A stretch of DNA of 64,000 nucleotides, taken from contig JAPPJY010000070.1 in NCBI GenBank assembly GCA_028874335.1, positions 62,001 through 126,000 on the forward strand, given 5' to 3'. The notes beneath the pieces are model-generated. The model was not told where the DNA came from and did not search any database. It worked only from the letters and a program-made list of their open reading frames with translations. The stretch is from Gemmatimonadota bacterium. Its GTDB lineage: Bacteria; Latescibacterota; UBA2968; GCA-2709665. The position numbers and the translations under genes are program-made. Numbering within the stretch: position 1 is the first letter of the stretch; the number at the start of each line of letters is the position of its first letter. This document shows, one piece after another, positions 1 to 64,000 of the stretch.

Positions 1-762
1 GGACGCGACGCAGCGCGCGCCGTTGCTGTAGGACAATACGGTCGAAATCGCCCGCCCCTCGCTCCACACCTCCGTGCTGACGACCGCCTCCGGCATCCCC
101 AACAATGCCCGAAGGCAGTAGAGATCGTGGATCATGCTTCCCGAAAGCGTATGAAAAGCGCGGACCGCGTCTTCGTGCGCCTCGCCGATCGCATCCAGTA
201 CCGCCGCCTTCCTGGCCGCATGGTTCTCCGCCACCGTACCCGCCGGCAGATCGTCGAACCGCTTCAGCCTGAACTGGCGCAGATGAAGCCGGTTGTCCGG
301 ATGCAGATGATTCACCTGGACGAAACGAACGTCAGTCATCCGGTCCACTTCGGCCTCTGCTGTCTCGAATGCCGGATCGTACACCTTCATGTATCCGGCC
401 TGGGCAACCACTCCGGCCCGCTCGGCGGCGCCGGCGATCGTATCGGCCTCCCTGAGGGAATAGCAGACCGGCTTTTCAATGAACACGTGTTTGCCCGCGT
501 CCAGCGCTGCCACGGCAGCATCGGTCTTCGGGTCTGAATGGCAGAGGAGCACCGCCTCCACGTCGTCCGACCTGACGAGCCGGCGATAATCCGTCATCGC
601 AGCCGCCACGTGAAACGTCTTCGCGGCCCATTCAGCCAGCTGCGGCGACAGGTCGCATACGGTCGTGACCTCAAACTCCCCGGTCAGCCCCGCCAGATTC
701 GGCAGGTGCTGTACCTGTGCTATCGCTCCGCATCCGACCACGCCCAGCTTGACGGGAGCCAT
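1..762 (-). CDS. Gfo/Idh/MocA family oxidoreductase (3' end outside window)
   Basis: Read on the minus strand from the ATG at 762; the frame stays open to the window edge, so the C-terminus is missing. The N-terminus is a Rossmann fold beginning MAPVKLGVVGCGAIAQVQHL (GxGxIA dinucleotide motif). About residue 96 is the IEKPV motif, whose lysine is catalytic in this family. The family oxidises or epimerises sugars and cyclitols with NAD(P); the substrate cannot be read from sequence. It is followed at the 5' side by a cupin gene and a second family member on the same strand, suggesting a small carbohydrate-catabolic cluster. Family is secure; specific function is unknown. Confidence 0.88.
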   Translation of the reverse strand, partial: MAPVKLGVVGCGAIAQVQHLPNLAGLTGEFEVTTVCDLSPQLAEWAAKTFHVAAAMTDYRRLVRSDDVEAVLLCHSDPKTDAAVAALDAGKHVFIEKPVCYSLREADTIAGAAERAGVVAQAGYMKVYDPAFETAEAEVDRMTDVRFVQVNHLHPDNRLHLRQFRLKRFDDLPAGTVAENHAARKAAVLDAIGEAHEDAVRAFHTLSGSMIHDLYCLRALLGMPEAVVSTEVWSEGRAISTVLSYSNGARCVAS

Positions 763-809
763 CGACGCAATCCTTTCGTTTGGTCCCGGATCGGGCAGCA
801 AATCCGAAT

Positions 810-1442
810 CTAACCGTCCGGCATCCGTTCAACCCGGTCCGCCAGCGCGTTCCATCCGTCCGCAAGTTCGTACGCCTGGCGGAACGCCCTGTAAAGCGCC
901 CCCCAAACGGCATCGCGCGCTTCAACGGCTTCCTCCCTGCTACCGCCCCGAAGTCGATCCGCGGTCTCTTCCTGTACACTCGCGAGGGTCGACGCCTCCC
1001 GTGCCAGGGTCCGAGCGGCTTCCAGGCATGTGTCGACGACCTCGCCCATCGACGCCGTATCGTCCGGCTCCACGTCGTACGAACGCGATGGTGAGAAGCG
1101 TGTCGGCATCCGTTCGCCGTCCGCGGTCCTCCCCGTATGCGTGGGCTGGATATGCGGGGTGACGGACAGGTACATCGTCATCGGTTCATCTCCCACGGTC
1201 CGCACCGAATGGATCTCATCCGCCAGTGCAACGCAGAGTTGCCCGGGACCCACCTCCCGAACACCGCCGTTTATCGTAAACTCCGCCCGGCCGGCGAGCA
1301 CGAGAAAGATCTCGTGGCCCAGGTCGTGGCTGTGAAGGGCCGCGGACGCTCCCGGTTCCATCCGCAGGAATCGAGACCGGATCCAGGGGGTAACGAGCAT
1401 GTTACAAATGTCGTTGCGATAGTCGTAAACCTGAATACTCAA
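810..1442 (-). CDS. Cupin-domain protein
   Basis: A 210-residue protein with one cupin barrel near residues 20-95. Motif 1 is visible as HSHDLGHE followed by a glycine, and motif 2 as GPGQLCVALADEIHSV, giving the usual His/His/Glu/His metal-ligand set. The C-terminal 100 residues are helical and have no recognised domain. The start is a TTG at 1442, chosen because AAGGAGG lies 5 bases upstream and the cupin fold begins at once; no better ATG is present. It lies between two Gfo/Idh/MocA genes on the same strand, so a role in sugar or sugar-acid metabolism or its regulation is likely. Exact activity unknown. Confidence 0.75.
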   Translation of the reverse strand: MSIQVYDYRNDICNMLVTPWIRSRFLRMEPGASAALHSHDLGHEIFLVLAGRAEFTINGGVREVGPGQLCVALADEIHSVRTVGDEPMTMYLSVTPHIQPTHTGRTADGERMPTRFSPSRSYDVEPDDTASMGEVVDTCLEAARTLAREASTLASVQEETADRLRGGSREEAVEARDAVWGALYRAFRQAYELADGWNALADRVERMPDG

Positions 1443-1520
1443 AACATCCTCCTTCGGAATCCGCCTCTATCCCGTCGCGCGAAATTCACGGAATCGCGAC
1501 ATTTCAGCATAGCAATGAAC

Positions 1521-2540
1521 TCATCTGTCTCTATCCGAACCGATCGTCCCGTCTCCCAGCATGGTCAGGAGCGCCGAGTCGTCGACGTCCAGGGGCAGGT
1601 CCACCCGTCCGCGGCGGCGGCTGGACTCATAGGTCGCAAAGATCAGCTCCGTCGCCTGCAGCGCTTTCCGGCCACTCAACACCGGTTCGCGCCCGGTTTT
1701 GACGCAGTCTATGAGATCCAGCACCGACAACACGGTTGGATTCACCTGGGGCCCCGGCAGTTCCGGGACCTCCCAGTCCGAGCCGGAACGCATGATCCGG
1801 ATCGGCGGCCTGTCGCGCCCGCCAATCACCTCGATGACGCCGTCCGTGCCGATCAGCCGGTTCGCGACGCCGCTCAGGGCCGCGTCGCCCGTCGCGAGCA
1901 ATCCTTCCAGCCCATTGCGCCAGCGCACCCACGAAATACCGCCCGCCTCCAGTTCAACACCGAAGACCTCCCGCTTCTCCGACGCATCGATCTGCCCGAG
2001 CACCCATTCGGCGGGCGCGTCGTCATTGTAGAAGAAGAACATGTCGAACCAGTGCGTCCCCCAATCGAGCAGATTGGGACACGCGCCCTCCACCCGCACC
2101 AGCCGCCCGATCGCCCCTTCCCGTGCGAGGGATCTTGCCATTTTGAACGATTCCTCGAATCGCCTCTGGTGACAGAACGTAATCGTGACGTCGCGATCGA
2201 CGCACGCCCGGTACATCGCCTTTGCATCGCCCCAGGTGGGGGCCATCGGCTTCTCCGCGTGGATGGCCCGCGCGCCGCTTTCGGCAGCCGCCACGACCAT
2301 CTCCCGATGCATCCCGATCCAGGTACATACGCTGACGAAATCGAGGTCCTCCCGGTCCAGCATTTCCCGGTAGTCCCCGTACGTTCGCGATACGTCGAAC
2401 TGCTCCGCCAGGTTCGCCCTTGCCTCCTCCACCGGATCCGCGCACGCTGCGATTTCGACTTCGGGCGATGCGGCATACCCCTGCGCATGTCCGCGTCCCC
2501 TGCCACCACATCCGATGATGCCCGCCTTGAACCTCGCCAT
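1521..2540 (-). CDS. Gfo/Idh/MocA family oxidoreductase
   Basis: The protein (339 residues) opens with MARFKAGIIGCGGRGRGHA, a Rossmann glycine motif, and carries AEKPMAPT near residue 95 with the family's catalytic lysine. The C-terminal alpha/beta domain is complete. The frame could start 12 codons earlier at 2576, but the ATG at 2540 has GGAGGG 11 bases upstream and begins directly at the Rossmann strand, so it is preferred. It is an NAD(P)-dependent dehydrogenase acting on an unidentified sugar-like substrate and is probably co-transcribed with the cupin gene downstream, 78 bases away. Confidence 0.88.
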   Translation of the reverse strand: MARFKAGIIGCGGRGRGHAQGYAASPEVEIAACADPVEEARANLAEQFDVSRTYGDYREMLDREDLDFVSVCTWIGMHREMVVAAAESGARAIHAEKPMAPTWGDAKAMYRACVDRDVTITFCHQRRFEESFKMARSLAREGAIGRLVRVEGACPNLLDWGTHWFDMFFFYNDDAPAEWVLGQIDASEKREVFGVELEAGGISWVRWRNGLEGLLATGDAALSGVANRLIGTDGVIEVIGGRDRPPIRIMRSGSDWEVPELPGPQVNPTVLSVLDLIDCVKTGREPVLSGRKALQATELIFATYESSRRRGRVDLPLDVDDSALLTMLGDGTIGSDRDR

Positions 2541-2575
2541 AGACCTTTCAACCCTCCTGTTTCGGCGTGGAAACA

Positions 2576-2710
2576 TTACAATTTCAGAACTAAATAATCC
2601 ACAGAACAGGAACTTACATTGATAAACAGGATGAAAAGGATTTAAACCACGAACAGGATCAAAACCGACCAGAATTAACAGGATTACAAATCAGGAACGG
2701 GAAAAATGCT
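2576..2710. repeat. AT-rich intergenic direct-repeat tract (AACAGGAT-type)
   Basis: The stretch between the dehydrogenase and the DUF4268-like gene carries several spaced copies of a short word close to AACAGGAT (for example near 2620, 2651 and 2678). It is more AT-rich than the flanks. No reading frame or hairpin of note was seen in the rest of 2541-2843. Function unknown. Confidence 0.4.
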
Positions 2711-2843
2711 CACTCTCACAAGCCAAATTGACTATTCCGTCTATGTGGCGCCGCGCAAAGTTGCACTGCGCATCCTGAATACACGTGACCCTGTTCCAAG
2801 ACTCCGGTACAGCGGTTCCTCCCACTTCTGGTCACGATTGAGA

Positions 2844-3752
2844 CTATAATGATACTTTCTCTCGGAGCACACGTTCGTAGATGACACGTCGTTCGTTAAG
2901 CCAGTCGCCCATAGTGTTCCAGTTGTCGGAGTCTCGGGCATCGATCCTGAGGAACAAGTGCCCATTATCACTCTTGCGCATCTGTTCATCTTTCGTTGCA
3001 TCGTATAACGGCTTCAGGTATGGCTGTATCCGTGGTCGTACGCAGTCCCGCGTTTCCCTGAAGTTGCCGACCAAAAAGATTCCGACGCCCTCATAGGAAA
3101 CGTATAGTGAATAACGCAGGTCGGCCTCTTCGATATAGGTATTAACGTTCGCGCCGGCAAATCCAGTCTTAATGTCCAAGTTATGCAGACGGGCAGCGTG
3201 TGCCCAGAAATTACGACGAAATTGACCAAGTTCCGTAAGTTCGCCTACCCGCGCTGCTCTCTGCACCTGCCGATCCCAGTCGTTGGGTTTCTCCAGCACT
3301 TCGAAAATTGCGGCCAGCGGTGAGTTTTCGATCCGCGCAAGACGCATTTGGATAGCGAAGAATGCGAATTCTTCATCGCTATGTGAATTCAGCCAGCTAA
3401 TAGCGGATCGAATAGACTCGTCGAATTCCCTGGCAATCCAGACCACGACTTTGGCGTCCAGACCAGCCAGGTACGCCAGAACCTGGCCAAGGTGCTGCAG
3501 GTTGGCGTCTTCCAGTTGGTTTTCGATGAGAACACGGCTGTCGTCTCCCCGATCTCTGGCAACGATGTCCGCCCGGTAGGGCCCAACGTCCACCTCACTG
3601 CCTTCGATCTCCAGCTCGATACCCAGGACCTCGGAAAGTCGATCCAGATTCTCGACGAGCCACGGGGTGAAGTTCTGGGCTTCGTGCTTCCACGCTTCAC
3701 GAAGATCATCGACCCATTTCAGTGTGCCCAATTCTGATTCCGACGTTGCCAT
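2844..3752 (-). CDS. DUF4268-like protein with PD-(D/E)XK nuclease-type N-terminal domain
   Basis: A 302-residue protein. Residues about 55-110 look like a restriction-endonuclease-like core: EVDVGPYRADIVARD supplies the acidic residue, VLIENQLEDANLQHLGQ the E-x-Q type second motif, and VVVWIAREF follows, as in DUF4268 proteins. The second half is a mixed alpha/beta domain typical of that family. Such proteins occur with restriction systems or as solitary accessory genes; here no methylase is adjacent and the neighbours are metabolic. The usual catalytic Lys is replaced by Gln in ENQ, as is common in this family, so nuclease activity is uncertain. Confidence 0.7.
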   Translation of the reverse strand: MATSESELGTLKWVDDLREAWKHEAQNFTPWLVENLDRLSEVLGIELEIEGSEVDVGPYRADIVARDRGDDSRVLIENQLEDANLQHLGQVLAYLAGLDAKVVVWIAREFDESIRSAISWLNSHSDEEFAFFAIQMRLARIENSPLAAIFEVLEKPNDWDRQVQRAARVGELTELGQFRRNFWAHAARLHNLDIKTGFAGANVNTYIEEADLRYSLYVSYEGVGIFLVGNFRETRDCVRPRIQPYLKPLYDATKDEQMRKSDNGHLFLRIDARDSDNWNTMGDWLNERRVIYERVLREKVSL

Positions 3753-3878
3753 GATGGGTTTTCTCGCTTTCCGCTATTGCCCCGTCGAATCAGGACGTCA
3801 CTCTCGAAATCGAACAACGCCGCGTCATTCGACACGGCGTGCTCGGCGAAACTCAAACCATCAAGTGAATCCGTACAT

Positions 3879-4376
3879 TTACGCGGCAGCCCGTTTCCCG
3901 CCCTTTTTTTCAGCCATTCGCTTCGCGGCCTCCTGCACGGCCTCCACGATCTTCGTATACCCCGTACAGCGACAGAGATTGCCGGCCAGCGCGCGCCGGA
4001 TTTCGTCCTCCGAAGGCGCGGCGTTCTTCTGGAGAAGGCCGTAGGACGAGACGATGAACCCCGGCGTGCAGAAACCGCACTGCAGCCCGCCCATACTGAC
4101 CATGGCCTCCTGAACCGGATGAAGCGCGTCAACATCCGCGACGCCCTCCACGGTCGTCACTTCGCGTCCCTCCGCGGCAACCGCAAGCACCAGGCACGAC
4201 GTGACGGGCTCGCCGTCAATCAACACCGTGCATGCGCCGCAGTCGCCGGTGGAGCATCCCTCCTTGGTGCCGGTGAGCCCAAGGCGGTCCCTTAAAACGG
4301 CCAATAGCGTCTTGCGCGGCTCCAGTGAGAGGTCATAAACCGTGCCGTTGACGTTCAATTCGACCTGATGGTTCAC
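3879..4376 (-). CDS. Molybdenum hydroxylase small subunit, [2Fe-2S]
   Basis: The iron-sulfur subunit of a xanthine dehydrogenase/aldehyde oxidase-type enzyme. Counting from the GTG at 4376, the plant-type cluster cysteines are C41, C46, C49 and C61 and the second cluster uses C100, C103, C135 and C137 (motifs GCSTGDCGAC, CGFC, CRC). It passes electrons from the molybdopterin subunit to the FAD subunit. The GTG start overlaps the stop of the medium subunit by 4 bases (GTGA), indicating translational coupling; the longer frame upstream lies inside the neighbour and is not used. It is the last gene of a large-medium-small operon. Substrate unknown. Confidence 0.93.
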   Translation of the reverse strand: MNHQVELNVNGTVYDLSLEPRKTLLAVLRDRLGLTGTKEGCSTGDCGACTVLIDGEPVTSCLVLAVAAEGREVTTVEGVADVDALHPVQEAMVSMGGLQCGFCTPGFIVSSYGLLQKNAAPSEDEIRRALAGNLCRCTGYTKIVEAVQEAAKRMAEKKGGKRAAA

Positions 4377-5269
4377 GCCGCCCTCCTCTTGTTGCCCGAC
4401 CGTTCCCGCGCGTTTCCGAATGCCGCGCTCACCATCCGCGCCGTCAGCACCCACACCATCTCGCGCCGGAAATCCGCCGAGCCTCGAACGTCGCTGATGG
4501 GCCGGGCTTCCTCCGCGGCCCTGTCCGATGCTTCCGCGATCAGCCCCTCCGTCAGCCGCTGTCCCCTCAGCATTCGCTCGGCGGCCTTCGCCCTGAGGGG
4601 CGTTGGCGCAACCGCGCCAAGCACGATGCGCACATCCTGGCAGACGTCGGTACCAGCCGCCAGCGTCACGGCCGCGCCCACTCCAACCATCGCGATGTCC
4701 ATCGCGCCCCGGGGCGTATGCCGAACATAGGCGGACCCGGTTCGCGGAGGCGGAACAGGAACGTGAATGCCAACCACGAACTCGCCCGTGCCGAGTGTGG
4801 TCCGGCCGGGTCCGGTCATGAAATTCTCCACGAGCATCGACCGCCGTCCGTCCGGACCGGCGATCTTCACTTTCGCGCCATGCACGATCAATCCCGGCGC
4901 CGCATCCGCGGAGGGCGCCGCATTGCAGATATTGCCAACGATCGTCGCAAGGTTTCTGATCTGGAAGGACCCCACCACGCGGGCGCCCTCGGCGAGTCCG
5001 GTGTAGTGCAACTGCGCGGCCGGCATGAGTTCCACCTGCCGCATGGTCACGGCCGCCCCGATCGTCAGCCCGGTCTTCCGGTCGAAACGGAGTTCATCCA
5101 CGCCCGGAATCCTCCTGACGTCCACCAGCGTGTCGGGAGTCCTCGCCCGTTCCTTCATCTGCACAAGCAGGTCGGTCCCTCCGGCCAGCACCCTCGCACC
5201 GGGATGGGCCTGCAGCACCTCGGCAGCCTCCCGAACCGTTTCAGGCGCGAAATATTCGAAGCGATTCAC
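4373..5269 (-). CDS. Molybdenum hydroxylase medium subunit, FAD-binding
   Basis: A 298-residue FAD subunit of the CoxM/XdhB type. It begins MNRFEYFAPETVREAAEVL and shows the FAD-binding stretches AGGTDLLVQMK (residues 31-41) and a later NICNAAPSADAAP segment (about residues 112-124) typical of this fold. It transfers electrons from the [2Fe-2S] subunit to NAD or another acceptor. The start is a GTG at 5269 with AAAGGAGG about 8 bases upstream; that ribosome-binding site lies over the last codons of the large-subunit gene. Its stop overlaps the start of the small-subunit gene by 4 bases. Confidence 0.92.
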   Translation of the reverse strand: MNRFEYFAPETVREAAEVLQAHPGARVLAGGTDLLVQMKERARTPDTLVDVRRIPGVDELRFDRKTGLTIGAAVTMRQVELMPAAQLHYTGLAEGARVVGSFQIRNLATIVGNICNAAPSADAAPGLIVHGAKVKIAGPDGRRSMLVENFMTGPGRTTLGTGEFVVGIHVPVPPPRTGSAYVRHTPRGAMDIAMVGVGAAVTLAAGTDVCQDVRIVLGAVAPTPLRAKAAERMLRGQRLTEGLIAEASDRAAEEARPISDVRGSADFRREMVWVLTARMVSAAFGNARERSGNKRRAA

Positions 5270-5273
5270 AACC

Positions 5274-7466
5274 TCAACCTCCTTTGCCGGCTTCCTGCAA
5301 CGCCGCCGCCACGCGCTCCGGCGTCATGGGCAGCTCACGGACCCTGGCGCCCACGGCGTCGTAGATCGCGTTTGCAACCGCGGCGCCGCCGGGAATGATG
5401 GGCGGCTCTCCCACGCCCTTGCCCCCATAAGGTCCGTGCTCGCAGGGGTCCTCGACCATAACCGTCTGAATGTTCGGCACGTCCAGCGCCGTGGGGATCG
5501 CGTAGTCCAGCAAATTGGGATTCAGCATCCCGCCCTTCTCATCGTACCGGTAGCCTTCCATCAGCCCGAATCCGATCGACTGAATGGCGCCGCCCTGCAT
5601 CTGGCCCTCCACGAGCAGCGGATTGAGCGCGCGCCCCACGTCCTGGCCTGCTACCAGATCGAGCAGCCGCACCTGCCCCGTTCCGGGGTCCACCTCAACG
5701 GTGGCGACGTTTACCGAATATGAGGGATAGGTGGGGACGCTGCTCAACACGCACCGGCCGTTGACGGCGCCGCTGGACTCGATCGCTTCGGCGGCCAGTT
5801 CGCCCAGGCCGATGGCGTGGTCCGGAGAACCCACGATTTGCACCTGCTGGTCGGCGATGACCAGGTCGTCCACGGCGGCTTCCAGCCTTTCGGAGGCCAT
5901 CCGCAACAACTGATTCCTGGCCTCGCGGGCAGCCTCGCGAGCAGCCGTACCGGCGGAATAGGCCGCCTTGCTTCCCGCGCTCAACGACGCATAGGGCACC
6001 GTGTCCGTATCTCCCAGCCGCACCGTCACCTGCTCCACGGGCACGCCCAGTTCCTCGGCCGCAACCTGCGCCATCACCGTATGCAGGCCCGTGATGTCCA
6101 CCTGGCCGGTCACGAGGGCCACGGATCCATCCGCCGACATCGTCACGAACGCGTTGGTCGGGCCTGCGGCGTTGTGCCAGTCCCCCACGGCGATACCCAT
6201 GCCCTGGTTGGGTTTCAGTTCGCGGCGGCCCCATTCCGCGGTCGCCGCGGTTTTCCGGATGGTGTCTTTCAGCCAGTCGTGCTGTATGAGCGGCTGATCG
6301 CCCTTGCCAAGCCCGTTCTTCAAGCGGATTTCCAGCGGGTCGATCCCCAGCTTGTGGGCTACCATGTCCAGGTTGGACTCCCTGGCGAGCGCCGTCTGCG
6401 GTCCACCGGGCGCCCGATAGGCGCCCGGGCCCGGCTTGTTCGTGCGCACGGCCATGCCTTCAAGCCTGAAATTCGGAATCCTGTAGGGCCCCAGAAGGCG
6501 GTTGGCGGCCCCGCCGCTGCCCGCAACGCCGCCGTCCCACACAATTCGCCCTTCAACGGCCGTTATCGTTCCGTCCTTGCTCGCGCCCGTTTTCAAGCGT
6601 ACCCAGCAACCCGGTCCCGGGCGGCTGTCGCGAAAGTCCTCCCCGCGATTGATCGTCAGCCTCACCGGGCGGCCCGTGCGCATGGCCAGCAGCGCCGTGT
6701 GCGCTTCGATATTGATCCGGTTCTTCCCGCCGAAGCTGCCGCCGGTTTCGGTCATGATGACGCGTATGCGTCCCTCTGGAATGTTCAGCGCCTCAGCGAG
6801 GCCTTCCCTCTTGGTGAACGTGCCCTGACCGGCGGCCCAGACGGTCAGCCGCCCGTCCGCCTCCACGCGCGCCGTGGCCGCATTCGGCTCCATGTAAGTC
6901 TGATTGAAAAAGGGCACCTGGTATTCCGCCTCCACGATTGCATCGGCGTCCGCGAATCCCCGCTCGACGTCGCCCTCTTCCATGACGTTGTAGGCCGTCA
7001 CGTTCCGCAGCCGGCGTCCGTCCGGCGCCTTTACGTCCTCCGTCGGCGCGCCCAGGACGGCCTCCGGAGCATCGGGATCCAGGGCGCCAACGGGATCCAC
7101 GACCGCGGGCAATACCTCATAGTCCACCTCGATCAGCGCCAGAGCGTCCTCCGCGATATCCGGGTCCACGGCAGCCACAGCGGCCACCTTCTGACCCTGA
7201 TAGCAGACCTCTTTGCACTCGAAGATCGACAGTTCCGGCACATCCAGGCCGCACACCACGTCCACCACCCCGGGCAGCGCTTTGGCTTTGGACGTATCGA
7301 TCTTCCGAATGCGCGCGTGGCCGTGCGGGCTGCGCAGAATGCGGCCGTACAACATGCCGGGAAGCTGGATATCGTCGGCGTACTGAATCCGGCCCGTCAC
7401 GATATCCGGCCCGTTCAGCCTGGCCACCCGCTGCCCAACGGATTTCAACTCGCCTGGGGCCTGCAT
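5274..7466 (-). CDS. Molybdenum hydroxylase large subunit, molybdopterin-binding
   Basis: A 730-residue catalytic subunit of the xanthine dehydrogenase superfamily. The segment PGPGAYRAPGGPQ is the active-site loop. It is not the AYxCSFR loop of form I CO dehydrogenase, so CO oxidation is not supported. Near the C-terminus KGVGEPPIIPGG carries the catalytic glutamate that activates the Mo-bound water. The enzyme should hydroxylate a purine, aldehyde or N-heterocycle; the sequence does not say which. AGGAGG lies 7 bases before the ATG at 7466. First gene of the three-subunit operon; no maturation genes (XdhC type) are next to it. Confidence 0.92.
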   Translation of the reverse strand: MQAPGELKSVGQRVARLNGPDIVTGRIQYADDIQLPGMLYGRILRSPHGHARIRKIDTSKAKALPGVVDVVCGLDVPELSIFECKEVCYQGQKVAAVAAVDPDIAEDALALIEVDYEVLPAVVDPVGALDPDAPEAVLGAPTEDVKAPDGRRLRNVTAYNVMEEGDVERGFADADAIVEAEYQVPFFNQTYMEPNAATARVEADGRLTVWAAGQGTFTKREGLAEALNIPEGRIRVIMTETGGSFGGKNRINIEAHTALLAMRTGRPVRLTINRGEDFRDSRPGPGCWVRLKTGASKDGTITAVEGRIVWDGGVAGSGGAANRLLGPYRIPNFRLEGMAVRTNKPGPGAYRAPGGPQTALARESNLDMVAHKLGIDPLEIRLKNGLGKGDQPLIQHDWLKDTIRKTAATAEWGRRELKPNQGMGIAVGDWHNAAGPTNAFVTMSADGSVALVTGQVDITGLHTVMAQVAAEELGVPVEQVTVRLGDTDTVPYASLSAGSKAAYSAGTAAREAAREARNQLLRMASERLEAAVDDLVIADQQVQIVGSPDHAIGLGELAAEAIESSGAVNGRCVLSSVPTYPSYSVNVATVEVDPGTGQVRLLDLVAGQDVGRALNPLLVEGQMQGGAIQSIGFGLMEGYRYDEKGGMLNPNLLDYAIPTALDVPNIQTVMVEDPCEHGPYGGKGVGEPPIIPGGAAVANAIYDAVGARVRELPMTPERVAAALQEAGKGG

Positions 7467-7716
7467 GTCCCGCCCTCCTCTTCATCAATTGTCACGCCAA
7501 GAATCGCAAAAATCGTCTACAAAGTAATTTTCCGCCGGGCAAAAGTCAATGGACAACGGAAAACCGGTTGAGGGAAGAAGGAAAAAGGAAGAAGGAAGAG
7601 GCACTGATAACGATGTCCTATGACGCATCCGCAACGGGATACTCGCTAAGTGAAGCGCGAAGCGGATCGCGATTGGAAACGAGAGGCTGGTGGCGCAGGG
7701 TACCATCCTCTCCCGT
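7467..7716. other. Intergenic spacer with purine-rich tract
   Basis: About 250 bases between the end of glcB and the start of the hydroxylase large subunit, both minus strand. It contains a purine-only run (about 7571-7602, repeats of GAAGGA/GGAAGA) on the plus strand. It should hold the promoter of the hydroxylase operon, but no clear -35/-10 pair was recognised. Confidence 0.4.
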
Positions 7717-9903
7717 CTAACCTCTACCGTCTTCCCGCTCCTTCACCTGACGCCGCCGCTGGTGCAGCACCCGTTCGGTGTAGCCGTTCGGCTCCGCCGC
7801 GCCCTCGAATACCAGGTCCAGCGCGGCCTGAAACGCGACGCTTTGGTCGAAGTCCGGCGCCATGTTCCGATAGTCCGGATCTCCGCTGTTCTGCTCGTCC
7901 ACCAATACCGCCATCTTTTCGAATGTGGTACGCACCTGTGCTCGACTCACGATTCCGTGATGCAGCCAGTTGGCGATGTGCTGGCTGGAGATCCGCAGCG
8001 TGGCCCGGTCTTCCATCAGTCCCACGTCGTGGATATCCGGCACCTTCGAGCAACCCACGCCCTGGTCCACCCACCGCACCACGTAGCCCAGGATACCCTG
8101 GGCATTGTTGTCCAGCTCCCGCTGGATCTCGTCGTCCGTCAGCTCCCTGTCCAACAGCGGCGGCGTCAGGATTTCGTCCAGGCTCGCCCGCTCCCGCCGG
8201 GCAAGCTCCGCCTGTCTCGCCGCCACGTCCACCCGGTGATAGTGCATGGCGTGCAGGACCGCCGCCGTGGGGGACGGCACCCACGCGGTGCTGGCCCCCG
8301 CTTCCGGATGTCCGATCTTGGTCTCCACCATGTCGCGCATCTCGTCCGGCATGGTCCACATCCCTTTCCCGATCTGCCCCCGGCCGCTGAAACCGGTCTC
8401 CACCCCCACGTCCACGTTCCAGTCCTCGTACGCCGCGAGCCAAGGCTGCGCCCTGATGTCGGCCTTCGGGTGCATCGGACCGGCCTCCATGCTCGTATGG
8501 ATCTCGTCGCCGGTACGGTCCAGAAAACCTGTATTGATGAACACCACGCGATCCCTCGCCTCGCGGATCGCCGCTTTCAGATTCACCGTGGTCCGTCGCT
8601 CTTCATCCATAATGCCGATCTTGATCGTGTTGCGCTCCAGACCCAGCGCCGTCTCCACGCGTTCGAACAGGTCGATCGTGGCCGCGACCTCGTCCGGGCC
8701 GTGCAGCTTCGGTTTCACGATGTAGATGCTGCCGGCGCCGCTGTTGACGAATTCCCCCTGCCGCTTCAGATCGTGTTTGGCCGCGAGCGCGGTCACCATC
8801 GCATCCAGGAATCCTTCGGGGATTTCCTCTCCGTCGGCAGTCGTCACACTGTCGGTATACATATGGATGCCGACGTTCCGTACCAGCAGAAGACTGCGTC
8901 CCGGCAGGGTGAGTCTCCCTCCATCCGGCGCCGTCCATTCCAGGTCCGGACTCAACCGGCGCGTCATCTGCCGGCCGCCCTTTTCGAAGGTCGTCTCCAG
9001 CGTGCCCCGCATGATGCCGTTCCAGTTTCCGTATACCAGTGCCTTGTCCGCGGCATCCACCGCCGACACCGAATCCTCGCAGTCCTGGATCGTCGTCACC
9101 GCCGCCTCCAGAAGGACGTCCCTGACCCCCGCCGGATGCGCGGCGCCCACCGGATGGCTCGGGTCGATCCGGATGTCGATATGCAGACCGTTGTTCACCA
9201 GCAATACCGCAGTGAGCTCGCCCTCCTCCCGGCGATATCCGCAGAACTGATCCGGATCCGCCAGGCCGACGTCCCTGCCGTCCCGGAGCGTCGCCACGAG
9301 GCGACCGACACCGTCCGCTTCCACAACCGCAAATCGCGTGACCTCCGAGTAGCGGCCGGATGCCAGACCCGCCGCGTCATCCAGAAACGCCTCGGCCGCG
9401 TCGATCACCTTCGCGCCGCGGACCGGGTTGTACGCTTCTCCCTTTTCCGCCCCGGGCTCCTCCGGAATCACGTTCGTTCCGTACAGGGCGTCGTAAAGAC
9501 TGCCCCACCGCGCATTGGCCGCATTCAGCGCATACCTGGCATTGTCCACGGGAACCACAAGCTGGGGACCGGCCACCGTCGCGATTTCGGGGTCAACCCG
9601 GGCGGTGGTCAGTTCGAAATGGTCGCCCTCCGGCACCAGGTAGCCGATATCGGCCAGGAACGCGCGGTACTCCTCCCCGTCAATCCGCTGACCCTTCCTC
9701 TCGCGATACCAACTGTCCATCTTCTCCTGGATCCGGTCGCGCATGTCCAGCAACTCCCGGTTTCCCGGACCGAGGTCCTGGACGATCTCTCCCAACGCCG
9801 ACCAGAAGGCCTCCGGTTCCACGTCCGTGCCGGGCGCAATCTCGTCTCTCACCAGGCTGTAAAGGACTTCGTTGATTCTCAGGCCGCCAATCTCAACCGC
9901 CAT
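7717..9903 (-). CDS. glcB: Malate synthase G
   Basis: Condenses glyoxylate with acetyl-CoA to malate (glyoxylate bypass or glycolate use). The 728 residues match the usual G-isoform length of about 720. Recognisable segments include [20 protein letters not shown] in the N-terminal part, [31 protein letters not shown], and [20 protein letters not shown] in the TIM barrel. The frame extends another 59 codons upstream, but the ATG at 9903 has AAAGGAG 9 bases before it and begins at the conserved N-terminus; the extension would run through an inverted-repeat element. No isocitrate lyase is nearby, so glyoxylate may come from glycolate or purine breakdown. Confidence 0.95.
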
Positions 9904-9948
9904 CGTTCCTCTCCTTTGTGCTCTCCTGGAAAATGGGTTCCCGCCGTA

Positions 9949-10138
9949 AGAAGCTGTTTTAAAATTGCCGGCGAGTTCCCGAGCGCGAGCGAAAAAGTGG
10001 CGGTTAAGGCGGGAAAACCCGCCCATATCCAATGTATCGTGGCTGCGCGCCCCTCGCCACTCTTGGGTGGGTTTGACCAACGCCGACCGGCGCTTTTGCA
10101 GCCGCGCGAAGACCGCTGGGAATTTTAAAACAGCTTCT
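9949..10138. repeat. MITE-like element with 18-bp perfect terminal inverted repeats
   Basis: AGAAGCTGTTTTAAAATT at 9949-9966 is the exact reverse complement of AATTTTAAAACAGCTTCT at 10121-10138. The ends enclose 154 bases with no gene of their own. The 190-bp unit lies between glcB and pgi, upstream of glcB. No clear target-site duplication was found. It could be a non-autonomous transposable element or a long hairpin-forming intergenic repeat. Confidence 0.65.
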
Positions 10139-10210
10139 AAAGATAATCAGAACAAAATGGCGGCACAACAGGAAGCCCCGACCCGGTTCCTTACAACCGG
10201 CGCCGCGGGC

Positions 10211-11644
10211 TCACCTCGTGGATTTCATCTGTAGCGCCAGATCGCGCGTGCGCTGTTTGTACCCCTCAACCCCGTCCTGAGCATAGGTGAGATCGGCGGC
10301 CGGGTCCACGTCTCCATCGACGTTGACGTGCTGGCCCTGCAGCCTTCCCTTCACCGCAACGGTATCCATCAGCACCCGCATCAGTGCGCCAAGGTGTCTC
10401 TCGTCCCGCCGGACCACGTGCAGCGTCGCGTTCGGAATCCCGCGCGCGGAAAAGTCTCTGGCCGTGCCCAGGTAAGAGGCCGACTGCGCCTCGCCCATCC
10501 GAAGCCCGCCGAACGCGGCCATCTCGCCGCCGATCTCCGCACCGTCCGGAATCTTCAGATCCCTGCCCAGATTCTCCCAGTGTATGAAGAGAACCACCCT
10601 GTCCGCACGCCCGCCGACAATCCCGTTCAGGACGGAATGGTTACCTGCCGGTCCGACGGCGGGGACGACGTGAAGGCCGCCTCCCCGCTCCTGCAGCGAT
10701 TCGTCGTAGAGCTGCTGAAACCAGTCTCCCAGGCGGCGGTTGTCCGCGTAATTGTAGAAAACCAGCGCCTGTTTCCGGCCGTACCTTTCCTGGAGATGCA
10801 GCCACCGGGCGAGGCGGCAGGCGATGTTTCGCTCGTCCGGCCAGGGCAGGCGCCAGCGCGCCTCCGCCCACCGCACCCCCTCGAGCATCTCCCTTACACG
10901 TGAACCGGGGGACATCCCCGTTCCGGCTGTCATCGCCAGGAAGAACGTCCCAACGGGTGAAAATGCCGAGAACCGGCCGCCAACGCCCTCCGGTACGGGC
11001 AGCAGCGCGTCACCGTAGAACGGTCGCTCCGGGTGCGATTGAGAAAGCGCGCTCCGGGCGTCCGGGCCGGTTGTAGCTACAATGTGGCCATGCCAGTCCT
11101 TCACGGCCTGACGTGAAAGCCGGTCCCGCACCACCATCAACGCACTGACGGTCTCGCCCGTGCGTCCGGATTTGCTGATCACGTTGAACAGCGTGCGGTG
11201 CAGCATCCCGCGCCGGGTCAGCATGTCCAGCAGCGCCCCCAGCCGGCGGGGGTCGAACGTATCTCCCGTGAAATAGACTTCCGGCGCGCCGCCCCGTTCG
11301 TCCGCCGGCAGGAGGTTGTGGTAAGGGGGATCCAGCACATCGTGAAAGACCCGCGCGCTCAGGTCGGATCCCCCGATGCCCAGAGTGACCAGCGCGGCGA
11401 ATTCGTCCCGCGCGCGATTTGCCAGGTCGACCACCTGTTTGATATCCCCATCCTGCAGATGGCTGCGCGTCCAGGCCCGTCCGTACTGTGCGAGGGTGTT
11501 CGGGGCGAGCGAAGCCTCCATCGCAAACAGATCGTGGATTGCGCCCAGGCTCCTGTCGACTTCCCGGATGTCTGACGATCGGCCGGTTCGCAGGCGCGCG
11601 TCATCCACCCCCTCCAGCCGGATCCCGGTTTCACCGTCGTTCAT
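10211..11644 (-). CDS. pgi: Glucose-6-phosphate isomerase
   Basis: Interconverts glucose 6-phosphate and fructose 6-phosphate in the cytoplasm. The 477-residue protein shows the sugar-isomerase landmarks: TLGIGGSDLSARVFHDV, VISKSGRTGETVSAL for phosphate binding, and GGRFSAFSPVG matching the first PGI signature. The NHSVLNG segment is present further on. It is shorter than the 550-residue enterobacterial enzyme, mainly at the N-terminus, like many bacterial PGIs. GGAGG lies just before the ATG at 11644. It is divergent from the plus-strand cluster beginning at 11895 and shares that promoter region. Confidence 0.9.
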   Translation of the reverse strand: MNDGETGIRLEGVDDARLRTGRSSDIREVDRSLGAIHDLFAMEASLAPNTLAQYGRAWTRSHLQDGDIKQVVDLANRARDEFAALVTLGIGGSDLSARVFHDVLDPPYHNLLPADERGGAPEVYFTGDTFDPRRLGALLDMLTRRGMLHRTLFNVISKSGRTGETVSALMVVRDRLSRQAVKDWHGHIVATTGPDARSALSQSHPERPFYGDALLPVPEGVGGRFSAFSPVGTFFLAMTAGTGMSPGSRVREMLEGVRWAEARWRLPWPDERNIACRLARWLHLQERYGRKQALVFYNYADNRRLGDWFQQLYDESLQERGGGLHVVPAVGPAGNHSVLNGIVGGRADRVVLFIHWENLGRDLKIPDGAEIGGEMAAFGGLRMGEAQSASYLGTARDFSARGIPNATLHVVRRDERHLGALMRVLMDTVAVKGRLQGQHVNVDGDVDPAADLTYAQDGVEGYKQRTRDLALQMKSTR

Positions 11645-11760
11645 TCAGCCTCCATATTACGTTTGTTTCTGACGAATTCCCGTCAATCCGCGCGCCTCCG
11701 GTCCCCGTGTGGCATACCCGAACGGCGCCCCTCCCAAACCGTGTTCGCGAACGATTGCGC

Positions 11761-11789
11761 TTGACAATGCCACCGATATTGCCATAAAT
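11761..11789 (+). promoter_or_regulatory. Candidate sigma-70 promoter
   Basis: TTGACA at 11761-11766 is separated by 17 bases from ATAAAT at 11784-11789. The spacing is ideal and the -35 box is a perfect consensus. It lies about 105 bases before the ATG of the plus-strand Gfo/Idh/MocA gene and probably drives the 11.9-17.4 kb cluster. Confidence 0.6.
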
Positions 11790-11894
11790 ATCCACCCTTG
11801 TATACCGTGTGCGGTGTGGGCCGGAAACCGGATATGCGGAGCGACGATCCCGAGGACCGAATTCGTTCGTCACCAGTCAGGGGAAACTGAAGAC

Positions 11895-12959
11895 ATGGCG
11901 CTGAGAGCGGGTGTGTGCGGCATCGGTTCGTACTATTCGAATGCGTTTGCCCGGTCCGCAATCCGTAATCCGGACATCGATCTGGCCGCGTACGCGCACC
12001 TGGATCAGAGCGATGAAACGCTCGACAGACTCGGCATGGCGTCCAGGGAGGCATTCGGCGCCCAATACGGAATCCGGGCGTACGCCACGGTGCCGGAGAT
12101 GGTCCGCGCCGAGTCCCTCGACCTTGTCTTCATCACATGTCCGGACGACCTGAAACCGAAGCAGGCCGCCGGCACGATGGACGCGGGCGCTCACGCCTAT
12201 ATAAGCAAACCCATGTGTATGACCCTGGCGGGCGCGGACGAAATGATCGACGCGTCCCGTCGCAACAACGTACTGCTTTCAGCCCTGCTGCCCGGACGGG
12301 AAGACGGCGCCATCCGCGCGATGGGAACACGGGTCCAGAACGGGGCGGTCGGACGCGTCATCACGTCGAGGGCGTGGATTCAGCACGGCTGTTTCGGCCC
12401 TGGTACGGTCTTCGAAGGCAGCGGTGAATTCGGCCCCGGCAAGGGCGGCATCGGACTCTCGCTGGGCGTCTACGCCGCGGACCTGCTGCTCTGGCTCATC
12501 GATTCACCCGCGGTTCGCGCTTTTGCCGAATACGACAACCTGGCCACGCCCCACAGCATCTGGATGGATTCCGGCAAGGGCACGGTCCGGTTCGAAGACG
12601 GCCGCATGGGTTCCATGGACATCATCTTCAACGTCAATTGCGGCGCCCCGGCCTGGGAAATGGAAGTCGTGGGCACCGAGGGTATTGCCCGCGCGCACCT
12701 GGACGTCATGGAAGGTATCGTCTGGCGCAAGGACGACAATGGCGCGCCCCGCGTTTTCTACCGTGCGCAGAACGACACGATAGACGCCGCGGTCGAACGG
12801 TTCGTCCGCAGCGTCCGGGACGGCCATCCGCTTGACGTGACGCCGGAACACGCGCGAAACGTGCTGGAACTCTGCCTGGCCTGGAACCGCGCCGCGGCTG
12901 AACACCGCGCGGTCGATCTGCCGTTGCCGGACGGCGGCCGGAATATTCGATACCATTAA
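11895..12959 (+). CDS. Gfo/Idh/MocA family oxidoreductase with SKP in place of EKP
   Basis: A 354-residue protein beginning MALRAGVCGIGSYYSNAFAR. The Rossmann half is recognisable, but the usual EKP motif reads YISKPMCMTLAG, keeping the catalytic lysine while losing the glutamate. The C-terminal domain is complete. The frame is open for 62 codons upstream; the ATG at 11895 is chosen for AGGGGA 10 bases before it and because the fold starts there. First gene of a plus-strand run with a BNR-repeat protein and an acetamidase-like enzyme. Substrate unknown; the first domain is less canonical than in the two members at the window start. Confidence 0.82.
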   Translation: MALRAGVCGIGSYYSNAFARSAIRNPDIDLAAYAHLDQSDETLDRLGMASREAFGAQYGIRAYATVPEMVRAESLDLVFITCPDDLKPKQAAGTMDAGAHAYISKPMCMTLAGADEMIDASRRNNVLLSALLPGREDGAIRAMGTRVQNGAVGRVITSRAWIQHGCFGPGTVFEGSGEFGPGKGGIGLSLGVYAADLLLWLIDSPAVRAFAEYDNLATPHSIWMDSGKGTVRFEDGRMGSMDIIFNVNCGAPAWEMEVVGTEGIARAHLDVMEGIVWRKDDNGAPRVFYRAQNDTIDAAVERFVRSVRDGHPLDVTPEHARNVLELCLAWNRAAAEHRAVDLPLPDGGRNIRYH

Positions 12960-13039
12960 GGACCTGATTCGTTGCTGATCTTTGAGCTGCGTCACGGGCG
13001 GCATCCGGCCTTGCGGCCCGTTCCGAGAGAGGAGTCAAT

Positions 13040-13963
13040 ATGCTTGTTGCGACCCGAGACACGGTATACGCCCTGAATGGTGACCCGACCTCACCGCGAA
13101 ACGTCCTCGCAGACGGTGAAGTCCAGGCGATTGCGGAAGGCCGGTCCATCGGCCTCGCGGCGCTCGAAGGAGGCGACGTCGCTGTTCTGTCGCAAAACGG
13201 AGGGCGGACTCTCGCCACCGGCATCGAAGAACCCATAGAGTGCCTTCTCATCATGGATGAAGATCCGCTTCACTTCCTCGTTGGCGTGGAGGCCCCCCAC
13301 GTTTACGCCGTTACGGAGGACGGGACCCGGCGCCTGGATTCTTTTGACGCGCTCGAATGCCGCGGGGATTGGTACACGCCCTGGGGAGGACCCGCAGCCG
13401 TGCGGAGCATGGCGCGCACGGGCGACGGCTGGGTGTATGCCGATATCCACGTGGGCAGCATCATGCGGTCGCCCGACCGGGGCCGCAGCTGGGATCCCGT
13501 CACCCCGGACCTGCACCAGGACGTCCACCAGGTGGCCACCTCGCCCCGGGAAGACAACCGGGTCTACGCGAACACGGCACACGCGGTGTTCGTCAGCGGC
13601 GACCGCGGCGCTTCCTGGCAGCACCGCTCCCACGGCTTTCCCTACTACTACGGACGGGCCATCGCCGTGCATCCGGAAGAACCGGACTGCCTGCTCGCCT
13701 CGGTCAGCACCGGGCCACACGGAGACGCTCAGGGGCAGCTCTACCGGACCGATAACGCCGGCCGCGACTGGTCGCACGTGACAGATGGCTTCCCCGACAC
13801 CACGGCAGGCAACATCGATACCTTTCACATTGGCTTTACGCCCGATGGCCGCGCCTGGTCGGTCGCGGACGACACCCTCTACGGCAGCCGGGACCGGGGC
13901 CGCACCTGGGCACCCCAGTGGAAGGCACCCTCGAACATCCGCATGATCGCGGTGCAGCAGTAA
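13040..13963 (+). CDS. BNR/WD40-like beta-propeller protein
   Basis: A 307-residue protein without a signal peptide. It contains repeated Asp-box type motifs (SPDRGRSWDPV, SGDRGASWQHR, TDNAGRDWSHV, SRDRGRTWAP), each S/T-x-D-x-G-x-x-W, as in sialidase and photosystem II stability factor-like propellers. These motifs are structural and do not define an activity. GAGAGGAG lies a few bases before the ATG. It is 80 bases after the oxidoreductase and 86 bases before the acetamidase-like gene, so likely co-transcribed. Role unknown; a sugar- or protein-binding propeller is the safest description. Confidence 0.8.
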   Translation: MLVATRDTVYALNGDPTSPRNVLADGEVQAIAEGRSIGLAALEGGDVAVLSQNGGRTLATGIEEPIECLLIMDEDPLHFLVGVEAPHVYAVTEDGTRRLDSFDALECRGDWYTPWGGPAAVRSMARTGDGWVYADIHVGSIMRSPDRGRSWDPVTPDLHQDVHQVATSPREDNRVYANTAHAVFVSGDRGASWQHRSHGFPYYYGRAIAVHPEEPDCLLASVSTGPHGDAQGQLYRTDNAGRDWSHVTDGFPDTTAGNIDTFHIGFTPDGRAWSVADDTLYGSRDRGRTWAPQWKAPSNIRMIAVQQ

Positions 13964-14049
13964 CGCCCCTCCGTAACCGGGCGTCCGGAGGAGGTTCTTC
14001 AGCCGATCGTCTTGCCGCTCCACCCGCACCCTCTCAAACAGGAGTATCC

Positions 14050-14985
14050 ATGGCTCACCATCACTTCGTCCCTGAAACCTACCACACGGCTATCGGCGCG
14101 CACGAACCGGTGCTGAGCGTCGCCAGCGGAGACACCATCTCAACCACCACGGTTGACGCGGGCGGAAGCGACGCCACGGGCAAGCCGATCACGCCCGCCG
14201 GTAATCCCCAGACGGGACCCTTCTACCTGGAAGGCGCCGAACCCGGCGACACGCTGGCCGTTACCTTCGACAAACTGGCGCCCAACCGGAAGATCGGGTA
14301 CACGTCGGGCGTTGTCGCCGCCAACGTCCTGGATTTCGGTTACATACCCGAATTCGACGACAACCTCGGCCGCCTCCTGGATTGGGAAATCGACTACGAA
14401 AACAATACAGCCACGCCCGTCGGCTTCGATGAACTGCCCATCGGCAGGCTCCGGATCCCCCTGAAGCCCATGGTGGGCTGCTTCGGGGTGGCGCCGCCCC
14501 GCGGACAGGCCATCTCCACCGCCACGTCCGATACGCACGGCGGCAATATGGACTACAGGGAGTTTGTCGAGGCCGTCACCGTGTACTTACCCGTTTTCGT
14601 CAACGGCGGCCTGTTCCACATCGGCGACGGCCACGCCGTTCAGGGAGACGGGGAAATCGCGGGCACGGGCATCGAAATCTCCTTCGACGTGACCTTCACG
14701 CTGCGCCTCATCAAGGGAAAGACCATTCAGTGGCCCCGCGCAATTAACGACACCCACGTGATGGCCGTGGGCAACGCCCGCCCGCTGGACCAGGCGACGC
14801 AGCACGCCACCACCGAGCTGATCCGGTTCCTCCAGGAAGACTTCGGCCTGGATGCCCGGTCCATTCACATCCTCATGGGCCAGGCCGTGGAGTACGACGT
14901 GGGCAACGTCTACGACCCCGCGTACACCATGGTCTGCAAGATGCCCCTGGACATCCTCGAAAGCATCGGCGCAAGCAGGCAATAG
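14050..14985 (+). CDS. Acetamidase/formamidase family protein
   Basis: A 311-residue metal-dependent amidase-fold protein (FmdA/AmdA family), which hydrolyses short amides to ammonia and a carboxylate. Family landmarks are TGPFYLEGAEPGD near residues 56-68, the DTHGGNMDYRE segment (about residue 160) with the metal-binding His/Asp, and GLFHIGDGHAVQGDGE near residues 190-210. The ATG at 14050 has AGGAG 5 bases upstream; the upstream extension of the frame is not conserved-looking. It could release nitrogen from small amides made by neighbouring catabolic genes, but the true substrate is unknown. Confidence 0.9.
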   Translation: MAHHHFVPETYHTAIGAHEPVLSVASGDTISTTTVDAGGSDATGKPITPAGNPQTGPFYLEGAEPGDTLAVTFDKLAPNRKIGYTSGVVAANVLDFGYIPEFDDNLGRLLDWEIDYENNTATPVGFDELPIGRLRIPLKPMVGCFGVAPPRGQAISTATSDTHGGNMDYREFVEAVTVYLPVFVNGGLFHIGDGHAVQGDGEIAGTGIEISFDVTFTLRLIKGKTIQWPRAINDTHVMAVGNARPLDQATQHATTELIRFLQEDFGLDARSIHILMGQAVEYDVGNVYDPAYTMVCKMPLDILESIGASRQ

Positions 14986-15181
14986 CCAAAATAACCACGG
15001 GGGGAATCCTGCCCGGCGGAGGACCCTGGCGCCGCACCCCGGGTACCAGCCTTGCAGACCCCCGGCGCCTGATGCCATTGAGACGGGGATGGCGGCATTC
15101 CCTGGCCCGGAGCAGTCGACGAACTCCGGAATACCGCATTCATCCACCGCGTACCCTCCAACCACCCCATAATCAGGTATC

Positions 15182-16549
15182 ATGTCTCCGGACGAGAAGG
15201 CCCGCCTGAAAGACCTCGACCGTCGGCTGGTGTGGCATCCGTTCACCCAGATGCAAACCTACGCGCGTGAGGACCCCATTGTCATCGCGCGCGCGGACGG
15301 CGTCCACCTGGAGGATATCGACGGCAACCGGTATCTGGACGGTTACTCCTCCATGTGGTGCAACGTGCACGGTCACCGCGTGGCGGATATCGACGACGCC
15401 ATACGGGAACAGCTGGACCAGGTCGCGCACAGCACCCTGTTGGGTCTTTCCAACGTACCCGCGATCCGGCTGGCCGAAAAACTCGTGGAGATCACGCCCC
15501 GCGGCCTCAACCACGTGTTCTACTCGGACACCGGCGCGTGCGCCGTGGAAATCGCCCTCAAAATCGCCTTCCAGTACTGGCGGCAGAAGCCGGATCCGAA
15601 ACCGGAGAAGACGAGCTTTCTCAGCCTTGAGAAGAGCTATCACGGCGACACCGTCGGCGCCATGAGCGTGGGGAATATCGACCTCTTCCACGAGGCGTAC
15701 GGACCACTCCTCTTTCCGACGCAGAACGCGCCGTCGCCCCATCCGTACCGCTGCACGTTCTGCGCAGGTGATCGCGGGTGCAACCAGGGTTGTCTGCGAG
15801 CAGTCGAAGAAATCCTGGAACGGGACGCCCACCGTATCGCCGCCTTCATTGTCGAACCGATCATTCAGGGCGCGGGCGGGATGCTGGTCCATCCGGAAGG
15901 CTATCTGAAGCGGATCGCCGACCTCTGCAGGGACCACGACGTCCTGCTCATCGCCGACGAAATCGCCACGGGATTCGGCCGCACGGGCGCAATGTTCGCG
16001 TGCGAGAAGGAAAGCGTCGCGCCGGACATTCTCTGCCTGGGCAAGGGCATCACGGGAGGATACCTGCCCGTGGCCGCCACACTCGCCACCAGCGAGATCT
16101 TCGACGCCTTTCTGGGCAAGGACAGCGATGGCCGGACGTTTTTTCACGGCCACACGTACACGGGCAATCCGCTCGGCTGCGCGGCGGCGCTGGCCGCCAT
16201 CGAACGCTTTGAAACCCACGACGTACTGGCGTCGCTGCGCCCCAAAATCGAGCTTCTCACGCGCGGGCTCGGCCGCTTCAGGGCCCTTGCCCACGTGGGC
16301 GACGTTCGCCAGTGCGGCTTCATCGCCGGCGTCGAACTGGTTGCCGGCAGAACCGCCGGCCGGCCGTATCCTTCCGAGGAGAGGATCGGCGCCTGCGTCT
16401 GCGGCGAAGCCCGAAAACGGGGTCTTCTCATCCGCCCGCTGGGCGACACGCTTGTCCTCATGCCGCCGCTGGCCATTTCCGACCGCGATCTTGAAACGCT
16501 GCTGGATATCGTCTACGAGTCCATCAGGGTCGTGACGAACCCGGCCTGA
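15182..16549 (+). CDS. bioA: Adenosylmethionine-8-amino-7-oxononanoate aminotransferase
   Basis: PLP enzyme that makes 7,8-diaminopelargonic acid in biotin synthesis. The 455 residues start with the BioA-type RRLVWHPFTQMQ segment; YSSMWCNVHGH contributes to the substrate pocket, LLIADEIATGFGRTG holds the PLP-binding Asp, and Lys288 in CLGKGITGG is the Schiff-base lysine. A four-cysteine patch (C191, C194, C200, C204) follows HPYR, as seen in many BioA proteins outside the enterobacteria. bioD follows 113 bases downstream. The 196 bases upstream hold no gene; only a weak AGG lies before the ATG. No bioF or bioB is in the window. Confidence 0.94.
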   Translation: MSPDEKARLKDLDRRLVWHPFTQMQTYAREDPIVIARADGVHLEDIDGNRYLDGYSSMWCNVHGHRVADIDDAIREQLDQVAHSTLLGLSNVPAIRLAEKLVEITPRGLNHVFYSDTGACAVEIALKIAFQYWRQKPDPKPEKTSFLSLEKSYHGDTVGAMSVGNIDLFHEAYGPLLFPTQNAPSPHPYRCTFCAGDRGCNQGCLRAVEEILERDAHRIAAFIVEPIIQGAGGMLVHPEGYLKRIADLCRDHDVLLIADEIATGFGRTGAMFACEKESVAPDILCLGKGITGGYLPVAATLATSEIFDAFLGKDSDGRTFFHGHTYTGNPLGCAAALAAIERFETHDVLASLRPKIELLTRGLGRFRALAHVGDVRQCGFIAGVELVAGRTAGRPYPSEERIGACVCGEARKRGLLIRPLGDTLVLMPPLAISDRDLETLLDIVYESIRVVTNPA

Positions 16550-16662
16550 CCCGGCCCGCGCCAACTCGAGCACGGCTGTCGAACGGCCGCCTGACGGCGG
16601 CCTGACGCATATTCACGCCGTGCCTAGGCGGACTGGTCCAAATCTGCGGGACAGACACGATT

Positions 16663-17352
16663 ATGGGATTCAGGGGAGTCTTCGTTACCGCAACCGACAC
16701 CGGCGCGGGCAAGACAGCCGTAACCGCCGGGATCGCGGCGGTACTGCGCAGACGCGGCGTCGACGTGGGCGTTTTCAAGCCCGTCTCCTCGGGCGGAACG
16801 GCCGACGCGCGATTCCTGGCGAAAGCCGCGGGCGTCGCCGATGCGCTCGAACTCGTCAATCCCGTCCGCCTCGCGGCGCCGCTATCGCCCAACGTCGCGG
16901 CCGAACTGGAAGGCCGCCAGGTCCCGCTGGAAGCCATCGACGACGCCTATAACCGGCTTACACGCCTACACGATGTCGTTCTGGTGGAGGGCGTGGGCGG
17001 TCTGCTGGTTCCCATTCGGGACGATTTTCTGGTGGCGGACCTCGCACGCCGTCTGGACCTGCCGCTGCTGGTGGTCGCCCGCGCCGCGCTGGGCACGATC
17101 AACCACACTCTGCTGACGCTCGAAGCCGCCCACCGGCGCAACCAGCAGGTTATCGGCGTCGTCTACAACACGACCGGCCCCGGCGACCCACGCGCCGCGC
17201 GCACCAGTCCGGACGTGATATCCCGACTGTCCGGCGTCCGCTCCCTGGGCATCGTTCCCCATGATCCCGGCCTGGACGTGGATGCCGGAAACCCGGGATG
17301 CCTGCCAGACCTCATCGAGCAACACGTGGACCTGGATGGCGTCGTCTTCTGA
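16663..17352 (+). CDS. bioD: Dethiobiotin synthetase
   Basis: ATP-dependent carboxylation and ring closure of diaminopelargonate to dethiobiotin. The 229 residues begin with the P-loop VTATDTGAGKT (Lys17) and continue with FKPVSSGG, the BioD second lysine region (Lys39). VEGVGGLLVP is the conserved third block. Length is typical. It is directly downstream of bioA, giving an AD pair. The gene is followed 46 bases later by a dispersed repeat and then by a convergent gene. Confidence 0.95.
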   Translation: MGFRGVFVTATDTGAGKTAVTAGIAAVLRRRGVDVGVFKPVSSGGTADARFLAKAAGVADALELVNPVRLAAPLSPNVAAELEGRQVPLEAIDDAYNRLTRLHDVVLVEGVGGLLVPIRDDFLVADLARRLDLPLLVVARAALGTINHTLLTLEAAHRRNQQVIGVVYNTTGPGDPRAARTSPDVISRLSGVRSLGIVPHDPGLDVDAGNPGCLPDLIEQHVDLDGVVF

Positions 17353-17398
17353 ATCCTGATCCCGCGCTTCCGTCTCAGCGTGATGGCCATACCTGAAC

Positions 17399-17595
17399 TT
17401 AGCCCCAATTCGAGAAAAACAGCAACCGGGCATCGTGATAAAACCATCCGAAACGGGGCCTAAACGTCGTCCGGAAGGACATTTTTTCCGATTACGTCCA
17501 GAGACCTGGTTTATCCTGGTAATCTGCCTTCTAATCGCCTTTATTAACTAGCATTTATTCGAATTAACGTCCCCGAAAAATGACGAATCATGGTT
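17399..17595 (+). repeat. Dispersed ~190-bp repeat, copy A
   Basis: Aligns over its whole length with 51014-51208 and 62585-62780, and partly with 32349-32489 on the minus strand. Shared blocks are GATAAAACC(C/A)TCCGAAAC, GGAAGGACAT then a T-run, ACCTGGTgTATCCTGG, and a distal block around TTCGAATTAACGTCCCCGAA. It fills the gap between bioD and the convergent SDR, and the SDR stop codon lies inside its right edge. Confidence 0.85.
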
Positions 17596-18400
17596 GCCCC
17601 TTCTCCTGCTTCGACACGCCGCGCGTTACCAGGTATTCGACAATCTTCGGGTTGATCAGATGCAGCCAGGGCAGAAATCTGAGCTTGAACGGAATGATCA
17701 GTTCCCGCCTCCTTTTCTTCATGGCTTCGATGATGGCATGGCTGGCGTCGTCCAGAGAAATGGACTCCTTGCTGTGCTTGCGGCTGGACGCGCCGAGAGA
17801 GCCGCCATCCCGTCCGAAGGCCGCTTTGCGCAGATTCGTGCCCCTCAGCCAGTGGGGCAGCACCGTCAGCACGTCCACGCCGGTGTCGAGCAACTCCGTC
17901 CGCAACGACTCGAAGAACCCCTGCACGGCGTGCTTGGACGCCACGTACCCGGTATGCAGGGGGACGCCGATCTTTCCCTGGATGGAAGAGATTGCCACGA
18001 CCATCCCGTCGCGCGCCTTCAGATGGGGGAGCGCGTAATACACGCAGTGTACGATGCCCAGGTAGTTCGTTTCCATCAACTTGCGAAAAATGGCCAGGTC
18101 TTGCACCTCGTCAAACCGCGCCCACATGCTGATCCCCGCACACGCAACCAGGTAGTCCACGCCCCCGAACTCGGCAACCGCCGCGTCGATCCAGGCCTCG
18201 CAGTCTCCGGGTTTTCCGACGTCGCCCGTGGCCGTAACCGCGCGTCTGCCCCGCGCTCGACACGCTTCCGCGGTATCCCGGACACCCTCGTCCAGGGCGA
18301 ACAGGGCCAGGTCCGCGCCCTCGTCGGCGAACGCCAGCGCCAGCGTCGCGCCCAGACCCGACGAAGCGCCGGTTATCGCGACGACCTTGTCGTTGAACAT
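17588..18400 (-). CDS. Short-chain dehydrogenase/reductase (candidate acyl/alkyl-DHAP reductase)
   Basis: A classical SDR of 270 residues with cofactor motif GASSGLG (residues 11-17) and catalytic S138, Y152 and K156 (YVASK). The C-terminal basic segment KKRRREL followed by a hydrophobic stretch resembles membrane-associated SDRs of the 11-beta-HSD/DHRS7B type. It is the last gene of a four-gene minus-strand cluster with fatty acyl reductase, acyltransferase and alkyl-DHAP synthase homologues. By context it could reduce acyl- or alkyl-dihydroxyacetone phosphate, as the animal DHRS7B protein does. The SDR family is certain; that specific role is inference. AAAGG lies 7 bases before the ATG. 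Confidence 0.85.
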   Translation of the reverse strand: MFNDKVVAITGASSGLGATLALAFADEGADLALFALDEGVRDTAEACRARGRRAVTATGDVGKPGDCEAWIDAAVAEFGGVDYLVACAGISMWARFDEVQDLAIFRKLMETNYLGIVHCVYYALPHLKARDGMVVAISSIQGKIGVPLHTGYVASKHAVQGFFESLRTELLDTGVDVLTVLPHWLRGTNLRKAAFGRDGGSLGASSRKHSKESISLDDASHAIIEAMKKRRRELIIPFKLRFLPWLHLINPKIVEYLVTRGVSKQEKGQP

Positions 18401-18433
18401 ACGAGACCTTTCAGGTCAGATCGAACTTCTGCT

Positions 18434-18504
18434 CACACAAAGGCACGAAGACACAAAGGGAAAGGCGGAATCGATCAAAAGGCGGGCAACCACAAGGGTT
18501 GCCC
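18434..18504. repeat. CACAAAGG-type repeat and GGGCAACC palindrome
   Basis: Between the SDR and the alkyl-DHAP synthase-like gene. It holds a short CACAAAGGCACGAAG tract, also found near 46985 and 50335, and a hairpin GGGCAACC at 18484-18491 pairing with GGTTGCCC at 18497-18504. The hairpin ends one base before the stop codon of the minus-strand gene. It is a variant of the GGGCGACC palindromes listed further right. Confidence 0.55.
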
Positions 18505-20355
18505 CTACTCGTCCGCTCCCCCAAACACCCCATTCCGTATCCCGAAGATGTTTTTCGGATCCATGGTGTTTTTTGCCTGACGCATGACCTGGATGCTGGT
18601 CTCACTCTGGATTTGGGGCAGGAAGTCCCGCCGCACCTTGCCGACGCCGTGGTGGTGCGACAACGACCCCCCGTTATCCAGAATAACCTGCCGCAACTGG
18701 TGTTCGATCGCGTGAAACGTCCGGCCGGGTTGTTCCAGGCCCTTGCCGTAGATGCCCATGGTAAAATAGATGCAGACGCCCGTATGGTAGGTCTGCGTCA
18801 CCCTGTACGAGAGGTAGGGTTTGCCGGGTACGCCGTGCTCTTCGGCCTGGGCGACCAGTTCGCCGGATACCGCATCGCACACCAGGTGGATCCGGTCCCA
18901 GGGCACGGACGTCTCGAAGGTTTCCCCCAGAATTCCGTACTGGTTCAGGAAGTCCCGGATATAGGCGATGCCGAATGTCAGCGAGTACCCCCGCTTGCCG
19001 TTGCTCGCGCCCGCGCTCTTTGCGCCGTATTTTTTCGCCAGGCTGAAGATCGTGCGTTCCTGCTGGCCCACCTCGTCGTGCGTGCCCTCCATCACGATGG
19101 TGCATGCCGCCATCTTCATCGGATCGAAACCCAGCAGCTTTAGCAGGACGAACTTCTGAATCCGGTCCTTGACGCCTTTAAGAAACGTCGGCGCCGGTTT
19201 CAGCGCCTGGCCGAACCGGAATTCGTTGTTGTTGACCAGGCGGATACTGGCGGGCAGCATACCTGTCTGCCGGAGCGCCTTCAGGTACGCGACGCCCTTC
19301 TCGAATGCCGGAAACACAAGCGCGCCGTACCTGCGAGTCTCCGGGATCGGATGGATCTTGATCACCGCCGTGGTGATGATTCCGAAATTGCCTTCGCTGC
19401 CGAACAGCAGACCCCTGGGCTGAACGCCCGTGGAATTCCTGGGCGTCACAGCACGTGTAGCAATCTCCCCGGTGGGCGTCACGAGCGTCGCCTCGAGCAC
19501 GATGTCTTCGATATTGCCGTACCGGTTCTTCTTCATCCCGCTCGCGTTGGTGGAGATCCACCCGCCCATCGTGGAGAGTTCCACGCTGTCGGGATCGTGC
19601 CCCGACGTATACCCCCGCTCCCCCAATACCCGCTCCAGCGACTTTCCGGAAATGCCCGATTCGACGCAGGCCTGAAGATTGTCCTCGTCAATCCACAGCA
19701 CCCGGTCCATTCGACGCATATCCACGGAAACGATCGTGCGCCGCTCGTCGGGCGGACACGCCAGCGCCCCGCTCACGTTCGTCCCTCCGCCATAGGGCAC
19801 CAGGCAGACGTCGTGCGCATTCGCCAGGTCGATGATGGCCTTGACATCGGCCTCTTCCTTCGGATAGAACACCATATCGACCAAGCGCGGCAGCGAATCC
19901 CCGTACATCACCCGATACACTTCCTCAACGCTCAGCTGTCCGTGGCTGTGTACCAGCCTCGTTTTGGGATCGAACGAAACCTGTCCCTCGCCGAACTGCT
20001 CGTTCACCGCGTCGCCGAAAGTGGCGTCGAGATTCGGCTCGGGCGCTTCGATATCCTCACGTTCCGCGTACGAGTCTTCCTTTCGGATTGGTGTCCCAAG
20101 CACGTCTTCCACAAAGTCGACCAGAAACGGCATCCGGTACCCCGAAATCGGGTACCTGCTCCCGGTTACCCTCACCGTCCGTTCATCCACAAACTCGAAT
20201 CGCGTATCCGTATATCCCCACCTGTGGGGGAACCGTTCCCCTTCCGAGTGATCGAAGAAATCATCCGGTTCGTTTCCGGACCGCCTCCGGTTCGACAGGT
20301 GCGCGAACACCAGGACAACCGCTACGGCAACCGCTGCTATTCCCCAGTCAGGCAT
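18505..20355 (-). CDS. FAD-dependent alkylglycerone-phosphate synthase-like protein
   Basis: A 616-residue flavoprotein of the FAD_binding_4 (VAO) fold with an N-terminal hydrophobic anchor (residues 4-20). PYGGGTNVSGALACP is the FAD pyrophosphate loop, SGHDPDSVELSTMGG and NASGMKKNRYGNIED are typical of alkyl-DHAP synthases, and GGSLSHHHGVGKVRRDFL carries the His-rich active-site motif of that enzyme. The family swaps the acyl chain of acyl-DHAP for a fatty alcohol to form the ether bond. Neighbours that could supply acyl-DHAP and fatty alcohol are on the same strand. AGGAG lies 7 bases before the ATG. A D-lactate dehydrogenase-like role is less likely given the His motif. Confidence 0.85.
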   Translation of the reverse strand: MPDWGIAAVAVAVVLVFAHLSNRRRSGNEPDDFFDHSEGERFPHRWGYTDTRFEFVDERTVRVTGSRYPISGYRMPFLVDFVEDVLGTPIRKEDSYAEREDIEAPEPNLDATFGDAVNEQFGEGQVSFDPKTRLVHSHGQLSVEEVYRVMYGDSLPRLVDMVFYPKEEADVKAIIDLANAHDVCLVPYGGGTNVSGALACPPDERRTIVSVDMRRMDRVLWIDEDNLQACVESGISGKSLERVLGERGYTSGHDPDSVELSTMGGWISTNASGMKKNRYGNIEDIVLEATLVTPTGEIATRAVTPRNSTGVQPRGLLFGSEGNFGIITTAVIKIHPIPETRRYGALVFPAFEKGVAYLKALRQTGMLPASIRLVNNNEFRFGQALKPAPTFLKGVKDRIQKFVLLKLLGFDPMKMAACTIVMEGTHDEVGQQERTIFSLAKKYGAKSAGASNGKRGYSLTFGIAYIRDFLNQYGILGETFETSVPWDRIHLVCDAVSGELVAQAEEHGVPGKPYLSYRVTQTYHTGVCIYFTMGIYGKGLEQPGRTFHAIEHQLRQVILDNGGSLSHHHGVGKVRRDFLPQIQSETSIQVMRQAKNTMDPKNIFGIRNGVFGGADE

Positions 20356-20447
20356 AACACACTCCTGATTACCACAAACGGCCGTGCCATACGAATGCGG
20401 CCGCGCAATTCAATGAGTGATGGTTCAGGACGTCCCGGGCCGACGTA

Positions 20448-22388
20448 TCACCGGGAGGGCTCCGGATTCAGCAGATTGGAAATATGCACCGCCTGAAGCA
20501 GATTGGCGGCTTCCAGCTGAATTCGCAGCGAGCGGCGGCGGGGCAGCAACGTGGTTTCGCCCGGCATAGGGGGCAGGATCACCGCCTCGATCACACCCGG
20601 ATTGATATTCAGATTGCGCGCCGGGCACTTCGGCCATAGCGCATGGCTGCCGCGAAATACGATGGGAATCATCACCACGTCCGCGGGGAGTTTCGCGAAC
20701 AGCGCGTGCTGGAGCGGGAACAGCTGTACGTCGAACGAAGCCGTTGTGCCCATCGGATAGATCACCCCGGGGCGATGTTCCATCTCCTGCAGGATGCGTG
20801 GAATCGTATGGGACGAGATATCCACGCTGTCCCTGGTGATGAAGCCGTCGACGGTTTCGAACATCCTGTCGAATTTGTCAGGGGACATTCCGAAGATGCT
20901 GATCTCGCGGGATCCGATCTTCACCGACGTCGACTTCGCCAGTCCCGTGCGGGCCAGCTGGACCACCGGACGGGAACGGTCCCACCCCATCGCATCCAGA
21001 AACACCGGGTCATTGAAAACCGAAAACACCACGAAGTGCTCCAGCATGCTCTGATGGGAGGGCAGGAACAGGATCCTCTGGCCGCCGCGGGAAAGTTCCA
21101 TTTCCCGGACCAGTGTCCGGAACATCGGATCAATCTTTACTTCCAGCCGGATGCCGAAAGCATTCATCGTATCGCGGGACCAATCCAGCCAGACTTCCCA
21201 CGCGCGTTCGTGCCTTTGTGACGGCGTGAGGTCCTCTTCAGCAATCCGTTTCCGGCGCCGCCCAACACGCCAGCAGCGCCTCGCCCACCGCACCATCCTC
21301 ATTTTGCGCTGGAGAGACGTCAATTCCTCCGTGACGCCCACATGAGCATAGTCCAGAAATCGACCCGTATGAGAACCTGCCAGCAGCGGAGGGAGCGCCG
21401 TTTCAGTCAATCCGTCCCCGTCTCGAACCGCGGAATTCACCGCATCCACAATCCGGACGCTCAGATCGATCATATCCCGTGTCAGATAACTGTACGGCTG
21501 ACCGTACCAGTAGTTCTCGGGCCGCAGACGGGCGGGGTCCTCCCGGTGCGCCGCGAGAAACTCCACGAGCATACTCCTGCACAGGTCCACGTCCGTCTTC
21601 AGGGACGCCAGGCGCTCCGCGTCCGAATCATCCTTCTGATACAGCCGCACGTCGGCGTCCGCGACCACCTTCCAGACCGAACTACCGAACCATCCCAGGT
21701 TATTGTACGTGTTGTAGCGCGTGGCGAGAAGCTCGCCGGCGGCAATCAGGTGCAGCGTCCGCTGCGCCACGTCTTCCAGGAGTTCACGGAGGGATCCGTT
21801 CCATGTATCGCCATTCACCTCGCAGGCGTATTCGACCTGCCATCGCGGGTCCTCGTCCGTGGCAACGCTGGGCAGGGCTTCCGCAACGGCCCTGGCGTGG
21901 GACAGCGGCACCCTCGAGATCCTGGCCTGTGCCAACGCTGTCTCGCCCAGGTCGGGCGAGAAATCGTCCCCTTTTGCGAGCGCCTCGACGTATAGCGACT
22001 GGTACAGTTTCAGGAAATCCTGTCCCGTTCCGGCGCCGCTACCGACGAATTCGTCCCGCAGCCGCAGGTAAATCCGGTTTCCCTCGTGGTAGGCCGGCGT
22101 CAGTTCGACGAAGTGGTCGTGCGCCTCCTTCAGCCTCCGGTCCCTCAGCGCCGGAACACCGCGATAGATCGCGTCCACGATTCGCGCGCGTTTACGCAGC
22201 CCTTCCAGGCCGACCTCATCCGCGCCGCCGGCCGGCCACTTCAGCTCCCCGGCCGTCCAGCCCTCGAAATAACCCTCGGGCTGAACCGCTTCGATCAACT
22301 CCGACGCGGCCTGATCGTACGCCGCACGCAGCCTGTCCGGATCCTGCAACAGCATCCGGTGCACCGGGACCGTCTTGTTTCGATCCAT
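20448..22388 (-). CDS. PlsC/GNPAT-like glycerophosphate acyltransferase with long N-terminal region
   Basis: A 646-residue protein. Residues about 438-600 are an acyltransferase domain: HQSMLE at 445-450 takes the place of HX4D with Glu for Asp, YPMGTTAS near 543-550 is the third block, and IPIVFRG near 574-580 the fourth. The first 400 residues are predicted helical, with no recognised domain. The length resembles animal DHAP acyltransferase (GNPAT), but the domain sits at the C-terminal end rather than in the middle. It is flanked by fatty acyl reductase and alkyl-DHAP synthase homologues, so acylation of DHAP is a reasonable guess. Lipid acyltransferase family membership is solid; substrate is inference. 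Confidence 0.75.
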   Translation of the reverse strand: MDRNKTVPVHRMLLQDPDRLRAAYDQAASELIEAVQPEGYFEGWTAGELKWPAGGADEVGLEGLRKRARIVDAIYRGVPALRDRRLKEAHDHFVELTPAYHEGNRIYLRLRDEFVGSGAGTGQDFLKLYQSLYVEALAKGDDFSPDLGETALAQARISRVPLSHARAVAEALPSVATDEDPRWQVEYACEVNGDTWNGSLRELLEDVAQRTLHLIAAGELLATRYNTYNNLGWFGSSVWKVVADADVRLYQKDDSDAERLASLKTDVDLCRSMLVEFLAAHREDPARLRPENYWYGQPYSYLTRDMIDLSVRIVDAVNSAVRDGDGLTETALPPLLAGSHTGRFLDYAHVGVTEELTSLQRKMRMVRWARRCWRVGRRRKRIAEEDLTPSQRHERAWEVWLDWSRDTMNAFGIRLEVKIDPMFRTLVREMELSRGGQRILFLPSHQSMLEHFVVFSVFNDPVFLDAMGWDRSRPVVQLARTGLAKSTSVKIGSREISIFGMSPDKFDRMFETVDGFITRDSVDISSHTIPRILQEMEHRPGVIYPMGTTASFDVQLFPLQHALFAKLPADVVMIPIVFRGSHALWPKCPARNLNINPGVIEAVILPPMPGETTLLPRRRSLRIQLEAANLLQAVHISNLLNPEPSR

Positions 22389-22510
22389 TTGTTGTCACTT
22401 CTGAAAAAAGCCGACAGACCGTCAATACATGACTCGGATTCGTCCTGTTCGCATCCCCATCGCGTGAACATACGAGCGATGACGATTCTGAACCTCGAAC
22501 CCCTCCAAAT

Positions 22511-22670
22511 CAGCCCGTTGAAAAAGTCCATCCGGGCTACGGCCGGCCCCTGCGGTCGAAATACTGCGTTGCGCTCCCTTGCCGAATCGCAGGATGGGAC
22601 TCGGTCGCGCGCCTTGTCTTCGACCACATTGGCTCGGCCTCGCCTGCAGAGCGACTTTATCAACGGACTG
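22511..22670. repeat. MITE-like element with imperfect ~19-bp terminal inverted repeats
   Basis: CAGCCCGTTGAAAAAGTCC at 22511-22529 matches the reverse complement of the 22651-22670 end (CAGTCCGTTGATAAAGTCGC) at 16 of 19 positions. The 160-bp unit lies between the fatty acyl reductase and acyltransferase genes and has no frame of its own. It occupies most of the 291-base gap between these genes; nothing else was recognised there. Confidence 0.6.
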
Positions 22671-22679
22671 CTATGGCGG

Positions 22680-24314
22680 TCAATCGGCCTCGGCTGTCAT
22701 CGCGGAAACTGCCCCGTCCCCCTCTTTCAACACATGGTGTTTCAATCCCGGAATATGGATCTCCTGGATATATTCCCGCCAGTCGATGCGCGTCACGTCG
22801 AAGTTGAACTCCCTCTGATCTTCTGAATTCAGCGACTCGAAAAGCCGGCGGGTATTCTCCGTTTCGAACTCGCAATCGAGATGGGTGTACCCGCAATAGG
22901 TATCGACCAGGGACTCGAGCCGCTCAAGCACGGCTTCCATTCCGGAAACCCGGCGCCTGTAGCGCGAAACCCATCGGGCGGGCAGATAGTCCACGGCCGC
23001 CTTCAACAGGCTCAGGGGAAGCTTGTACTTCAGTGCGACCAGACAACGGAACCGCCGCTGGCTGATGAACTGCCAGGGCCGGACATCGATGGGCCGCCCG
23101 GCTCGGTCCTGCATGGGCGAAGACTTGAAATACCCGTATACCAGTTCGACCATTTCGCTGGCCCGTACCGGATTCTGTGAGCCCGAGGCCACGTGGTAGA
23201 CCTTCATCTCCCCGGACCCGTGTACCTGCGGAAGAACCGCAATGACGGCGTTGTTCAGGACGTCCACGGGTATGATATCCAGCACAATCCCGGGATCGAT
23301 CGGGAAATTTGAAAGCCGCCCCTTGCCGTAGTGGACGATCAGCGGATCGGCGACTTTCAGATCCTCCACCCAGCCGGGTTCCGGGTCTTCAAGGCTGCTC
23401 TCCACGATCGCCGGCCGGACGATGGCCGTCGGAAGGTCTCCCCGCAGTTTCAAGACCAACTGTTCACCCATCGCCTTGGTGAGGGTGTAGCTGTCGTTCC
23501 AGCCGTGACGCCTCGCGCGTCGCATCCCTTCGTCCACCAGTTGCTTCCGGATCCATCGCTGGCGAAGGGCTTCTACCTGGTGGGCCTTCCGGTAGTCGGT
23601 CACGCGTTTCCCGCGGTCCTGCCGCCGGAGCTGCTTCAGGAACGCCGCCTCGAGGCCGGGTTCCCTGGATGCCTCCTCGACTTCCCGTGTAAAGGCCCGG
23701 ATAGCGTCAATCTCGTCCTGCAGGTCGAACCCGGCGACGTTTCCGTTGATGAGGTCCGAAACGCTCTTGTCTTGGGGAAACGGCGCTTCGGGTATCTTGC
23801 CGGTGCGCTTTCCGCTCACGTACGCGGTTGATACATGAACGAGCCCAGCTTTCCGGCAGGCTTTCGCGAAGGCGACGACGCGGGCTGCGCCCATCGTATT
23901 CTGTTCGAGGGCGCTGTCGATGGGCTCGTCGAATACAACCGTTCCGGCGAAATTGACGACAAAATCGACGTCTTCGACCAGTCGCTCGCGTTGTTCGGTG
24001 GAAATCCCCAGTCCGTCTTCGGTCAGATCGCCGGCCACTGCGACGAGCTTGTCCGCCATCACGGCGGTGAACGCCCCACCCCACCTCTCACGCAGCCTTT
24101 CGAACGCGCGGGACTGAAGGATTTCGGTCTCCAGGCGTTCCGTTTCGGAGACGATCTGGCCGTTGGTACGCGACCGGGGACGGATCAGGAGATAGATCCG
24201 CGCCACCTCGGGCGCGGAAAACAGGATCTTCTCCACGAATCCCTTCGCCAGGAACCCCGTCGCGCCGGTTACAAAAAGCGTCTTGCCGCTCAGAAATTCC
24301 GCAATGGACTGCAT
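22680..24314 (-). CDS. FAR-type fatty acyl-CoA/ACP reductase
   Basis: A 544-residue protein with the architecture of eukaryote-like fatty acyl-CoA reductases. An NAD-binding domain opens with TLFVTGATGFLAKGFVEKIL (residues 12-31), the catalytic YTLTK is at 276-280, and a C-terminal sterile-like domain (about residues 420-540) ends in FNFDVTRIDWREYIQEI. The enzyme reduces an acyl thioester to a fatty alcohol. It is the first gene of the minus-strand cluster that ends with the SDR at 17588. The alcohol is the second substrate needed by the alkyl-DHAP synthase-like protein, which supports a shared pathway. Wax-ester synthesis is the main alternative, but no wax synthase is nearby. Confidence 0.85.
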   Translation of the reverse strand: MQSIAEFLSGKTLFVTGATGFLAKGFVEKILFSAPEVARIYLLIRPRSRTNGQIVSETERLETEILQSRAFERLRERWGGAFTAVMADKLVAVAGDLTEDGLGISTEQRERLVEDVDFVVNFAGTVVFDEPIDSALEQNTMGAARVVAFAKACRKAGLVHVSTAYVSGKRTGKIPEAPFPQDKSVSDLINGNVAGFDLQDEIDAIRAFTREVEEASREPGLEAAFLKQLRRQDRGKRVTDYRKAHQVEALRQRWIRKQLVDEGMRRARRHGWNDSYTLTKAMGEQLVLKLRGDLPTAIVRPAIVESSLEDPEPGWVEDLKVADPLIVHYGKGRLSNFPIDPGIVLDIIPVDVLNNAVIAVLPQVHGSGEMKVYHVASGSQNPVRASEMVELVYGYFKSSPMQDRAGRPIDVRPWQFISQRRFRCLVALKYKLPLSLLKAAVDYLPARWVSRYRRRVSGMEAVLERLESLVDTYCGYTHLDCEFETENTRRLFESLNSEDQREFNFDVTRIDWREYIQEIHIPGLKHHVLKEGDGAVSAMTAEAD

Positions 24315-24618
24315 AGCTTCCCGAATTGGACAAAAAACCCGTTTCCCCTACCTCATAAGTCAGGGCAGCAATCCGGAAGAATCTCCTTCGTTGTTCTTCC
24401 GTCATCGTGCCGCGAGGTCGAGTGAACGGGACGTCATAAATTCGCTGAATCGCAATAACCAATGGCAACTGTAAACCTCACCACCGGTGTTCGTTTACCA
24501 GACAAGGAAGGAAAGCCAAGATCCGCTTGGAGTCAAGGGAAATCTGGTTACGGACACTTTTGATTTGTCCTTTGGATTCTTTCCTTGTATATTTGGTATA
24601 AATGAGGAAGTGGTGTCT

Positions 24619-24942
24619 ATGAAATGGCTAAGAGAAAATGCAGCAGCAATTATGGCTATAATGGCTATTCTGACTCCTTTTCTACTTTATGCTTCGAGCA
24701 TAGATGGACGACTTGATAGCATAGAAAAGGATGTTTTAGTCATAAAGAAGGATCTTTCAGCGTTGAACGGAGATCTTTCAGTGTTAAAGGGAGATCTCTC
24801 AGCGTTGAAAGGAGATTTTTCGGCATTGAGAGGAGATCTTTCAGTGCTGAAAGGAGATTTTTCGGCGTTGAAAAAGGATCTTTCAGCCATTAAACGTCAC
24901 ATTGGAGTTTCGTCGGCTTCAATAGCAACCAGCGATAATTAG
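24619..24942 (+). CDS. Small membrane-anchored heptad-repeat protein
   Basis: A 107-residue protein: a short N-terminal hydrophobic helix (residues 7-24), then seven nearly identical 7-residue units of the form DLSALKG, and a short polar tail. The repeats have hydrophobic residues at fixed heptad positions and should form a coiled coil. The ATG at 24619 is chosen over the longer frame because GAGGAAG lies 8 bases upstream and the membrane helix starts there. Base composition is more AT-rich than the lipid cluster to the left, marking the beginning of the accessory island. No function can be assigned. Confidence 0.7.
   Translation: MKWLRENAAAIMAIMAILTPFLLYASSIDGRLDSIEKDVLVIKKDLSALNGDLSVLKGDLSALKGDFSALRGDLSVLKGDFSALKKDLSAIKRHIGVSSASIATSDN
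24748..24894 (+). repeat. Seven 21-bp tandem units inside the heptad-repeat gene
   Basis: Units follow the pattern GGAGATCTTTCAGYGTTGAAA with third-position and small amino-acid changes. The number of units is in frame (one heptad each), so copy-number change would lengthen or shorten the coiled coil without breaking the frame. Confidence 0.8.
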
Positions 24943-25002
24943 CCTCAATCAAACCCACTCGATAAAAATACTATCCAGTGGGTTTTAGACAGTCTGAACA
25001 AA

Positions 25003-25040
25003 CAAACCGCTCAGTCACTGAATTGTGACTGAGCGGTTTG
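25003..25040 (+). terminator. Strong hairpin, candidate terminator
   Basis: A perfect 16-bp stem, CAAACCGCTCAGTCAC at 25003-25018 pairing with 25025-25040, and a 6-base TGAATT loop. It lies 60 bases after the heptad-repeat gene and is followed by CTTTACTG, only a weak T-tract. It separates this gene from the convergent minus-strand ORFs. Confidence 0.65.
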
Positions 25041-25061
25041 CTTTACTGATCGGGAAGTTCA

Positions 25062-25262
25062 TTACGCAATACAAGATGTCGGGATTATTAAGTCGTTTTT
25101 CGAGATCCTCTTGGGACTTTCCATCAGCGTCTTGCCTGGATCCTCCAATACCGCTTCATCTTCCGCCGCTGCGTCGTCTTCTGCCTGTGATTCGTAATGA
25201 TCCAGAAGGTGTCGAACACGCTCCTCGTCCCAACCCTTTGGAAACCTGGTCACACTCTTCAT
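25062..25262 (-). CDS. Small antitoxin-like protein, copy 1
   Basis: A 66-residue acidic protein beginning MKSVTRFPKGWDEERVRHLL. It is a clear paralogue of 40777-40977: both share RFPxGWxExRVRxLLDH, a following acidic EDEAVLxD segment, and a similar tail. Its ATG overlaps the stop of the 46-residue ORF upstream by 4 bases (ATGA), so the two are translationally coupled. Size, acidity, coupling to a small basic partner and location in an accessory island suggest an antitoxin-type protein, but no known toxin family was recognised and this is inference. Confidence 0.55.
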   Translation of the reverse strand: MKSVTRFPKGWDEERVRHLLDHYESQAEDDAAAEDEAVLEDPGKTLMESPKRISKNDLIIPTSCIA

Positions 25263-25399
25263 CTTTCTATCCTTCTCATCCGCCTGCGATAAGCGAGTGC
25301 CGGTTTACCCTTCAGTTCGTAGGAGGAAATGACAAAAACACAGTTCGGTTCGTGGTCCGGCGCATAGATCGGTCGGTGATATCGACTCCGCGAGTCCAT
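25259..25399 (-). CDS. Small basic protein, possible partner of the antitoxin-like ORF
   Basis: A 46-residue frame from ATG 25399 to the TGA at 25259, ending CVFVISSYELKGKPALAYRR plus a basic tail. The downstream antitoxin-like ORF starts within its stop codon. A related sequence, containing ADYVFVLTAYVL, precedes the second antitoxin-like copy at 40.99-41.1 kb, which supports coding. It may be a 5'-truncated remnant of a longer gene, since the related segment is preceded by DPYLHEIDGPDP. Function unknown. Confidence 0.45.
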   Translation of the reverse strand: MDSRSRYHRPIYAPDHEPNCVFVISSYELKGKPALAYRRRMRRIER

Positions 25400-25478
25400 C
25401 AAATTGCAACTCGCGATTCTTCTCGACTTGATCCGTTTTTGACCGGCACAGAGGATAAAGTACCGGCTGGCTGATCAC

Positions 25479-26579
25479 TCAAAAATACTTTCTTCGAATC
25501 AACTCGTTTATTGTTCGCTGCAGATCTGCCAGGAAGTTTTCATCAATATTGTCCGTCCACCAATGTGCAATATCATTCCTGTATTCCGTCAGCTCCTGTA
25601 AGGTTTTTTTGCCAGCCACAACGACATTGTCTTTTCTAATATTTCCCCCGTATCCTAGGTATTTCGCTCCGGCCTCTACCAACGACTGCCACAACCGCAA
25701 GTATTGGAGGCGCTTGTAAGGGTCGTCTTTATGCTCATCGCAATACATTGAGTTGATTAGAAGTGACAGGTGCGGAGTCGCAACGTCCCGCTCCATAGCA
25801 ACAATCGCTTTCCTAATCTCTGCTGCAGTGCTCCTGTACTTTCCGGCATCCATCTCCATCGCTGATTGCAAACGTGCCGACGCACTGGATTGCATCATTA
25901 CAGCGAAAGCTCCGTCGTCGGTCACGAGACAGCTCTGATCTACGTGTTTTTTTATTGGATCAGATGTCTTCTGTGCTACCCGCACGCCCGCAAGTATCAG
26001 ATTCACAATCTGCTGTCTGCTGGAAAGTTTGGGCCATGACCCGTCAACTGTAGCCCATGCGGTTATGAACTTCCTATTCTCCCTACCGCCAACTAATGCG
26101 GGAATTTTCTCATCGTCCCGGACAATTACTTCGTCCGAGATGCTACACTCGCCCCTATTCATCTCAACCGGCGTCAATGCGTAATTCTGCTCAATCACCA
26201 AATACACTGGTACGCTGCTTTGTTGGGATCTGATCTTCCTGTCGGTCTCACGGACCACGTGTTGCAAACAAGGGCTGATGCGGTAATGCTTATGGCCCAC
26301 CGTTTTCGCGAAGTAACCGATAAGATTTGACGTAACACACGATTGAACCGATGGAGAGTCGTAGATGCAGTGATGAGAATCGTCACCGTTCGGTCGTAAG
26401 TCGATCCGCGGGAATTCAAAAATCTGAGTTCGGCAATGCCCATTGATTGTGCAAGGAAACTCCTCGCCCCCTACCGCCGTGTACATCGCTCGCGCTCCGG
26501 CAAGCGTAACACTCGCATCCGGTGTCACTGTTTGGAGCGACTTCTCACGATCCGCTACCGTACGTTTCTTTCTTGCCAT
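25479..26579 (-). CDS. Unknown protein with C-terminal HEPN-like motif
   Basis: A 366-residue protein. The C-terminus is helical and contains EYRNDIAHWW, an R-X4-H motif (Arg334-His339) of the HEPN ribonuclease superfamily, about 33 residues from the end. The N-terminal part has conserved-looking Cys/His residues but no recognised domain. The ATG at 26579 is favoured because GGAG lies 9 bases upstream; the frame could begin at 26642, touching the stop of the previous gene. It is the third gene of a minus-strand operon with an HNH-like protein and another HEPN-like protein. An RNase-type defence role is plausible but unproven. Confidence 0.6.
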   Translation of the reverse strand: MARKKRTVADREKSLQTVTPDASVTLAGARAMYTAVGGEEFPCTINGHCRTQIFEFPRIDLRPNGDDSHHCIYDSPSVQSCVTSNLIGYFAKTVGHKHYRISPCLQHVVRETDRKIRSQQSSVPVYLVIEQNYALTPVEMNRGECSISDEVIVRDDEKIPALVGGRENRKFITAWATVDGSWPKLSSRQQIVNLILAGVRVAQKTSDPIKKHVDQSCLVTDDGAFAVMMQSSASARLQSAMEMDAGKYRSTAAEIRKAIVAMERDVATPHLSLLINSMYCDEHKDDPYKRLQYLRLWQSLVEAGAKYLGYGGNIRKDNVVVAGKKTLQELTEYRNDIAHWWTDNIDENFLADLQRTINELIRRKYF

Positions 26580-26642
26580 AATGAATTCACTCCATACCCA
26601 AGTGGTCATACAGATTTGGGTTTCCCCCATTCCGTTCAACAT

Positions 26643-27431
26643 TCATCGATTGCAATTCTCAGAGACAAGACGTTCATACTTCCTTCCTAGTTTCTTATAC
26701 GCCTGCACGAAATCCTGACCTGCTCGAGTCTGCAATTCTGCATCCATAAGCCTTCCTGTATATGATTCTAAAAACGATTGCCGTATAAGAATTAGACTGC
26801 CGTCTTTCTTGAAGCCTAATCCCTTAACTTCGGGCTTATTGTGTCTTGAAACATGTAGGAACCACTCACAGCCTCCATAGGCCAAAAGATAAACATTCAA
26901 TCCGTCCAATCTGAGCCGAAACGGCGGAGATACAAGACTGTGAACAATAGCCCCATCATGGACGAGAAGCTGGCAAATAATCGAATAGTCATGCTCTTCG
27001 CCTGCATCTTCATTTAGTATCATTTGAGCAATTCGCCCCTCGTGAGGCCCTAGACTAACAGCAGCGAATGCTCTGTCTTTAGATACCGAACAGCGCCAAA
27101 GAACGCTTAAATGGAACAACTTAAACGAAGTATAATCAAATCCGTCTAATCTCCAATATTCCTTCTCAAATTGCTCCGGCAACCGACCCCGGTCATACCA
27201 ATCAGTTTTAAATCGTCCCTCAATCTTACTCAAATGTAGCTCACACTTAACACATAACAGAGGTTCGCGAATTCCCTTTTGAACGATGATTCGTGATATT
27301 TCCTGAGTGTTAAATTTGATCGCCCGGTGCTTTGGATCATAACAATACCTATAAAGAAACTCTGGCAATATATGGGAGTTTTGAAGTCTACTGACACACC
27401 CACAAAGTTTGCAAATTTCATCTTGACTCAT
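26643..27431 (-). CDS. HNH-like zinc-binding protein
   Basis: A 262-residue protein starting MSQDEICKLCGCVSRLQNSH. CxxC, then SHILPEFLYR with the His, and a second CxxC (LLCVKCE, about residue 65) form a Zn-binding betabetaalpha-like arrangement common to HNH-type nucleases, although the classical catalytic His-Asn-His cannot be fully traced. The rest is alpha/beta with no assignment. The ATG at 27431 lies 8 bases after the stop of the HEPN-like gene; the longer frame overlaps that gene. It is the middle gene of the three-gene operon, which fits a nuclease partner of HEPN proteins, an inference only. Confidence 0.6.
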   Translation of the reverse strand: MSQDEICKLCGCVSRLQNSHILPEFLYRYCYDPKHRAIKFNTQEISRIIVQKGIREPLLCVKCELHLSKIEGRFKTDWYDRGRLPEQFEKEYWRLDGFDYTSFKLFHLSVLWRCSVSKDRAFAAVSLGPHEGRIAQMILNEDAGEEHDYSIICQLLVHDGAIVHSLVSPPFRLRLDGLNVYLLAYGGCEWFLHVSRHNKPEVKGLGFKKDGSLILIRQSFLESYTGRLMDAELQTRAGQDFVQAYKKLGRKYERLVSENCNR

Positions 27432-27438
27432 TTTTGTC

Positions 27439-28509
27439 TCAAAAAAACGCGACCTTTTGTACGGTAGCATCGTCGCCAGATTCAGACAGATACCGCTCCA
27501 GTAGATTGTACGCAGCTTGCGCATGTTCATACTCACCTTTTATGTCACGAATTACCGGGTCGGATAGGTGGCGGGACGGATGCGCTAGGTTCCGCAGTTT
27601 CCGGATTATCTCCACGAGCGATTGAGAGGACACCCTTCGATCGCCGACTAGAAAATCCGGAAGCCATCCCGCCTCACTTGCAATGCGTGCCAGTTCCGCG
27701 AATCGCCAGCGCATTGGATTTTTCCTATCGGGCCGCTCGGATTTCGGCAATTGATCCCGGACAGACAGAGCTCTGTCAAGACGCTTCAGACATGCAAACA
27801 GAAGCGCAGCCTCCATTGCGGATCCGATCATTACCGTTGCAGCGTAATACGCTCCCCCTTTTGCACACTTCTCGGCCTCTACTTCGAGGCGTTTCTGGGC
27901 AGCATAGATCTGCTCCATCTCTGAGATTTCCCCAAACGCGAGCCGACGCCCCTGTTCACGTTCCGCGTCGAACGCTTCTCGGTCTCTGTGAAACAGATCT
28001 GCTATTTCGTGGAGTCCGTACTCCCGTAGCGTCTCTTCAAACTTCCTGTCTAAGACCCCTGAATACTCCCGCTGCAATTCCTCCCAATCCTCCGGTCCCT
28101 CACCGATTCGCCAGTCTTCGTCATCGTCCAATCCCTCCCGTTTACGTATGGCGTCCATACCCGCATTAATCTCGCAGAGGTCAGATTCGTACAAATCGCC
28201 GAACCAACGTTCATCGTGTATACGTTCAATAGGGTACAGCGTAAGCAAGAAGCGATAATTCGGGTCCAATATTCCGGCTGCTTCGGCCCATCCTACGTTC
28301 TCGAGCCACACTTTCGCTTCGGCTTCGACGTCGGATACGCGTCGCTGTTTCGTTTCGGAATACTTGGTCTTGAAAATCTGAAGTTTCTGAGCAGTACCTC
28401 GAAACTGTTCGAAGGCAATGGTACGTCTCACGATCATCTTCAAGTCTTGCAGGTCTTGCTCGCTGAGTGATGTACCGTCTTTCCGGTCTACCTTGTTGGA
28501 TTCATCCAT
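27439..28509 (-). CDS. HEPN-like protein
   Basis: A 356-residue, mostly helical, strongly charged protein. The last 150 residues look like a HEPN/DUF4145-type bundle: GGAYYAATVMIGSAMEAALL, then IIRKLRNLAHPSRH with Arg303/Arg306 and His310 in an R-X(3-6)-H spacing, then a final helix EYEHAQAAYNLLERYL. The N-terminal 200 residues are not recognised. It is the first gene of the operon with the HNH-like and second HEPN-like genes. Upstream, 140 bases away, ends the truncated restriction-modification gene. Possible RNase or nucleotide-binding accessory subunit; function not established. Confidence 0.6.
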   Translation of the reverse strand: MDESNKVDRKDGTSLSEQDLQDLKMIVRRTIAFEQFRGTAQKLQIFKTKYSETKQRRVSDVEAEAKVWLENVGWAEAAGILDPNYRFLLTLYPIERIHDERWFGDLYESDLCEINAGMDAIRKREGLDDDEDWRIGEGPEDWEELQREYSGVLDRKFEETLREYGLHEIADLFHRDREAFDAEREQGRRLAFGEISEMEQIYAAQKRLEVEAEKCAKGGAYYAATVMIGSAMEAALLFACLKRLDRALSVRDQLPKSERPDRKNPMRWRFAELARIASEAGWLPDFLVGDRRVSSQSLVEIIRKLRNLAHPSRHLSDPVIRDIKGEYEHAQAAYNLLERYLSESGDDATVQKVAFF

Positions 28510-28649
28510 ATCATCGCGCTTTTCTTGTTGTTTCCGTGGTCAATCTGGCCACAGCCAAATTGAGGTCGTTGAAAACTGCCAGACCGCTACCGCATTGCCA
28601 GAGTCAATTCCAGCAAAAAGCCGTTCGACTCAAAATTCACTTTGCCGCG

Positions 28650-30824
28650 TCAGTCGCCCTTTGCTCCGTAAAACAGATCACCCGTCCTTCTCGGGGCCTT
28701 AGGCGGTTTGCGCATTTCATCGGGTACCGGCGGTAATTCGTCGGCGAGGAAGCAGTCGCCTTCGATAATCTCTTCCATCAAGCGCGCCTGTTCAGGATAT
28801 ACCTTCAACGTCGCCTCCAGAACCCAGAGCAGATGGAGAAGCTCCGTCGTAAATTGGCTCGTCCAGCGTTCAGGACGAATGTTGTCCAACGGCGATGACT
28901 TCTTACCTGCGCCCTTCTTCATTCGATACTTGAGCCAGGACACGACGACATTGAGACCCGAAACCTCGAACTCGTACACTTCGGGCGCAACCGGCATAAA
29001 AACACCCTCTCCGACGCAGAGAATCCCGCTTACTTTATTATAATTAAACGAGTCTGGGTAGTTCTCCGGATCCTCGGGAACGCCCTTGACACACTTGGCT
29101 GCGCCACGGGGAACGTGACCACGTCGCTGGTCCTCACGAATAAATCGTTCACCGTAGGTGTGAAGCCAAAGCAACCGAGAACCGGACACACGTACTCTTT
29201 CGAACAATGCCGCGTCTTTCGTGAGCGGTATGCGGAGTTCGCGGGTGCTCAGTTCACTTCGAAAACGGTCTGTGTAGGCTGAATGCGCCACCGTACCGTA
29301 GATATAGGCGAGGAAATCTTCCGGCGTTACTACTGTCTTGTAGGCGTTGCTTAGGACGTCGAGGATGTGAGGGGTGATGTTAGCCTGTGATGCGCCAACA
29401 GTGCGATAGAGAGGAATAGTGTCCTTTGCGCCACGACCTGAAAAGTGATGCAGGTCGGGAATTAGCGCACAAGCAGTTGCCGCTGGACCGCGACCCAATT
29501 GATCTTTCAATAGAGTTGTCAAATACACCTGTCTTTCGCCGTGAGCCCGCCAAAGGTCAGGGCGCGGGCGTGACATTAGCCGACCATCCGCAATTATGCA
29601 ATGCCGATCAAATGTTCGATATGCGTATGGGTGCATTTCTGGTGTTGGTGCGTCTGTCGTCAGTTGGGAGATTGGTGTCGAGTCGTCATTTCGCCGCGTT
29701 AATTCAACTCGGTAGGTACCACCAACCTCGCGATCACCGGTCTCACGGAATGCCTTGGATCTATCCTCAGCATTAAGTAAACCGCGCCACCGGTGCTCTA
29801 ACGTCTCAGTATCAGGCGCAATTGGCCATGTTCGTTTTAGCTGAACGCCAGAATGCTGCCAAGGCAGTAGATCGGTAATCAGCGGCCACGTGAAGTAATC
29901 CCCCTTTCCCGCTGGGCGAAACGGAGCCTGCCAGTCTTCTGGACAATCCTGCCAAGATATTGAGGCAAATTGATCAATGGTGTCAAGCGCCTTAAGCTTT
30001 TCCGGCTGGGAACCCTCTACAAGGGCATAGCGGGTTTTTGCTGGCATGTCATTGGACATATGCTGGTAACGGACGGCTACAGCAATGGAAACCGGTGTAC
30101 GAATCGCAAAGACGTTTTCGCTCTGGATGGCACCGTGTCCTTCACCACCGAGGTCAAGAATCCAGATCTCGTCGCATTGGCGCCGCATGTGCTCACGCAT
30201 TCCGCAGAAAGCGTCTCCGTCGAGGTAGCTGGACGCACTGATGAAGCTAACGACACCGGGTCCATTGGCTGTGTCATGCTCGAAGACCTTCCACAACGCC
30301 CAGCGCCAAAAATAGACGTAAAGGTTGTAGAGATTCTTGATCCGGACGCCCTGCCCGGCCGAGCGTGCGGGAGCGATGAAATCCTTAAGAATCGCAAGTT
30401 CCTGTCTCTTCGCGAGCCTGGATCTGGGAGTCTTTAACTCTCTTTCTCTTCCCCTGTCATCCTTATATTTGTTGCCCGGCAGGGGGTCGGTGAATCGAAC
30501 CCATCCACCGTAACGGGAAAGGTTGTCCTCACTTTCGGTATCGACTGCGTCGTGCCGGTCATAGGGAGGATTGCCCAGGCATACAATGACGGGGACAGCG
30601 TTCTTGATCTTTATAGCTTTTTCGTGTTGTTCGGCGATTGGCTTGAGGATGAACGGCATTTTGGGCGGCTCAGCGTGCGGACTTTCTAGAGTGTCAGTCA
30701 GATATATGTGCGTGCCGGTTTCAGATAAAGTTGCACCGTTATCGCGCAGTGCGCGGTTAACGCGTAATTCGCTCACTGCGTAGGGGCCAACCATCAATTC
30801 AAACCCATACAGGTTTTCTGCCAA
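28650..30824 (-). pseudogene. 5'-truncated type ISP-like restriction-modification enzyme
   Basis: The frame encodes the C-terminal 724 residues of a large single-chain adenine-methylase enzyme of the type ISP/LlaGI-like class. It begins near ENLYGFELMVGPYAVSEL and contains the methylase motif CLGNPPYDR (about residue 84) and a long specificity-type region. The helicase, nuclease and methylase motif I parts expected upstream are absent. An in-frame TAA stands 21 bases before the only possible start (TTG 30824), and the sequence beyond is an unrelated AT-rich operon. It is therefore best seen as a deletion remnant. Without motif I it cannot bind AdoMet normally. Confidence 0.75.
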
Positions 30825-30848
30825 AGTCGTGGCCTGTCCCGGGAGTTA

Positions 30849-30893
30849 AAGAAATCAAAAGAAAAACCACCTGCCGCCCCCCGAAGACAGGTG
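30849..30893 (-). terminator. Intrinsic terminator for the exported-protein operon
   Basis: On the minus strand, CACCTG (30893-30888) pairs with CAGGTG (30873-30868) around a G-rich loop. It is followed by GTTTTTCTTTT (about 30868-30857). It lies about 40 bases after the stop at 30935. Confidence 0.6.
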
Positions 30894-30912
30894 ATTTCCA
30901 TTATTCAATTCA

Positions 30913-30938
30913 ATAACCCAGGGGATCCCCTGGGTTAT
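30913..30938. repeat. 26-bp perfect palindrome over a stop codon
   Basis: Both halves read ATAACCCAGGGGA from the outside. The TAA stop of the minus-strand gene (30937-30935) lies inside the palindrome. It may act with the neighbouring hairpin as a terminator or mRNA 3'-end stabiliser. Confidence 0.6.
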
Positions 30939-31663
30939 CTCTGGTTGATCTGGTCGATTGCGTATCGTGCAAAGTCTTTATTCGCATATACCCCATTAAA
31001 GTTCAGGGTATCGGTCGTCGCTACACGTGTCAGGATTGGTAGCGTTGTTTTGTCACCGAATACAGACAGTGCAAGACATTGAGCCCCCATGGACGAATAT
31101 AAATTCAAACTCGATACTAGCTCACGTCGTATTGTACTTATTTGTTCTGCGGTAAACAGATCAGGATTGCGACCATACATCTTGCGTAACGTATGAGCGG
31201 CTTTTCCACGTCCTTTAATAGTGGGTAGGTGCAAATAAGTTATCACACTGTCGATAACCCCAGAGTCCATCTTCGATAAACCGATGGCCGAATTTCCTTT
31301 GCTCCTTTTCACACTATTTAATAGAACCTGGCGAGATCTACTATCACCTATTTGTCCCAGGAAATTGACAAGATTGTTTTCCAATTTGTGTGATTCATTG
31401 GTGACTTGATACTTTATGAGCAACTCGTTCATAATTGGTATGGCAGAATAAATAAAGGTTGTTCCCTTCTCTTTATGTAATATCGCAAGACGGCCCAAAA
31501 CACGACTCTTTGATTGTTCATCTCCATACTTGATAATGTCAAGTTCGAGTTGTGTTATAGGTGCCTTTGAAATATGCGCAGTTTCGATAAATCGTCTTTC
31601 TGCCTTTAAGGGTTGGTTAAAGAAAATTGTAAATAGAGCCAAGAACCAAATTTGTAATTTCAT
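30935..31663 (-). CDS. Exported HEAT-like repeat protein
   Basis: A 242-residue protein with a signal peptide (MKLQIWFLALFTIFF, cleavage near residue 21). The mature part is all-helical with repeated units such as LGQIGDSRSRQVLLNSV and LSVFGDKTTLPILTRV, resembling HEAT/PBS-lyase repeats. AAGGAGG lies 6 bases before the ATG at 31663. It is the last gene of an AT-rich operon of exported proteins. A fragment of a paralogue's C-terminus (ending YAIDLINQRR, compare YAIDQINQR here) lies at 32263-32350, showing that this gene was once duplicated together with its M15 neighbour. A scaffold role is possible; function unknown. Confidence 0.65.
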   Translation of the reverse strand: MKLQIWFLALFTIFFNQPLKAERRFIETAHISKAPITQLELDIIKYGDEQSKSRVLGRLAILHKEKGTTFIYSAIPIMNELLIKYQVTNESHKLENNLVNFLGQIGDSRSRQVLLNSVKRSKGNSAIGLSKMDSGVIDSVITYLHLPTIKGRGKAAHTLRKMYGRNPDLFTAEQISTIRRELVSSLNLYSSMGAQCLALSVFGDKTTLPILTRVATTDTLNFNGVYANKDFARYAIDQINQR

Positions 31664-31679
31664 TTCATACCTCCTTGCG

Positions 31680-32240
31680 TTATGAGTAATTGTCGGGATA
31701 ATCACAATAGTTCATCAACTCGATATGTAGGTATCTGGAATCACTTTCATCAATATCCAGAAAGTAGGCATCACCATATTCAGCTTTTAGGGTGATTTCT
31801 GCCTCTTGGATATGATCTCGGATTTTTTGTTTTTGTGCATCGTTCATTTCACTCCACTTAACGCCATTGAATTTTCGAGCATCAGCAGCATTCCCATATT
31901 GATGAAGGCTGTCGTCTTCCCCTCCTTCATCATTATTGTGGAATGGGTTTCTATAGGTGCTGTTGAGTACTATTTGACCTCCAACGGCTTCACGTATATT
32001 GTCCATCGACCACCAAAATGCTCCATTAGCCAAATACCAGGTAAAATCTGTATTGTCTCTATTTCCAATTTCCCAAGAGGAAAAGTATTTAGAACTATAA
32101 CCATTAGTGAAATGATTACGGTCAGGTACTTTTAAACCCTCATCCCGATACATATCTCTAAGGGTATCTATTTGTTCACTAGCGATGATACTACCACACA
32201 TTACCAATAAAACAAAGACACTCTTATAAAGAGTACTCAT
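31680..32240 (-). CDS. Exported peptidase M15A-like protein
   Basis: A 186-residue protein with a signal peptide (about 20 residues). The core has the M15A zinc-peptidase pattern: LNSTYRNPFHNN, then DSLHQYGNAADARKF (His and Asp ligands of SxHxxGxAxD) and LHIEL with the third His ligand near the C-terminus. The family cleaves peptidoglycan peptides, so the protein could act on cell wall in the periplasm or outside. GGAGGG precedes the ATG. It is followed 16 bases later by the HEAT-like gene. A second, broken copy lies upstream at 32413-32775. Confidence 0.75.
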   Translation of the reverse strand: MSTLYKSVFVLLVMCGSIIASEQIDTLRDMYRDEGLKVPDRNHFTNGYSSKYFSSWEIGNRDNTDFTWYLANGAFWWSMDNIREAVGGQIVLNSTYRNPFHNNDEGGEDDSLHQYGNAADARKFNGVKWSEMNDAQKQKIRDHIQEAEITLKAEYGDAYFLDIDESDSRYLHIELMNYCDYPDNYS

Positions 32241-32262
32241 AAAATTCCCTCCCCTGGACTAC

Positions 32263-32350
32263 TCACCTACGTTGATTAATTAGATCAATCGCGTACTGTG
32301 CTCTTCGTCGATTAGAATACCGATTGAATATTTTCACGGTATCCGTTTTT
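32263..32350 (-). pseudogene. C-terminal remnant of a second HEAT-like gene
   Basis: In frame on the minus strand the last 29 codons before the TGA at 32265 read AKTDTVKIFNRYSNRRRAQY and end AIDLINQRR. These match the end of the intact HEAT-like protein (ATTDTLNFNGVYANK... YAIDQINQR). The rest of that gene is missing and the dispersed repeat copy D abuts it. Confidence 0.6.
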
Positions 32351-32489
32351 GCAATTTACTGCTGATTACCAGGATACACCAGGACACTGTACGTGAACTG
32401 AAAAAATGTCCTTCATGACGACCATTTCGGCCTGTTTCGAAGGGTTTCGTCGAGTTGCCGCGTTGCGGCTTTTGCGGAATTGAGGCTAA
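32349..32489 (-). repeat. Dispersed ~190-bp repeat, copy D (3'-truncated, inverted)
   Basis: On the minus strand it begins GTTAGCCTCAATTCCGCAAA and matches copy B closely (TTAGCCTTAATTCCGCAAAA, then GCAACGCGGC, CGAAACAGG, AAGGACATTTTTTCAG, TGGTGTATCCTGGTAAT). The last ~45 bases of the full repeat are missing. It sits exactly between two gene fragments, supplying the final codons of the truncated M15 gene. Confidence 0.8.
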
Positions 32490-32775
32490 CTACTAAGGGT
32501 ACACCCGAAGCGCCCCGAAGCTCATCCATGTACCACCAAAAAGCGTGATTAGCAAGAAAGTTGGTATGGCAGTCATTATCATTTCCTATTTCTGAATTGG
32601 AAAAATAACGACTTGGGTGATTCGTAACGAACATTTCCCGAGTGGGAAGTTTTAAATTGTTATTTCTGTATTCTCCAATAAGTTCATCAATTTCATCCCC
32701 GAAAGAAATTCCATATCCACTACACAGAATAGCCAGTACAAGCACAAATCGGTTTACCAATTTAATTGGCTTCAC
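32413..32775 (-). pseudogene. Truncated M15A paralogue ending in a dispersed repeat
   Basis: The first ~95 residues mirror the intact M15A neighbour: a signal peptide, then EIDELIGEYRNNNLKLPTRE, SRYFSNSEIGN and NHAFWWYMDELRGASG (compare NGAFWWSMDNIREAVGG). The frame then enters repeat copy D and stops after about 25 unrelated residues, so the zinc-binding half is gone. The GTG start at 32775 lies 13 bases downstream of the previous gene. Probably inactive; it might still be secreted as an N-terminal domain. Confidence 0.7.
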
Positions 32776-32788
32776 AAGAAGAATCCTC

Positions 32789-34009
32789 TCACTTTATGGT
32801 TTTTAAGTATTCAGTGAATACTGGATTATAGGCATCAAGTCGATGCAACATACTCACCAAATCTTGCAAAAAGCGAGACTGTTCTTCCCTAGCCTGGGCA
32901 TAGATCGAAGCGGCTTCAGCCCATCGTCCATTCGCCACCAACCGATATGCACTATATAATCGCTCTCCATCCCTACCGCCATTAACAACATTATCGAGAT
33001 ACCATTGAGAACGTCGCTGATGATAGGTGTCCGGATTATCCTCTACAATCGCTTCAAATACTTTTGTTGCTTCGGGAAAATTACCCACCAAAGCCCATAA
33101 TTTCCCTACCCGATAACGTGTATCTATGTTGACTGTAGACAAATCTCCAATCTGATTTATAATAGCCGTCGGATCTCGTTTTAATCGTATTTTTAATCTT
33201 GTGGACTCTTGAATTCGCACAATAGACCATTTTGCATCGAGATAGGAAATTGCCTGACTGTGTAACAACTTCGACTGTTCAAGATTGCCCTGATGCATTA
33301 CCACCTCAGCCAAGGCGATTAATGCCCAGGGTTTCAAACTGAGATGCTCTATGTCCTTAATCTGGTTAAGGATCTCTGCAGCTTCAGCCAATTCCCATTT
33401 CGCAATATGTTGTATGGCGCTTAAGGGACTGATCTGATCTTCCATCAAACGAATATGTAGTTCTCCTTCACTTTCCTGTTGGATAATTGCATCCAACTTG
33501 GAAATACCACCCACTGTCCAAGGATTTTCTTTCTGATCCTGTTGTAAAGATTTGGATTGGAAATTTTCCACTTTAGTTGATACCTGTATCCTGAATTCTT
33601 TATTAGCGATATCCGAACCAAATATCTCCAAAGGGACTCTTGCTTCAATACTATTTTTCCTTGCGGCAGAACTTATGCCCAAAATGCCATCAAAAAACGG
33701 AAGTCGTAAACCAAAACTTCCGAGATAAACTGCACCAGAATTCGTCTTAATGTCCAATTCAACTTTATTAGGACTACCTTGCATCCCCAACATCAGAGTG
33801 GATCGAGGTTCATAAGTCTCGGTTGAGAGATACAAAAATCCATTGGTTTGAAAAGATCGCACCTTTCCAATATCCAAATTAACAGGTTCAACCGCCACTA
33901 ATCGCCATTCATAATTATCACCGTCCACCACCACAGGCTGAAGTGGGTGCTTAGCAAATGCTCCACCAGTAATACTCAGACAGACCAGTATCGTAAAAAA
34001 TCGTTTCAC
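32789..34009 (-). CDS. Exported TPR-like protein
   Basis: A 406-residue protein with a signal peptide (MKRFFTILVCLSITGGAFA). Residues about 25-170 are beta-rich, reminiscent of carbohydrate-binding or CBM9-like domains, though not clearly one of them. Residues about 190-400 are helical with TPR-like units (WALIALAEVVMHQGNLEQSK, LWALVGNFPEATKVFEAIVE). The start is GTG at 34009 with AAAGGAGG 6 bases before it. It follows the sorting-domain protein by 12 bases in an AT-rich operon. Function unknown; probably periplasmic or outer-surface. Confidence 0.65.
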   Translation of the reverse strand: MKRFFTILVCLSITGGAFAKHPLQPVVVDGDNYEWRLVAVEPVNLDIGKVRSFQTNGFLYLSTETYEPRSTLMLGMQGSPNKVELDIKTNSGAVYLGSFGLRLPFFDGILGISSAARKNSIEARVPLEIFGSDIANKEFRIQVSTKVENFQSKSLQQDQKENPWTVGGISKLDAIIQQESEGELHIRLMEDQISPLSAIQHIAKWELAEAAEILNQIKDIEHLSLKPWALIALAEVVMHQGNLEQSKLLHSQAISYLDAKWSIVRIQESTRLKIRLKRDPTAIINQIGDLSTVNIDTRYRVGKLWALVGNFPEATKVFEAIVEDNPDTYHQRRSQWYLDNVVNGGRDGERLYSAYRLVANGRWAEAASIYAQAREEQSRFLQDLVSMLHRLDAYNPVFTEYLKTIK

Positions 34010-34021
34010 AACTAACCTCCT

Positions 34022-34687
34022 TTAATGAACCAACGTCATAGATCGAGTCTGCTTGAAACTACCGGACTGTAATAGATACATATAGACTCCCGAAGCCGCT
34101 GCTCGTCCCTGGTCATCCCGAGCATCCCACTGAACCTCATATAAGCCAGAGGATTGTAACTCATTTACCAATGTACGTATCTTTTGGCCCAAGGTGTCAT
34201 AAATAACAAGGGTGGTTGATTTTGATCCAATATGGTCCAACCTATACCGAATTATCGTCGAAGGATTAAAGGGATTGGGAAAATTACCAAATAGCGCGGT
34301 CCGTCCTTGTTCCCCTCGCAATACCTGAATGTGGAGCTGAATTTTCCACGTTCGGCCAAGATCATCAGTTAATATCAATGGGAGAATTGTATCAGGATGT
34401 TCTGCTTTGTCCTTTACAAATAAAGAGAGATTAAATTTCGTGATATGTCGATCCAAACTATTGTCGGGGGTGAGGGCAATAGATTCAGATTGCACTGACA
34501 CCCAATTCGGTGCTTCAGAATCTACATCAATATCGAGATTTGCAATTGACCGTAAACTTTGGTTATGAAGAATAATTGGAATTTCATTTTGTCCACTCTG
34601 TAATCTCAACACACCTGGATCTTCTCCAAATACGAGTCCAGGAAACCAACACAATAAGGCCATAAACACACTGAATCGAATATGCAT
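34022..34687 (-). CDS. Exported protein with FlgD/T9SS-type C-terminal sorting-like domain
   Basis: A 221-residue protein: signal peptide (about 21 residues), a beta-rich middle, and a C-terminal domain starting FGNFPNPFNPSTIIRYRL. It continues VIYDTLGQKIRTLV and SGVYMYLLQSGSFKQTRSM. This pattern is the type A C-terminal/FlgD-like Ig domain widespread in FCB-group secreted proteins, often a signal for type IX secretion. The protein is unusually short for such a cargo. It opens an AT-rich operon with TPR-like, M15A-like and HEAT-like exported proteins. GGAGG lies 7 bases before the ATG. Surface attachment or secretion is inferred. Confidence 0.75.
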   Translation of the reverse strand: MHIRFSVFMALLCWFPGLVFGEDPGVLRLQSGQNEIPIILHNQSLRSIANLDIDVDSEAPNWVSVQSESIALTPDNSLDRHITKFNLSLFVKDKAEHPDTILPLILTDDLGRTWKIQLHIQVLRGEQGRTALFGNFPNPFNPSTIIRYRLDHIGSKSTTLVIYDTLGQKIRTLVNELQSSGLYEVQWDARDDQGRAAASGVYMYLLQSGSFKQTRSMTLVH

Positions 34688-34731
34688 CGCAAATCCTCCA
34701 GTCTTTCAAGGTTAAAATTATCTTGATCTAT

Positions 34732-35494
34732 TTATATATAACTAAAGTAATAGAATAATCTAAGGATAAATTTAACCGTAACATAGCTGGGATCGTCCGG
34801 GTGAATTCGTGCAATCTCGCGCGCATAGCTTTTGGGGCCATCGTTGCTCGTTTTCATCACTATGTACGATTTATGGCCACAGTCCATCATGACCTCGAAG
34901 TCATAGGGTGCCAAGCTCGCAATAGCCTTATCCACGAGAAGCTCTTGCTCATATGACCACCAATCCAATGCGTTTTCGATACGTGTGGCCAACTCACAGA
35001 TTACAGAAGAAACGTCTCGTGGATCATAGTTCATGAAAATCAGATCCTTCGTGTCGAATTTTGGATCGTAGCCGTTTTCGGCAATCAAGACTTGCCGTGA
35101 TAGAGGTTGCGTGAGCAATACCTAACTCGTAGAACACGTTTGCATTGGTTTCCTTCGTTAGAACACCAAGTACGATCTTGGCAGGATACAGGTGTTCCAA
35201 GACTTCGACCCATCCTAGGACAGTACGGGGGTCTTTGTCAGTACGAAATGGATATAGGTCCGTTTTTTTTCGGTCGGCAACAATTGAAACAGCCTTCTCT
35301 ATTAACTCATGAAATACGCAGTCATATTCTGGATCAAACGGCATTACAACGAAGACTTCGCGATGATTGATACCCTTTGTGGATGGCCTAAAGCTGAAGG
35401 GATACACTGTGCTCTCCTTTCTTGTTTTTTGCTTTAGAATCTGAATTCGATCCGATACTAAAGATCGTGATGAATCCGGGACGCTCAACAGCAT
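34732..35494 (-). pseudogene. Frameshifted TIR-like/nucleoside deoxyribosyltransferase-like gene
   Basis: Two overlapping minus-strand frames join into one protein. The first (from 35494) has REVFVVMPFDPEYDCVFHEL and later NANVFYELGIAHA, the pattern of TIR-like or 2-deoxyribosyltransferase-like NAD/nucleotide-cleaving domains. It then loses homology, while a second frame continues as QPLSRQVLIAENGYDPKFDT and on to 34732. The switch point is near 35100-35115, where one base too many (or two too few) separates LGIAHA from QPLSRQ. No slippery homopolymer is visible, so a mutation is likelier than programmed frameshifting. Proteins of this kind are common defence effectors. Confidence 0.65.
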
Positions 35495-35610
35495 TTTGGC
35501 TTTGTTTTAGATTGAGCCTACCAAAATACATGTAATTCGCGATTTCCAAACGGCTCCATTTAGGCGATCATGGGCGGCATGATAGGGGCGATCGCTGACA
35601 TTTTACGAAC

Positions 35611-37092
35611 ATGGCAGTGAATATGGCTTTACAATCCGCATTCGACGACTACATTGCAATTCTTGCTGAAAACAAGGAACTCGTAGGTGACGAAAAAGGA
35701 CAGCTCCATATCTTGCGCAATAGAACGCACCAGATGCGTGCTATAATTGAAAAATGTGAACGCACTTCGCGATTTAGACATTTGTTGAAGGAGACAAAAG
35801 CGGCGTATGCCAAGCGCCTGGACGAGGGCGATGAAATGTGGCGATTCAGCGTGCGAAATGTCCTCCGACGTGCGAGAATCTACGCTGACGCGTTCGGCGC
35901 CGATTGTTTCATAGAGGAGCTCTTTCAAAGATTCGTTAATGCCTTTTCGAAGAGCGAGGACATTTACGTTTTGTTGGCTCCACTTGAATATGTCGAACTA
36001 AAGTCAAATGACCCGCTTGAATTCGATTCGTTTCGGCTGATAAAGTACTCCATGCAAGATCTGAGCTTGGTTACGGAGAATGAAACGCGAGAGTTGTTTT
36101 TTTCTGGTTCGACATTGGATATTGGACTCCTCGCCCAATATTGGTGGATTGAAGCCCACTACAAAACCGAGTCTCGCTACCCGGGGCCATCATTCAATAT
36201 CCCTCGACCGGATATTTCAGTTGAGCGCCATTTTAGTCGTTTTCCACCTACCATTGAGCGTATCCTACAGACGCTTGTCCTATATGATTGGGACAGGAAC
36301 GGGTTATTAAACCGTGGGGATATAAAACACTACACTGTGGAAGAAAACACAAGCGGATGGTTCGGATTTTCCCTGCCGTTTATAATTCGTTGCGGTGGAA
36401 GTCTGTTCAGTCCTCCTAGTCAAGCTCCAGACATTTCCCGCCTTGCACTTGAGCCCTTTTTCGATAGAGACGGCGTTGAAATAGGCGAACGTCCGTCATG
36501 TAGCCTCTATTTCAACCAAGCCGAAACGTCCAGTTTCCGCAGTGAGTTAGTGGAGATTGAGAAGCAGTTAGGTTTAATTCGCGATCACGGGGATCGATGG
36601 AAGTTCATTGACGTCGGAGTGAAACATCTCGTCAAGGCGTTCTTTGCGTTTGAATTGGATCAGCTTCTGTGGCATACCGTCGCGATTGAAGCCTTGCTTG
36701 GAGAGCGCGGGCCAAGCCTGACGAAAACACTTGCGCGTAGGTGTGGGTCGGTGTTGGGTTGTACTAGCGCCGAGCGAACGGGAATTCGCGACTCATTCCG
36801 CAAGATTTACGACCTTCGTTCCGATGTTGTGCACGGGAATACAAAATTGAGAGAAATCCACAACGGCCATCTCTCAGTAGCGAGATACATTGCTCGCGAT
36901 GTCACTGTTTGGTTTTTGAAATACTTGTGTCACGTGGCTAAGGGCATACAACCGAACGATGAGCGTCTTCCCCATCGCCGCGAACTCCTGTATGCACTTG
37001 ACGGACGGCGAGATGCACGCAAGCGTATCACGCATCTTTTTGACCGCGTACCAGTTGACTTTCCCAGTAGTGCGTGCTGGGACGAGCAATGA
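35611..37092 (+). CDS. Apea-like HEPN protein
   Basis: A 493-residue protein. The C-terminal 170 residues resemble the Apea-like HEPN domain: DQLLWHTVAIEALLGERGPS, TLARRCGSVLGC and then KIYDLRSDVVHGNTKL, whose RSDVVH is the R-X4-H catalytic-type motif of HEPN ribonucleases. The N-terminal 300 residues are alpha/beta and unassigned. A standalone gene, divergent from the frameshifted TIR-like gene, with 116 bases between them. It is likely part of a defence island, possibly an RNA-cleaving abortive-infection factor; this is inference from the motif and neighbours. Confidence 0.7.
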   Translation: MAVNMALQSAFDDYIAILAENKELVGDEKGQLHILRNRTHQMRAIIEKCERTSRFRHLLKETKAAYAKRLDEGDEMWRFSVRNVLRRARIYADAFGADCFIEELFQRFVNAFSKSEDIYVLLAPLEYVELKSNDPLEFDSFRLIKYSMQDLSLVTENETRELFFSGSTLDIGLLAQYWWIEAHYKTESRYPGPSFNIPRPDISVERHFSRFPPTIERILQTLVLYDWDRNGLLNRGDIKHYTVEENTSGWFGFSLPFIIRCGGSLFSPPSQAPDISRLALEPFFDRDGVEIGERPSCSLYFNQAETSSFRSELVEIEKQLGLIRDHGDRWKFIDVGVKHLVKAFFAFELDQLLWHTVAIEALLGERGPSLTKTLARRCGSVLGCTSAERTGIRDSFRKIYDLRSDVVHGNTKLREIHNGHLSVARYIARDVTVWFLKYLCHVAKGIQPNDERLPHRRELLYALDGRRDARKRITHLFDRVPVDFPSSACWDEQ

Positions 37093-37245
37093 TGAGCAGG
37101 CGCACTCTCGCTGTAACTCGATTTAAAACCCTTACCGTCTCGCCAATTGCCTGCAGGGTCTATACAAACCAGTTTTTGCTGGTTTAGGCGTTTCGCCCAC
37201 ACTTCCCGAAGCTCGTTAGTGCGAATTGAAGAAAAGACCTAATTC
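37093..37245. other. Spacer before the first 151-residue membrane-protein gene
   Basis: About 150 bases between the Apea-like HEPN gene and the first duplicated segment. No hairpin, gene or strong promoter was seen. The homologous segment at 43.3 kb has a different upstream sequence, so the duplication starts at the ATG. Confidence 0.3.
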
Positions 37246-37701
37246 ATGGAATCCCGCACCTTCGATCTATCCGTCCCCGTAAGCCGTATATTATTAGCAT
37301 GTTGGAGCGGTTTTGGCGCGCTCCAGGTTGCCAGTGGCGTCTTCAGCATTGAGAGCAGCAACGAGATTCTTGGCGTCGCACAGATAGCCTTTGGTGTGTT
37401 TTGTTGCTCTTCGTTATTCGTATTGCCACGCCTGAACCGGTATGTCATTGCGTTTGACGATTCGCACCTGACGCTGGAAAGAGCCTTAGTCAAGGCGCGA
37501 AAAATACCCTGGACGTCTATTTCTGAAATCGAAGTACAACTGATGAAACTGGAAATAACGCTCAAGGAGGGGAAAAACGTGCAGTGGAACTTCAATTTGA
37601 GCTATACGGACAACCAGATCGTAAAACCCCAAATCATCGCGGCGCTGACCGAGTTCGCGGAAACGAATGGGATTCCCATACAGGACGGCCGCTCAGGGTG
37701 A
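37246..37701 (+). CDS. Small membrane protein with PH-like C-terminus, paralogue 1
   Basis: A 151-residue protein: two membrane helices (about residues 10-30 and 42-62), then a soluble half with the pattern VIAFDDSHLTLERALVKARK, WTSISEIEVQ and LSYTDNQIVKPQIIAALTEF. The soluble part resembles bacterial PH-like domains. Paralogues are at 43373 (nearly identical) and 46367 (more diverged). No function is known; the order of helices and PH-like strand pattern suggest a membrane-associated regulatory or binding protein. No strong ribosome-binding site is seen before the ATG. Confidence 0.65.
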   Translation: MESRTFDLSVPVSRILLACWSGFGALQVASGVFSIESSNEILGVAQIAFGVFCCSSLFVLPRLNRYVIAFDDSHLTLERALVKARKIPWTSISEIEVQLMKLEITLKEGKNVQWNFNLSYTDNQIVKPQIIAALTEFAETNGIPIQDGRSG

Positions 37702-37769
37702 CCGGACCGACCCCCTTCCTGACTGAAGGGGATACGGTGATAGGTCACGGTATCGGCAAGGCGACTCCT

Positions 37770-37953
37770 GGCTTACCTCCCCCTCTCCTCGCAGGAGAGG
37801 GGGCCGGGGGGTGAGGTCTGCGTGACGTGCGGGCGACCGGCCGGTCGCCCCTACAAATCCGACACAGGCACGGATATCGCCAATTGATATTGCCGGTCCG
37901 TATCGCTGACCGGTTCAAGCTGATTGCTGATAGCTGACGGCTGATAGCTGCCT
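37770..37953. repeat. Composite palindromic repeat block 1
   Basis: Contains an 11-bp stem hairpin (CCCCCTCTCCT at 37779-37789 with its complement to 37803), a perfect 20-bp palindrome GGGCGACCGGCCGGTCGCCC at 37831-37850, a CGTATCGCTGACCGG word, and a run of GCTGATAGCTGACG-type direct repeats to 37953. The same order of elements recurs at 43.9, 46.9, 47.0 and 50.4 kb. Confidence 0.75.
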
Positions 37954-38001
37954 CCGAGGGGCCGCGGGAGAGGTCTAATCCAGGTTTCCACATCAAGTGT
38001 C

Positions 38002-38452
38002 CTACCCGCCCTTCCTCACGAACTCCAGCCAGTTTCTGAATTCGATCTTTCTGAAGCTCTCTTCTTCCTTCTCTTTCTTCTTCAACCTCGCCAGCAGGTT
38101 CCGGAAGTCATCCTCCGCGAACATCGATGTATAATTCGGCGCCCAGTGCTGCATCAGTTTTCCGATGTAGTCGTAGGGCAGTTCGGGATGGTATTGCGTG
38201 CAGGTGATGCGTCGGTCTTTCGATACGACGGCCTGCAGTGTCGGCGCATTTTCTGCGACAATCTCGAACTCCCGGGGCAGCCGGGCGGCCTCGTCGAAGT
38301 GATGGCACACGCGTCGAACGTGTGCGGTTTGCCACGATACAGGGTTTTGGAAAAGTCCAGCGATCGTACCGCGATGTCTTTTGCGATGCCGATTTCGGGA
38401 TTGCGCGCCGGTGCAACCTCGCCGCCACAGACGGTAGTGGTGACCTGAAATC
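38002..38452 (-). pseudogene. Broken copy of class I glutamine amidotransferase-like gene
   Basis: Matches the C-terminal two thirds of the intact gene at 44125-44892 (EIGIAKDI, VRSLDFSKT, then HHFDEAARLPREFEIVAENA and CTQYHPELPYDY). The N-terminal third, including the nucleophile region, is absent: similarity stops at about 38452. In addition one base is lost in the codons before HHFDE, where the intact copy reads DAPAHHF. So the gene is both truncated and frameshifted and should be inactive. Confidence 0.8.
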
Positions 38453-38622
38453 CCGATCGCTCGCGTCGCGATCTTGCAATCGTGATTGATACTGACTATA
38501 TTAGCAGCGGAACGAGGAATCAACGCTGAACTGCTGTACCGAATTGCCGACGCTCAGACCATCTATTCCATTTAAATATAATAATTTATATCTAAACTAG
38601 CGGTAACCTCGGCGTAACGACT

Positions 38623-39927
38623 ATGAAGGACCTGAACAAGCTCCGAACAGAGGACCGGGCAGTTCATGACTGGTACCGATTCGTCCTGTCATTTCCGCCT
38701 CATCTGGTCCGTGAGTATCTTGACCGGTTCAATGTTCAACGTTCCGACACCGTATTGGACCCATTCTGCGGTACGGGTACCACGACCGTTGAGTGCAAAA
38801 AACTCGGAATTGGCAGCATCGGGATCGAGCCGAATCCGATGGCGTACTTCGCGAGTTCGGTTAAGGTCGACTGGAGTGTAAATCACAAGGAGCTGCTTGA
38901 CTACGCGGAGAAGGTAGCGCATTGCACTAAAAAAACGCTGGATGAGAACGGCTTCGGTGAATGGGAAGACCTTCCGCTATTTGCCGAAAATGGAAATTCG
39001 AAGACAGTACTGAAGCGACTTCCTGATGAACGGTCGAGAATTCTCTTGAAGAACTCCATCAGCCCCCGTCCCCTGCACAAAGCACTCGAACTTCTGGATG
39101 CAATTGACGGGCAAGGGGATCCTCATTATCAGCGATACGGACGCCTCTGTCTCGCCAAAGCGCTGGTGTACCACATCAGCAACCTGAAATTCGGGCCTGA
39201 GGTCGGTGTCGGGAAAATCAAGGATGATGCACCGGTCGTGGAGGCCTGGCTGGAATGCATTCGCACTACTGTCCGCGACATTCGCCGATATGGTGACCGG
39301 GCACGGACCGGCAGCCTGATTATCAACGCAGATGCCCGCAGCGTCGAAAACATCCTGAAACCAAGTTCGGTCGATTTTGTAATTACATCGCCGCCATATC
39401 CGAACGAGAAGGATTACACGAGGACGACCCGTCTGGAGTCGGTCATACTTGGTATGATCAAAAGCAGGCAGGAATTGAGGATGCTGAAACAGAACCTGGT
39501 CAGGTCCAACACGCGCGGAGTGTACAAAGCCGACACAGACGACCGCGAGGTCGCCGACAATCCGACAATACGCAATCTGGCGGATGAAATCGAGAGACGC
39601 CGTATTGCCCTAGGGAAAACTTCCGGCTTCGAACGACAGTACTCCCGCGTCACTCTGCTATACTTCGGGGGAATGGCGAAACATTTCGCGTCACTTCGGC
39701 CTGCTCTCAAACCTGGCGCAAGGCTCGCCTATGTGGTGGGCGACCAGGCGTCCTATCTTCGGGTGATGATCAGAACGGGCGAACTCCTGGCCGGCATCGC
39801 CAAATCCCAAGGCTATAAAGTTACCGGGATCGATCTGTTTCGAACCAGGCCTTCAACCGTTACGGGTGAACAGCTCAGGGAAGAGGTTGTGACGCTGGAG
39901 TGGCCGGGATCGAAAAGAGAGGAGTAA
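38623..39927 (+). CDS. Site-specific DNA methyltransferase
   Basis: A 434-residue AdoMet-dependent DNA methylase. Motif I is VLDPFCGTGTTTVE (about residues 44-57) and the catalytic motif IV is TSPPYPNEKDY (about residues 255-265); SPPY is typical of N4-cytosine or related amino-methylases. Motif I precedes motif IV. It protects the host DNA against the endonuclease encoded directly downstream. TATAAT at 38577-38582 is a likely -10 box. The gene starts just after the left duplicated segment, marking the beginning of an inserted block. The sequence specificity cannot be predicted here. Confidence 0.88.
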   Translation: MKDLNKLRTEDRAVHDWYRFVLSFPPHLVREYLDRFNVQRSDTVLDPFCGTGTTTVECKKLGIGSIGIEPNPMAYFASSVKVDWSVNHKELLDYAEKVAHCTKKTLDENGFGEWEDLPLFAENGNSKTVLKRLPDERSRILLKNSISPRPLHKALELLDAIDGQGDPHYQRYGRLCLAKALVYHISNLKFGPEVGVGKIKDDAPVVEAWLECIRTTVRDIRRYGDRARTGSLIINADARSVENILKPSSVDFVITSPPYPNEKDYTRTTRLESVILGMIKSRQELRMLKQNLVRSNTRGVYKADTDDREVADNPTIRNLADEIERRRIALGKTSGFERQYSRVTLLYFGGMAKHFASLRPALKPGARLAYVVGDQASYLRVMIRTGELLAGIAKSQGYKVTGIDLFRTRPSTVTGEQLREEVVTLEWPGSKREE

Positions 39928-39930
39928 CGT

Positions 39931-40740
39931 ATCTCCACGACAAACCGCTATTCAGCCATCATAGAAGCCATTTTCCACGCCAGGTATCAGCCGGGACAAC
40001 GTGAGGTCGAATTTGTACGAGAAGACATCGAAACGACTGCCTCCGAACTCAACATTGATCTGCCGAGGAATCTTGGCGACGTGATCTACAGTTTCCGCTA
40101 CAGGACGCAACTCCCCGACAGTATTCGAAATACGGCGCCGGACAAAGAGACGTGGATCATCAGGGGCGCGGGCAGAAGCAAATACAGGTTTGAACTCGTC
40201 AGCGATATTCCGCTCACGCCTAATCCGAATCTTTCGGTGACCAAAGTGCCGGATTCGACTCCGGGAATCATCGCGAAATATGCGTTCAGCGACGAGCAGG
40301 CCCTGTTAGCCCGGGTTCGTTACAACCGTTTGATCGATATTTTCCTGGGGATTGCCTGCTACTCGCTGCAAAACCACCTTCGGACTACCGTACAGAAAAT
40401 GGGACAGGTCGAAACCGACGAAATTTACGTGGGAGTCGACAAGAGCGGCTCCCACTACGTCATCCCGGTACAAGCCAAGGGAGGCAGTGATAAACTCAGC
40501 AGGGTTCAGATCGAGCAGGACATCGCGCTTTGCGCGGACAAATTACCCGACCTGATCTGCCGGCCCATCGGCGCGCAATTTATGCAGCAGGATGTTATTG
40601 CCCTGATGGAGTTTGAGGAGGACGGTGACGAAATACGAATCGTCTCCGAGAAACAGTATCAATTGGTGCCGCCGGACGCCATAACCAGTGAGGATTTAAT
40701 CAGATACAGACAGCGATTATCCGACGGTACGGGGAGTTGA
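39931..40740 (+). CDS. Type II restriction endonuclease-like protein without a canonical start codon
   Basis: Coding character begins right after the methylase TAA: STTNRYSAIIEAIFHARYQP is in frame from 39934. The core carries a PD-(D/E)XK-like pattern with VETDEIYVGVDKSGSHYV followed by IPVQAKGG (QAK type), then KLSRVQIEQD. No ATG, GTG or TTG occurs between the methylase stop and 40081; the first GTG (40081) would delete about 50 coding-like residues. GAGAGGAG is placed correctly for the ATC at 39931, so either ATC is used, the ATG was mutated, or translation depends on the upstream gene. About 269 residues if ATC is the start. Confidence 0.7.
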   Translation: MSTTNRYSAIIEAIFHARYQPGQREVEFVREDIETTASELNIDLPRNLGDVIYSFRYRTQLPDSIRNTAPDKETWIIRGAGRSKYRFELVSDIPLTPNPNLSVTKVPDSTPGIIAKYAFSDEQALLARVRYNRLIDIFLGIACYSLQNHLRTTVQKMGQVETDEIYVGVDKSGSHYVIPVQAKGGSDKLSRVQIEQDIALCADKLPDLICRPIGAQFMQQDVIALMEFEEDGDEIRIVSEKQYQLVPPDAITSEDLIRYRQRLSDGTGS

Positions 40741-40776
40741 TCCCAGGGAGGACTTGATCGAGAGAATCACGTGAGT

Positions 40777-40977
40777 TCACTCGCCGCGTTGCGCCAGAAG
40801 CGCTTGTACTGAAGGAACCAGACCCTTGGGTATTGCCATAGACGTCTGGCTTGAATCGACCAATACTGCTTCATCCTCCGACACAGCTTCGTCTCCTGTC
40901 TGTGATTTGTGATGGTCCAGAAGACGTCGGACACGATCCTCGTTCCAACCATCCGGAAACCTGTTTGCATTTTTCAT
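40777..40977 (-). CDS. Small antitoxin-like protein, copy 2
   Basis: A 66-residue protein beginning MKNANRFPDGWNEDRVRRLL, paralogous to the one at 25062-25262. It ends with AIPKGLVPSVQALLAQRGE, which may be the fuller original C-terminus since copy 1 differs there. A related small coding remnant lies 13 bases upstream (40991-41100). Antitoxin-type function is inferred from size and arrangement only. It is convergent with the endonuclease gene and only 36 bases from its stop. Confidence 0.55.
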   Translation of the reverse strand: MKNANRFPDGWNEDRVRRLLDHHKSQTGDEAVSEDEAVLVDSSQTSMAIPKGLVPSVQALLAQRGE

Positions 40978-40990
40978 CTCTCTCTCATTC

Positions 40991-41100
40991 TCATCCGTCA
41001 GCGATTAGCGATTGTCGGGAGAGCACATACGCAGTGAGCACGAAAACATAGTCGGCCTTTGGGTCCGGCCCGTCAATTTCGTGGAGATAAGGGTCGCTTA
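40991..41100 (-). pseudogene. Remnant of the small partner ORF of the antitoxin-like gene
   Basis: In frame before the TGA at 40993-40991 the minus strand reads SDPYLHEIDGPDPKADYVFV and continues LTAYVLSRQSLIADG. The middle matches the 46-residue ORF at 25259-25399 (CVFVISSYELKGKP). The basic tail found in the first copy is replaced by a short frameshifted end, and no ATG was found close upstream. Probably a decayed partner gene. Confidence 0.4.
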
Positions 41101-41365
41101 AGGCCCTTTCGATACCAACACGGGAACCCGTTCGTCCGTGTTGGTATTCACCGACCGATCCAAAAGCTTTGTGTGCTTGATGCTCCTCAATGCCGAATAT
41201 AACAAATAATGCTCGGCTGGGAAGTTTCCTCGTTCAATAATTGGCACGTTGGGGATCTCGAACTTTATCATCCGCCCGATAGAAATGGATCCAGGGGAGC
41301 CTGGACAGGCCCTCTTCGGATGAAATACCGAATTATATCTGCTAACGGGAAGGTTGGAGACCCCG
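41101..41365. other. Spacer upstream of the DUF4209 gene
   Basis: A minus-strand frame of 57 codons from 41271 exists but matches nothing recognised and has no clear ribosome-binding site. The promoter of the DUF4209 gene should lie here; no strong -35/-10 pair was identified. Confidence 0.3.
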
Positions 41366-43189
41366 ATGCTTAGGTCTGATGATTTCAATGCCTGTGGCTG
41401 GAGGTCTGTCGTCGATGGTGTGAACTGCCCCAATGACTATGGCTCGCTGTCCAGTGCTTTCTCGATCGCTGCAAATCGCGCGAAGGAAGAAAATCGCCTA
41501 GCCGACGCCAAGGTGTTAAGGTTGCTCTCTGATGTTTGTTCGATGCAGCTATCGACCGACAGTGTCAATAATCCCTTCAAGCCTTGCATGGTGTGGACGG
41601 GCGGCCAGACGTCAATGATTCCGAGTGACTTATCCGACGATGAAATTGGCTTCTTCGCATCAATCGTAGATTCCATCGACAGTTCGTTGCTTATTGCACG
41701 CCTGGCCGATCTCATCTGGCTCTTGCAAAAACCGAGAAAGGTCAAATTTGCACGGATGGCTATCGATAGCTACAGATCAATTCCGCTGGAACCTGAAATA
41801 TGGCAACGGGGCGGTCGGAAATGTTGGCAACGCGCCATTTATCTCGCACAAATCCGTGGAATCGGGACTGACGAGCACAAATCTGAAATCGAAGCATCGT
41901 TAGTCGCGGCGTTCAAGGCTGCGGCAGCGATGGATGGGAAGTTCGGTCTGGAATTGGCCAACTTGCTCCTGTCTAACGCGCTTGGAAAGGATGATTCTGC
42001 GTCAATTGGGAGTCGGCTTGAAAACTTGGGTGGCGAGCTTAAGTGTCAGGGTAAACTACCCATTGCGCTTGAGTACCTTCGAGCTTCGGCAGAATGGCAC
42101 CGAGAGAGCGGAGACGATCTTAAGTGGGCGGAGATGACAGTCGCGGTAGCCGAGGGCTGGGTGGAGCAGGCATCAACACACGAGCTGTCGAATCCTCCCA
42201 AACACAGCAACGCTGCACGTTGCTATGATAATGCAATCCACTCCTACCGGAAAATACCTGGCACCCAACGTGAGACGTATCAAGTAAACGAACGTATTTC
42301 AGAACTACATGAACGCCGCCATGAGTCGCACAAAGAATCGTTGGATCAGATGAGTACCATTAGGAGTGGTAGAATCGACCTCAGTCAAATTGCCGATAGC
42401 GCACGAGACGCAGTGATAGGAAAGTCGCCGGCAGATGCTCTGGTGTCATTCGCAAACCTTCGTCCCATAGTCAACGTCAAAACACTACGTGATAGTGTGA
42501 AAAAGCGCCTAGCCTACACTCCGCTACTCTCCTTGTTTTCTCGAACCGCGTTAAGCCGTGACGGTCGCGTCATCAAAAACGTACCCGGCGACGACAAAGA
42601 AGCAATTTATGCGGATGAGATGATCCGCGAATATCGACGGGATATAGAAGTTGATATCAAAGGAATAATCGTCCCTGCACTCGAAGCCATGCTTTTGGAA
42701 CACCGCTTCTGTGTCGACGACTTTATTGATTTGGCCATGCAGTCGCCTTTTGTGCCCGCTGGACGGGAATTCCTCTTTGGGAGGGGTTTATATGCTGGTT
42801 GCGACTACAACTTCGCCACGGCCATCCATTTACTCACGCCGCAAATTGAGCATTGGGTACGTCTTTTTCTGAAACAAGAGGGAGTAGTAACAACGCGTTT
42901 GGACGAGGATCGTGTGGACACAGAAAAAGGACTTTCATCGCTAATTGGCGAACCGGAAGCCGAAAAGATATTGGGGCAAGACCTAAGGTTCGCAATAAGG
43001 ACGCTTTTCTGTGAACCCACGGGACCGAATCTCCGAAATATGCTGGCACACGGGATGCTTGATGACAATGCTTCGCAGTCGCCCTTCGCAGTATATGCAT
43101 GGTGGCTTGCGTTGAAGCTTGTTGTCAACTCAGTTTTGGCTCCGCCAGACGTAGATGCAGAGATTCGAGAGGATGATCCTGAGGAATAG
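41366..43189 (+). CDS. DUF4209-like protein with HEPN-type motif
   Basis: A 607-residue, mostly helical protein. The C-terminal 200 residues follow the DUF4209 pattern: ATAIHLLTPQIEHWVRLFL, then GPNLRNMLAHGMLDD with RNMLAH as an R-X4-H HEPN motif, and a closing YAWWLALKLV helix. DUF4209 proteins occur in defence and mobile regions. The ATG at 41366 has GGAG 8 bases upstream; an upstream TTG (41354) is less likely. It is the last gene of the block bounded by the direct duplications, downstream of the methylase/endonuclease pair and the antitoxin-like locus. Confidence 0.75.
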   Translation: MLRSDDFNACGWRSVVDGVNCPNDYGSLSSAFSIAANRAKEENRLADAKVLRLLSDVCSMQLSTDSVNNPFKPCMVWTGGQTSMIPSDLSDDEIGFFASIVDSIDSSLLIARLADLIWLLQKPRKVKFARMAIDSYRSIPLEPEIWQRGGRKCWQRAIYLAQIRGIGTDEHKSEIEASLVAAFKAAAAMDGKFGLELANLLLSNALGKDDSASIGSRLENLGGELKCQGKLPIALEYLRASAEWHRESGDDLKWAEMTVAVAEGWVEQASTHELSNPPKHSNAARCYDNAIHSYRKIPGTQRETYQVNERISELHERRHESHKESLDQMSTIRSGRIDLSQIADSARDAVIGKSPADALVSFANLRPIVNVKTLRDSVKKRLAYTPLLSLFSRTALSRDGRVIKNVPGDDKEAIYADEMIREYRRDIEVDIKGIIVPALEAMLLEHRFCVDDFIDLAMQSPFVPAGREFLFGRGLYAGCDYNFATAIHLLTPQIEHWVRLFLKQEGVVTTRLDEDRVDTEKGLSSLIGEPEAEKILGQDLRFAIRTLFCEPTGPNLRNMLAHGMLDDNASQSPFAVYAWWLALKLVVNSVLAPPDVDAEIREDDPEE

Positions 43190-43372
43190 ATCCAATCGTC
43201 GAACAATCCAACATCAAGCGGTCTATTCCGCTCCTTTAGGCACCGCCAACTTTATACATGTAACCGCCCCTGATGTCCGTGCTCTTCGATTTGCAACTTT
43301 CTCGGATCAACTGTTCTCGCTTTGCGAACACCGACCTCGTTCAACTGTCGCATTTAGCAATAGGCCCAAGCC

Positions 43373-43828
43373 ATGGAATCACGAACCTTCGATCTATCTC
43401 TTCCCGTATCCCGCTTTTTATTAGCAGGTTGGAGCGGTTTTGGCGCACTCCAGATTGCCAGTGGCGTCTTCAGTATTGAGAGCAGCAACGAAATATTTGG
43501 CGTCGCACAGATCGCCTTCGGTTTGTTTTGTTGCTCTTCGTTATTCGTATTGCCGCGCTTGAACCGGTATGTCATTGCGTTTGACGATTCGTACCTGACG
43601 CTGGAAAGAGCTTTAGTCAAGCCACGAAGAATTCCCTGGGGGTCTATTTCTGAAATAGAAATACATCTGATGAGATTGGAAATAGCGCTCAAGGAAGGGA
43701 AGAACGTGAAGTGGAACTTCAATTTGAGTTATACGGACAACCAGATCGTAAAACCCCGGATCATCGCGGCGCTGACCGAGTTCTCGGGAGCGAATGGGAT
43801 TCCTATACAGGACGGCCGCTCAGGGTGA
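43373..43828 (+). CDS. Small membrane protein with PH-like C-terminus, paralogue 2
   Basis: A 151-residue near-copy of the protein at 37246, with the same two membrane helices and soluble domain (YVIAFDDSYLTLERALVKPR, WGSISEIEIH, DNQIVKPRIIAALTEF). Most differences are conservative, so selection on the protein seems to have continued after duplication. It is followed by the palindromic spacer and the convergent amidotransferase gene. Function unknown. Confidence 0.65.
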   Translation: MESRTFDLSLPVSRFLLAGWSGFGALQIASGVFSIESSNEIFGVAQIAFGLFCCSSLFVLPRLNRYVIAFDDSYLTLERALVKPRRIPWGSISEIEIHLMRLEIALKEGKNVKWNFNLSYTDNQIVKPRIIAALTEFSGANGIPIQDGRSG

Positions 43829-43899
43829 CCGGACCGACCCCCTTCCTGACTGAAGGGGAAACGGTGATGGGTCACGGTATAGGCAAGGAGACTCCTGGC

Positions 43900-44090
43900 T
43901 TACCTCCCCCTCTCCTCGCAGGAGACGGGGCCGGGGGGAGAGGTCTGCGTGACAGGCGGGCGACCGGCCGGTCGCCCCTACAAATCCGAAACAGGCGCGG
44001 AAATCGTCGATTGATATTGCTGATCCGTCTCACGTCTCACCGGTTTTAGCTGATCGCTGACGGCTGATGGCTGATAGCTCCCTCAAGGAG
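43900..44090. repeat. Composite palindromic repeat block 2
   Basis: The same elements as block 1: C-rich/G-rich hairpin (one mismatch in the stem), the 20-bp palindrome GGGCGACCGGCCGGTCGCCC at 43958-43977, and GCTGACGGCTGATGGCTG-type direct repeats. It was copied along with the segmental duplication. Confidence 0.75.
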
Positions 44091-44124
44091 ACCGGCGGGA
44101 GAGGTTTCTGTAACAGTTTCTGAA

Positions 44125-44892
44125 TTACCCTGGCGCTGTACCTGTCCCAACGAACTCCAGCCAATTTCGGAACTCGATCTTCCTGAAGTTCTTTTCTTCT
44201 TTCTCTTTCTTCTTCAAGCTCTCCAGCAGATTCCGGAAGTCATCCTCCGCGACCATCGTCGCATAATTCGGCGCCCAGTGCTGCATCAGCTTAGCGATGT
44301 AGTCGTAGGGCAGTTCGGGATGGTATTGCGTGCAGGTGATGCGCCGGTTTTTTGATACAACGGCCTGCAGCGTTGTCGCATTTTCTGCGACAATTTCGAA
44401 TTCACGCGGCAGCCGGGCGGTTTCGTCGAAGTGATGTGCAGGCGCGTCGAACGTGTTCGGTTTGCCACGATACATAGTCTTGGAAAAGTCCAGCGATCGT
44501 ACCGTGATGTCTTTTGCGATGCCGATTTCCGGACGGCGCGCCGGCGCCACCTCCCCGCCGCAGACGGTGGTGATGACCTGAAACCCCCAGCAGCTTCCCC
44601 AGACGTGGGGTACATCCGCGAGTACCCGCTCGCCCAACGCCAGTTGACGCTTATTGAATGGGTCGTTCTCGTAGATGTTGCCGCCCCCGCCGGTCCAGAC
44701 TGCCGCGTCGTATCCGCTTAAGTTCAGGTCTGACGTACCGGCGTCGACGTGCGTGTCAACGATCCGCATCTCCGCTTCTGGCTGGCTTTCCCGAACGAGC
44801 GCCTCGAAGACCCGTGCCTGTTCCTCCACCCCGGCGTGCGCGTGGGTCCGATTCCCTTCCCGGGTCCAGCCGTCGATGATTAGCAGACGCAT
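44125..44892 (-). CDS. Class I glutamine amidotransferase-like protein
   Basis: A 255-residue GATase-1 fold protein. From the ATG at 44892 it begins MRLLIIDGWTREGNRTHAHA. GSCWGFQVITTVCGG (about residues 96-110) contains the nucleophile-elbow cysteine Cys98, and TQYHPELP holds the catalytic His followed by Glu, so the Cys-His-Glu triad is intact. It should release ammonia from glutamine or hydrolyse a gamma-glutamyl compound; a free-standing GMP synthase-like amidotransferase is a typical annotation. PhzF follows upstream on the same strand only 7 bases away, suggesting an operon. A broken copy is at 38002-38452. Confidence 0.82.
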   Translation of the reverse strand: MRLLIIDGWTREGNRTHAHAGVEEQARVFEALVRESQPEAEMRIVDTHVDAGTSDLNLSGYDAAVWTGGGGNIYENDPFNKRQLALGERVLADVPHVWGSCWGFQVITTVCGGEVAPARRPEIGIAKDITVRSLDFSKTMYRGKPNTFDAPAHHFDETARLPREFEIVAENATTLQAVVSKNRRITCTQYHPELPYDYIAKLMQHWAPNYATMVAEDDFRNLLESLKKKEKEEKNFRKIEFRNWLEFVGTGTAPG

Positions 44893-44899
44893 ACCACTG

Positions 44900-45805
44900 T
44901 CACCCCTCGTCTTGTAACCAGTCATCACCGACCTCGATCTCACCTGTGGCGGTCAAGACGGCAGGTCCCCCCACGTCGACCGACACCACGCCTCCGTTCC
45001 GCATACGCGCAGCCGCGTCCATCCTGCTTGCGCGGCCGATCTTCACGCCCTGCGTCACCGACAGTTCCAATACACCGGATCGAATTCCGCTTTTCAATCC
45101 CGCGACGCCGACAAGCGCGGCGACGGCGCTGCCCGTGGCCGGGTCCTCGTCAATCCCATGTGAGGGCGCCGACATCCTCGCGTAGATCTCCGCTCCGGAT
45201 TTCAGTTCGCCCGCGAAGAAAAAGATATCCGACGACCGTTCATCGGAAAGCGATCTGCCCCATGCCTGTTTGTCCACCGTTGCTCGGTCCACGGCCTCTC
45301 TCGACACCAGATGCGCGAAACAGAAGTCCAATCCCACGCCGGCGAAGAACCCGTCGAGGACGTCGTCCGCGTCGAGCGACAGGACTTCCGCGAGGGACGC
45401 AGTCGAGGGTCCTTCCGCCGCGTAATCCAATGGCGCATCGCTGGTCAGGATGCCGTACAATACGCCGTCCTCATTCGAGATCCTCACGGGAATCCGGCCG
45501 ACATTCTCGTCCAGCATAATGAGATCCGAATCCGTATGTCCACGATAGCGGAGGGCGCACGCCGTTCCGACCGTGGGATGCCCCGCAAAATCCACCTCGG
45601 CCGCAGGCGTGAAGATTCGCACCCGGGCAGTCGCGGAATCGTCAGTTGGGGGCAACACGAACGTGGTTTCGGAAAAATTGAACTCGCGGGCGACCTTCTG
45701 CATGCCGTCCTCGCTGAGACCCCTCGCATCGGGAAAAACCGCCAGCTGGTTTCCCCCGAACGCCGTCCGGGTGAAGACATCCAGGATGTAGAATCGATAT
45801 TTCAT
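44900..45805 (-). CDS. PhzF family isomerase/epimerase-like protein
   Basis: A 301-residue protein of the diaminopimelate-epimerase fold. It begins [20 protein letters not shown] and has [12 protein letters not shown] with the catalytic Glu, [16 protein letters not shown], and [15 protein letters not shown], the three PhzF signatures. PhzF of phenazine synthesis isomerises a dihydro-aromatic acid; most homologues have unknown substrates, and no phenazine genes are nearby. The ATG at 45805 begins the conserved fold; the longer frame upstream includes a palindromic intergenic repeat. It is probably co-transcribed with the amidotransferase downstream. Confidence 0.9.
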
Positions 45806-46366
45806 GGGTGTCCACATCTGTCCAAAATCGTCTTTTCCAACCGCTGTCACGACATGATCCACCTGTAACCGGAGCGAGGGCATCCGGCCCTCGAACTTCG
45901 CGTTACCTACCCCCATTCGCGTCGAGAGATTGACGCGTCCATACAATCCGACACCGGTTCGCGGAAAACACCGTGTGCGACGAGTTTTCCGACGTCGAGG
46001 GCAGGATGCCCTCGCTCCCGGGAACGCCGACTAAACCGGTCCCAAATCGATTTCTGTCCTGGAAAGCAGTGATGGACATCATTTCAGATTGTTCGCGGCC
46101 TGTTCCCGGGCGTCCCACTACGTTCTCACAATATAGGCACGAAGGCTGCATAGATAAAGACAACTCGTCCAACGCGGACTCCTGGGGGGCGGAAGCCGTC
46201 GACTCTTTGGTTCTCACTTTGTGGACTACGGGCTTATATTATCCGGTAGATCGCAATCGATTTGTACAGACTGAAGTAGCCCTGGCTTCAGACAACGAGG
46301 GGATCGACCGCCAGGGTCGCGCACGATCAAAACGCAGCAGTTCCAACAAAGAAGGAGGACAGATCC
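45806..46366. other. Intergenic region with short palindromes
   Basis: Between PhzF and the third 151-residue membrane-protein gene. It contains two related palindromic words, CGAGGGCATCCGGCCCTCG near 45880 and CGAGGGCAGGATGCCCTCG near 45998. No gene was recognised. GAAGGAGG at about 46349-46356 is the ribosome-binding site of the gene at 46367. Confidence 0.5.
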
Positions 46367-46822
46367 ATGGAAGAGCGGACTTTTGACCTGACGATACCTG
46401 TAACGCGTTTATTTCGTATAATGTGGGGTACATATGCTACGATATTGATCTTCCTCGGAATCGCGAACATAGAAGACAACTCGTTCCTGGGTGCCCTTCA
46501 GCTCTTATTCGGTCTAATCACGCTGCCTTTTATGGGCCTATTGCATCGCATTAACAAATACATAATCACGTTTTCCAATGCGAGTCTGGAGGTTGTTAGA
46601 GGTTTATTCAAGCGCCGGAGAGTTCACTGGGAATCCATCTCCAAAATTGAGATACAGTTGATGAAACTCGAGTTCGTACTCGCCAAAGGCAGGAACATAA
46701 AGGTCGACTTCAGCGCAATGAGCTATAACGACAACCAGATCATCAAACCGCAGATCATCGAGGCGGTTACGGCATTCGCGGAAGAGAAGGGGATCCCGGT
46801 TCAGGACAGCCGATCCGGGTAA
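46367..46822 (+). CDS. Small membrane protein with PH-like C-terminus, paralogue 3
   Basis: A 151-residue protein diverged from the copies at 37246 and 43373. It begins MEERTFDLTIPVTRLFRIMW, has two membrane helices, and the soluble part retains IITFSNASLEVVRGL, WESISKIEIQLMKLE and DNQIIKPQIIEAVTAF. Equal length and the same ending (DSRSG versus DGRSG) indicate a common ancestor. Unlike the other two it has a strong GGAGG 8 bases before its ATG. Function unknown. Confidence 0.65.
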   Translation: MEERTFDLTIPVTRLFRIMWGTYATILIFLGIANIEDNSFLGALQLLFGLITLPFMGLLHRINKYIITFSNASLEVVRGLFKRRRVHWESISKIEIQLMKLEFVLAKGRNIKVDFSAMSYNDNQIIKPQIIEAVTAFAEEKGIPVQDSRSG

Positions 46823-46844
46823 GCCATCAACCTGCGCGAAGGAA

Positions 46845-47146
46845 GTCTGGCATGCGGGCGACCAAAAGGGTCGCCCCTACAATTCCAACACAGGCAAGGA
46901 TATAGCTGATTGATATTGCGTGTCCGTATCGCTGACCGGTTCAAGCTGATCGCTGACGGCTGACCGCTGACAGCTGCCTATACATTTGTGCCTTTGTGTG
47001 GGCTGAATCTTGCGTGCAGCAAGGCGGGCGACCGGCCGGTCGCCCCTACAAATCCGACACGGGCGCGGATACTGCGGGTTGATATTGCCGAACCGTATCG
47101 CTAACCGGTTTTAGCTGACGGCTGATAGCTGACAGCTGATAGCTCT
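46845..47146. repeat. Composite palindromic repeat blocks 3 and 4
   Basis: Two units in tandem. The first has GGGCGACC/GGTCGCCC at 46856-46876, then CGTATCGCTGACCGG and GCTGACGGCTGACCGCTG repeats to about 46978. The second starts with a TTTGTGCCTTTGTGTG tract, continues with the palindrome GGGCGACCGGCCGGTCGCCC at 47026-47045 and ends in GCTGATAGCTGACAGCTG repeats that run right up to the ATG of the acylase gene. Confidence 0.75.
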
Positions 47147-49564
47147 ATGTCTCTAATCAAATTCATCGCTTCGGCCGCCATAACCGTGATCGTCGTTCTG
47201 GCTCTGGATACCCGGATGGGCGGGTTTCCCGCAGCGGGAAGATTCCTGAGTCCATTCCACGGTTTCTGGCAGAACGCCGAGACGCAGGACCCGCCGGCGG
47301 AAGGTGAATTGCGGCTCGCCGGACTGATCGAACCCGTAACGGTCCTCTATGACGAACGCAGGGTGCCACATATCTTCGCGAAGAATGACCGGGACCTGTT
47401 TTTCGCGCAGGGATATATTACAGCGAAGGACCGCCTGTGGCAGATGGAGTTTCAGACGATGGCCGCGGGAGGGCGGCTTGCGGAGGTCCTCGGAACCAGC
47501 GCGTTGGAGCGCGACCGGTACCAGCGGCGGGTCGGCCTGGTTTACGGCGCACGGAATACGCTCAAGGAAATCATGGCCGAGCCGGAAACCCGGCTTTCCG
47601 TCTCCGCGTACACAGACGGCGTCAATGCATACATCAGCAGCCTGCGCGCGAGAGACTACCCCATTGAGTACAAACTGCTGGGCTACGTCCCCGAGCCCTG
47701 GACCCCGTTGAAATGCGCGATCCTGATCAAGTCCATGGCGTGGATACTGCGCGGCGGGAACGCGGACCTGAGGATGACCAACACGCTCGACCGGTTCGGA
47801 GAGGAGGTTGTACGGGACCTGTTCTCAAGCCAAACCGTCGACGACACGATAATCCCCAGGGTAACGCCGTGGGACTTCGAGCCCCGAAAAGTCATCCGAC
47901 CGGACACGCGTTTCATCAGAGGGTCGATCGGCGCGGGAAAGGGCAGCGGAATCGGAAGCAACAACTGGGCGGTTTCCGGATCCAGGACCGCCAGCGGGTA
48001 TCCCATATTGGCGAATGACCCGCACCTGAGCCTTTCCCTGCCGTCGCTGTGGTACGAGATTCAACTCGCCGGACCCACCGTCAACGTGTATGGCATATCC
48101 CTTCCGGGCGGACCGGGCGTGGTTATCGGATTCAACCGGCAAATCGCCTGGGGGTTCACGAACGCGGGAACGGACGTAACGGATTGGTACAAGATCGCCT
48201 TCAAGGATGACACACTCCAGGAATACCGCCACGGCGGCCGGTGGCGTCCCGTGGAAACCGTCGTCGAAGAATTCAGCGTGCGGGGCGGCGAGACCTTTCG
48301 CGACACCGTGCGCTACACGCATCACGGCCCGGTCGTATGGGATTCCAGCTACAGGCCATCCGACTCGCGGGTGCCGGAACGCCATGCGTTCCGTTGGACG
48401 GCTCACGACGGCGGAAACGAGTGGCTGGCCTGCCACCGCCTCAATTCAGCGCGCGGCTACGACGATTTCGTCGCGGCGCTCCCCCACCTCACCGCTCCCG
48501 GGCAGAACTTCGCCTACGCAGACGTTGACGGGAATATCGCAATCTGGCATAACGGCCGATTCCCGGTAAGGTGGGAGGGCCAGGGCGCCTTCATCGCCGA
48601 CGGCTCGGACCCCCTCCACGACTGGCAGGACTGGATACCAAACGCCCACAAGCCCCACGTCAAGAATCCGGATCGCGGGTTTGTGAGTTCCGCCAACCAG
48701 CGCCCCGTGGATTCCACCTATCCGTATTGGCTGGCCAACGGCTATTCCTCACCGGTTCGCGCGCGTCGAATCAACGAACGTCTGGCCGAATTGAAGGACA
48801 TCACGCCGGACGACTTCCGGAAACTGCAGCTCGACACAAAGCACCTCCGCGCCCAGGCCGTCCTGCCCGTCCTGCTGGCGTTAATCGAACCTGAGTCCCC
48901 CGGTCCCGATATGGCGGCGGTCTACCAGGAACTTCAGAACTGGGACTACTTCGCCGATGCCGCCAGGATCGCCCCCACCGTTTTTCATACCTGGTGGGGA
49001 AAGCTCTACCGGGCAATCTGGGACGATGAATTCAGCGGATCGGGCCCCGGTTTGCAACGCCCTTCCGCGGATCGAACGGTGAGCTTGATCCTTGAAGAGC
49101 CAGACGCCAGGTGGTTTGACAACACGCGGACGGAACCTGTGGAGTCGCTGGCCGACCTTGCCCGCGGCACGTTTGCGGCATCTTGCATCGAATTGACGAA
49201 AAGGCTCGGTCCGGCGGGCGAGGCCTGGCAATGGGGACGCTTCAAAGGCGCGGATATCAGGCATCTGCTGAGGATACCCGAATTTTCGCATCTGGATCTG
49301 TTCGTAGACGGCGGCCGCGACGTCGTCAATGCGACCCGGGGGGGTCATGGCCCATGCTGGCGAATGGTCGTGTCCCTCGGTCCTGACGTACGAGCATGGG
49401 GAATCTATCCCGGCGGGCAATCCGGCAACCCGGGCAGCAGGCACTACGACGACTTTGTCGACACCTGGGTCAATGGCGAACTGGATGAACTGCTGTTCAT
49501 GAAAACACCGGAAGACGGCCAGGGACGTATCGGGGAGCGGTTGACGCTGGTCACAAGACCGTAA
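47147..49564 (+). CDS. Penicillin acylase family protein (Ntn hydrolase)
   Basis: An 805-residue precursor of the penicillin G acylase/acyl-homoserine lactone acylase family. It has an N-terminal hydrophobic segment (residues 5-20) for export. The A-chain-like part ends before GIGSNNWAVSG, where Ser271 is the expected N-terminal nucleophile exposed by self-cleavage. The B-chain part has ANDPHLSLSLPSLWYEI and later NTHHGPVVW-like and GQNFAYADVDGNIAIWHNGR segments typical of the family. It hydrolyses amides of fatty or aromatic acids in the periplasm; N-acyl-homoserine lactones, acyl amino acids or beta-lactams are all possible substrates. No ribosome-binding site is visible: the repeat abuts the start. 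Confidence 0.9.
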   Translation: MSLIKFIASAAITVIVVLALDTRMGGFPAAGRFLSPFHGFWQNAETQDPPAEGELRLAGLIEPVTVLYDERRVPHIFAKNDRDLFFAQGYITAKDRLWQMEFQTMAAGGRLAEVLGTSALERDRYQRRVGLVYGARNTLKEIMAEPETRLSVSAYTDGVNAYISSLRARDYPIEYKLLGYVPEPWTPLKCAILIKSMAWILRGGNADLRMTNTLDRFGEEVVRDLFSSQTVDDTIIPRVTPWDFEPRKVIRPDTRFIRGSIGAGKGSGIGSNNWAVSGSRTASGYPILANDPHLSLSLPSLWYEIQLAGPTVNVYGISLPGGPGVVIGFNRQIAWGFTNAGTDVTDWYKIAFKDDTLQEYRHGGRWRPVETVVEEFSVRGGETFRDTVRYTHHGPVVWDSSYRPSDSRVPERHAFRWTAHDGGNEWLACHRLNSARGYDDFVAALPHLTAPGQNFAYADVDGNIAIWHNGRFPVRWEGQGAFIADGSDPLHDWQDWIPNAHKPHVKNPDRGFVSSANQRPVDSTYPYWLANGYSSPVRARRINERLAELKDITPDDFRKLQLDTKHLRAQAVLPVLLALIEPESPGPDMAAVYQELQNWDYFADAARIAPTVFHTWWGKLYRAIWDDEFSGSGPGLQRPSADRTVSLILEEPDARWFDNTRTEPVESLADLARGTFAASCIELTKRLGPAGEAWQWGRFKGADIRHLLRIPEFSHLDLFVDGGRDVVNATRGGHGPCWRMVVSLGPDVRAWGIYPGGQSGNPGSRHYDDFVDTWVNGELDELLFMKTPEDGQGRIGERLTLVTRP

Positions 49565-49624
49565 GACGGGAGAAGACATCCTTGCCCGATATTTCGTTCC
49601 TCCTCGCCTTCGGCACGCAAGACC

Positions 49625-49754
49625 TGGCCATGCTCCCTCTCTCCCGCGGGAGAGAGGGCCGGGGAGAGAGGTCGGCGGGGCCGGGGAGGTGTGGTTTTTG
49701 ATTCTGGTTTCGCTTTTGGCTGACGGCTGATGGCTGACCTCTGATAGCTTCTTT
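49625..49754. repeat. Hairpin and GCTGAT-type repeats
   Basis: A perfect 24-bp palindrome at 49635-49658 (half-site CCCTCTCTCCCG) follows the acylase gene and could serve as a terminator hairpin. GCTGACGGCTGATGGCTGAC repeats at about 49720-49750 end a few bases before the ATG of the next small gene. Confidence 0.65.
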
Positions 49755-50099
49755 ATGATTTCAACCGCTCTATACGTCCTCGTATTCGGCCTGATCGCAG
49801 GCCTGGCGCTGCCCTGGTGGGGCATCGGCGTGGCAGGATTCGCGGCGGGATTCTGGAAAGCGCCGTCAGCCTGGAAAGCGCTGGGCGCGGGCTTCAGCGG
49901 CGCGGGGGTTCTGTGGCTGACTTCAGCCGGATATATCCACGTGAAATCCGGCGGCAGACTCACCGCGAAGATCGCCGGAATTGCCGGCCTTTCGGATCCA
50001 TCCCTGCTGGTCGTAATAACGGCGCTGATCGGGGGCTTTGTCGCGGCGCTCGCCGCGGCGGCGGGATACCATCTGCGGTTGCTACTGAAGAAGCCCTGA
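49755..50099 (+). CDS. Small membrane protein
   Basis: A 114-residue, highly hydrophobic protein with four likely membrane helices (about residues 4-20, 22-38, 45-62 and 82-104) and a positively charged C-terminus RLLLKKP. No family was recognised. The frame is well supported by composition and by the absence of stops, but the start lacks a clear ribosome-binding site. It lies alone between two repeat blocks. Confidence 0.55.
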   Translation: MISTALYVLVFGLIAGLALPWWGIGVAGFAAGFWKAPSAWKALGAGFSGAGVLWLTSAGYIHVKSGGRLTAKIAGIAGLSDPSLLVVITALIGGFVAALAAAAGYHLRLLLKKP

Positions 50100-50515
50100 C
50101 GACGTGAATCGGCAGGGCGACCACAAGGGTCGCCCCTACATTGCAATTTGCTCCCCCTCTGTCGCTGGGAGAGGGGGCTGGGGGGTGAGGGCTCCGCCAT
50201 TCGCGGTCGTTCCATAGTGGCGCTGACATCACTGATTGGCGTCGCGTATCCGTATCGCTAACCGGTTTAGCTGACGGCTGATAGCTGACGGCTTGTTTCC
50301 TGACCGCTGACGGCAGGTCTCTGCCTTTCCCTTTGTGTCTTTGTGTCTCTGTGTGAGCTGATTCTTGCGTGCAGAACGACGGGCGACCGGCCGGTCGCCC
50401 CTACAAATCCGATACGGGCGCGGATATCACTGGTGAACGTTGCTGAACCGTATCGTTAACCGGTTTTGGCTGACGGCTGATAGCTGACGGCTGACAGCTT
50501 AAAAACGAAGTTTGA
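50100..50515. repeat. Composite palindromic repeat blocks 5 and 6
   Basis: Holds GGGCGACC/GGTCGCCC at 50115-50135, a C-rich/G-rich imperfect hairpin at about 50151-50185, GCTGACGGCTGATAGC repeats near 50271-50300, a CCTTTGTGTCTTTGTGTC tract near 50335, the palindrome GGGCGACCGGCCGGTCGCCC at 50381-50400 and another GCTGACGG run to about 50500. No gene was seen in these 415 bases. Confidence 0.75.
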
Positions 50516-50517
50516 TA

Positions 50518-50546
50518 TTGACAAATCCCCGGAGAAAATCTATCTT
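50518..50546 (+). promoter_or_regulatory. Candidate sigma-70 promoter for ndk and downstream genes
   Basis: TTGACA at 50518-50523, a 17-base spacer and TATCTT at 50541-50546. It begins just after the repeat block and 92 bases before the ndk ATG. Likely the main promoter of the ndk-yceD-rpmF-fab run. Confidence 0.6.
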
Positions 50547-50609
50547 CTTCATCTTCAGCGTGATACGCGAACTTGACTCCTCGAACCCGGATGGAAAGCG
50601 CGGGCGTCG

Positions 50610-51020
50610 ATGCCTGAAAACACATTGCTGATCATCAAACCGGACGCGGTTTCCCGGAATGCCATCGGCGCCATCGTCAAACGCGTGGAAGACAAAGGGT
50701 TCAGGATTCGACAGTTGAGAATGACGCGATTCACTCGCGAGGAGGCCACCCGGTTCTACGCCGTACACGAGGGACAACCATTTTTTGATGGCCTGATCGA
50801 TTTCATGTCTTCGGGTCCCATCGTGCCGCTCGCGCTGGAACGGGAAGAGGCCGTGTCGATCCTGCGCAAAATCATAGGGGTAACCGATTCGGCGAAAGCC
50901 GCTGAAGGCACCATTCGCAGGGATTTCGGGACAACCGTACAGCGCAACGCCGTGCATGCGTCGGACTCGCCGGAAACAGCGACATGGGAGATTGCCTTTT
51001 TCTTCGGAGAAGACGCTTAG
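50610..51020 (+). CDS. ndk: Nucleoside diphosphate kinase
   Basis: Transfers the gamma-phosphate between nucleoside di- and triphosphates through a phosphohistidine. The 136 residues begin MPENTLLIIKPDAVSRNAIG and contain the signature NAVHASDS with the active His116. Length and fold are typical of bacterial Ndk. The C-terminal codons and stop (TAG at 51018-51020) lie in the left edge of dispersed repeat copy B. It stands 229 bases before yceD, separated by that repeat. Confidence 0.95.
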   Translation: MPENTLLIIKPDAVSRNAIGAIVKRVEDKGFRIRQLRMTRFTREEATRFYAVHEGQPFFDGLIDFMSSGPIVPLALEREEAVSILRKIIGVTDSAKAAEGTIRRDFGTTVQRNAVHASDSPETATWEIAFFFGEDA

Positions 51021-51208
51021 CCTTAATTCCGCAAAAACAGCAACGCGGCGACGCGATAAAACCCTCCGAAACAGGGCGATATCGACGTTTAGAAGGACGT
51101 TTTTTCCGTTCACGTCCAGTGACCTGGTGTATCCTGGAAATCCGCCGTCTAATCTCCTTTATTTACAAGCACATATTCGAATTTACGTCCCCGAAGACTT
51201 AGGAATCA
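51014..51208 (+). repeat. Dispersed ~190-bp repeat, copy B
   Basis: Begins CTTAGCCTTAATTCCGCAAA, where TAG is the ndk stop codon, and ends near GAATCAAGGTT. Matches copies A and C over the full length. A continuous open frame through it joins the yceD frame, but it is non-coding repeat sequence. Confidence 0.85.
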
Positions 51209-51249
51209 AGGTTAGAACGGACACGCGTAATCCAAATGGACACCTTTCG

Positions 51250-51762
51250 ATGATTGTCGCACTCAACGAACTCGAAGAAGGCGCGGCCAGTCTGGACTGG
51301 GAGGAAACCCCGGAAGAGCTGCATATCCAGGATGAGGACCTCCAATTCGTGGGCCCAATCAGGACTCAGATCGAGTTCGTCAAGATAGGCGAATCCATAT
51401 CGGCAAGCGGCCGGACGAATGCCGACCTTCGGCTCGAGTGCGTGCGATGCCTGGAACCCGTTTCGTTCTCCCTCTCCTCCGATTTCAAATTCGTCTTCCA
51501 GAAAAACCGTCCGGAATCCATGGCAGATGATGAAGACGAAACGATGATCTGGCTGGACGAATCCGGAGACAAGGTGGACCTTGGCGAGGAAATCAAGGAC
51601 TACATACTGCTGGAAATGCCGTTGAATCCCCTGTGCAAGACGTCCTGCGAGGGGCTTTGCTCAATTTGCGGTGAGAACCTCAACCTGACGCAGTGCAACT
51701 GTTCGTCAACTCAGATCGACCCCCGTTGGGAAGCCCTGCGAGCGTTGAAAGACCAATCCTGA
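51250..51762 (+). CDS. yceD: YceD/DUF177 family protein
   Basis: A 170-residue acidic protein of the DUF177 family, nearly always located before rpmF and linked to 23S rRNA processing or ribosome assembly. It starts [20 protein letters not shown] and has the family's cysteine motifs: [10 protein letters not shown] (about residues 66-75) and [20 protein letters not shown] (about residues 128-147), which may bind metal. The frame extends upstream through a dispersed repeat, but the ATG at 51250 matches the family start. rpmF follows 14 bases after its stop. Confidence 0.9.
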
Positions 51763-51776
51763 AGGAGCATTTCAAA

Positions 51777-51959
51777 ATGGCACACCCGAAACGCAGGAGT
51801 TCCAATTCCAGAACCGGCAAGCGACGGACCCACTGGAAGCTTTCGAGACCCGCTTTCTCTGAATGTCCCAACTGCGGCCAGCCTCGCAGGCCTCACCGGG
51901 TCTGCTCGAACTGCGGCCAATACAACGGACGTGAAGTAACCGAAGGCGAAAGCGTCTGA
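51777..51959 (+). CDS. rpmF: 50S ribosomal protein L32
   Basis: A 60-residue ribosomal protein starting [20 protein letters not shown]. Two CxxC pairs, CPNCGQ and CSNCGQ, form the zinc-binding (C+) version of L32. AAGGAG is 9 bases before the ATG. In many bacteria the order is yceD-rpmF-plsX-fabH; here fabH follows directly after 56 bases and plsX is absent. Confidence 0.95.
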
Positions 51960-52015
51960 TCTCCGGAACGAGCGGCGTAACCCGATAACGAATCCCCCAA
52001 TCGTCACCCTTGCCT

Positions 52016-53011
52016 ATGAAAAAAAAAGTCAATGCTTCCGTCACCGGCGTCTCCCGCTTTCTCCCCGAACGCCGGCTGACGAATGCCGACCTTGAACACA
52101 TGGTGGATACTTCGGATGAATGGATTCGATCACGAACGGGTATAGTAGAACGCCGCATCCTCGACGACGGCCTGGGCGCGTCTCACATGGCCACTAGGGC
52201 GATGGAGTCCCTGCTCGCACAAAAGGGTCTGGATGCCAATGAAATAGATCTGATAATCGTTGCAACCGTAACGCCGGACATGGTGTACCCGGCCACCGCG
52301 TGTCTGGTGCAGCACGAGGTGGGGGCCGGGAACGCGTGGGGGTTCGACCTTTCCGCGGCATGCTGCGGTTTCCTGTACGCCCTGATCGTCGGCGGCCAGT
52401 TTGTCGAAAGTGGAGCCCACCGGAGAGTGGTGGTCATCGGTTCCGATAAGATGAGTTCCGTCGTCGACTACACCAACCGGGATACCTGCGTCCTGTTTGG
52501 AGACGGCGCGGGGGCTGTCCTCCTGGAACCCGACGAGACCGGCGCCGGCATCCAGGACTTCATCCTGAACGTGGACGGATCCGGCGGCCAGTATCTGTGC
52601 CAACCGGGCGGCGGCAGTCTGCATCCCGCAAGCCACGAAACCGTTGACAAGAAAATGCACTACGTTCACCAGGACGGGCCTCGCGTGCTCAAGTTCGCCA
52701 GCAGCAGCATGGCCGCGGTTTCAGCGGAACTGCTGGAACGAAACGGACTCAGCGGCGACGATATCGCACTGCTGGTACCGCACCAGGCGAATAAACGCAT
52801 CATCGACGCGACGGCGCGCCGAATGAAGCTGGCGCCGGAACGCGTACTGGTCAACATCGACAAATACGCGAACACGACCTGCGGCACAATCCCAATCGCC
52901 CTATCCGAAGCGGTCGAACAGGAACGTGTGAAGCGGGGCGACTACATTGTCGTGTCAAGCGCCGGAGCCGGCTATACCTGGGGAAGCGCCCTGCTGAAGT
53001 GGGCGTATTGA
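52016..53011 (+). CDS. fabH: 3-oxoacyl-ACP synthase III
   Basis: Initiates fatty acid synthesis by condensing acetyl-CoA with malonyl-ACP. The 331 residues carry the thiolase-fold triad: Cys116 in DLSAACCGFLYAL, His in LVPHQANKRI and Asn in NIDKYANTTCGT. The ATG at 52016 is used; a TTG two codons earlier is also possible. It is the first of the fab genes and lies directly after rpmF. Both halves of the protein are complete and no motif is missing. Confidence 0.95.
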   Translation: MKKKVNASVTGVSRFLPERRLTNADLEHMVDTSDEWIRSRTGIVERRILDDGLGASHMATRAMESLLAQKGLDANEIDLIIVATVTPDMVYPATACLVQHEVGAGNAWGFDLSAACCGFLYALIVGGQFVESGAHRRVVVIGSDKMSSVVDYTNRDTCVLFGDGAGAVLLEPDETGAGIQDFILNVDGSGGQYLCQPGGGSLHPASHETVDKKMHYVHQDGPRVLKFASSSMAAVSAELLERNGLSGDDIALLVPHQANKRIIDATARRMKLAPERVLVNIDKYANTTCGTIPIALSEAVEQERVKRGDYIVVSSAGAGYTWGSALLKWAY

Positions 53012-53059
53012 TCGGAGTCGATGGTTGGAATCCACAAGCAGATACGTTTTTGGACCGTC

Positions 53060-53980
53060 ATGTCCCTAGCGTTCTTATTTCCCGGCCAGGGCGCGCAATA
53101 CGTGGGGATGGCCAGCGATCTTTACAGCGCCTCACCGATCGCACAGTACGTATTCAATCTGACCGACCGCATCTCCGAGACCGGGTTGAAGACCTTCTGT
53201 TTCGACGGTCCGGAAGAATCCCTGAAACAGACGGCCATCACGCAGCCGGCCATCTTCGCACACAGCATTTCGGTATTTGAAATCCTGAAAGACAGGGGCA
53301 TCAACCCGGACTTCGTGGCCGGACACAGCGTGGGAGAACTGGCGGCCCTTGTCGCCGCCGGGGTCATGTCCCTGGAAGACGGTGTGCGCATTGTGGGAAT
53401 ACGCGGGCGGGCCATGCACGCGGCGGGGAAAATGCACCCCGGCACGATGGCGGCCATCATAGGCCTGGAAGACAGTGCGGTCGTGGAAATCTGCGAATCG
53501 CCGGGGACGGGTGTGGTGGTCGTGCCCGCAAACTTCAACTGCCCCGGCCAGGTCGTCATTTCGGGCGAGCCGACGGCCGTGAAACGGGCCATGATCAAGG
53601 CATCGGATGAGGGCGCCAGGAGGGTTGTTGAACTCCAGGTCAGCGGCGCCTTTCACTCGGGCCTTATGCAATCCGCCCTGGGCACGCTTGAAGGCGCCCT
53701 CGCGAACGTTCCATTCTCACCCGCGCGCATTCCGGTGGTGCCGAACACGACGGCGGAACCCACGACCGATCCGGACGTGCTCAAAGACCTTCTCATCAAA
53801 CAGGTTGTCTCCCCCGTCCGATGGACGGATTCAATGGCGCGGCTCGTTTCGGAAGGTGTTGACCGCGCGATCGAAGCCGGCCCCGGAAGTACGTTGAAAG
53901 CCCTGATGCGGCGCATCGAAAAGGGGGTCGCCGTAACGTCCGTCGGAACCCTCGAGGACCTGGACAGTCTTACGGTATGA
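53060..53980 (+). CDS. fabD: Malonyl CoA-acyl carrier protein transacylase
   Basis: Moves malonyl groups from CoA to ACP. The protein (306 residues) begins MSLAFLFPGQGAQYVGMASD, has the nucleophile Ser90 in GHSVGELAAL, the Arg region RGRAMHAAG, and the catalytic His in VSGAFHSGLM. The start at 53060 (not 53021) matches the family N-terminus. It overlaps fabG by 4 bases (ATGA), implying coupled translation, and follows fabH by 48 bases. Confidence 0.95.
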   Translation: MSLAFLFPGQGAQYVGMASDLYSASPIAQYVFNLTDRISETGLKTFCFDGPEESLKQTAITQPAIFAHSISVFEILKDRGINPDFVAGHSVGELAALVAAGVMSLEDGVRIVGIRGRAMHAAGKMHPGTMAAIIGLEDSAVVEICESPGTGVVVVPANFNCPGQVVISGEPTAVKRAMIKASDEGARRVVELQVSGAFHSGLMQSALGTLEGALANVPFSPARIPVVPNTTAEPTTDPDVLKDLLIKQVVSPVRWTDSMARLVSEGVDRAIEAGPGSTLKALMRRIEKGVAVTSVGTLEDLDSLTV

Positions 53981-54723
53981 ATCGACTCAAGGACAAGACC
54001 GCGATCGTCACGGGCGGGTCCCGCGGCATCGGCGAGGCCATCGCCGGCCGCCTGGCCGAAGAAGGCGCAAGGGTGGCGGTGTGCGCCAGCCGGACCCTCG
54101 AAAGCGCACAGGCGGTGGCGGAAGCCATCGAGAGCCGCGGCGGGAGCGCGTTCGCGCTGAAGGCGGACGTTTCGAACGCCACCGACGTCGCCGAGCTTTT
54201 CAAGTCCGTCCTGGACCGCTGGGGCGGGGTGGACGTTCTGGTCAACAATGCCGGAATTACGCGCGACGGTTTACTGATGCGACTGAAGCCGGGGGACTGG
54301 GACGACGTTCTCAACGTCAACCTCAAGGGCGCATTTCTGTGTACACAGGCCGCCGTAAGACCGATGATGAGGGCGCGGTCCGGTCGGATCATCAATATCT
54401 CATCCGTAACGGGGTTGATGGGAAACCCGGGACAGGCCGGGTACACCGCCGCGAAATCCGGGCTTATCGGCCTGACGAAGACCACCGCGAAAGAACTGGC
54501 GAGCAGGGGCATTACTGCCAACGTGGTGGCGCCCGGATATATCCCCACCGAAATGACGGAAAAGCTCCCTGAACAACTCAAAGAGAAGATTCTCGAACAG
54601 GTCCCCCTGGGCACACCGGGAACACCCGAAGATGTCGCGGCGGCGGTCGCGTTTCTGGCCTCCGGCGACGCTGCATATATCACCGGGCAGGTCCTGGTCG
54701 TGGACGGCGGGATGGTCATGTAA
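53977..54723 (+). CDS. fabG: 3-oxoacyl-ACP reductase
   Basis: NADPH-dependent SDR that reduces 3-oxoacyl-ACP during chain elongation. The 248 residues have the cofactor motif [12 protein letters not shown] (residues 12-23), NNAG (90-93), and the catalytic Ser142/Tyr156/Lys160 (GYTAAKSG). The ending [12 protein letters not shown] is the typical FabG tail. It overlaps fabD and precedes acpP by 83 bases. Confidence 0.95.
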
Positions 54724-54806
54724 GCCGAACTGAACCGTCTGGCGACAGACGCGAACGGAGAGTCGCGCCGGGGTGTACAGTGCGACAAAAAAGGGAGACA
54801 GTTGCC

Positions 54807-55049
54807 ATGGCTGAAGATATCCAGCAGAAAGTCGTCGATCTCATCGTTGATCAGCTGGGCGTAGATGCCGACAGCGTAACACCGGAAGCCCATTTCATAG
54901 ATGATCTTGGCGCAGATTCCCTCGACACGGTCGAACTGGTGATGGCCTTCGAAGAGGAATTCGATATGGAAGTTCCGGATGAAGACGCCGAGAAGCTGGA
55001 GACCGTCAGCGACGTCACGGTTTATCTCAAGCAACGCCTGAACGAATAG
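54807..55049 (+). CDS. acpP: Acyl carrier protein
   Basis: An 80-residue acidic ACP. Ser38 in [13 protein letters not shown] receives the 4'-phosphopantetheine arm. The ATG at 54807 is 24 bases after an AAGGGAG-type ribosome-binding sequence with a second shorter match closer in; the frame could start 9 codons earlier but the chosen start fits the family exactly. It is placed between fabG and fabF as in most bacteria. Confidence 0.95.
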
Positions 55050-55208
55050 CGGGCCGCAGACGGGACGGGCAGTTTCAACGGCTGGCGGCGCCCGTGAAGC
55101 GACGTCTCGACGTCAGGACTTGAGCGCAAGACACACGGTGAGCGTGGATTGTTCGACGATGCCGCAGTTCCGTGCCGATGCAAACACGATACCAGGGAGA
55201 AGGTGCCC

Positions 55209-56462
55209 TTGAACGGAAACCGAAGGGTTGTGGTGACAGGCCTCGGCGTCCTCGCGCCGAACGGATTGAACACCGAGGCCTATTGGGAGGCGTTGCTCAA
55301 CGGAGAAAGCGGCGTCGATCACATCGGCAGATTCGATACGACGGGATTCAGGGTTACGTTCGGCGCCGAATTGAAGGATTTCGACGCCCAACGGTTCGGT
55401 CTCGACCGCAGACTGGCCAGGCGCAACGATCTGTGCACCCAGTATGCCATCTGTTGCGCCCAGATGGCTGTAACGGACGCCGATCTGGACGTGGACGCCG
55501 GAAACCCCGACCGGATGGGCGTGGTTTTCGGCTCGGGCATCGGCGGTATCTGGACCTTCGAAGATCAACACACCGTCCTCCTCGAGAAAGGCGCCCGGCG
55601 GATCAGCCCTTTCTTCATCCCCATGATGATTCCGGACATGACGTCTGGGCAGGTTTCCATCCTGCTTGGCGCCAGAGGGCCGAACTATACCACCGTGTCC
55701 GCCTGTTCCTCGGCCGCCCACGCCATCGGGTGCGCCTTCAGGGAAATCCGCCACGACGAAGCCGACGTCATGGTTACCGGCGGCGCCGAAGCGGCAGTCA
55801 GCGCCATGTCGCTGGGGGGATTCGCATCCATGAAGGCGCTTTCCACGCGCAACGAGGACCCCCGGGCGGCCAGCCGTCCTTTCGACCTGGAGCGTGACGG
55901 ATTCGTGCTTGGCGAGGGGTCCGGCGCGCTCATACTCGAAGAACTGCAACACGCACGGCGGCGGGGCGCACGCATCTACGCAGAGATTTCAGGTGCGGGT
56001 TTCACTGCCGATGCGTATCACGTCACCGACATGGCCCCTGGCGGCGAGGGCGGCGCACGGGCGATGAGAATCGCACTGAACCAGGCAGGACTGAACCCGG
56101 AGGACGTGGACTACATCAATGCCCACGGCACGTCGACCCCGATCGGCGACCGGACCGAAACCGCGGCCATTAAATCCGTCCTGGGAGACCACGCGAGAAA
56201 GGCCGCGGTCAGCTCCACCAAATCCATGACGGGCCATCTGCTGGGCGCCTCCGGCGCGATCGAGAGCATCGCCTGCCTCCTGGCCATCCATCACGGCCGC
56301 GTGCCACCCACCATCAACTACGAACATCCCGATCCGGAGTGCGACCTGGACTACGTGCCCAACACGGCACGGGAAATGCCGGTCCGCGTGGCTATGAACA
56401 ACTCCTTCGGGTTCGGCGGGCACAACGCGGTGCTCGCGATGCGCAGCTACGACGGCCGATAA
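55209..56462 (+). CDS. fabF: 3-oxoacyl-ACP synthase II
   Basis: Elongating condensing enzyme. The 417 residues start NGNRRVVVTGLGVLAPNG after a TTG start codon (GTG two codons earlier is an alternative); GGGAG lies 9 bases before the TTG, and no ATG is available at the family start. The catalytic Cys is in TVSACSSAAHAIG, the first His in NAHGTSTPIGD, the Lys in STKSMTGHLLGA and the second His in NSFGFGGHNAVL. It follows acpP by 159 bases. Its TAA stop is directly followed in the same frame by the RNase III coding sequence. Confidence 0.93.
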   Translation: MNGNRRVVVTGLGVLAPNGLNTEAYWEALLNGESGVDHIGRFDTTGFRVTFGAELKDFDAQRFGLDRRLARRNDLCTQYAICCAQMAVTDADLDVDAGNPDRMGVVFGSGIGGIWTFEDQHTVLLEKGARRISPFFIPMMIPDMTSGQVSILLGARGPNYTTVSACSSAAHAIGCAFREIRHDEADVMVTGGAEAAVSAMSLGGFASMKALSTRNEDPRAASRPFDLERDGFVLGEGSGALILEELQHARRRGARIYAEISGAGFTADAYHVTDMAPGGEGGARAMRIALNQAGLNPEDVDYINAHGTSTPIGDRTETAAIKSVLGDHARKAAVSSTKSMTGHLLGASGAIESIACLLAIHHGRVPPTINYEHPDPECDLDYVPNTAREMPVRVAMNNSFGFGGHNAVLAMRSYDGR

Positions 56463-56480
56463 TCCCCGCAGGTAAAGCTC

Positions 56481-57230
56481 ATCGGACTTGTCAAAATCAG
56501 ACATACGGTTGCACGCTGGCTCGGGCGCGACCGGGTAGCGCATACACCGGAAAGTCTCCAGGAAAAACTCGGATATCGTTTTTCGGATCCCGATCTCCTG
56601 GTCCAGGCGATCAAACACCGCTCCTACGTCTACGCCGTTGACGAAGGGAGCATCGCCTCGAACGAACGGCTCGAGTTTCTCGGCGACGCCGTACTGGACC
56701 TGCTGGTCACGGAAAACCTGTATCGGAAGTTTCAGAACAAACGGGAAGGCGACCTCACCCAGATCAAATCCGTACTCGTCAGCAAAGTCATACTCGCGCA
56801 GCGGGGACGCGCAATCGGACTCGGTCATCACATCCTGCTCAGCAGAGAAGAGGACCTGGCGGGAGGAAGAGAGCGGACGTCGATCATCGGAGATGCTTTC
56901 GAGGCAATTCTGGGCGCCGTCTATCTCGACGGCGGCCTCAAGGCCGCGGACGCCTTCGTTCAGCGCCACCTCCTGAGCAACATCGAGGGAATTGTCGCCA
57001 ATAGCAGCTTTCTCAACTTCAAGAGCGTCCTTCTGGAGCATACGCAGGGGGAAGGCCGGGGACACCCCCGCTACCTGGTCAGCTCGGAAGAGGGTCCGGA
57101 CCACCACAAGACGTTCAGTGTCGAGGTGTTGATCGCCGGCGAACGAATGGGCTTCGGAAAGGGACGAAGCAAGAAAGAGGCGCAACAGATGGCGGCGAAA
57201 GAGGCGTTGCAGAAGCTGGGAGTCTCCTGA
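56481..57230 (+). CDS. rnc: Ribonuclease III without a canonical start codon
   Basis: Double-strand-specific endoribonuclease for rRNA and mRNA processing. SLQEKLGYRFSDPDLLVQAI opens the conserved part, NERLEFLGDA (56661-56690) is the signature with catalytic acidic residues, GDAFEAILGAVYLDGG is the second half of the site, and the C-terminus is a double-stranded RNA-binding domain (KSVLLEHTQGEG to KEALQKLG). From the fabF stop (56460-56462) to the conserved core there is no ATG, GTG or TTG. ATC at 56481, 8 bases after AGG, is the least unlikely start, giving 249 residues. The frame is shared with fabF across its TAA. Confidence 0.85.
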   Translation: MGLVKIRHTVARWLGRDRVAHTPESLQEKLGYRFSDPDLLVQAIKHRSYVYAVDEGSIASNERLEFLGDAVLDLLVTENLYRKFQNKREGDLTQIKSVLVSKVILAQRGRAIGLGHHILLSREEDLAGGRERTSIIGDAFEAILGAVYLDGGLKAADAFVQRHLLSNIEGIVANSSFLNFKSVLLEHTQGEGRGHPRYLVSSEEGPDHHKTFSVEVLIAGERMGFGKGRSKKEAQQMAAKEALQKLGVS

Positions 57231-57233
57231 TTC

Positions 57234-58109
57234 ATGCAGGAAACCGGATCGCGTCCATGGCGTTTCCTGAACACCGGGTCGGGGAACGCCTTTTTCAATA
57301 TGGCCGTGGACGAAGCCATCGTGCGCGGCGTTGAGGGGGATACGTCGCCGCCCACGGTACGGACGTTCGGCTGGACGCCGCCCGCCGTCTCTTTCGGCTA
57401 CGCCCAGAGGATCGGCCGCGAAGTCGACGCGGACCGATGCCGGCAGCGCGGCATCCACCTGGTCCGCCGGCCAAGCGGCGGGCGCGCCGTCCTCCACTGG
57501 AACGAGCTCACGTACAGCGTCACCTGCCGCGCCGACGACCCGCTGCTGGGCGGCTCCATTCAGGAGTCCTACCGGAAAATCAGCGCCTGCCTGGTTGCAA
57601 GCCTGCGACTCCTGGGCGTGGACGCCCGATTCGAGCCGCGACGCAATCCGGTTTCGTCTCCCCGCGGAGAAGGCCTCACCTCTCCCTGTTTTTCGAGTAC
57701 CACGCAGTACGAGGTTACGATCCACGAGAGGAAGATCATAGGCAGCGCCCAGCGGCGTCTGGGCGGCGTGCTGCTTCAACACGGCTCGCTGCTTCTGGGT
57801 CCGGAACACAAGCGTCTCATCGAACTCATGCCGGACCGTCGCGAGCCCCTGAAAGAACGCTTTCGTCGGGAACTGGACCGGCACACCGTCTCCCTTGCGG
57901 AAGCGGGCCGCCCCGCGGACTTCAACACCGTGGCGCGCGCCCTGCGGGACGGTTTTGAAGAGACCCTGGACATCACCCTGACCGGAGCGACGTTGTCTCC
58001 CGATGAAACCGCAGACGCCGAACATCTCGTTGAAACCAGGTACGGCACGGAATCCTGGAACCTGGGAGACGGCATGCGCCAACCCCGCATCGTCCGCCGC
58101 ATCATCTAG
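57234..58109 (+). CDS. Lipoate/octanoate-protein ligase family protein
   Basis: A 291-residue biotin/lipoate A/B protein ligase-fold enzyme. It begins with RPWRFLNTGSGNAFFNMAVD and carries LVRRPSGGRAVLHWNELTYS, the RRxxGGR-H substrate-binding motif, and the lysine in ERKIIGSAQRR. The family ligates lipoate or transfers octanoyl groups to E2 or GcvH proteins; the sequence does not separate LplA from LipM-type octanoyltransferase. It starts 3 bases after the rnc stop and is likely part of the same transcript. Confidence 0.88.
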   Translation: MQETGSRPWRFLNTGSGNAFFNMAVDEAIVRGVEGDTSPPTVRTFGWTPPAVSFGYAQRIGREVDADRCRQRGIHLVRRPSGGRAVLHWNELTYSVTCRADDPLLGGSIQESYRKISACLVASLRLLGVDARFEPRRNPVSSPRGEGLTSPCFSSTTQYEVTIHERKIIGSAQRRLGGVLLQHGSLLLGPEHKRLIELMPDRREPLKERFRRELDRHTVSLAEAGRPADFNTVARALRDGFEETLDITLTGATLSPDETADAEHLVETRYGTESWNLGDGMRQPRIVRRII

Positions 58110-58190
58110 GTATCCGGACCGCCTCCGGTACCGGAGTCCTCAGGCGTGCGCGCATGAAGCAAGCCGACTCCTTGCCGACTCCCGGAACGC

Positions 58191-58631
58191 ATGGACAAAC
58201 CGAAGACGCCCGAACCGGTACCTGAACTCCGCTGGACGGTCCATCCCCTCCTGGAAGAACCGCCCGCTAAAACCGGCCTGCTCATCCTGGTCATCCTGGG
58301 GCTGTCGATTCTGATTGCCATTGAATTCGGCGTGCCGGCGTACGGTTTTCTCTCGGCGGCGCTGCTCACGGCATCCATGTCCCGTTACTTTCTCCCCACA
58401 CGATACGCGCTCCTGGAGAGGCATATCCTGATAGCGCACCTTGGCGCGCGGCGGACCATTCCGTGGAGCAGGATTCGCCGGCACACCGTGGTACCGGACG
58501 GCGTTTTTCTCAGCCCCTTCGCCCGTCCTCACCGGCTCGATCCGTTTCGAGGCTGTTTCCTGCGCCTTCGCGACAATCGGGAGGAAATCATTGGGTACGT
58601 CCAGACCCGCCTCGCGGATGCAGCGCCTTAG
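58191..58631 (+). CDS. Small membrane protein with PH-like domain
   Basis: A 146-residue protein with two adjacent membrane helices (about residues 28-45 and 48-66), followed by RYALLERHILIAHLGARRTI and PWSRIRRHTVVPDGVFLSPF, a pattern of bacterial PH-like domains in which W-S-x-I is conserved. The last 14 bases overlap the start of the next small gene. No catalytic motif is visible. It is distantly similar in layout, not clearly in sequence, to the 151-residue proteins at 37-46 kb. Confidence 0.65.
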   Translation: MDKPKTPEPVPELRWTVHPLLEEPPAKTGLLILVILGLSILIAIEFGVPAYGFLSAALLTASMSRYFLPTRYALLERHILIAHLGARRTIPWSRIRRHTVVPDGVFLSPFARPHRLDPFRGCFLRLRDNREEIIGYVQTRLADAAP

Positions 58632-58944
58632 AACCTGGTGCGAACACGCTTTCGCCGTCAACCCTCCGGAGAGTCGAATCTCGGAGGAAGAACGTGCTCT
58701 TGCTGCCAAAATGGCGGAATTCGTCGTTCGCCGTCAGATGACCACGCCGGCGTTGATGGTGCTGGAAGCCGGCAGGCCGTTCAACTTTATAGGCAGTCAG
58801 TTTTTGGCTTTTCTTTCCCCCTTTGTCACCCTTATCTTCTCAGGCGCGGAATACGGTCGATTCGTGCGTTTTCTGGAAAAACGGCAGAGCGTCCAGACAC
58901 TGATCGATACCCTTGTGGAGGCGGAAAACCGACTGAATGGATAG
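58618..58944 (+). CDS. Small unknown protein upstream of the GlmL-like gene
   Basis: A 108-residue protein with an amphipathic N-terminal half (ISEEERALAAKMAEFVVRRQ) and one hydrophobic segment (FIGSQFLAFLSPFVTLIF). The ATG at 58618 overlaps the end of the previous gene and its stop overlaps the start of the GlmL-like gene by 8 bases, so all three are translationally coupled. The family was not recognised, but the segment TTPALMVLEAGRPFNFIGSQ looks conserved. A membrane-peripheral partner of the next gene is possible. Confidence 0.7.
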   Translation: MQRLRTWCEHAFAVNPPESRISEEERALAAKMAEFVVRRQMTTPALMVLEAGRPFNFIGSQFLAFLSPFVTLIFSGAEYGRFVRFLEKRQSVQTLIDTLVEAENRLNG

Positions 58945-60721
58945 ACCGGACGTCATCATCGCAACGGACTGCGGCAGCACGACCACCAAGGCCATTCTTA
59001 TCGAGAAAAAGGAGGAATGCTACCGGCAGACCTTTCGCGGCGAGGCGCCCACCACGGTCGAAGCGCCGTTTGAAGACGTCACGCGGGGCGTACTCAACGC
59101 CATCCAGGAAGTCGAGGAACTCTCAGGGCGCGCCATCCTGGACGGCGAACGCATCGTCACGCCCGCGGCAGACGGCCGGGGCGTTGACATTTATGTGTCC
59201 ACCAGCAGCGCCGGAGGCGGCCTGCAGATGATGGTGGGCGGGGTCGTCCAGGCGATGACGGGCGAGAGCGCCCAGCGTGCGGCCCTGGGCGCCGGCGCCA
59301 TCGTCATGGACGTGCTCGCTTCCAACGACGGCCGCATGCCCCACCAGAAAATCGAGCGCATCCGCCATTTGCGTCCCGATATGGTACTCCTGTCCGGTGG
59401 CACGGACGGCGGTACCGTGAGCCACGTGGTGGAACTCGCGGAGTTCATCGCCGCGGCGGACCCGAGCCCGCGGTTCGGCGCCGGCTTCCGGCTTCCGGTG
59501 ATCTATGCCGGAAACAGGGATGCGAGGGAGGACGTTCAACGGGTTCTGGGCGAAAAAACCGCGCTGAAGACCACGGACAATATCCGCCCTCAACTCGAAC
59601 GCGAGAACCTGGGACCGGCGCGCCAGGTAATCCACGACCTCTTCCTCGAACACGTGATGGCGCAGGCGCCCGGGTACCGTAAACTGATGGAATGGACGGG
59701 CGCGCCCATTATGCCAACGCCCGGTGCGGTCGGCCTGCTCATTCAGACCGTGGCCCGGCGCCGGAACATCAACGTCGTGGGCGTCGACATCGGCGGGGCG
59801 ACCACCGATGTCTTCAGCGTATTCGGCGAGCGATTCAACCGTACCGTGAGCGCCAACCTGGGTATGTCCTACAGCATCTCGAACGTACTGGCCGAGGCAG
59901 GCCTGTCGAACGTGATGCGCTGGGTCCCATTTGAAATCGAAGAGGCCGACCTCAGGGACCGCGTCAAGAACAAGATGATCCGGCCGACCACCGTGCCGCA
60001 GACGCTGGAGGAGCTGCAGCTCGAGCAGGCCATCGCCCGCGAGGCATTGCGCCTGGCGTTCGAGCAGCACCGTGCACTGGCCGTAGGACTGAAGGGTGTG
60101 CAGACGGAACGCACCCTTTCCGATGCTTTCGATCAGACCGCCGCGGGCGAGAGCCTGATTCACATGCCGGACCTGGACCTCCTGGTGGGCAGCGGCGGGG
60201 TTCTTTCCCATGCGCCCCGGCGCGCGCAGTCGGCGGCCATGCTCATCGACGCCTTCCAGCCCAGGGGATTCACGCGGCTGGCGGTCGACAGCATCTTCAT
60301 GATGCCCCACCTGGGCGTCCTGACAAGCGTCAATGAACAGGCCGCCGCCGAAGTATTCGAACGGGACTGCCTGGTCGATCTGGGCACCTGTATTGCGCCT
60401 TCCGGGCAGGGAAAACCCGGCGAGGTCTGCGCCACGTACGAGATCTCGCTCGATGACAGGACAGAGTCCGGCGACCTGAAAGTCGGCGCCCTCCATATGT
60501 TCCAAGGGGACCCCGACCAGGAGGTTGACGTCAGCCTGCATCCCGAGTCGGGCTGGGACGCCGGGGCGGGGACGGGCCAGTCGATCCGCCGAACCGTGAA
60601 GGGCGGCGTGGCCGGTCTGATTCTCGACGGCCGCGGGCGGCCGCTTCCGTTTTCGGACGGGGACGGGGTGGAGCGGGTTACCGCCTGGAACAGGGCATTG
60701 GATCTCTATCCCCGTCAATAG
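58937..60721 (+). CDS. GlmL/MutL-type ASKHA ATPase-like protein
   Basis: A 594-residue protein of the glutamate mutase L family. The ASKHA fold is shown by ATDCGSTTTKAILIEKKEE (residues 9-27), VVGVDIGGATTDVFSV (about residues 280-295) and a further glycine-rich block LLVGSGGVLSHAPRR (about residue 415). Such proteins are thought to act as reactivases or chaperones for adenosylcobalamin mutases acting on glutamate, ornithine or lysine. Here no mutase subunit is nearby; instead a peptide-type ABC transporter follows after 20 bases. The partner is therefore elsewhere or the protein has another role. Confidence 0.82.
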   Translation: MDRPDVIIATDCGSTTTKAILIEKKEECYRQTFRGEAPTTVEAPFEDVTRGVLNAIQEVEELSGRAILDGERIVTPAADGRGVDIYVSTSSAGGGLQMMVGGVVQAMTGESAQRAALGAGAIVMDVLASNDGRMPHQKIERIRHLRPDMVLLSGGTDGGTVSHVVELAEFIAAADPSPRFGAGFRLPVIYAGNRDAREDVQRVLGEKTALKTTDNIRPQLERENLGPARQVIHDLFLEHVMAQAPGYRKLMEWTGAPIMPTPGAVGLLIQTVARRRNINVVGVDIGGATTDVFSVFGERFNRTVSANLGMSYSISNVLAEAGLSNVMRWVPFEIEEADLRDRVKNKMIRPTTVPQTLEELQLEQAIAREALRLAFEQHRALAVGLKGVQTERTLSDAFDQTAAGESLIHMPDLDLLVGSGGVLSHAPRRAQSAAMLIDAFQPRGFTRLAVDSIFMMPHLGVLTSVNEQAAAEVFERDCLVDLGTCIAPSGQGKPGEVCATYEISLDDRTESGDLKVGALHMFQGDPDQEVDVSLHPESGWDAGAGTGQSIRRTVKGGVAGLILDGRGRPLPFSDGDGVERVTAWNRALDLYPRQ

Positions 60722-60741
60722 GCGTCGCAAGGAGGTAAGAG

Positions 60742-62583
60742 ATGGCTAGAGTGAGCGGACTGGCGATCCTCGGGTTGTTTTTCGTCTCCACGGCCGCGGG
60801 CGAAGATGAAACCCCGTGGCAGAAGGTTCAAAGAACGCTATTGGACACGCGGGAAGCGCCGGCGATTGTACTTGATGGCACGGAACGAGCGCCCGCCAAG
60901 TACTCCGGCGACGACACGCCGCAATACGGCGACTGGATGGTACAACACTTTCTCTCGGATCCGGAGAATTTCAATCCGTACGTTTCCAACGACTCAGGCG
61001 CTTCCACGGTACACCAGTACATCTTCGAGTCTCTGCTCGACATTGAGGACGAATCGCCTTACAATCTCAGAGGATTGGTCGCGAAGGGTCCCCCGGCGGT
61101 ATCCGAAGACAAGCTCACCTACACTTTCGACCTTCGCGACGACGTCCATTTCGCGGACGGCAAGCCGCTCTCGGCGGACGACGTCCTCTTCAGCATCAAG
61201 GTCATCAAGAACCCGAAAGTTCTGGCAGCGTCGCTTCGGAACTATTTCGCGGCCATCAGCGACGTCGAACAGGAAGGCAAATACAGAATCAGTTTCGTCT
61301 GCCGGGAACCCTATTTCAGGAACAATATCTCCCTGGGCAGCATGGAGATTCTTCCCAAGCACTTCTACGACCCCGACGGCCTGATGGATCCCGTCGACAT
61401 TGGAAGTCTCATCGACGGTTCCTGGGAAAGCGGCCCCCACGCGGAGCGCGTGCAGCAGTTCGCCGAGAAATTCAACACAGGCTACCATCGGAAAATGCTT
61501 GGCTCCGGGCCCTATCTCGTGGCAGACTGGGACGAAGACGTGGTCACCGGGCAGAAGGTGATACTGACACGCAATCCCAACTACTGGGGAGGCGACCGGA
61601 CCGATCTGATGCCCAAGGGATACGTGGAAAAGATCGTCTTCAAGATCGTGAACGATCAGGAGGCCGCGTTTATCGAGCTTACTAACGGAAACATCGACTA
61701 CTTTGGGCTCAGACCCCTTCAGTTCAAGGACAAGAGCTGGTCTCCGGATTTTCTCAAGCGATTCAAGAAGAGCGTAATCTATTCTTCGGGGTACGTGTAC
61801 ATCGGCTGGAACAATGCGCACCCCATCTTTCGCGACAAGCGCGTGCGCAGAGCGATGACGTATCTCACCGACCGTGAGAGCATGGTGGTGAACCTCATGT
61901 TCGGCCTGGCGGAAGCCGTTGAGAGCCCCATTCACAAATTCCGTCCCGAATACAACCACAGCCTGGAGCCCCATGCCTACGATCCCGACAAGGCGCTTGA
62001 CCTTCTGGAGGAGGCCGGCTGGACCGACAGCGACAACGACGGCATCCTGGACAAGGTCATCGACGGCAAGAAACACCCGTTCACCTTCGAATTCCTGGTC
62101 AACTCCGGGAACCAGCTCCGCAAAGACATCGCCCTGGCGCTGCAGTATGAACTGCAGGACATCGGAATCGTCTGCGAGGTGCGCGAACTGGACTGGACCA
62201 TCTTTCTGGACCGGGTGGTCCGCAAGAAGGACTTCGCCGCCTGCACGCTGGGATGGACCGGCAGCCTGCGCACGCCGCCGGATTCCTATCAGATCTGGCA
62301 CTCCTCGCAGTCCGAGGGGCAGGGGTCGAATTACATCGGCTTTAAGAACGAGGAGGTCGACCGCATCCTGGAATCCTACCGGAGGGAGTTCGATATGAAC
62401 AAGCGAATTCAGCTCTACCGGCGATTCCAGGAAATCCTGCACGACGAGCAACCGTATACGTTTCTGTGGAAGTCCCGCAACGCCGTTTCGTACAGCAGGC
62501 GCTTCGCGGGTGACAACTGGTATGCCTTTGGCGCGAATACCCAGGAATGGTGGGTAGGCGCCTCCAACCGGTTGTACCAATAG
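60742..62583 (+). CDS. ABC transporter substrate-binding protein, peptide/oligopeptide type
   Basis: A 613-residue family 5 solute-binding protein. It has a short signal peptide (MARVSGLAILGLFFVSTAAG). Recognisable segments include LVAKGPPAVSEDKLTYTFDL followed by RDDVHFADGKPLSADDVLFS (the SBP_bac_5 signature), VILTRNPNYWGG and VYIGWNNAHPIFRDKRVRRA. Periplasmic, binds a peptide, nickel or another oligomeric ligand. GCAAGGAGG lies 7 bases before the ATG. The permease gene follows after a dispersed repeat that lies between them. Confidence 0.92.
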   Translation: MARVSGLAILGLFFVSTAAGEDETPWQKVQRTLLDTREAPAIVLDGTERAPAKYSGDDTPQYGDWMVQHFLSDPENFNPYVSNDSGASTVHQYIFESLLDIEDESPYNLRGLVAKGPPAVSEDKLTYTFDLRDDVHFADGKPLSADDVLFSIKVIKNPKVLAASLRNYFAAISDVEQEGKYRISFVCREPYFRNNISLGSMEILPKHFYDPDGLMDPVDIGSLIDGSWESGPHAERVQQFAEKFNTGYHRKMLGSGPYLVADWDEDVVTGQKVILTRNPNYWGGDRTDLMPKGYVEKIVFKIVNDQEAAFIELTNGNIDYFGLRPLQFKDKSWSPDFLKRFKKSVIYSSGYVYIGWNNAHPIFRDKRVRRAMTYLTDRESMVVNLMFGLAEAVESPIHKFRPEYNHSLEPHAYDPDKALDLLEEAGWTDSDNDGILDKVIDGKKHPFTFEFLVNSGNQLRKDIALALQYELQDIGIVCEVRELDWTIFLDRVVRKKDFAACTLGWTGSLRTPPDSYQIWHSSQSEGQGSNYIGFKNEEVDRILESYRREFDMNKRIQLYRRFQEILHDEQPYTFLWKSRNAVSYSRRFAGDNWYAFGANTQEWWVGASNRLYQ

Positions 62584-62584
62584 A

Positions 62585-62780
62585 GTTGGCACCAATAGGA
62601 AAAAACGGCATCCGGGCGTCGTGATAAAACCCTCCGAAACAGGGTGTTATCGTCGTATGGAAGGACATCCTTTCAGTTGACGTCCAGTGACCTGGTGTAT
62701 CCTGGTAATTCGCAGTTTAATCGCCTTTATCAACTTTCACATATTCGGTTTAACGTCCACGAAAACATACGAATCCTGGT
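62585..62780 (+). repeat. Dispersed ~190-bp repeat, copy C
   Basis: Begins 2 bases after the stop of the substrate-binding protein gene (GTTGGCACCAATAGG) and ends near GAATCCTGGTT. Matches copies A and B along its full length. It separates two transporter genes that would otherwise be closely spaced. Confidence 0.85.
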
Positions 62781-62814
62781 TAACAGACGTCGGCACGGAG
62801 AGGCCTGAAGGCAG

Positions 62815-64000
62815 ATGATCCAGTACATCCTGCAGCGCAGCCTGCTGATGATCCCGACCATGATCGGCATCACCCTGATTTCGTTCCTGGTCATGCATCT
62901 CGCTCCCGGCGACCCCGTGGACTTCTTTCTCGGCGGCATGGCGGGTGAGGAGGGCATCTCGACGGACCGGCAGTCCGATTTCGAAAAAACGCGGGAGGAC
63001 CTTCGGCGGCAGCTCGGCCTGGACAGGCCGCTCCACCTCCAGTACTTGAACTGGCTGTCGAGCCTGGTTCTTCACGTGGAGCCGCTCAGCAACTTCGAAC
63101 GCATGGGCCGCCGCGTCGACATCTATCTATCGAAACTGGATACCACGGAAAGAAGCGAGTTGGCCGCGCTTGAGAATGAGGCGCGTAAGGCCCGGTTTCT
63201 TCGGAGTTTCGAAAAACATCACCCGGACGAGGCGGAAGCGCTCGTCCGTTCCTCGTTCTGGGAGAGCAAAACGGTCAAACTCGAGAACAACTACGAGTAC
63301 ACCGACGCCGGCCTGCTCCTCTTTCATTGCTTCGACCGGCGCTTTGTCACGCTCAATTTCGGTCGTTCCTTCAAGGATCAGCAGCCGGTCATCTCCCATA
63401 TCCTCGCGCGCGTGCCCATCACCCTCGAAATCAACATCATCAGTCTGATCGTGGCCTACATCATCGGTCTGCCGCTGGGTATCTGGCTGGCCGTGAAACA
63501 GGACACCCGGACCGATCGTACGCTGACCACGGGAACCTTCATCCTGTGGTCCATGCCTTCATTCTGGGTGGGCATGCTGCTCATCGTGTTTTTCTGCAAC
63601 AAGGAGTTCTTCTACTGGTTTCCGGCCTCCGGCATCCAGTCACTGGACGCCTCTTCCGATTGGGGATTCTGGCGGCTTTTGACAGACCACGCCCACCACA
63701 TGGCCATGCCGGTCCTTGCATCCAGCTACGCCAGCTTCGCGGGTCTCTCCCGATTCATGCGGACCAGCATGCTGGAGAACATGAGGCTGGATTACGTACG
63801 TACGGCCCGCGCAAAGGGCCTGTCGGAAAAGGTCGTGATTCTGAAGCACGTGTTCCGCAACTCGCTGATCCCCATCGTGACCATTCTGGCGAATCTGCTT
63901 CCGGCCATCATCGCCGGCTCGGTCTTCATCGAGACCATCTTCACCATACCGGGGCTGGGGTATCTGGGCGTTCAATCCGTACTCGTGCGCGACTATCCGA
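62815..64000 (+). CDS. ABC transporter permease, DppB/OppB type (3' end outside window)
   Basis: Inner-membrane permease of a peptide-type importer. It begins MIQYILQRSLLMIPTMIGIT, then FLVMHLAPGDPVDFF, the usual N-terminal helix and GDP motif. A periplasmic insert of about 150 residues precedes VPITLEINIISLIVAYIIGL. The EAA-like loop RTARAKGLSEKVVILKHVFR for ATPase contact and the ending IPGLGYLG are typical. At least 395 residues are visible; the gene runs off the window. It should work with the binding protein at 60742 and with a second permease and ATPases outside. Confidence 0.92.
   Translation, partial: MIQYILQRSLLMIPTMIGITLISFLVMHLAPGDPVDFFLGGMAGEEGISTDRQSDFEKTREDLRRQLGLDRPLHLQYLNWLSSLVLHVEPLSNFERMGRRVDIYLSKLDTTERSELAALENEARKARFLRSFEKHHPDEAEALVRSSFWESKTVKLENNYEYTDAGLLLFHCFDRRFVTLNFGRSFKDQQPVISHILARVPITLEINIISLIVAYIIGLPLGIWLAVKQDTRTDRTLTTGTFILWSMPSFWVGMLLIVFFCNKEFFYWFPASGIQSLDASSDWGFWRLLTDHAHHMAMPVLASSYASFAGLSRFMRTSMLENMRLDYVRTARAKGLSEKVVILKHVFRNSLIPIVTILANLLPAIIAGSVFIETIFTIPGLGYLGVQSVLVRDYP

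Follow-up and report, generated by a model that had tools for sequence, protein, structure and literature searches.

In animals, peroxisomal ether-lipid synthesis proceeds through FAR1, GNPAT, AGPS and PexRAP/DHRS7B; in bacteria, the pls operon route and Ger convert ester lipids into ethers instead of exchanging a chain on acyl-DHAP. Earlier surveys listed bacterial AGPS genes mostly as alkenyl-ether markers. Both the anaerobic plasmalogen route (pls operon) and the Ger reductase have been named as bacterial ether-lipid routes, and AGPS was recorded in 67 of 92 Latescibacterota MAGs from the Black Sea (PMC11868695). In Myxococcus xanthus, an operon carries the genes for AGPS (MXAN_1676), a fusion of a FAR1-like reductase with a GNPAT-like acyltransferase (MXAN_1675), and MXAN_1674, and a modest contribution of the AGPS to ether lipids was shown (PMC9131029). 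The multifunctional protein ElbD and the elb cluster are attributed to Lorenzen et al. (2014), as cited in PMC9131029 and PMC9426513.

We analyzed a four-gene cluster within a 64,000-nucleotide stretch of DNA (hereafter the window) from the genome of a member of a Latescibacterota class; the bacteria of this class are uncultured. The genes are intact open reading frames and, as the original prediction had stated, lie on one strand in the order FAR, P0002, AGPS and SDR (Table 1), with intergenic gaps of 291 nt (FAR/P0002), 92 nt (P0002/AGPS) and 104 nt (AGPS/SDR). The last gap contains a hairpin followed by a T-run directly past the AGPS stop codon, possibly an attenuator or a repeat element; terminator-like sites in the cluster region were no more numerous than in shuffled sequences.

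Table 1. Positions of the cluster genes and of selected motifs in the window
Feature	Position	Strand	Basis
FAR, FAR/FarA-type fatty acyl reductase, 544 aa	22680..24314	(-)	PF07993 and PF03015, phmmer
FAR YxxxK active-site motif, YTLTK, residues 276-280	23475..23489	(-)	translation, alignment to 7eoz
P0002, large acyltransferase, 646 aa	20448..22388	(-)	predicted fold, orthologue PF01553 matches
P0002 acyltransferase block I, HQSMLE	21039..21056	(-)	family alignment
P0002 block III-like stretch, PGVIYPMGTT	20742..20771	(-)	family alignment, profile alignment
AGPS, alkylglycerone-phosphate synthase, FAD enzyme, 616 aa	18505..20355	(-)	phmmer against 4bby, Pfam, tree
AGPS signature GGSLSHHHGVGK, residues 562-573	18637..18672	(-)	translation; identical stretch in animal AGPS
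SDR reductase, 270 aa	17588..18400	(-)	adh_short, NF004825/PRK06181
Hairpin followed by T-run, AGPS/SDR gap	18484..18504	(-)	

Domain searches of the FAR protein revealed NAD_binding_4 (PF07993, E=2.5e-63) and Sterile (PF03015, E=3.4e-16), both above their cut-offs, and phmmer aligned it to the fatty acyl-CoA reductase 7eoz with E=6.8e-94. Both characteristic motifs, TGxxGxx and YxxxK, were found in the window protein, which, judged by these domains and motifs, is an alcohol-forming fatty acyl reductase. FAR was found in 45 of the 47 class genomes, its tree topology follows the class, and an acyl-CoA ligase gene precedes it in family f3. An apparent fused domain in two Acidobacteria FAR ORFs (L186 and L197) was rejected, as the long N-terminal extensions resemble spurious low-complexity translation of GC-rich DNA.

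The flavoenzyme, predicted to be alkyl-DHAP synthase-like, matched guinea-pig AGPS (4bby) over 564 residues (45-608) with a phmmer E-value of 3e-151 and 508 bits, against no more than 95 bits for D-lactate and glycolate dehydrogenases (D-LDH/GlcD), and the tree agreed with this grouping. The protein contains the Pfam domains FAD_binding_4 and FAD-oxidase_C, and the predicted GGSLSHHHGVGKVRRDFL motif was confirmed. Counterparts of guinea-pig H300, R419, R515, Y578 and H615-617, which we take to be the active-site residues of that enzyme, are conserved in the window protein and invariant in the class alignment. A hydrophobic N-terminal segment is probably a membrane anchor. In a quick tree that included two eukaryotes and no Myxococcota, animal AGPS fell outside the large bacterial clade in which the window AGPS is nested, and a recent transfer of this AGPS from animals was rejected within that sampling. 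Based on similarity, catalytic residues and tree position, the window flavoenzyme is a genuine alkyl-DHAP synthase (EC 2.5.1.26). The strength of this assignment, catalytic residues included, makes it very improbable that the product is a wax ester, a fatty alcohol or some other storage compound or natural product, and that the AGPS-like flavoenzyme and SDR carry out unrelated redox steps: although FAR-type reductases also serve bacterial wax-ester synthesis (PMC11948995), none of the four genes encodes a wax-ester synthase, and AGPS, acyltransferase and SDR recur together across phyla.

The second gene was harder to place. Direct searches with the window P0002 found nothing meaningful in Pfam, PF01553 included, at a threshold as loose as E<=5, and no match in NCBIfam or PDB sequence searches, so that the "PlsC/GNPAT-like" label given by the original prediction drew no support from direct sequence searches of this protein, and homology to GNPAT found no sequence match in the NCBIfam and PDB searches. 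What favors the label comes from relatives and structure: the 23-bit cut-off of PF01553 was passed by orthologues, G033 at 25.3 bits and G046 at 24.2 bits (with neighbours), a profile-profile alignment weakly matched the FPEGTRS block of PlsC-type enzymes, and an AF2 model (pLDDT 87.7) showed a helical N-terminal region of about 400 aa followed by a PlsC/GPAT-like C-terminal domain. Foldseek aligned this model to PlsC 5kym (E=1.3e-4, TM(target) 0.65), with the squash glycerol-3-phosphate acyltransferase 1k30 (probability 1.0) and PatA next; a DUF89-like match (E=0.22) was not significant. In the predicted structure, the C-terminal domain thus has an acyltransferase fold. Alignment revealed that block I departs from HX4D to HX4E in the window genus, with HQSLLD in most relatives, and that block III retains GTT but lacks the E and R of the standard EGTRS, the P, G, Y, T and T being invariant in the P0002 family. 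We propose, with these motif departures as a point against it, that P0002 is a DHAP (or G3P) 1-acyltransferase; it may act like GNPAT without being GNPAT and is a candidate for a new acyltransferase family.

The SDR showed the expected fold and motifs, with matches to adh_short (PF00106, E=1.6e-43) and NF004825/PRK06181 (285 bits, cut-off 215), and the closest solved SDR structures reached only 87 bits. The gene adjoins AGPS across families and occurs where window-type AGPS occurs; an orthologue expected in the AGPS-less genomes of genus g14 was not found there, indicating that SDR goes with AGPS. From this linkage, we propose that it is the alkyl-/acyl-DHAP reductase. Support for the four predicted activities leading to alkyl-DHAP-derived ether lipids is accordingly good for FAR and AGPS and reasonable for the acyltransferase and SDR.

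Comparison with related genomes bore out the expected co-occurrence of the genes in other genera and families. In every one of the 22 genomes from three families, FAR adjoined P0002, with AGPS next except at two contig breaks, and the same order was retained in other genera and families at P0002 protein identities of 43-59%, so the cluster is not a chance arrangement. Among 80 named AGPS loci, FAR-P0002-AGPS-SDR was present at 14 and PlsC adjoined AGPS at 20 (8 of these being FAR-PlsC fusions, with some cut by contig ends), while P0002 and PlsC were together at none. P0002 fills the slot beside AGPS that PlsC-type enzymes hold in other phyla: FAR-PlsC fusions with AGPS and SDR were found in Phycisphaeraceae, Trueperaceae and Hydrogenedentota, and cyanobacterial cassettes comprise a ligase-reductase, PlsC, AGPS and SDR. 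The assumption that a compact bacterial cluster of these steps is not well described did not hold, given these cassettes in several phyla and the published Myxococcus operon.

Searches of the 47 class genomes, with positive controls, revealed no GpsA, no PlsY and no PlsX above cut-off in any of them (0/47 each), and all three are present in phylum outgroups. The fab operon reads rpmF-plsX-fabH in the outgroups; in class loci, plsX is gone from between rpmF and fabH. This class-wide absence and the plsX gap are new here. In several genera the ether cluster lies divergently beside the fab operon. The only PF01553 protein of the window's own genome is one PlsC. PF13685, tried as a test for an archaeal-type G1P dehydrogenase, proved too broad, matching E. 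coli too; strong matches occurred only in some f4 genomes.

We consider it likely that the four genes specify a DHAP-first route to glycerolipids that matches animal peroxisomal ether-lipid synthesis in its chemistry and replaces the GpsA-PlsX-PlsY entry. P0002 would convert DHAP to 1-acyl-DHAP and FAR would reduce an activated fatty acid to the fatty alcohol needed for the ether bond, for which AGPS would exchange the acyl chain to give 1-alkyl-DHAP. SDR would then reduce the keto group to yield 1-alkyl-G3P, and possibly also convert acyl-DHAP to lysophosphatidic acid, before the single PlsC of the genome adds the sn-2 acyl chain. We infer DHAP as the P0002 acceptor, the SDR substrate, and ether lipids as the products. 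The plasmalogens, or vinyl ethers, of Cystobacterineae and animals share the upstream steps (PMC9131029) but are a highly unlikely end product here; no CarF/PEDS1 desaturase (PF10520) match was found in 64 genomes, which is weak evidence since the control was silent too.

Since the class lacks GpsA, PlsX and PlsY, the cluster may supply phospholipid synthesis in general, beyond ether lipids, where the DHAP-first pathway would stand in for the usual entry; because these three genes for starting phospholipids have been lost, the four-gene set may be a main membrane-making route rather than a side line. More tentatively, and with rather less confidence than in the pathway itself, the class could have dismantled GpsA, PlsX and PlsY and now build its glycerophospholipids from DHAP with P0002, AGPS and SDR, alkyl- or acyl-DHAP rather than G3P being the first committed intermediate. 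In one genus, four genomes (G030, G031, G036 and G039) have no close AGPS or SDR orthologue and also lack GpsA, PlsX and PlsY, so the exact four-gene set cannot be the sole route there. P0002 itself was found in 46 of the 47 class genomes, among them the ones that lack AGPS and SDR, and stands apart from AGPS in family f4; together with the Foldseek match to the plant enzyme, this would fit a new housekeeping PlsB-like GPAT that serves all phospholipids and draws its G3P from glycerol kinase or a GlpD-type enzyme, with AGPS, SDR and FAR as a linked accessory ether branch. We regard that arrangement as unlikely, however, as the absence of GpsA removes the usual G3P supply, and in families f1-f3 P0002 occupies, between FAR and AGPS, the acyltransferase position of other AGPS cassettes.

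Beyond the AGPS genes listed in the earlier surveys, the putative complete four-step pathway is here a conserved unit in a lineage without GpsA, PlsX and PlsY. If the DHAP-first reading is true, such lipid synthesis is not confined to animal peroxisomes and is able to take the place of the textbook entry pathway of bacteria. This would bear on the lipid divide, on where the animal ether-lipid enzymes originated and on the sources of environmental alkyl-glycerol lipids.

The description "animal-like" holds for the chemistry, with the same four steps starting from DHAP and activated fatty acid. It does not extend to the proteins, as the tree places AGPS among bacterial enzymes and P0002 matched no solved structure by sequence and is not recognizably GNPAT; the window AGPS also has a probable membrane anchor, and the window genes form an operon. 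By published description, the cluster resembles MXAN_1674-1676, where a single operon likewise unites AGPS, a FAR1-like reductase and an acyltransferase with a reductase-type gene. However, the window FAR is separate rather than fused as in MXAN_1675, the acyltransferase is the 646-aa P0002 unrecognized by Pfam, and the fourth gene is a classical SDR instead of an epimerase/dehydratase. The FAR domain of family f4 resides in an ElbD-like protein (FAR, AMP-ligase and PlsC), and the window and ElbD-like FARs are related; unlike ElbD, which unites FAR, ligase, ACP and PlsC, the window FAR stands alone with none of these fused to it. The pls operon and Ger also yield bacterial ether lipids but are not encoded in the window cluster. 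The cassettes of Phycisphaeraceae, Trueperaceae, Hydrogenedentota and cyanobacteria likewise place an acyltransferase directly upstream of AGPS and, in most, SDR downstream, but use an ordinary PF01553 PlsC-type acyltransferase, often fused to FAR, where the window has P0002.

The four genes of the cluster lay where the original prediction had placed them, all four as intact ORFs on the minus strand, and form a real, conserved set that is most likely an operon for DHAP-based alkyl-ether lipids. Both FAR domains scored above the Pfam cut-offs in the window fatty acyl reductase (FAR), which matched a solved fatty acyl-CoA reductase with E=6.8e-94, and the SDR passed NCBIfam PRK06181. The hairpin GGCAACCACAAGGGTTGCCC between AGPS and SDR (window 18485-18504) has a second copy with 2 mismatches at 50116-50135 (chance expectation 0) and is a small dispersed palindrome. 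The adjoining region (window 24400-44000) showed a GC content of 0.41-0.54, versus ~0.61-0.65 to the left, and is probably a defence island.

Genes of the ether-lipid cluster and of the adjoining low-GC region
Feature	Position	Strand	Remark
FAR	24314-22680	minus	intact ORF
P0002	22388-20448	minus	intact ORF
AGPS	20355-18505	minus	intact ORF
SDR	18400-17588	minus	intact ORF
Type IIG/ISP restriction-modification gene	28650-30824		low-GC region
MTase_II match	38623-39927		low-GC region
PDC-S39 defence candidate	41354-43189		low-GC region

The window lies within a 5.43-Mb draft genome, and the named genomes with the nearest alkyl-DHAP synthase (AGPS) were mostly MAGs labelled Candidatus Latescibacterota, with some Gemmatimonadota or Poribacteria. 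Within the class, defined by kinship grouping as G000-G046 (families f1, 6 genomes; f2, 15; f3, 1; f4, 25), AGPS was at least partially present in 42/47 genomes, P0002 in 46/47, and FAR in 45/47. The predicted co-occurrence held in f1-f3: FAR and P0002 were adjacent in 22/22 genomes and AGPS followed in 20/22, the contig stopping there in G001 and G013. AGPS and P0002 were ~1.8 kb apart in G007 (L069 8828-10659), unlike in other f2 genomes, and a YegS/DagK-type lipid kinase gene lay downstream of SDR at the f2 locus L075. In f4 the set was dispersed, with the AGPS-SDR pair kept, P0002 elsewhere, and FAR usually fused, as the first domain, to AMP-ligase and PlsC domains in an ElbD-like protein of ~1400 aa (L134-L146); this dispersal is real, because it was seen in G037 and G046, genomes of one contig each. 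In G037 and G022 the ElbD-like gene was followed by a gene for an Lgt-like prolipoprotein diacylglyceryl transferase and lay divergent from a YegS/DagK-type lipid kinase gene. PF13685 was strongly matched (E 1e-20 to 1e-31, 441-477 aa) at L265-L268 and in the further f4 genomes G022, G025, G028, G032, G033, G035, and G038, by possible G1P-dehydrogenase/AraM-like proteins that only part of f4 has. Phylum members outside the class had no P0002 and only weak, partial FAR and AGPS matches.

The flavoenzyme proved to be of the AGPS type, matching guinea-pig AGPS over nearly its full length (E=3e-151), versus at most 95 bits for D-lactate and glycolate dehydrogenases. Equivalents of guinea-pig H300, R419, R515, Y578, and HHH 615-617, residues with catalytic roles, were invariant in the class alignment. 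A quick maximum-likelihood tree, limited by long branches and built without Myxococcota, placed the window AGPS inside a 32-row clade (SH-aLRT 100) that also included Trueperaceae, Phycisphaeraceae, Hydrogenedentota, and Acidobacteriota sequences, with animal and Dictyostelium AGPS outside all sampled bacterial AGPS. Divergent AGPS (44-48% identity) outside this clade occurred in f3 and G026. Many members carry a hydrophobic N-terminal segment (MPDWGIAAVAVAVVLVFAHLSNRR in the window), probably a membrane anchor.

P0002, predicted to be PlsC/GNPAT-like, matched nothing meaningfully when the window protein was searched against Pfam, NCBIfam, and PDB sequences. Alignment of 32 sequences showed an HX4D motif (HQSLLD) in most relatives and HQSMLE in the window's genus, followed by PGVxYxxGTT and P-x-x-x-R-G blocks; some f4 orthologues passed the PF01553 cut-off (G033, 25.3 bits; G046, 24.2 bits, with neighbours); a profile alignment with PlsC-type proteins brought these blocks into register, though with a low probability of 30.8%; and the AlphaFold2 model (pLDDT 87.7) gave as top Foldseek matches PlsC from T. 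maritima (E=1.3e-4, TM by target 0.65), the G3P acyltransferase of squash, and PatA. The C-terminal domain is therefore an acyltransferase with a PlsC/GPAT fold. The helical N-terminal region (~400 residues) had no match, and we found no paper describing the family in the open-access literature.

Among 80 named AGPS loci, where counts are lower bounds since some contigs end early, FAR-P0002-AGPS-SDR occurred at at least 14, a PlsC-type gene or domain directly upstream of AGPS at at least 20 (at least 8 fused to FAR), and P0002 and PlsC together at none; P0002 therefore replaces PlsC in a cassette that is widespread in its other parts. The complete set at L181, one of these 14, came from a Truepera sp. 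bin119 MAG labelled Deinococcota, possibly through horizontal transfer or a misbinned contig. AGPS was also present in the cyanobacteria Planktothrix PCC 9631, Nostoc LEGE 07299, and Dulcicalothrix PCC 7102 (L206, L212, L219), accompanied by a PlsC-type gene and SDR in the first two and by nearby ligase-ACP-reductase megaenzymes in Planktothrix and Dulcicalothrix; these strains are culturable, and the AGPS pathway could be tested there.

The usual phospholipid entry genes PlsY (PF02660), PlsX (PF02504), and GpsA (PF07479) were each above cut-off in 0/47 class genomes (one sub-threshold PlsX match, G005), and the same profile searches detected them in phylum outgroups and most control genomes. 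In several f1/f2 genomes the ether cluster and yceD-rpmF-fabH-fabD-fabG-acpP-fabF are divergent neighbours; plsX is missing between rpmF and fabH there and in place in outgroups G049 and G047 (L231, L232), which is positional evidence for its true loss. We found no open-access paper describing this class-wide loss. The window's own genome encoded one PF01553 protein, presumably PlsC, so that no candidate other than P0002 is visible for the first acylation step. P0002 would use DHAP as acyl acceptor, the SDR would act within the same pathway, and the cluster may carry the main phospholipid entry in its lineage. Genus g14 (G030, G031, G036, G039) had P0002 and lacked a close AGPS, the SDR orthologue, GpsA, PlsX, and PlsY, so acyl-G3P must be reached by another route in that genus.

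Bacterial AGPS with FAR-type enzymes have been noted (PMC11948995), sponge symbionts commonly carry ElbD-type clusters (PMC9426513), and homologues of AGPS and ElbD have been reported from Latescibacterota MAGs (PMC11868695). The Myxococcus operon MXAN_1674-1676 comprises AGPS, a FAR1-GNPAT-like fusion, and an epimerase-like gene, and ether lipids were little affected when its AGPS was lost; ElbD was described in the same work (PMC9131029). Whereas FAR1 and the GNPAT-like acyltransferase are fused in Myxococcus, FAR and P0002 are separate ORFs in the window. The cluster is a variant, with P0002, of an already known type of cassette.
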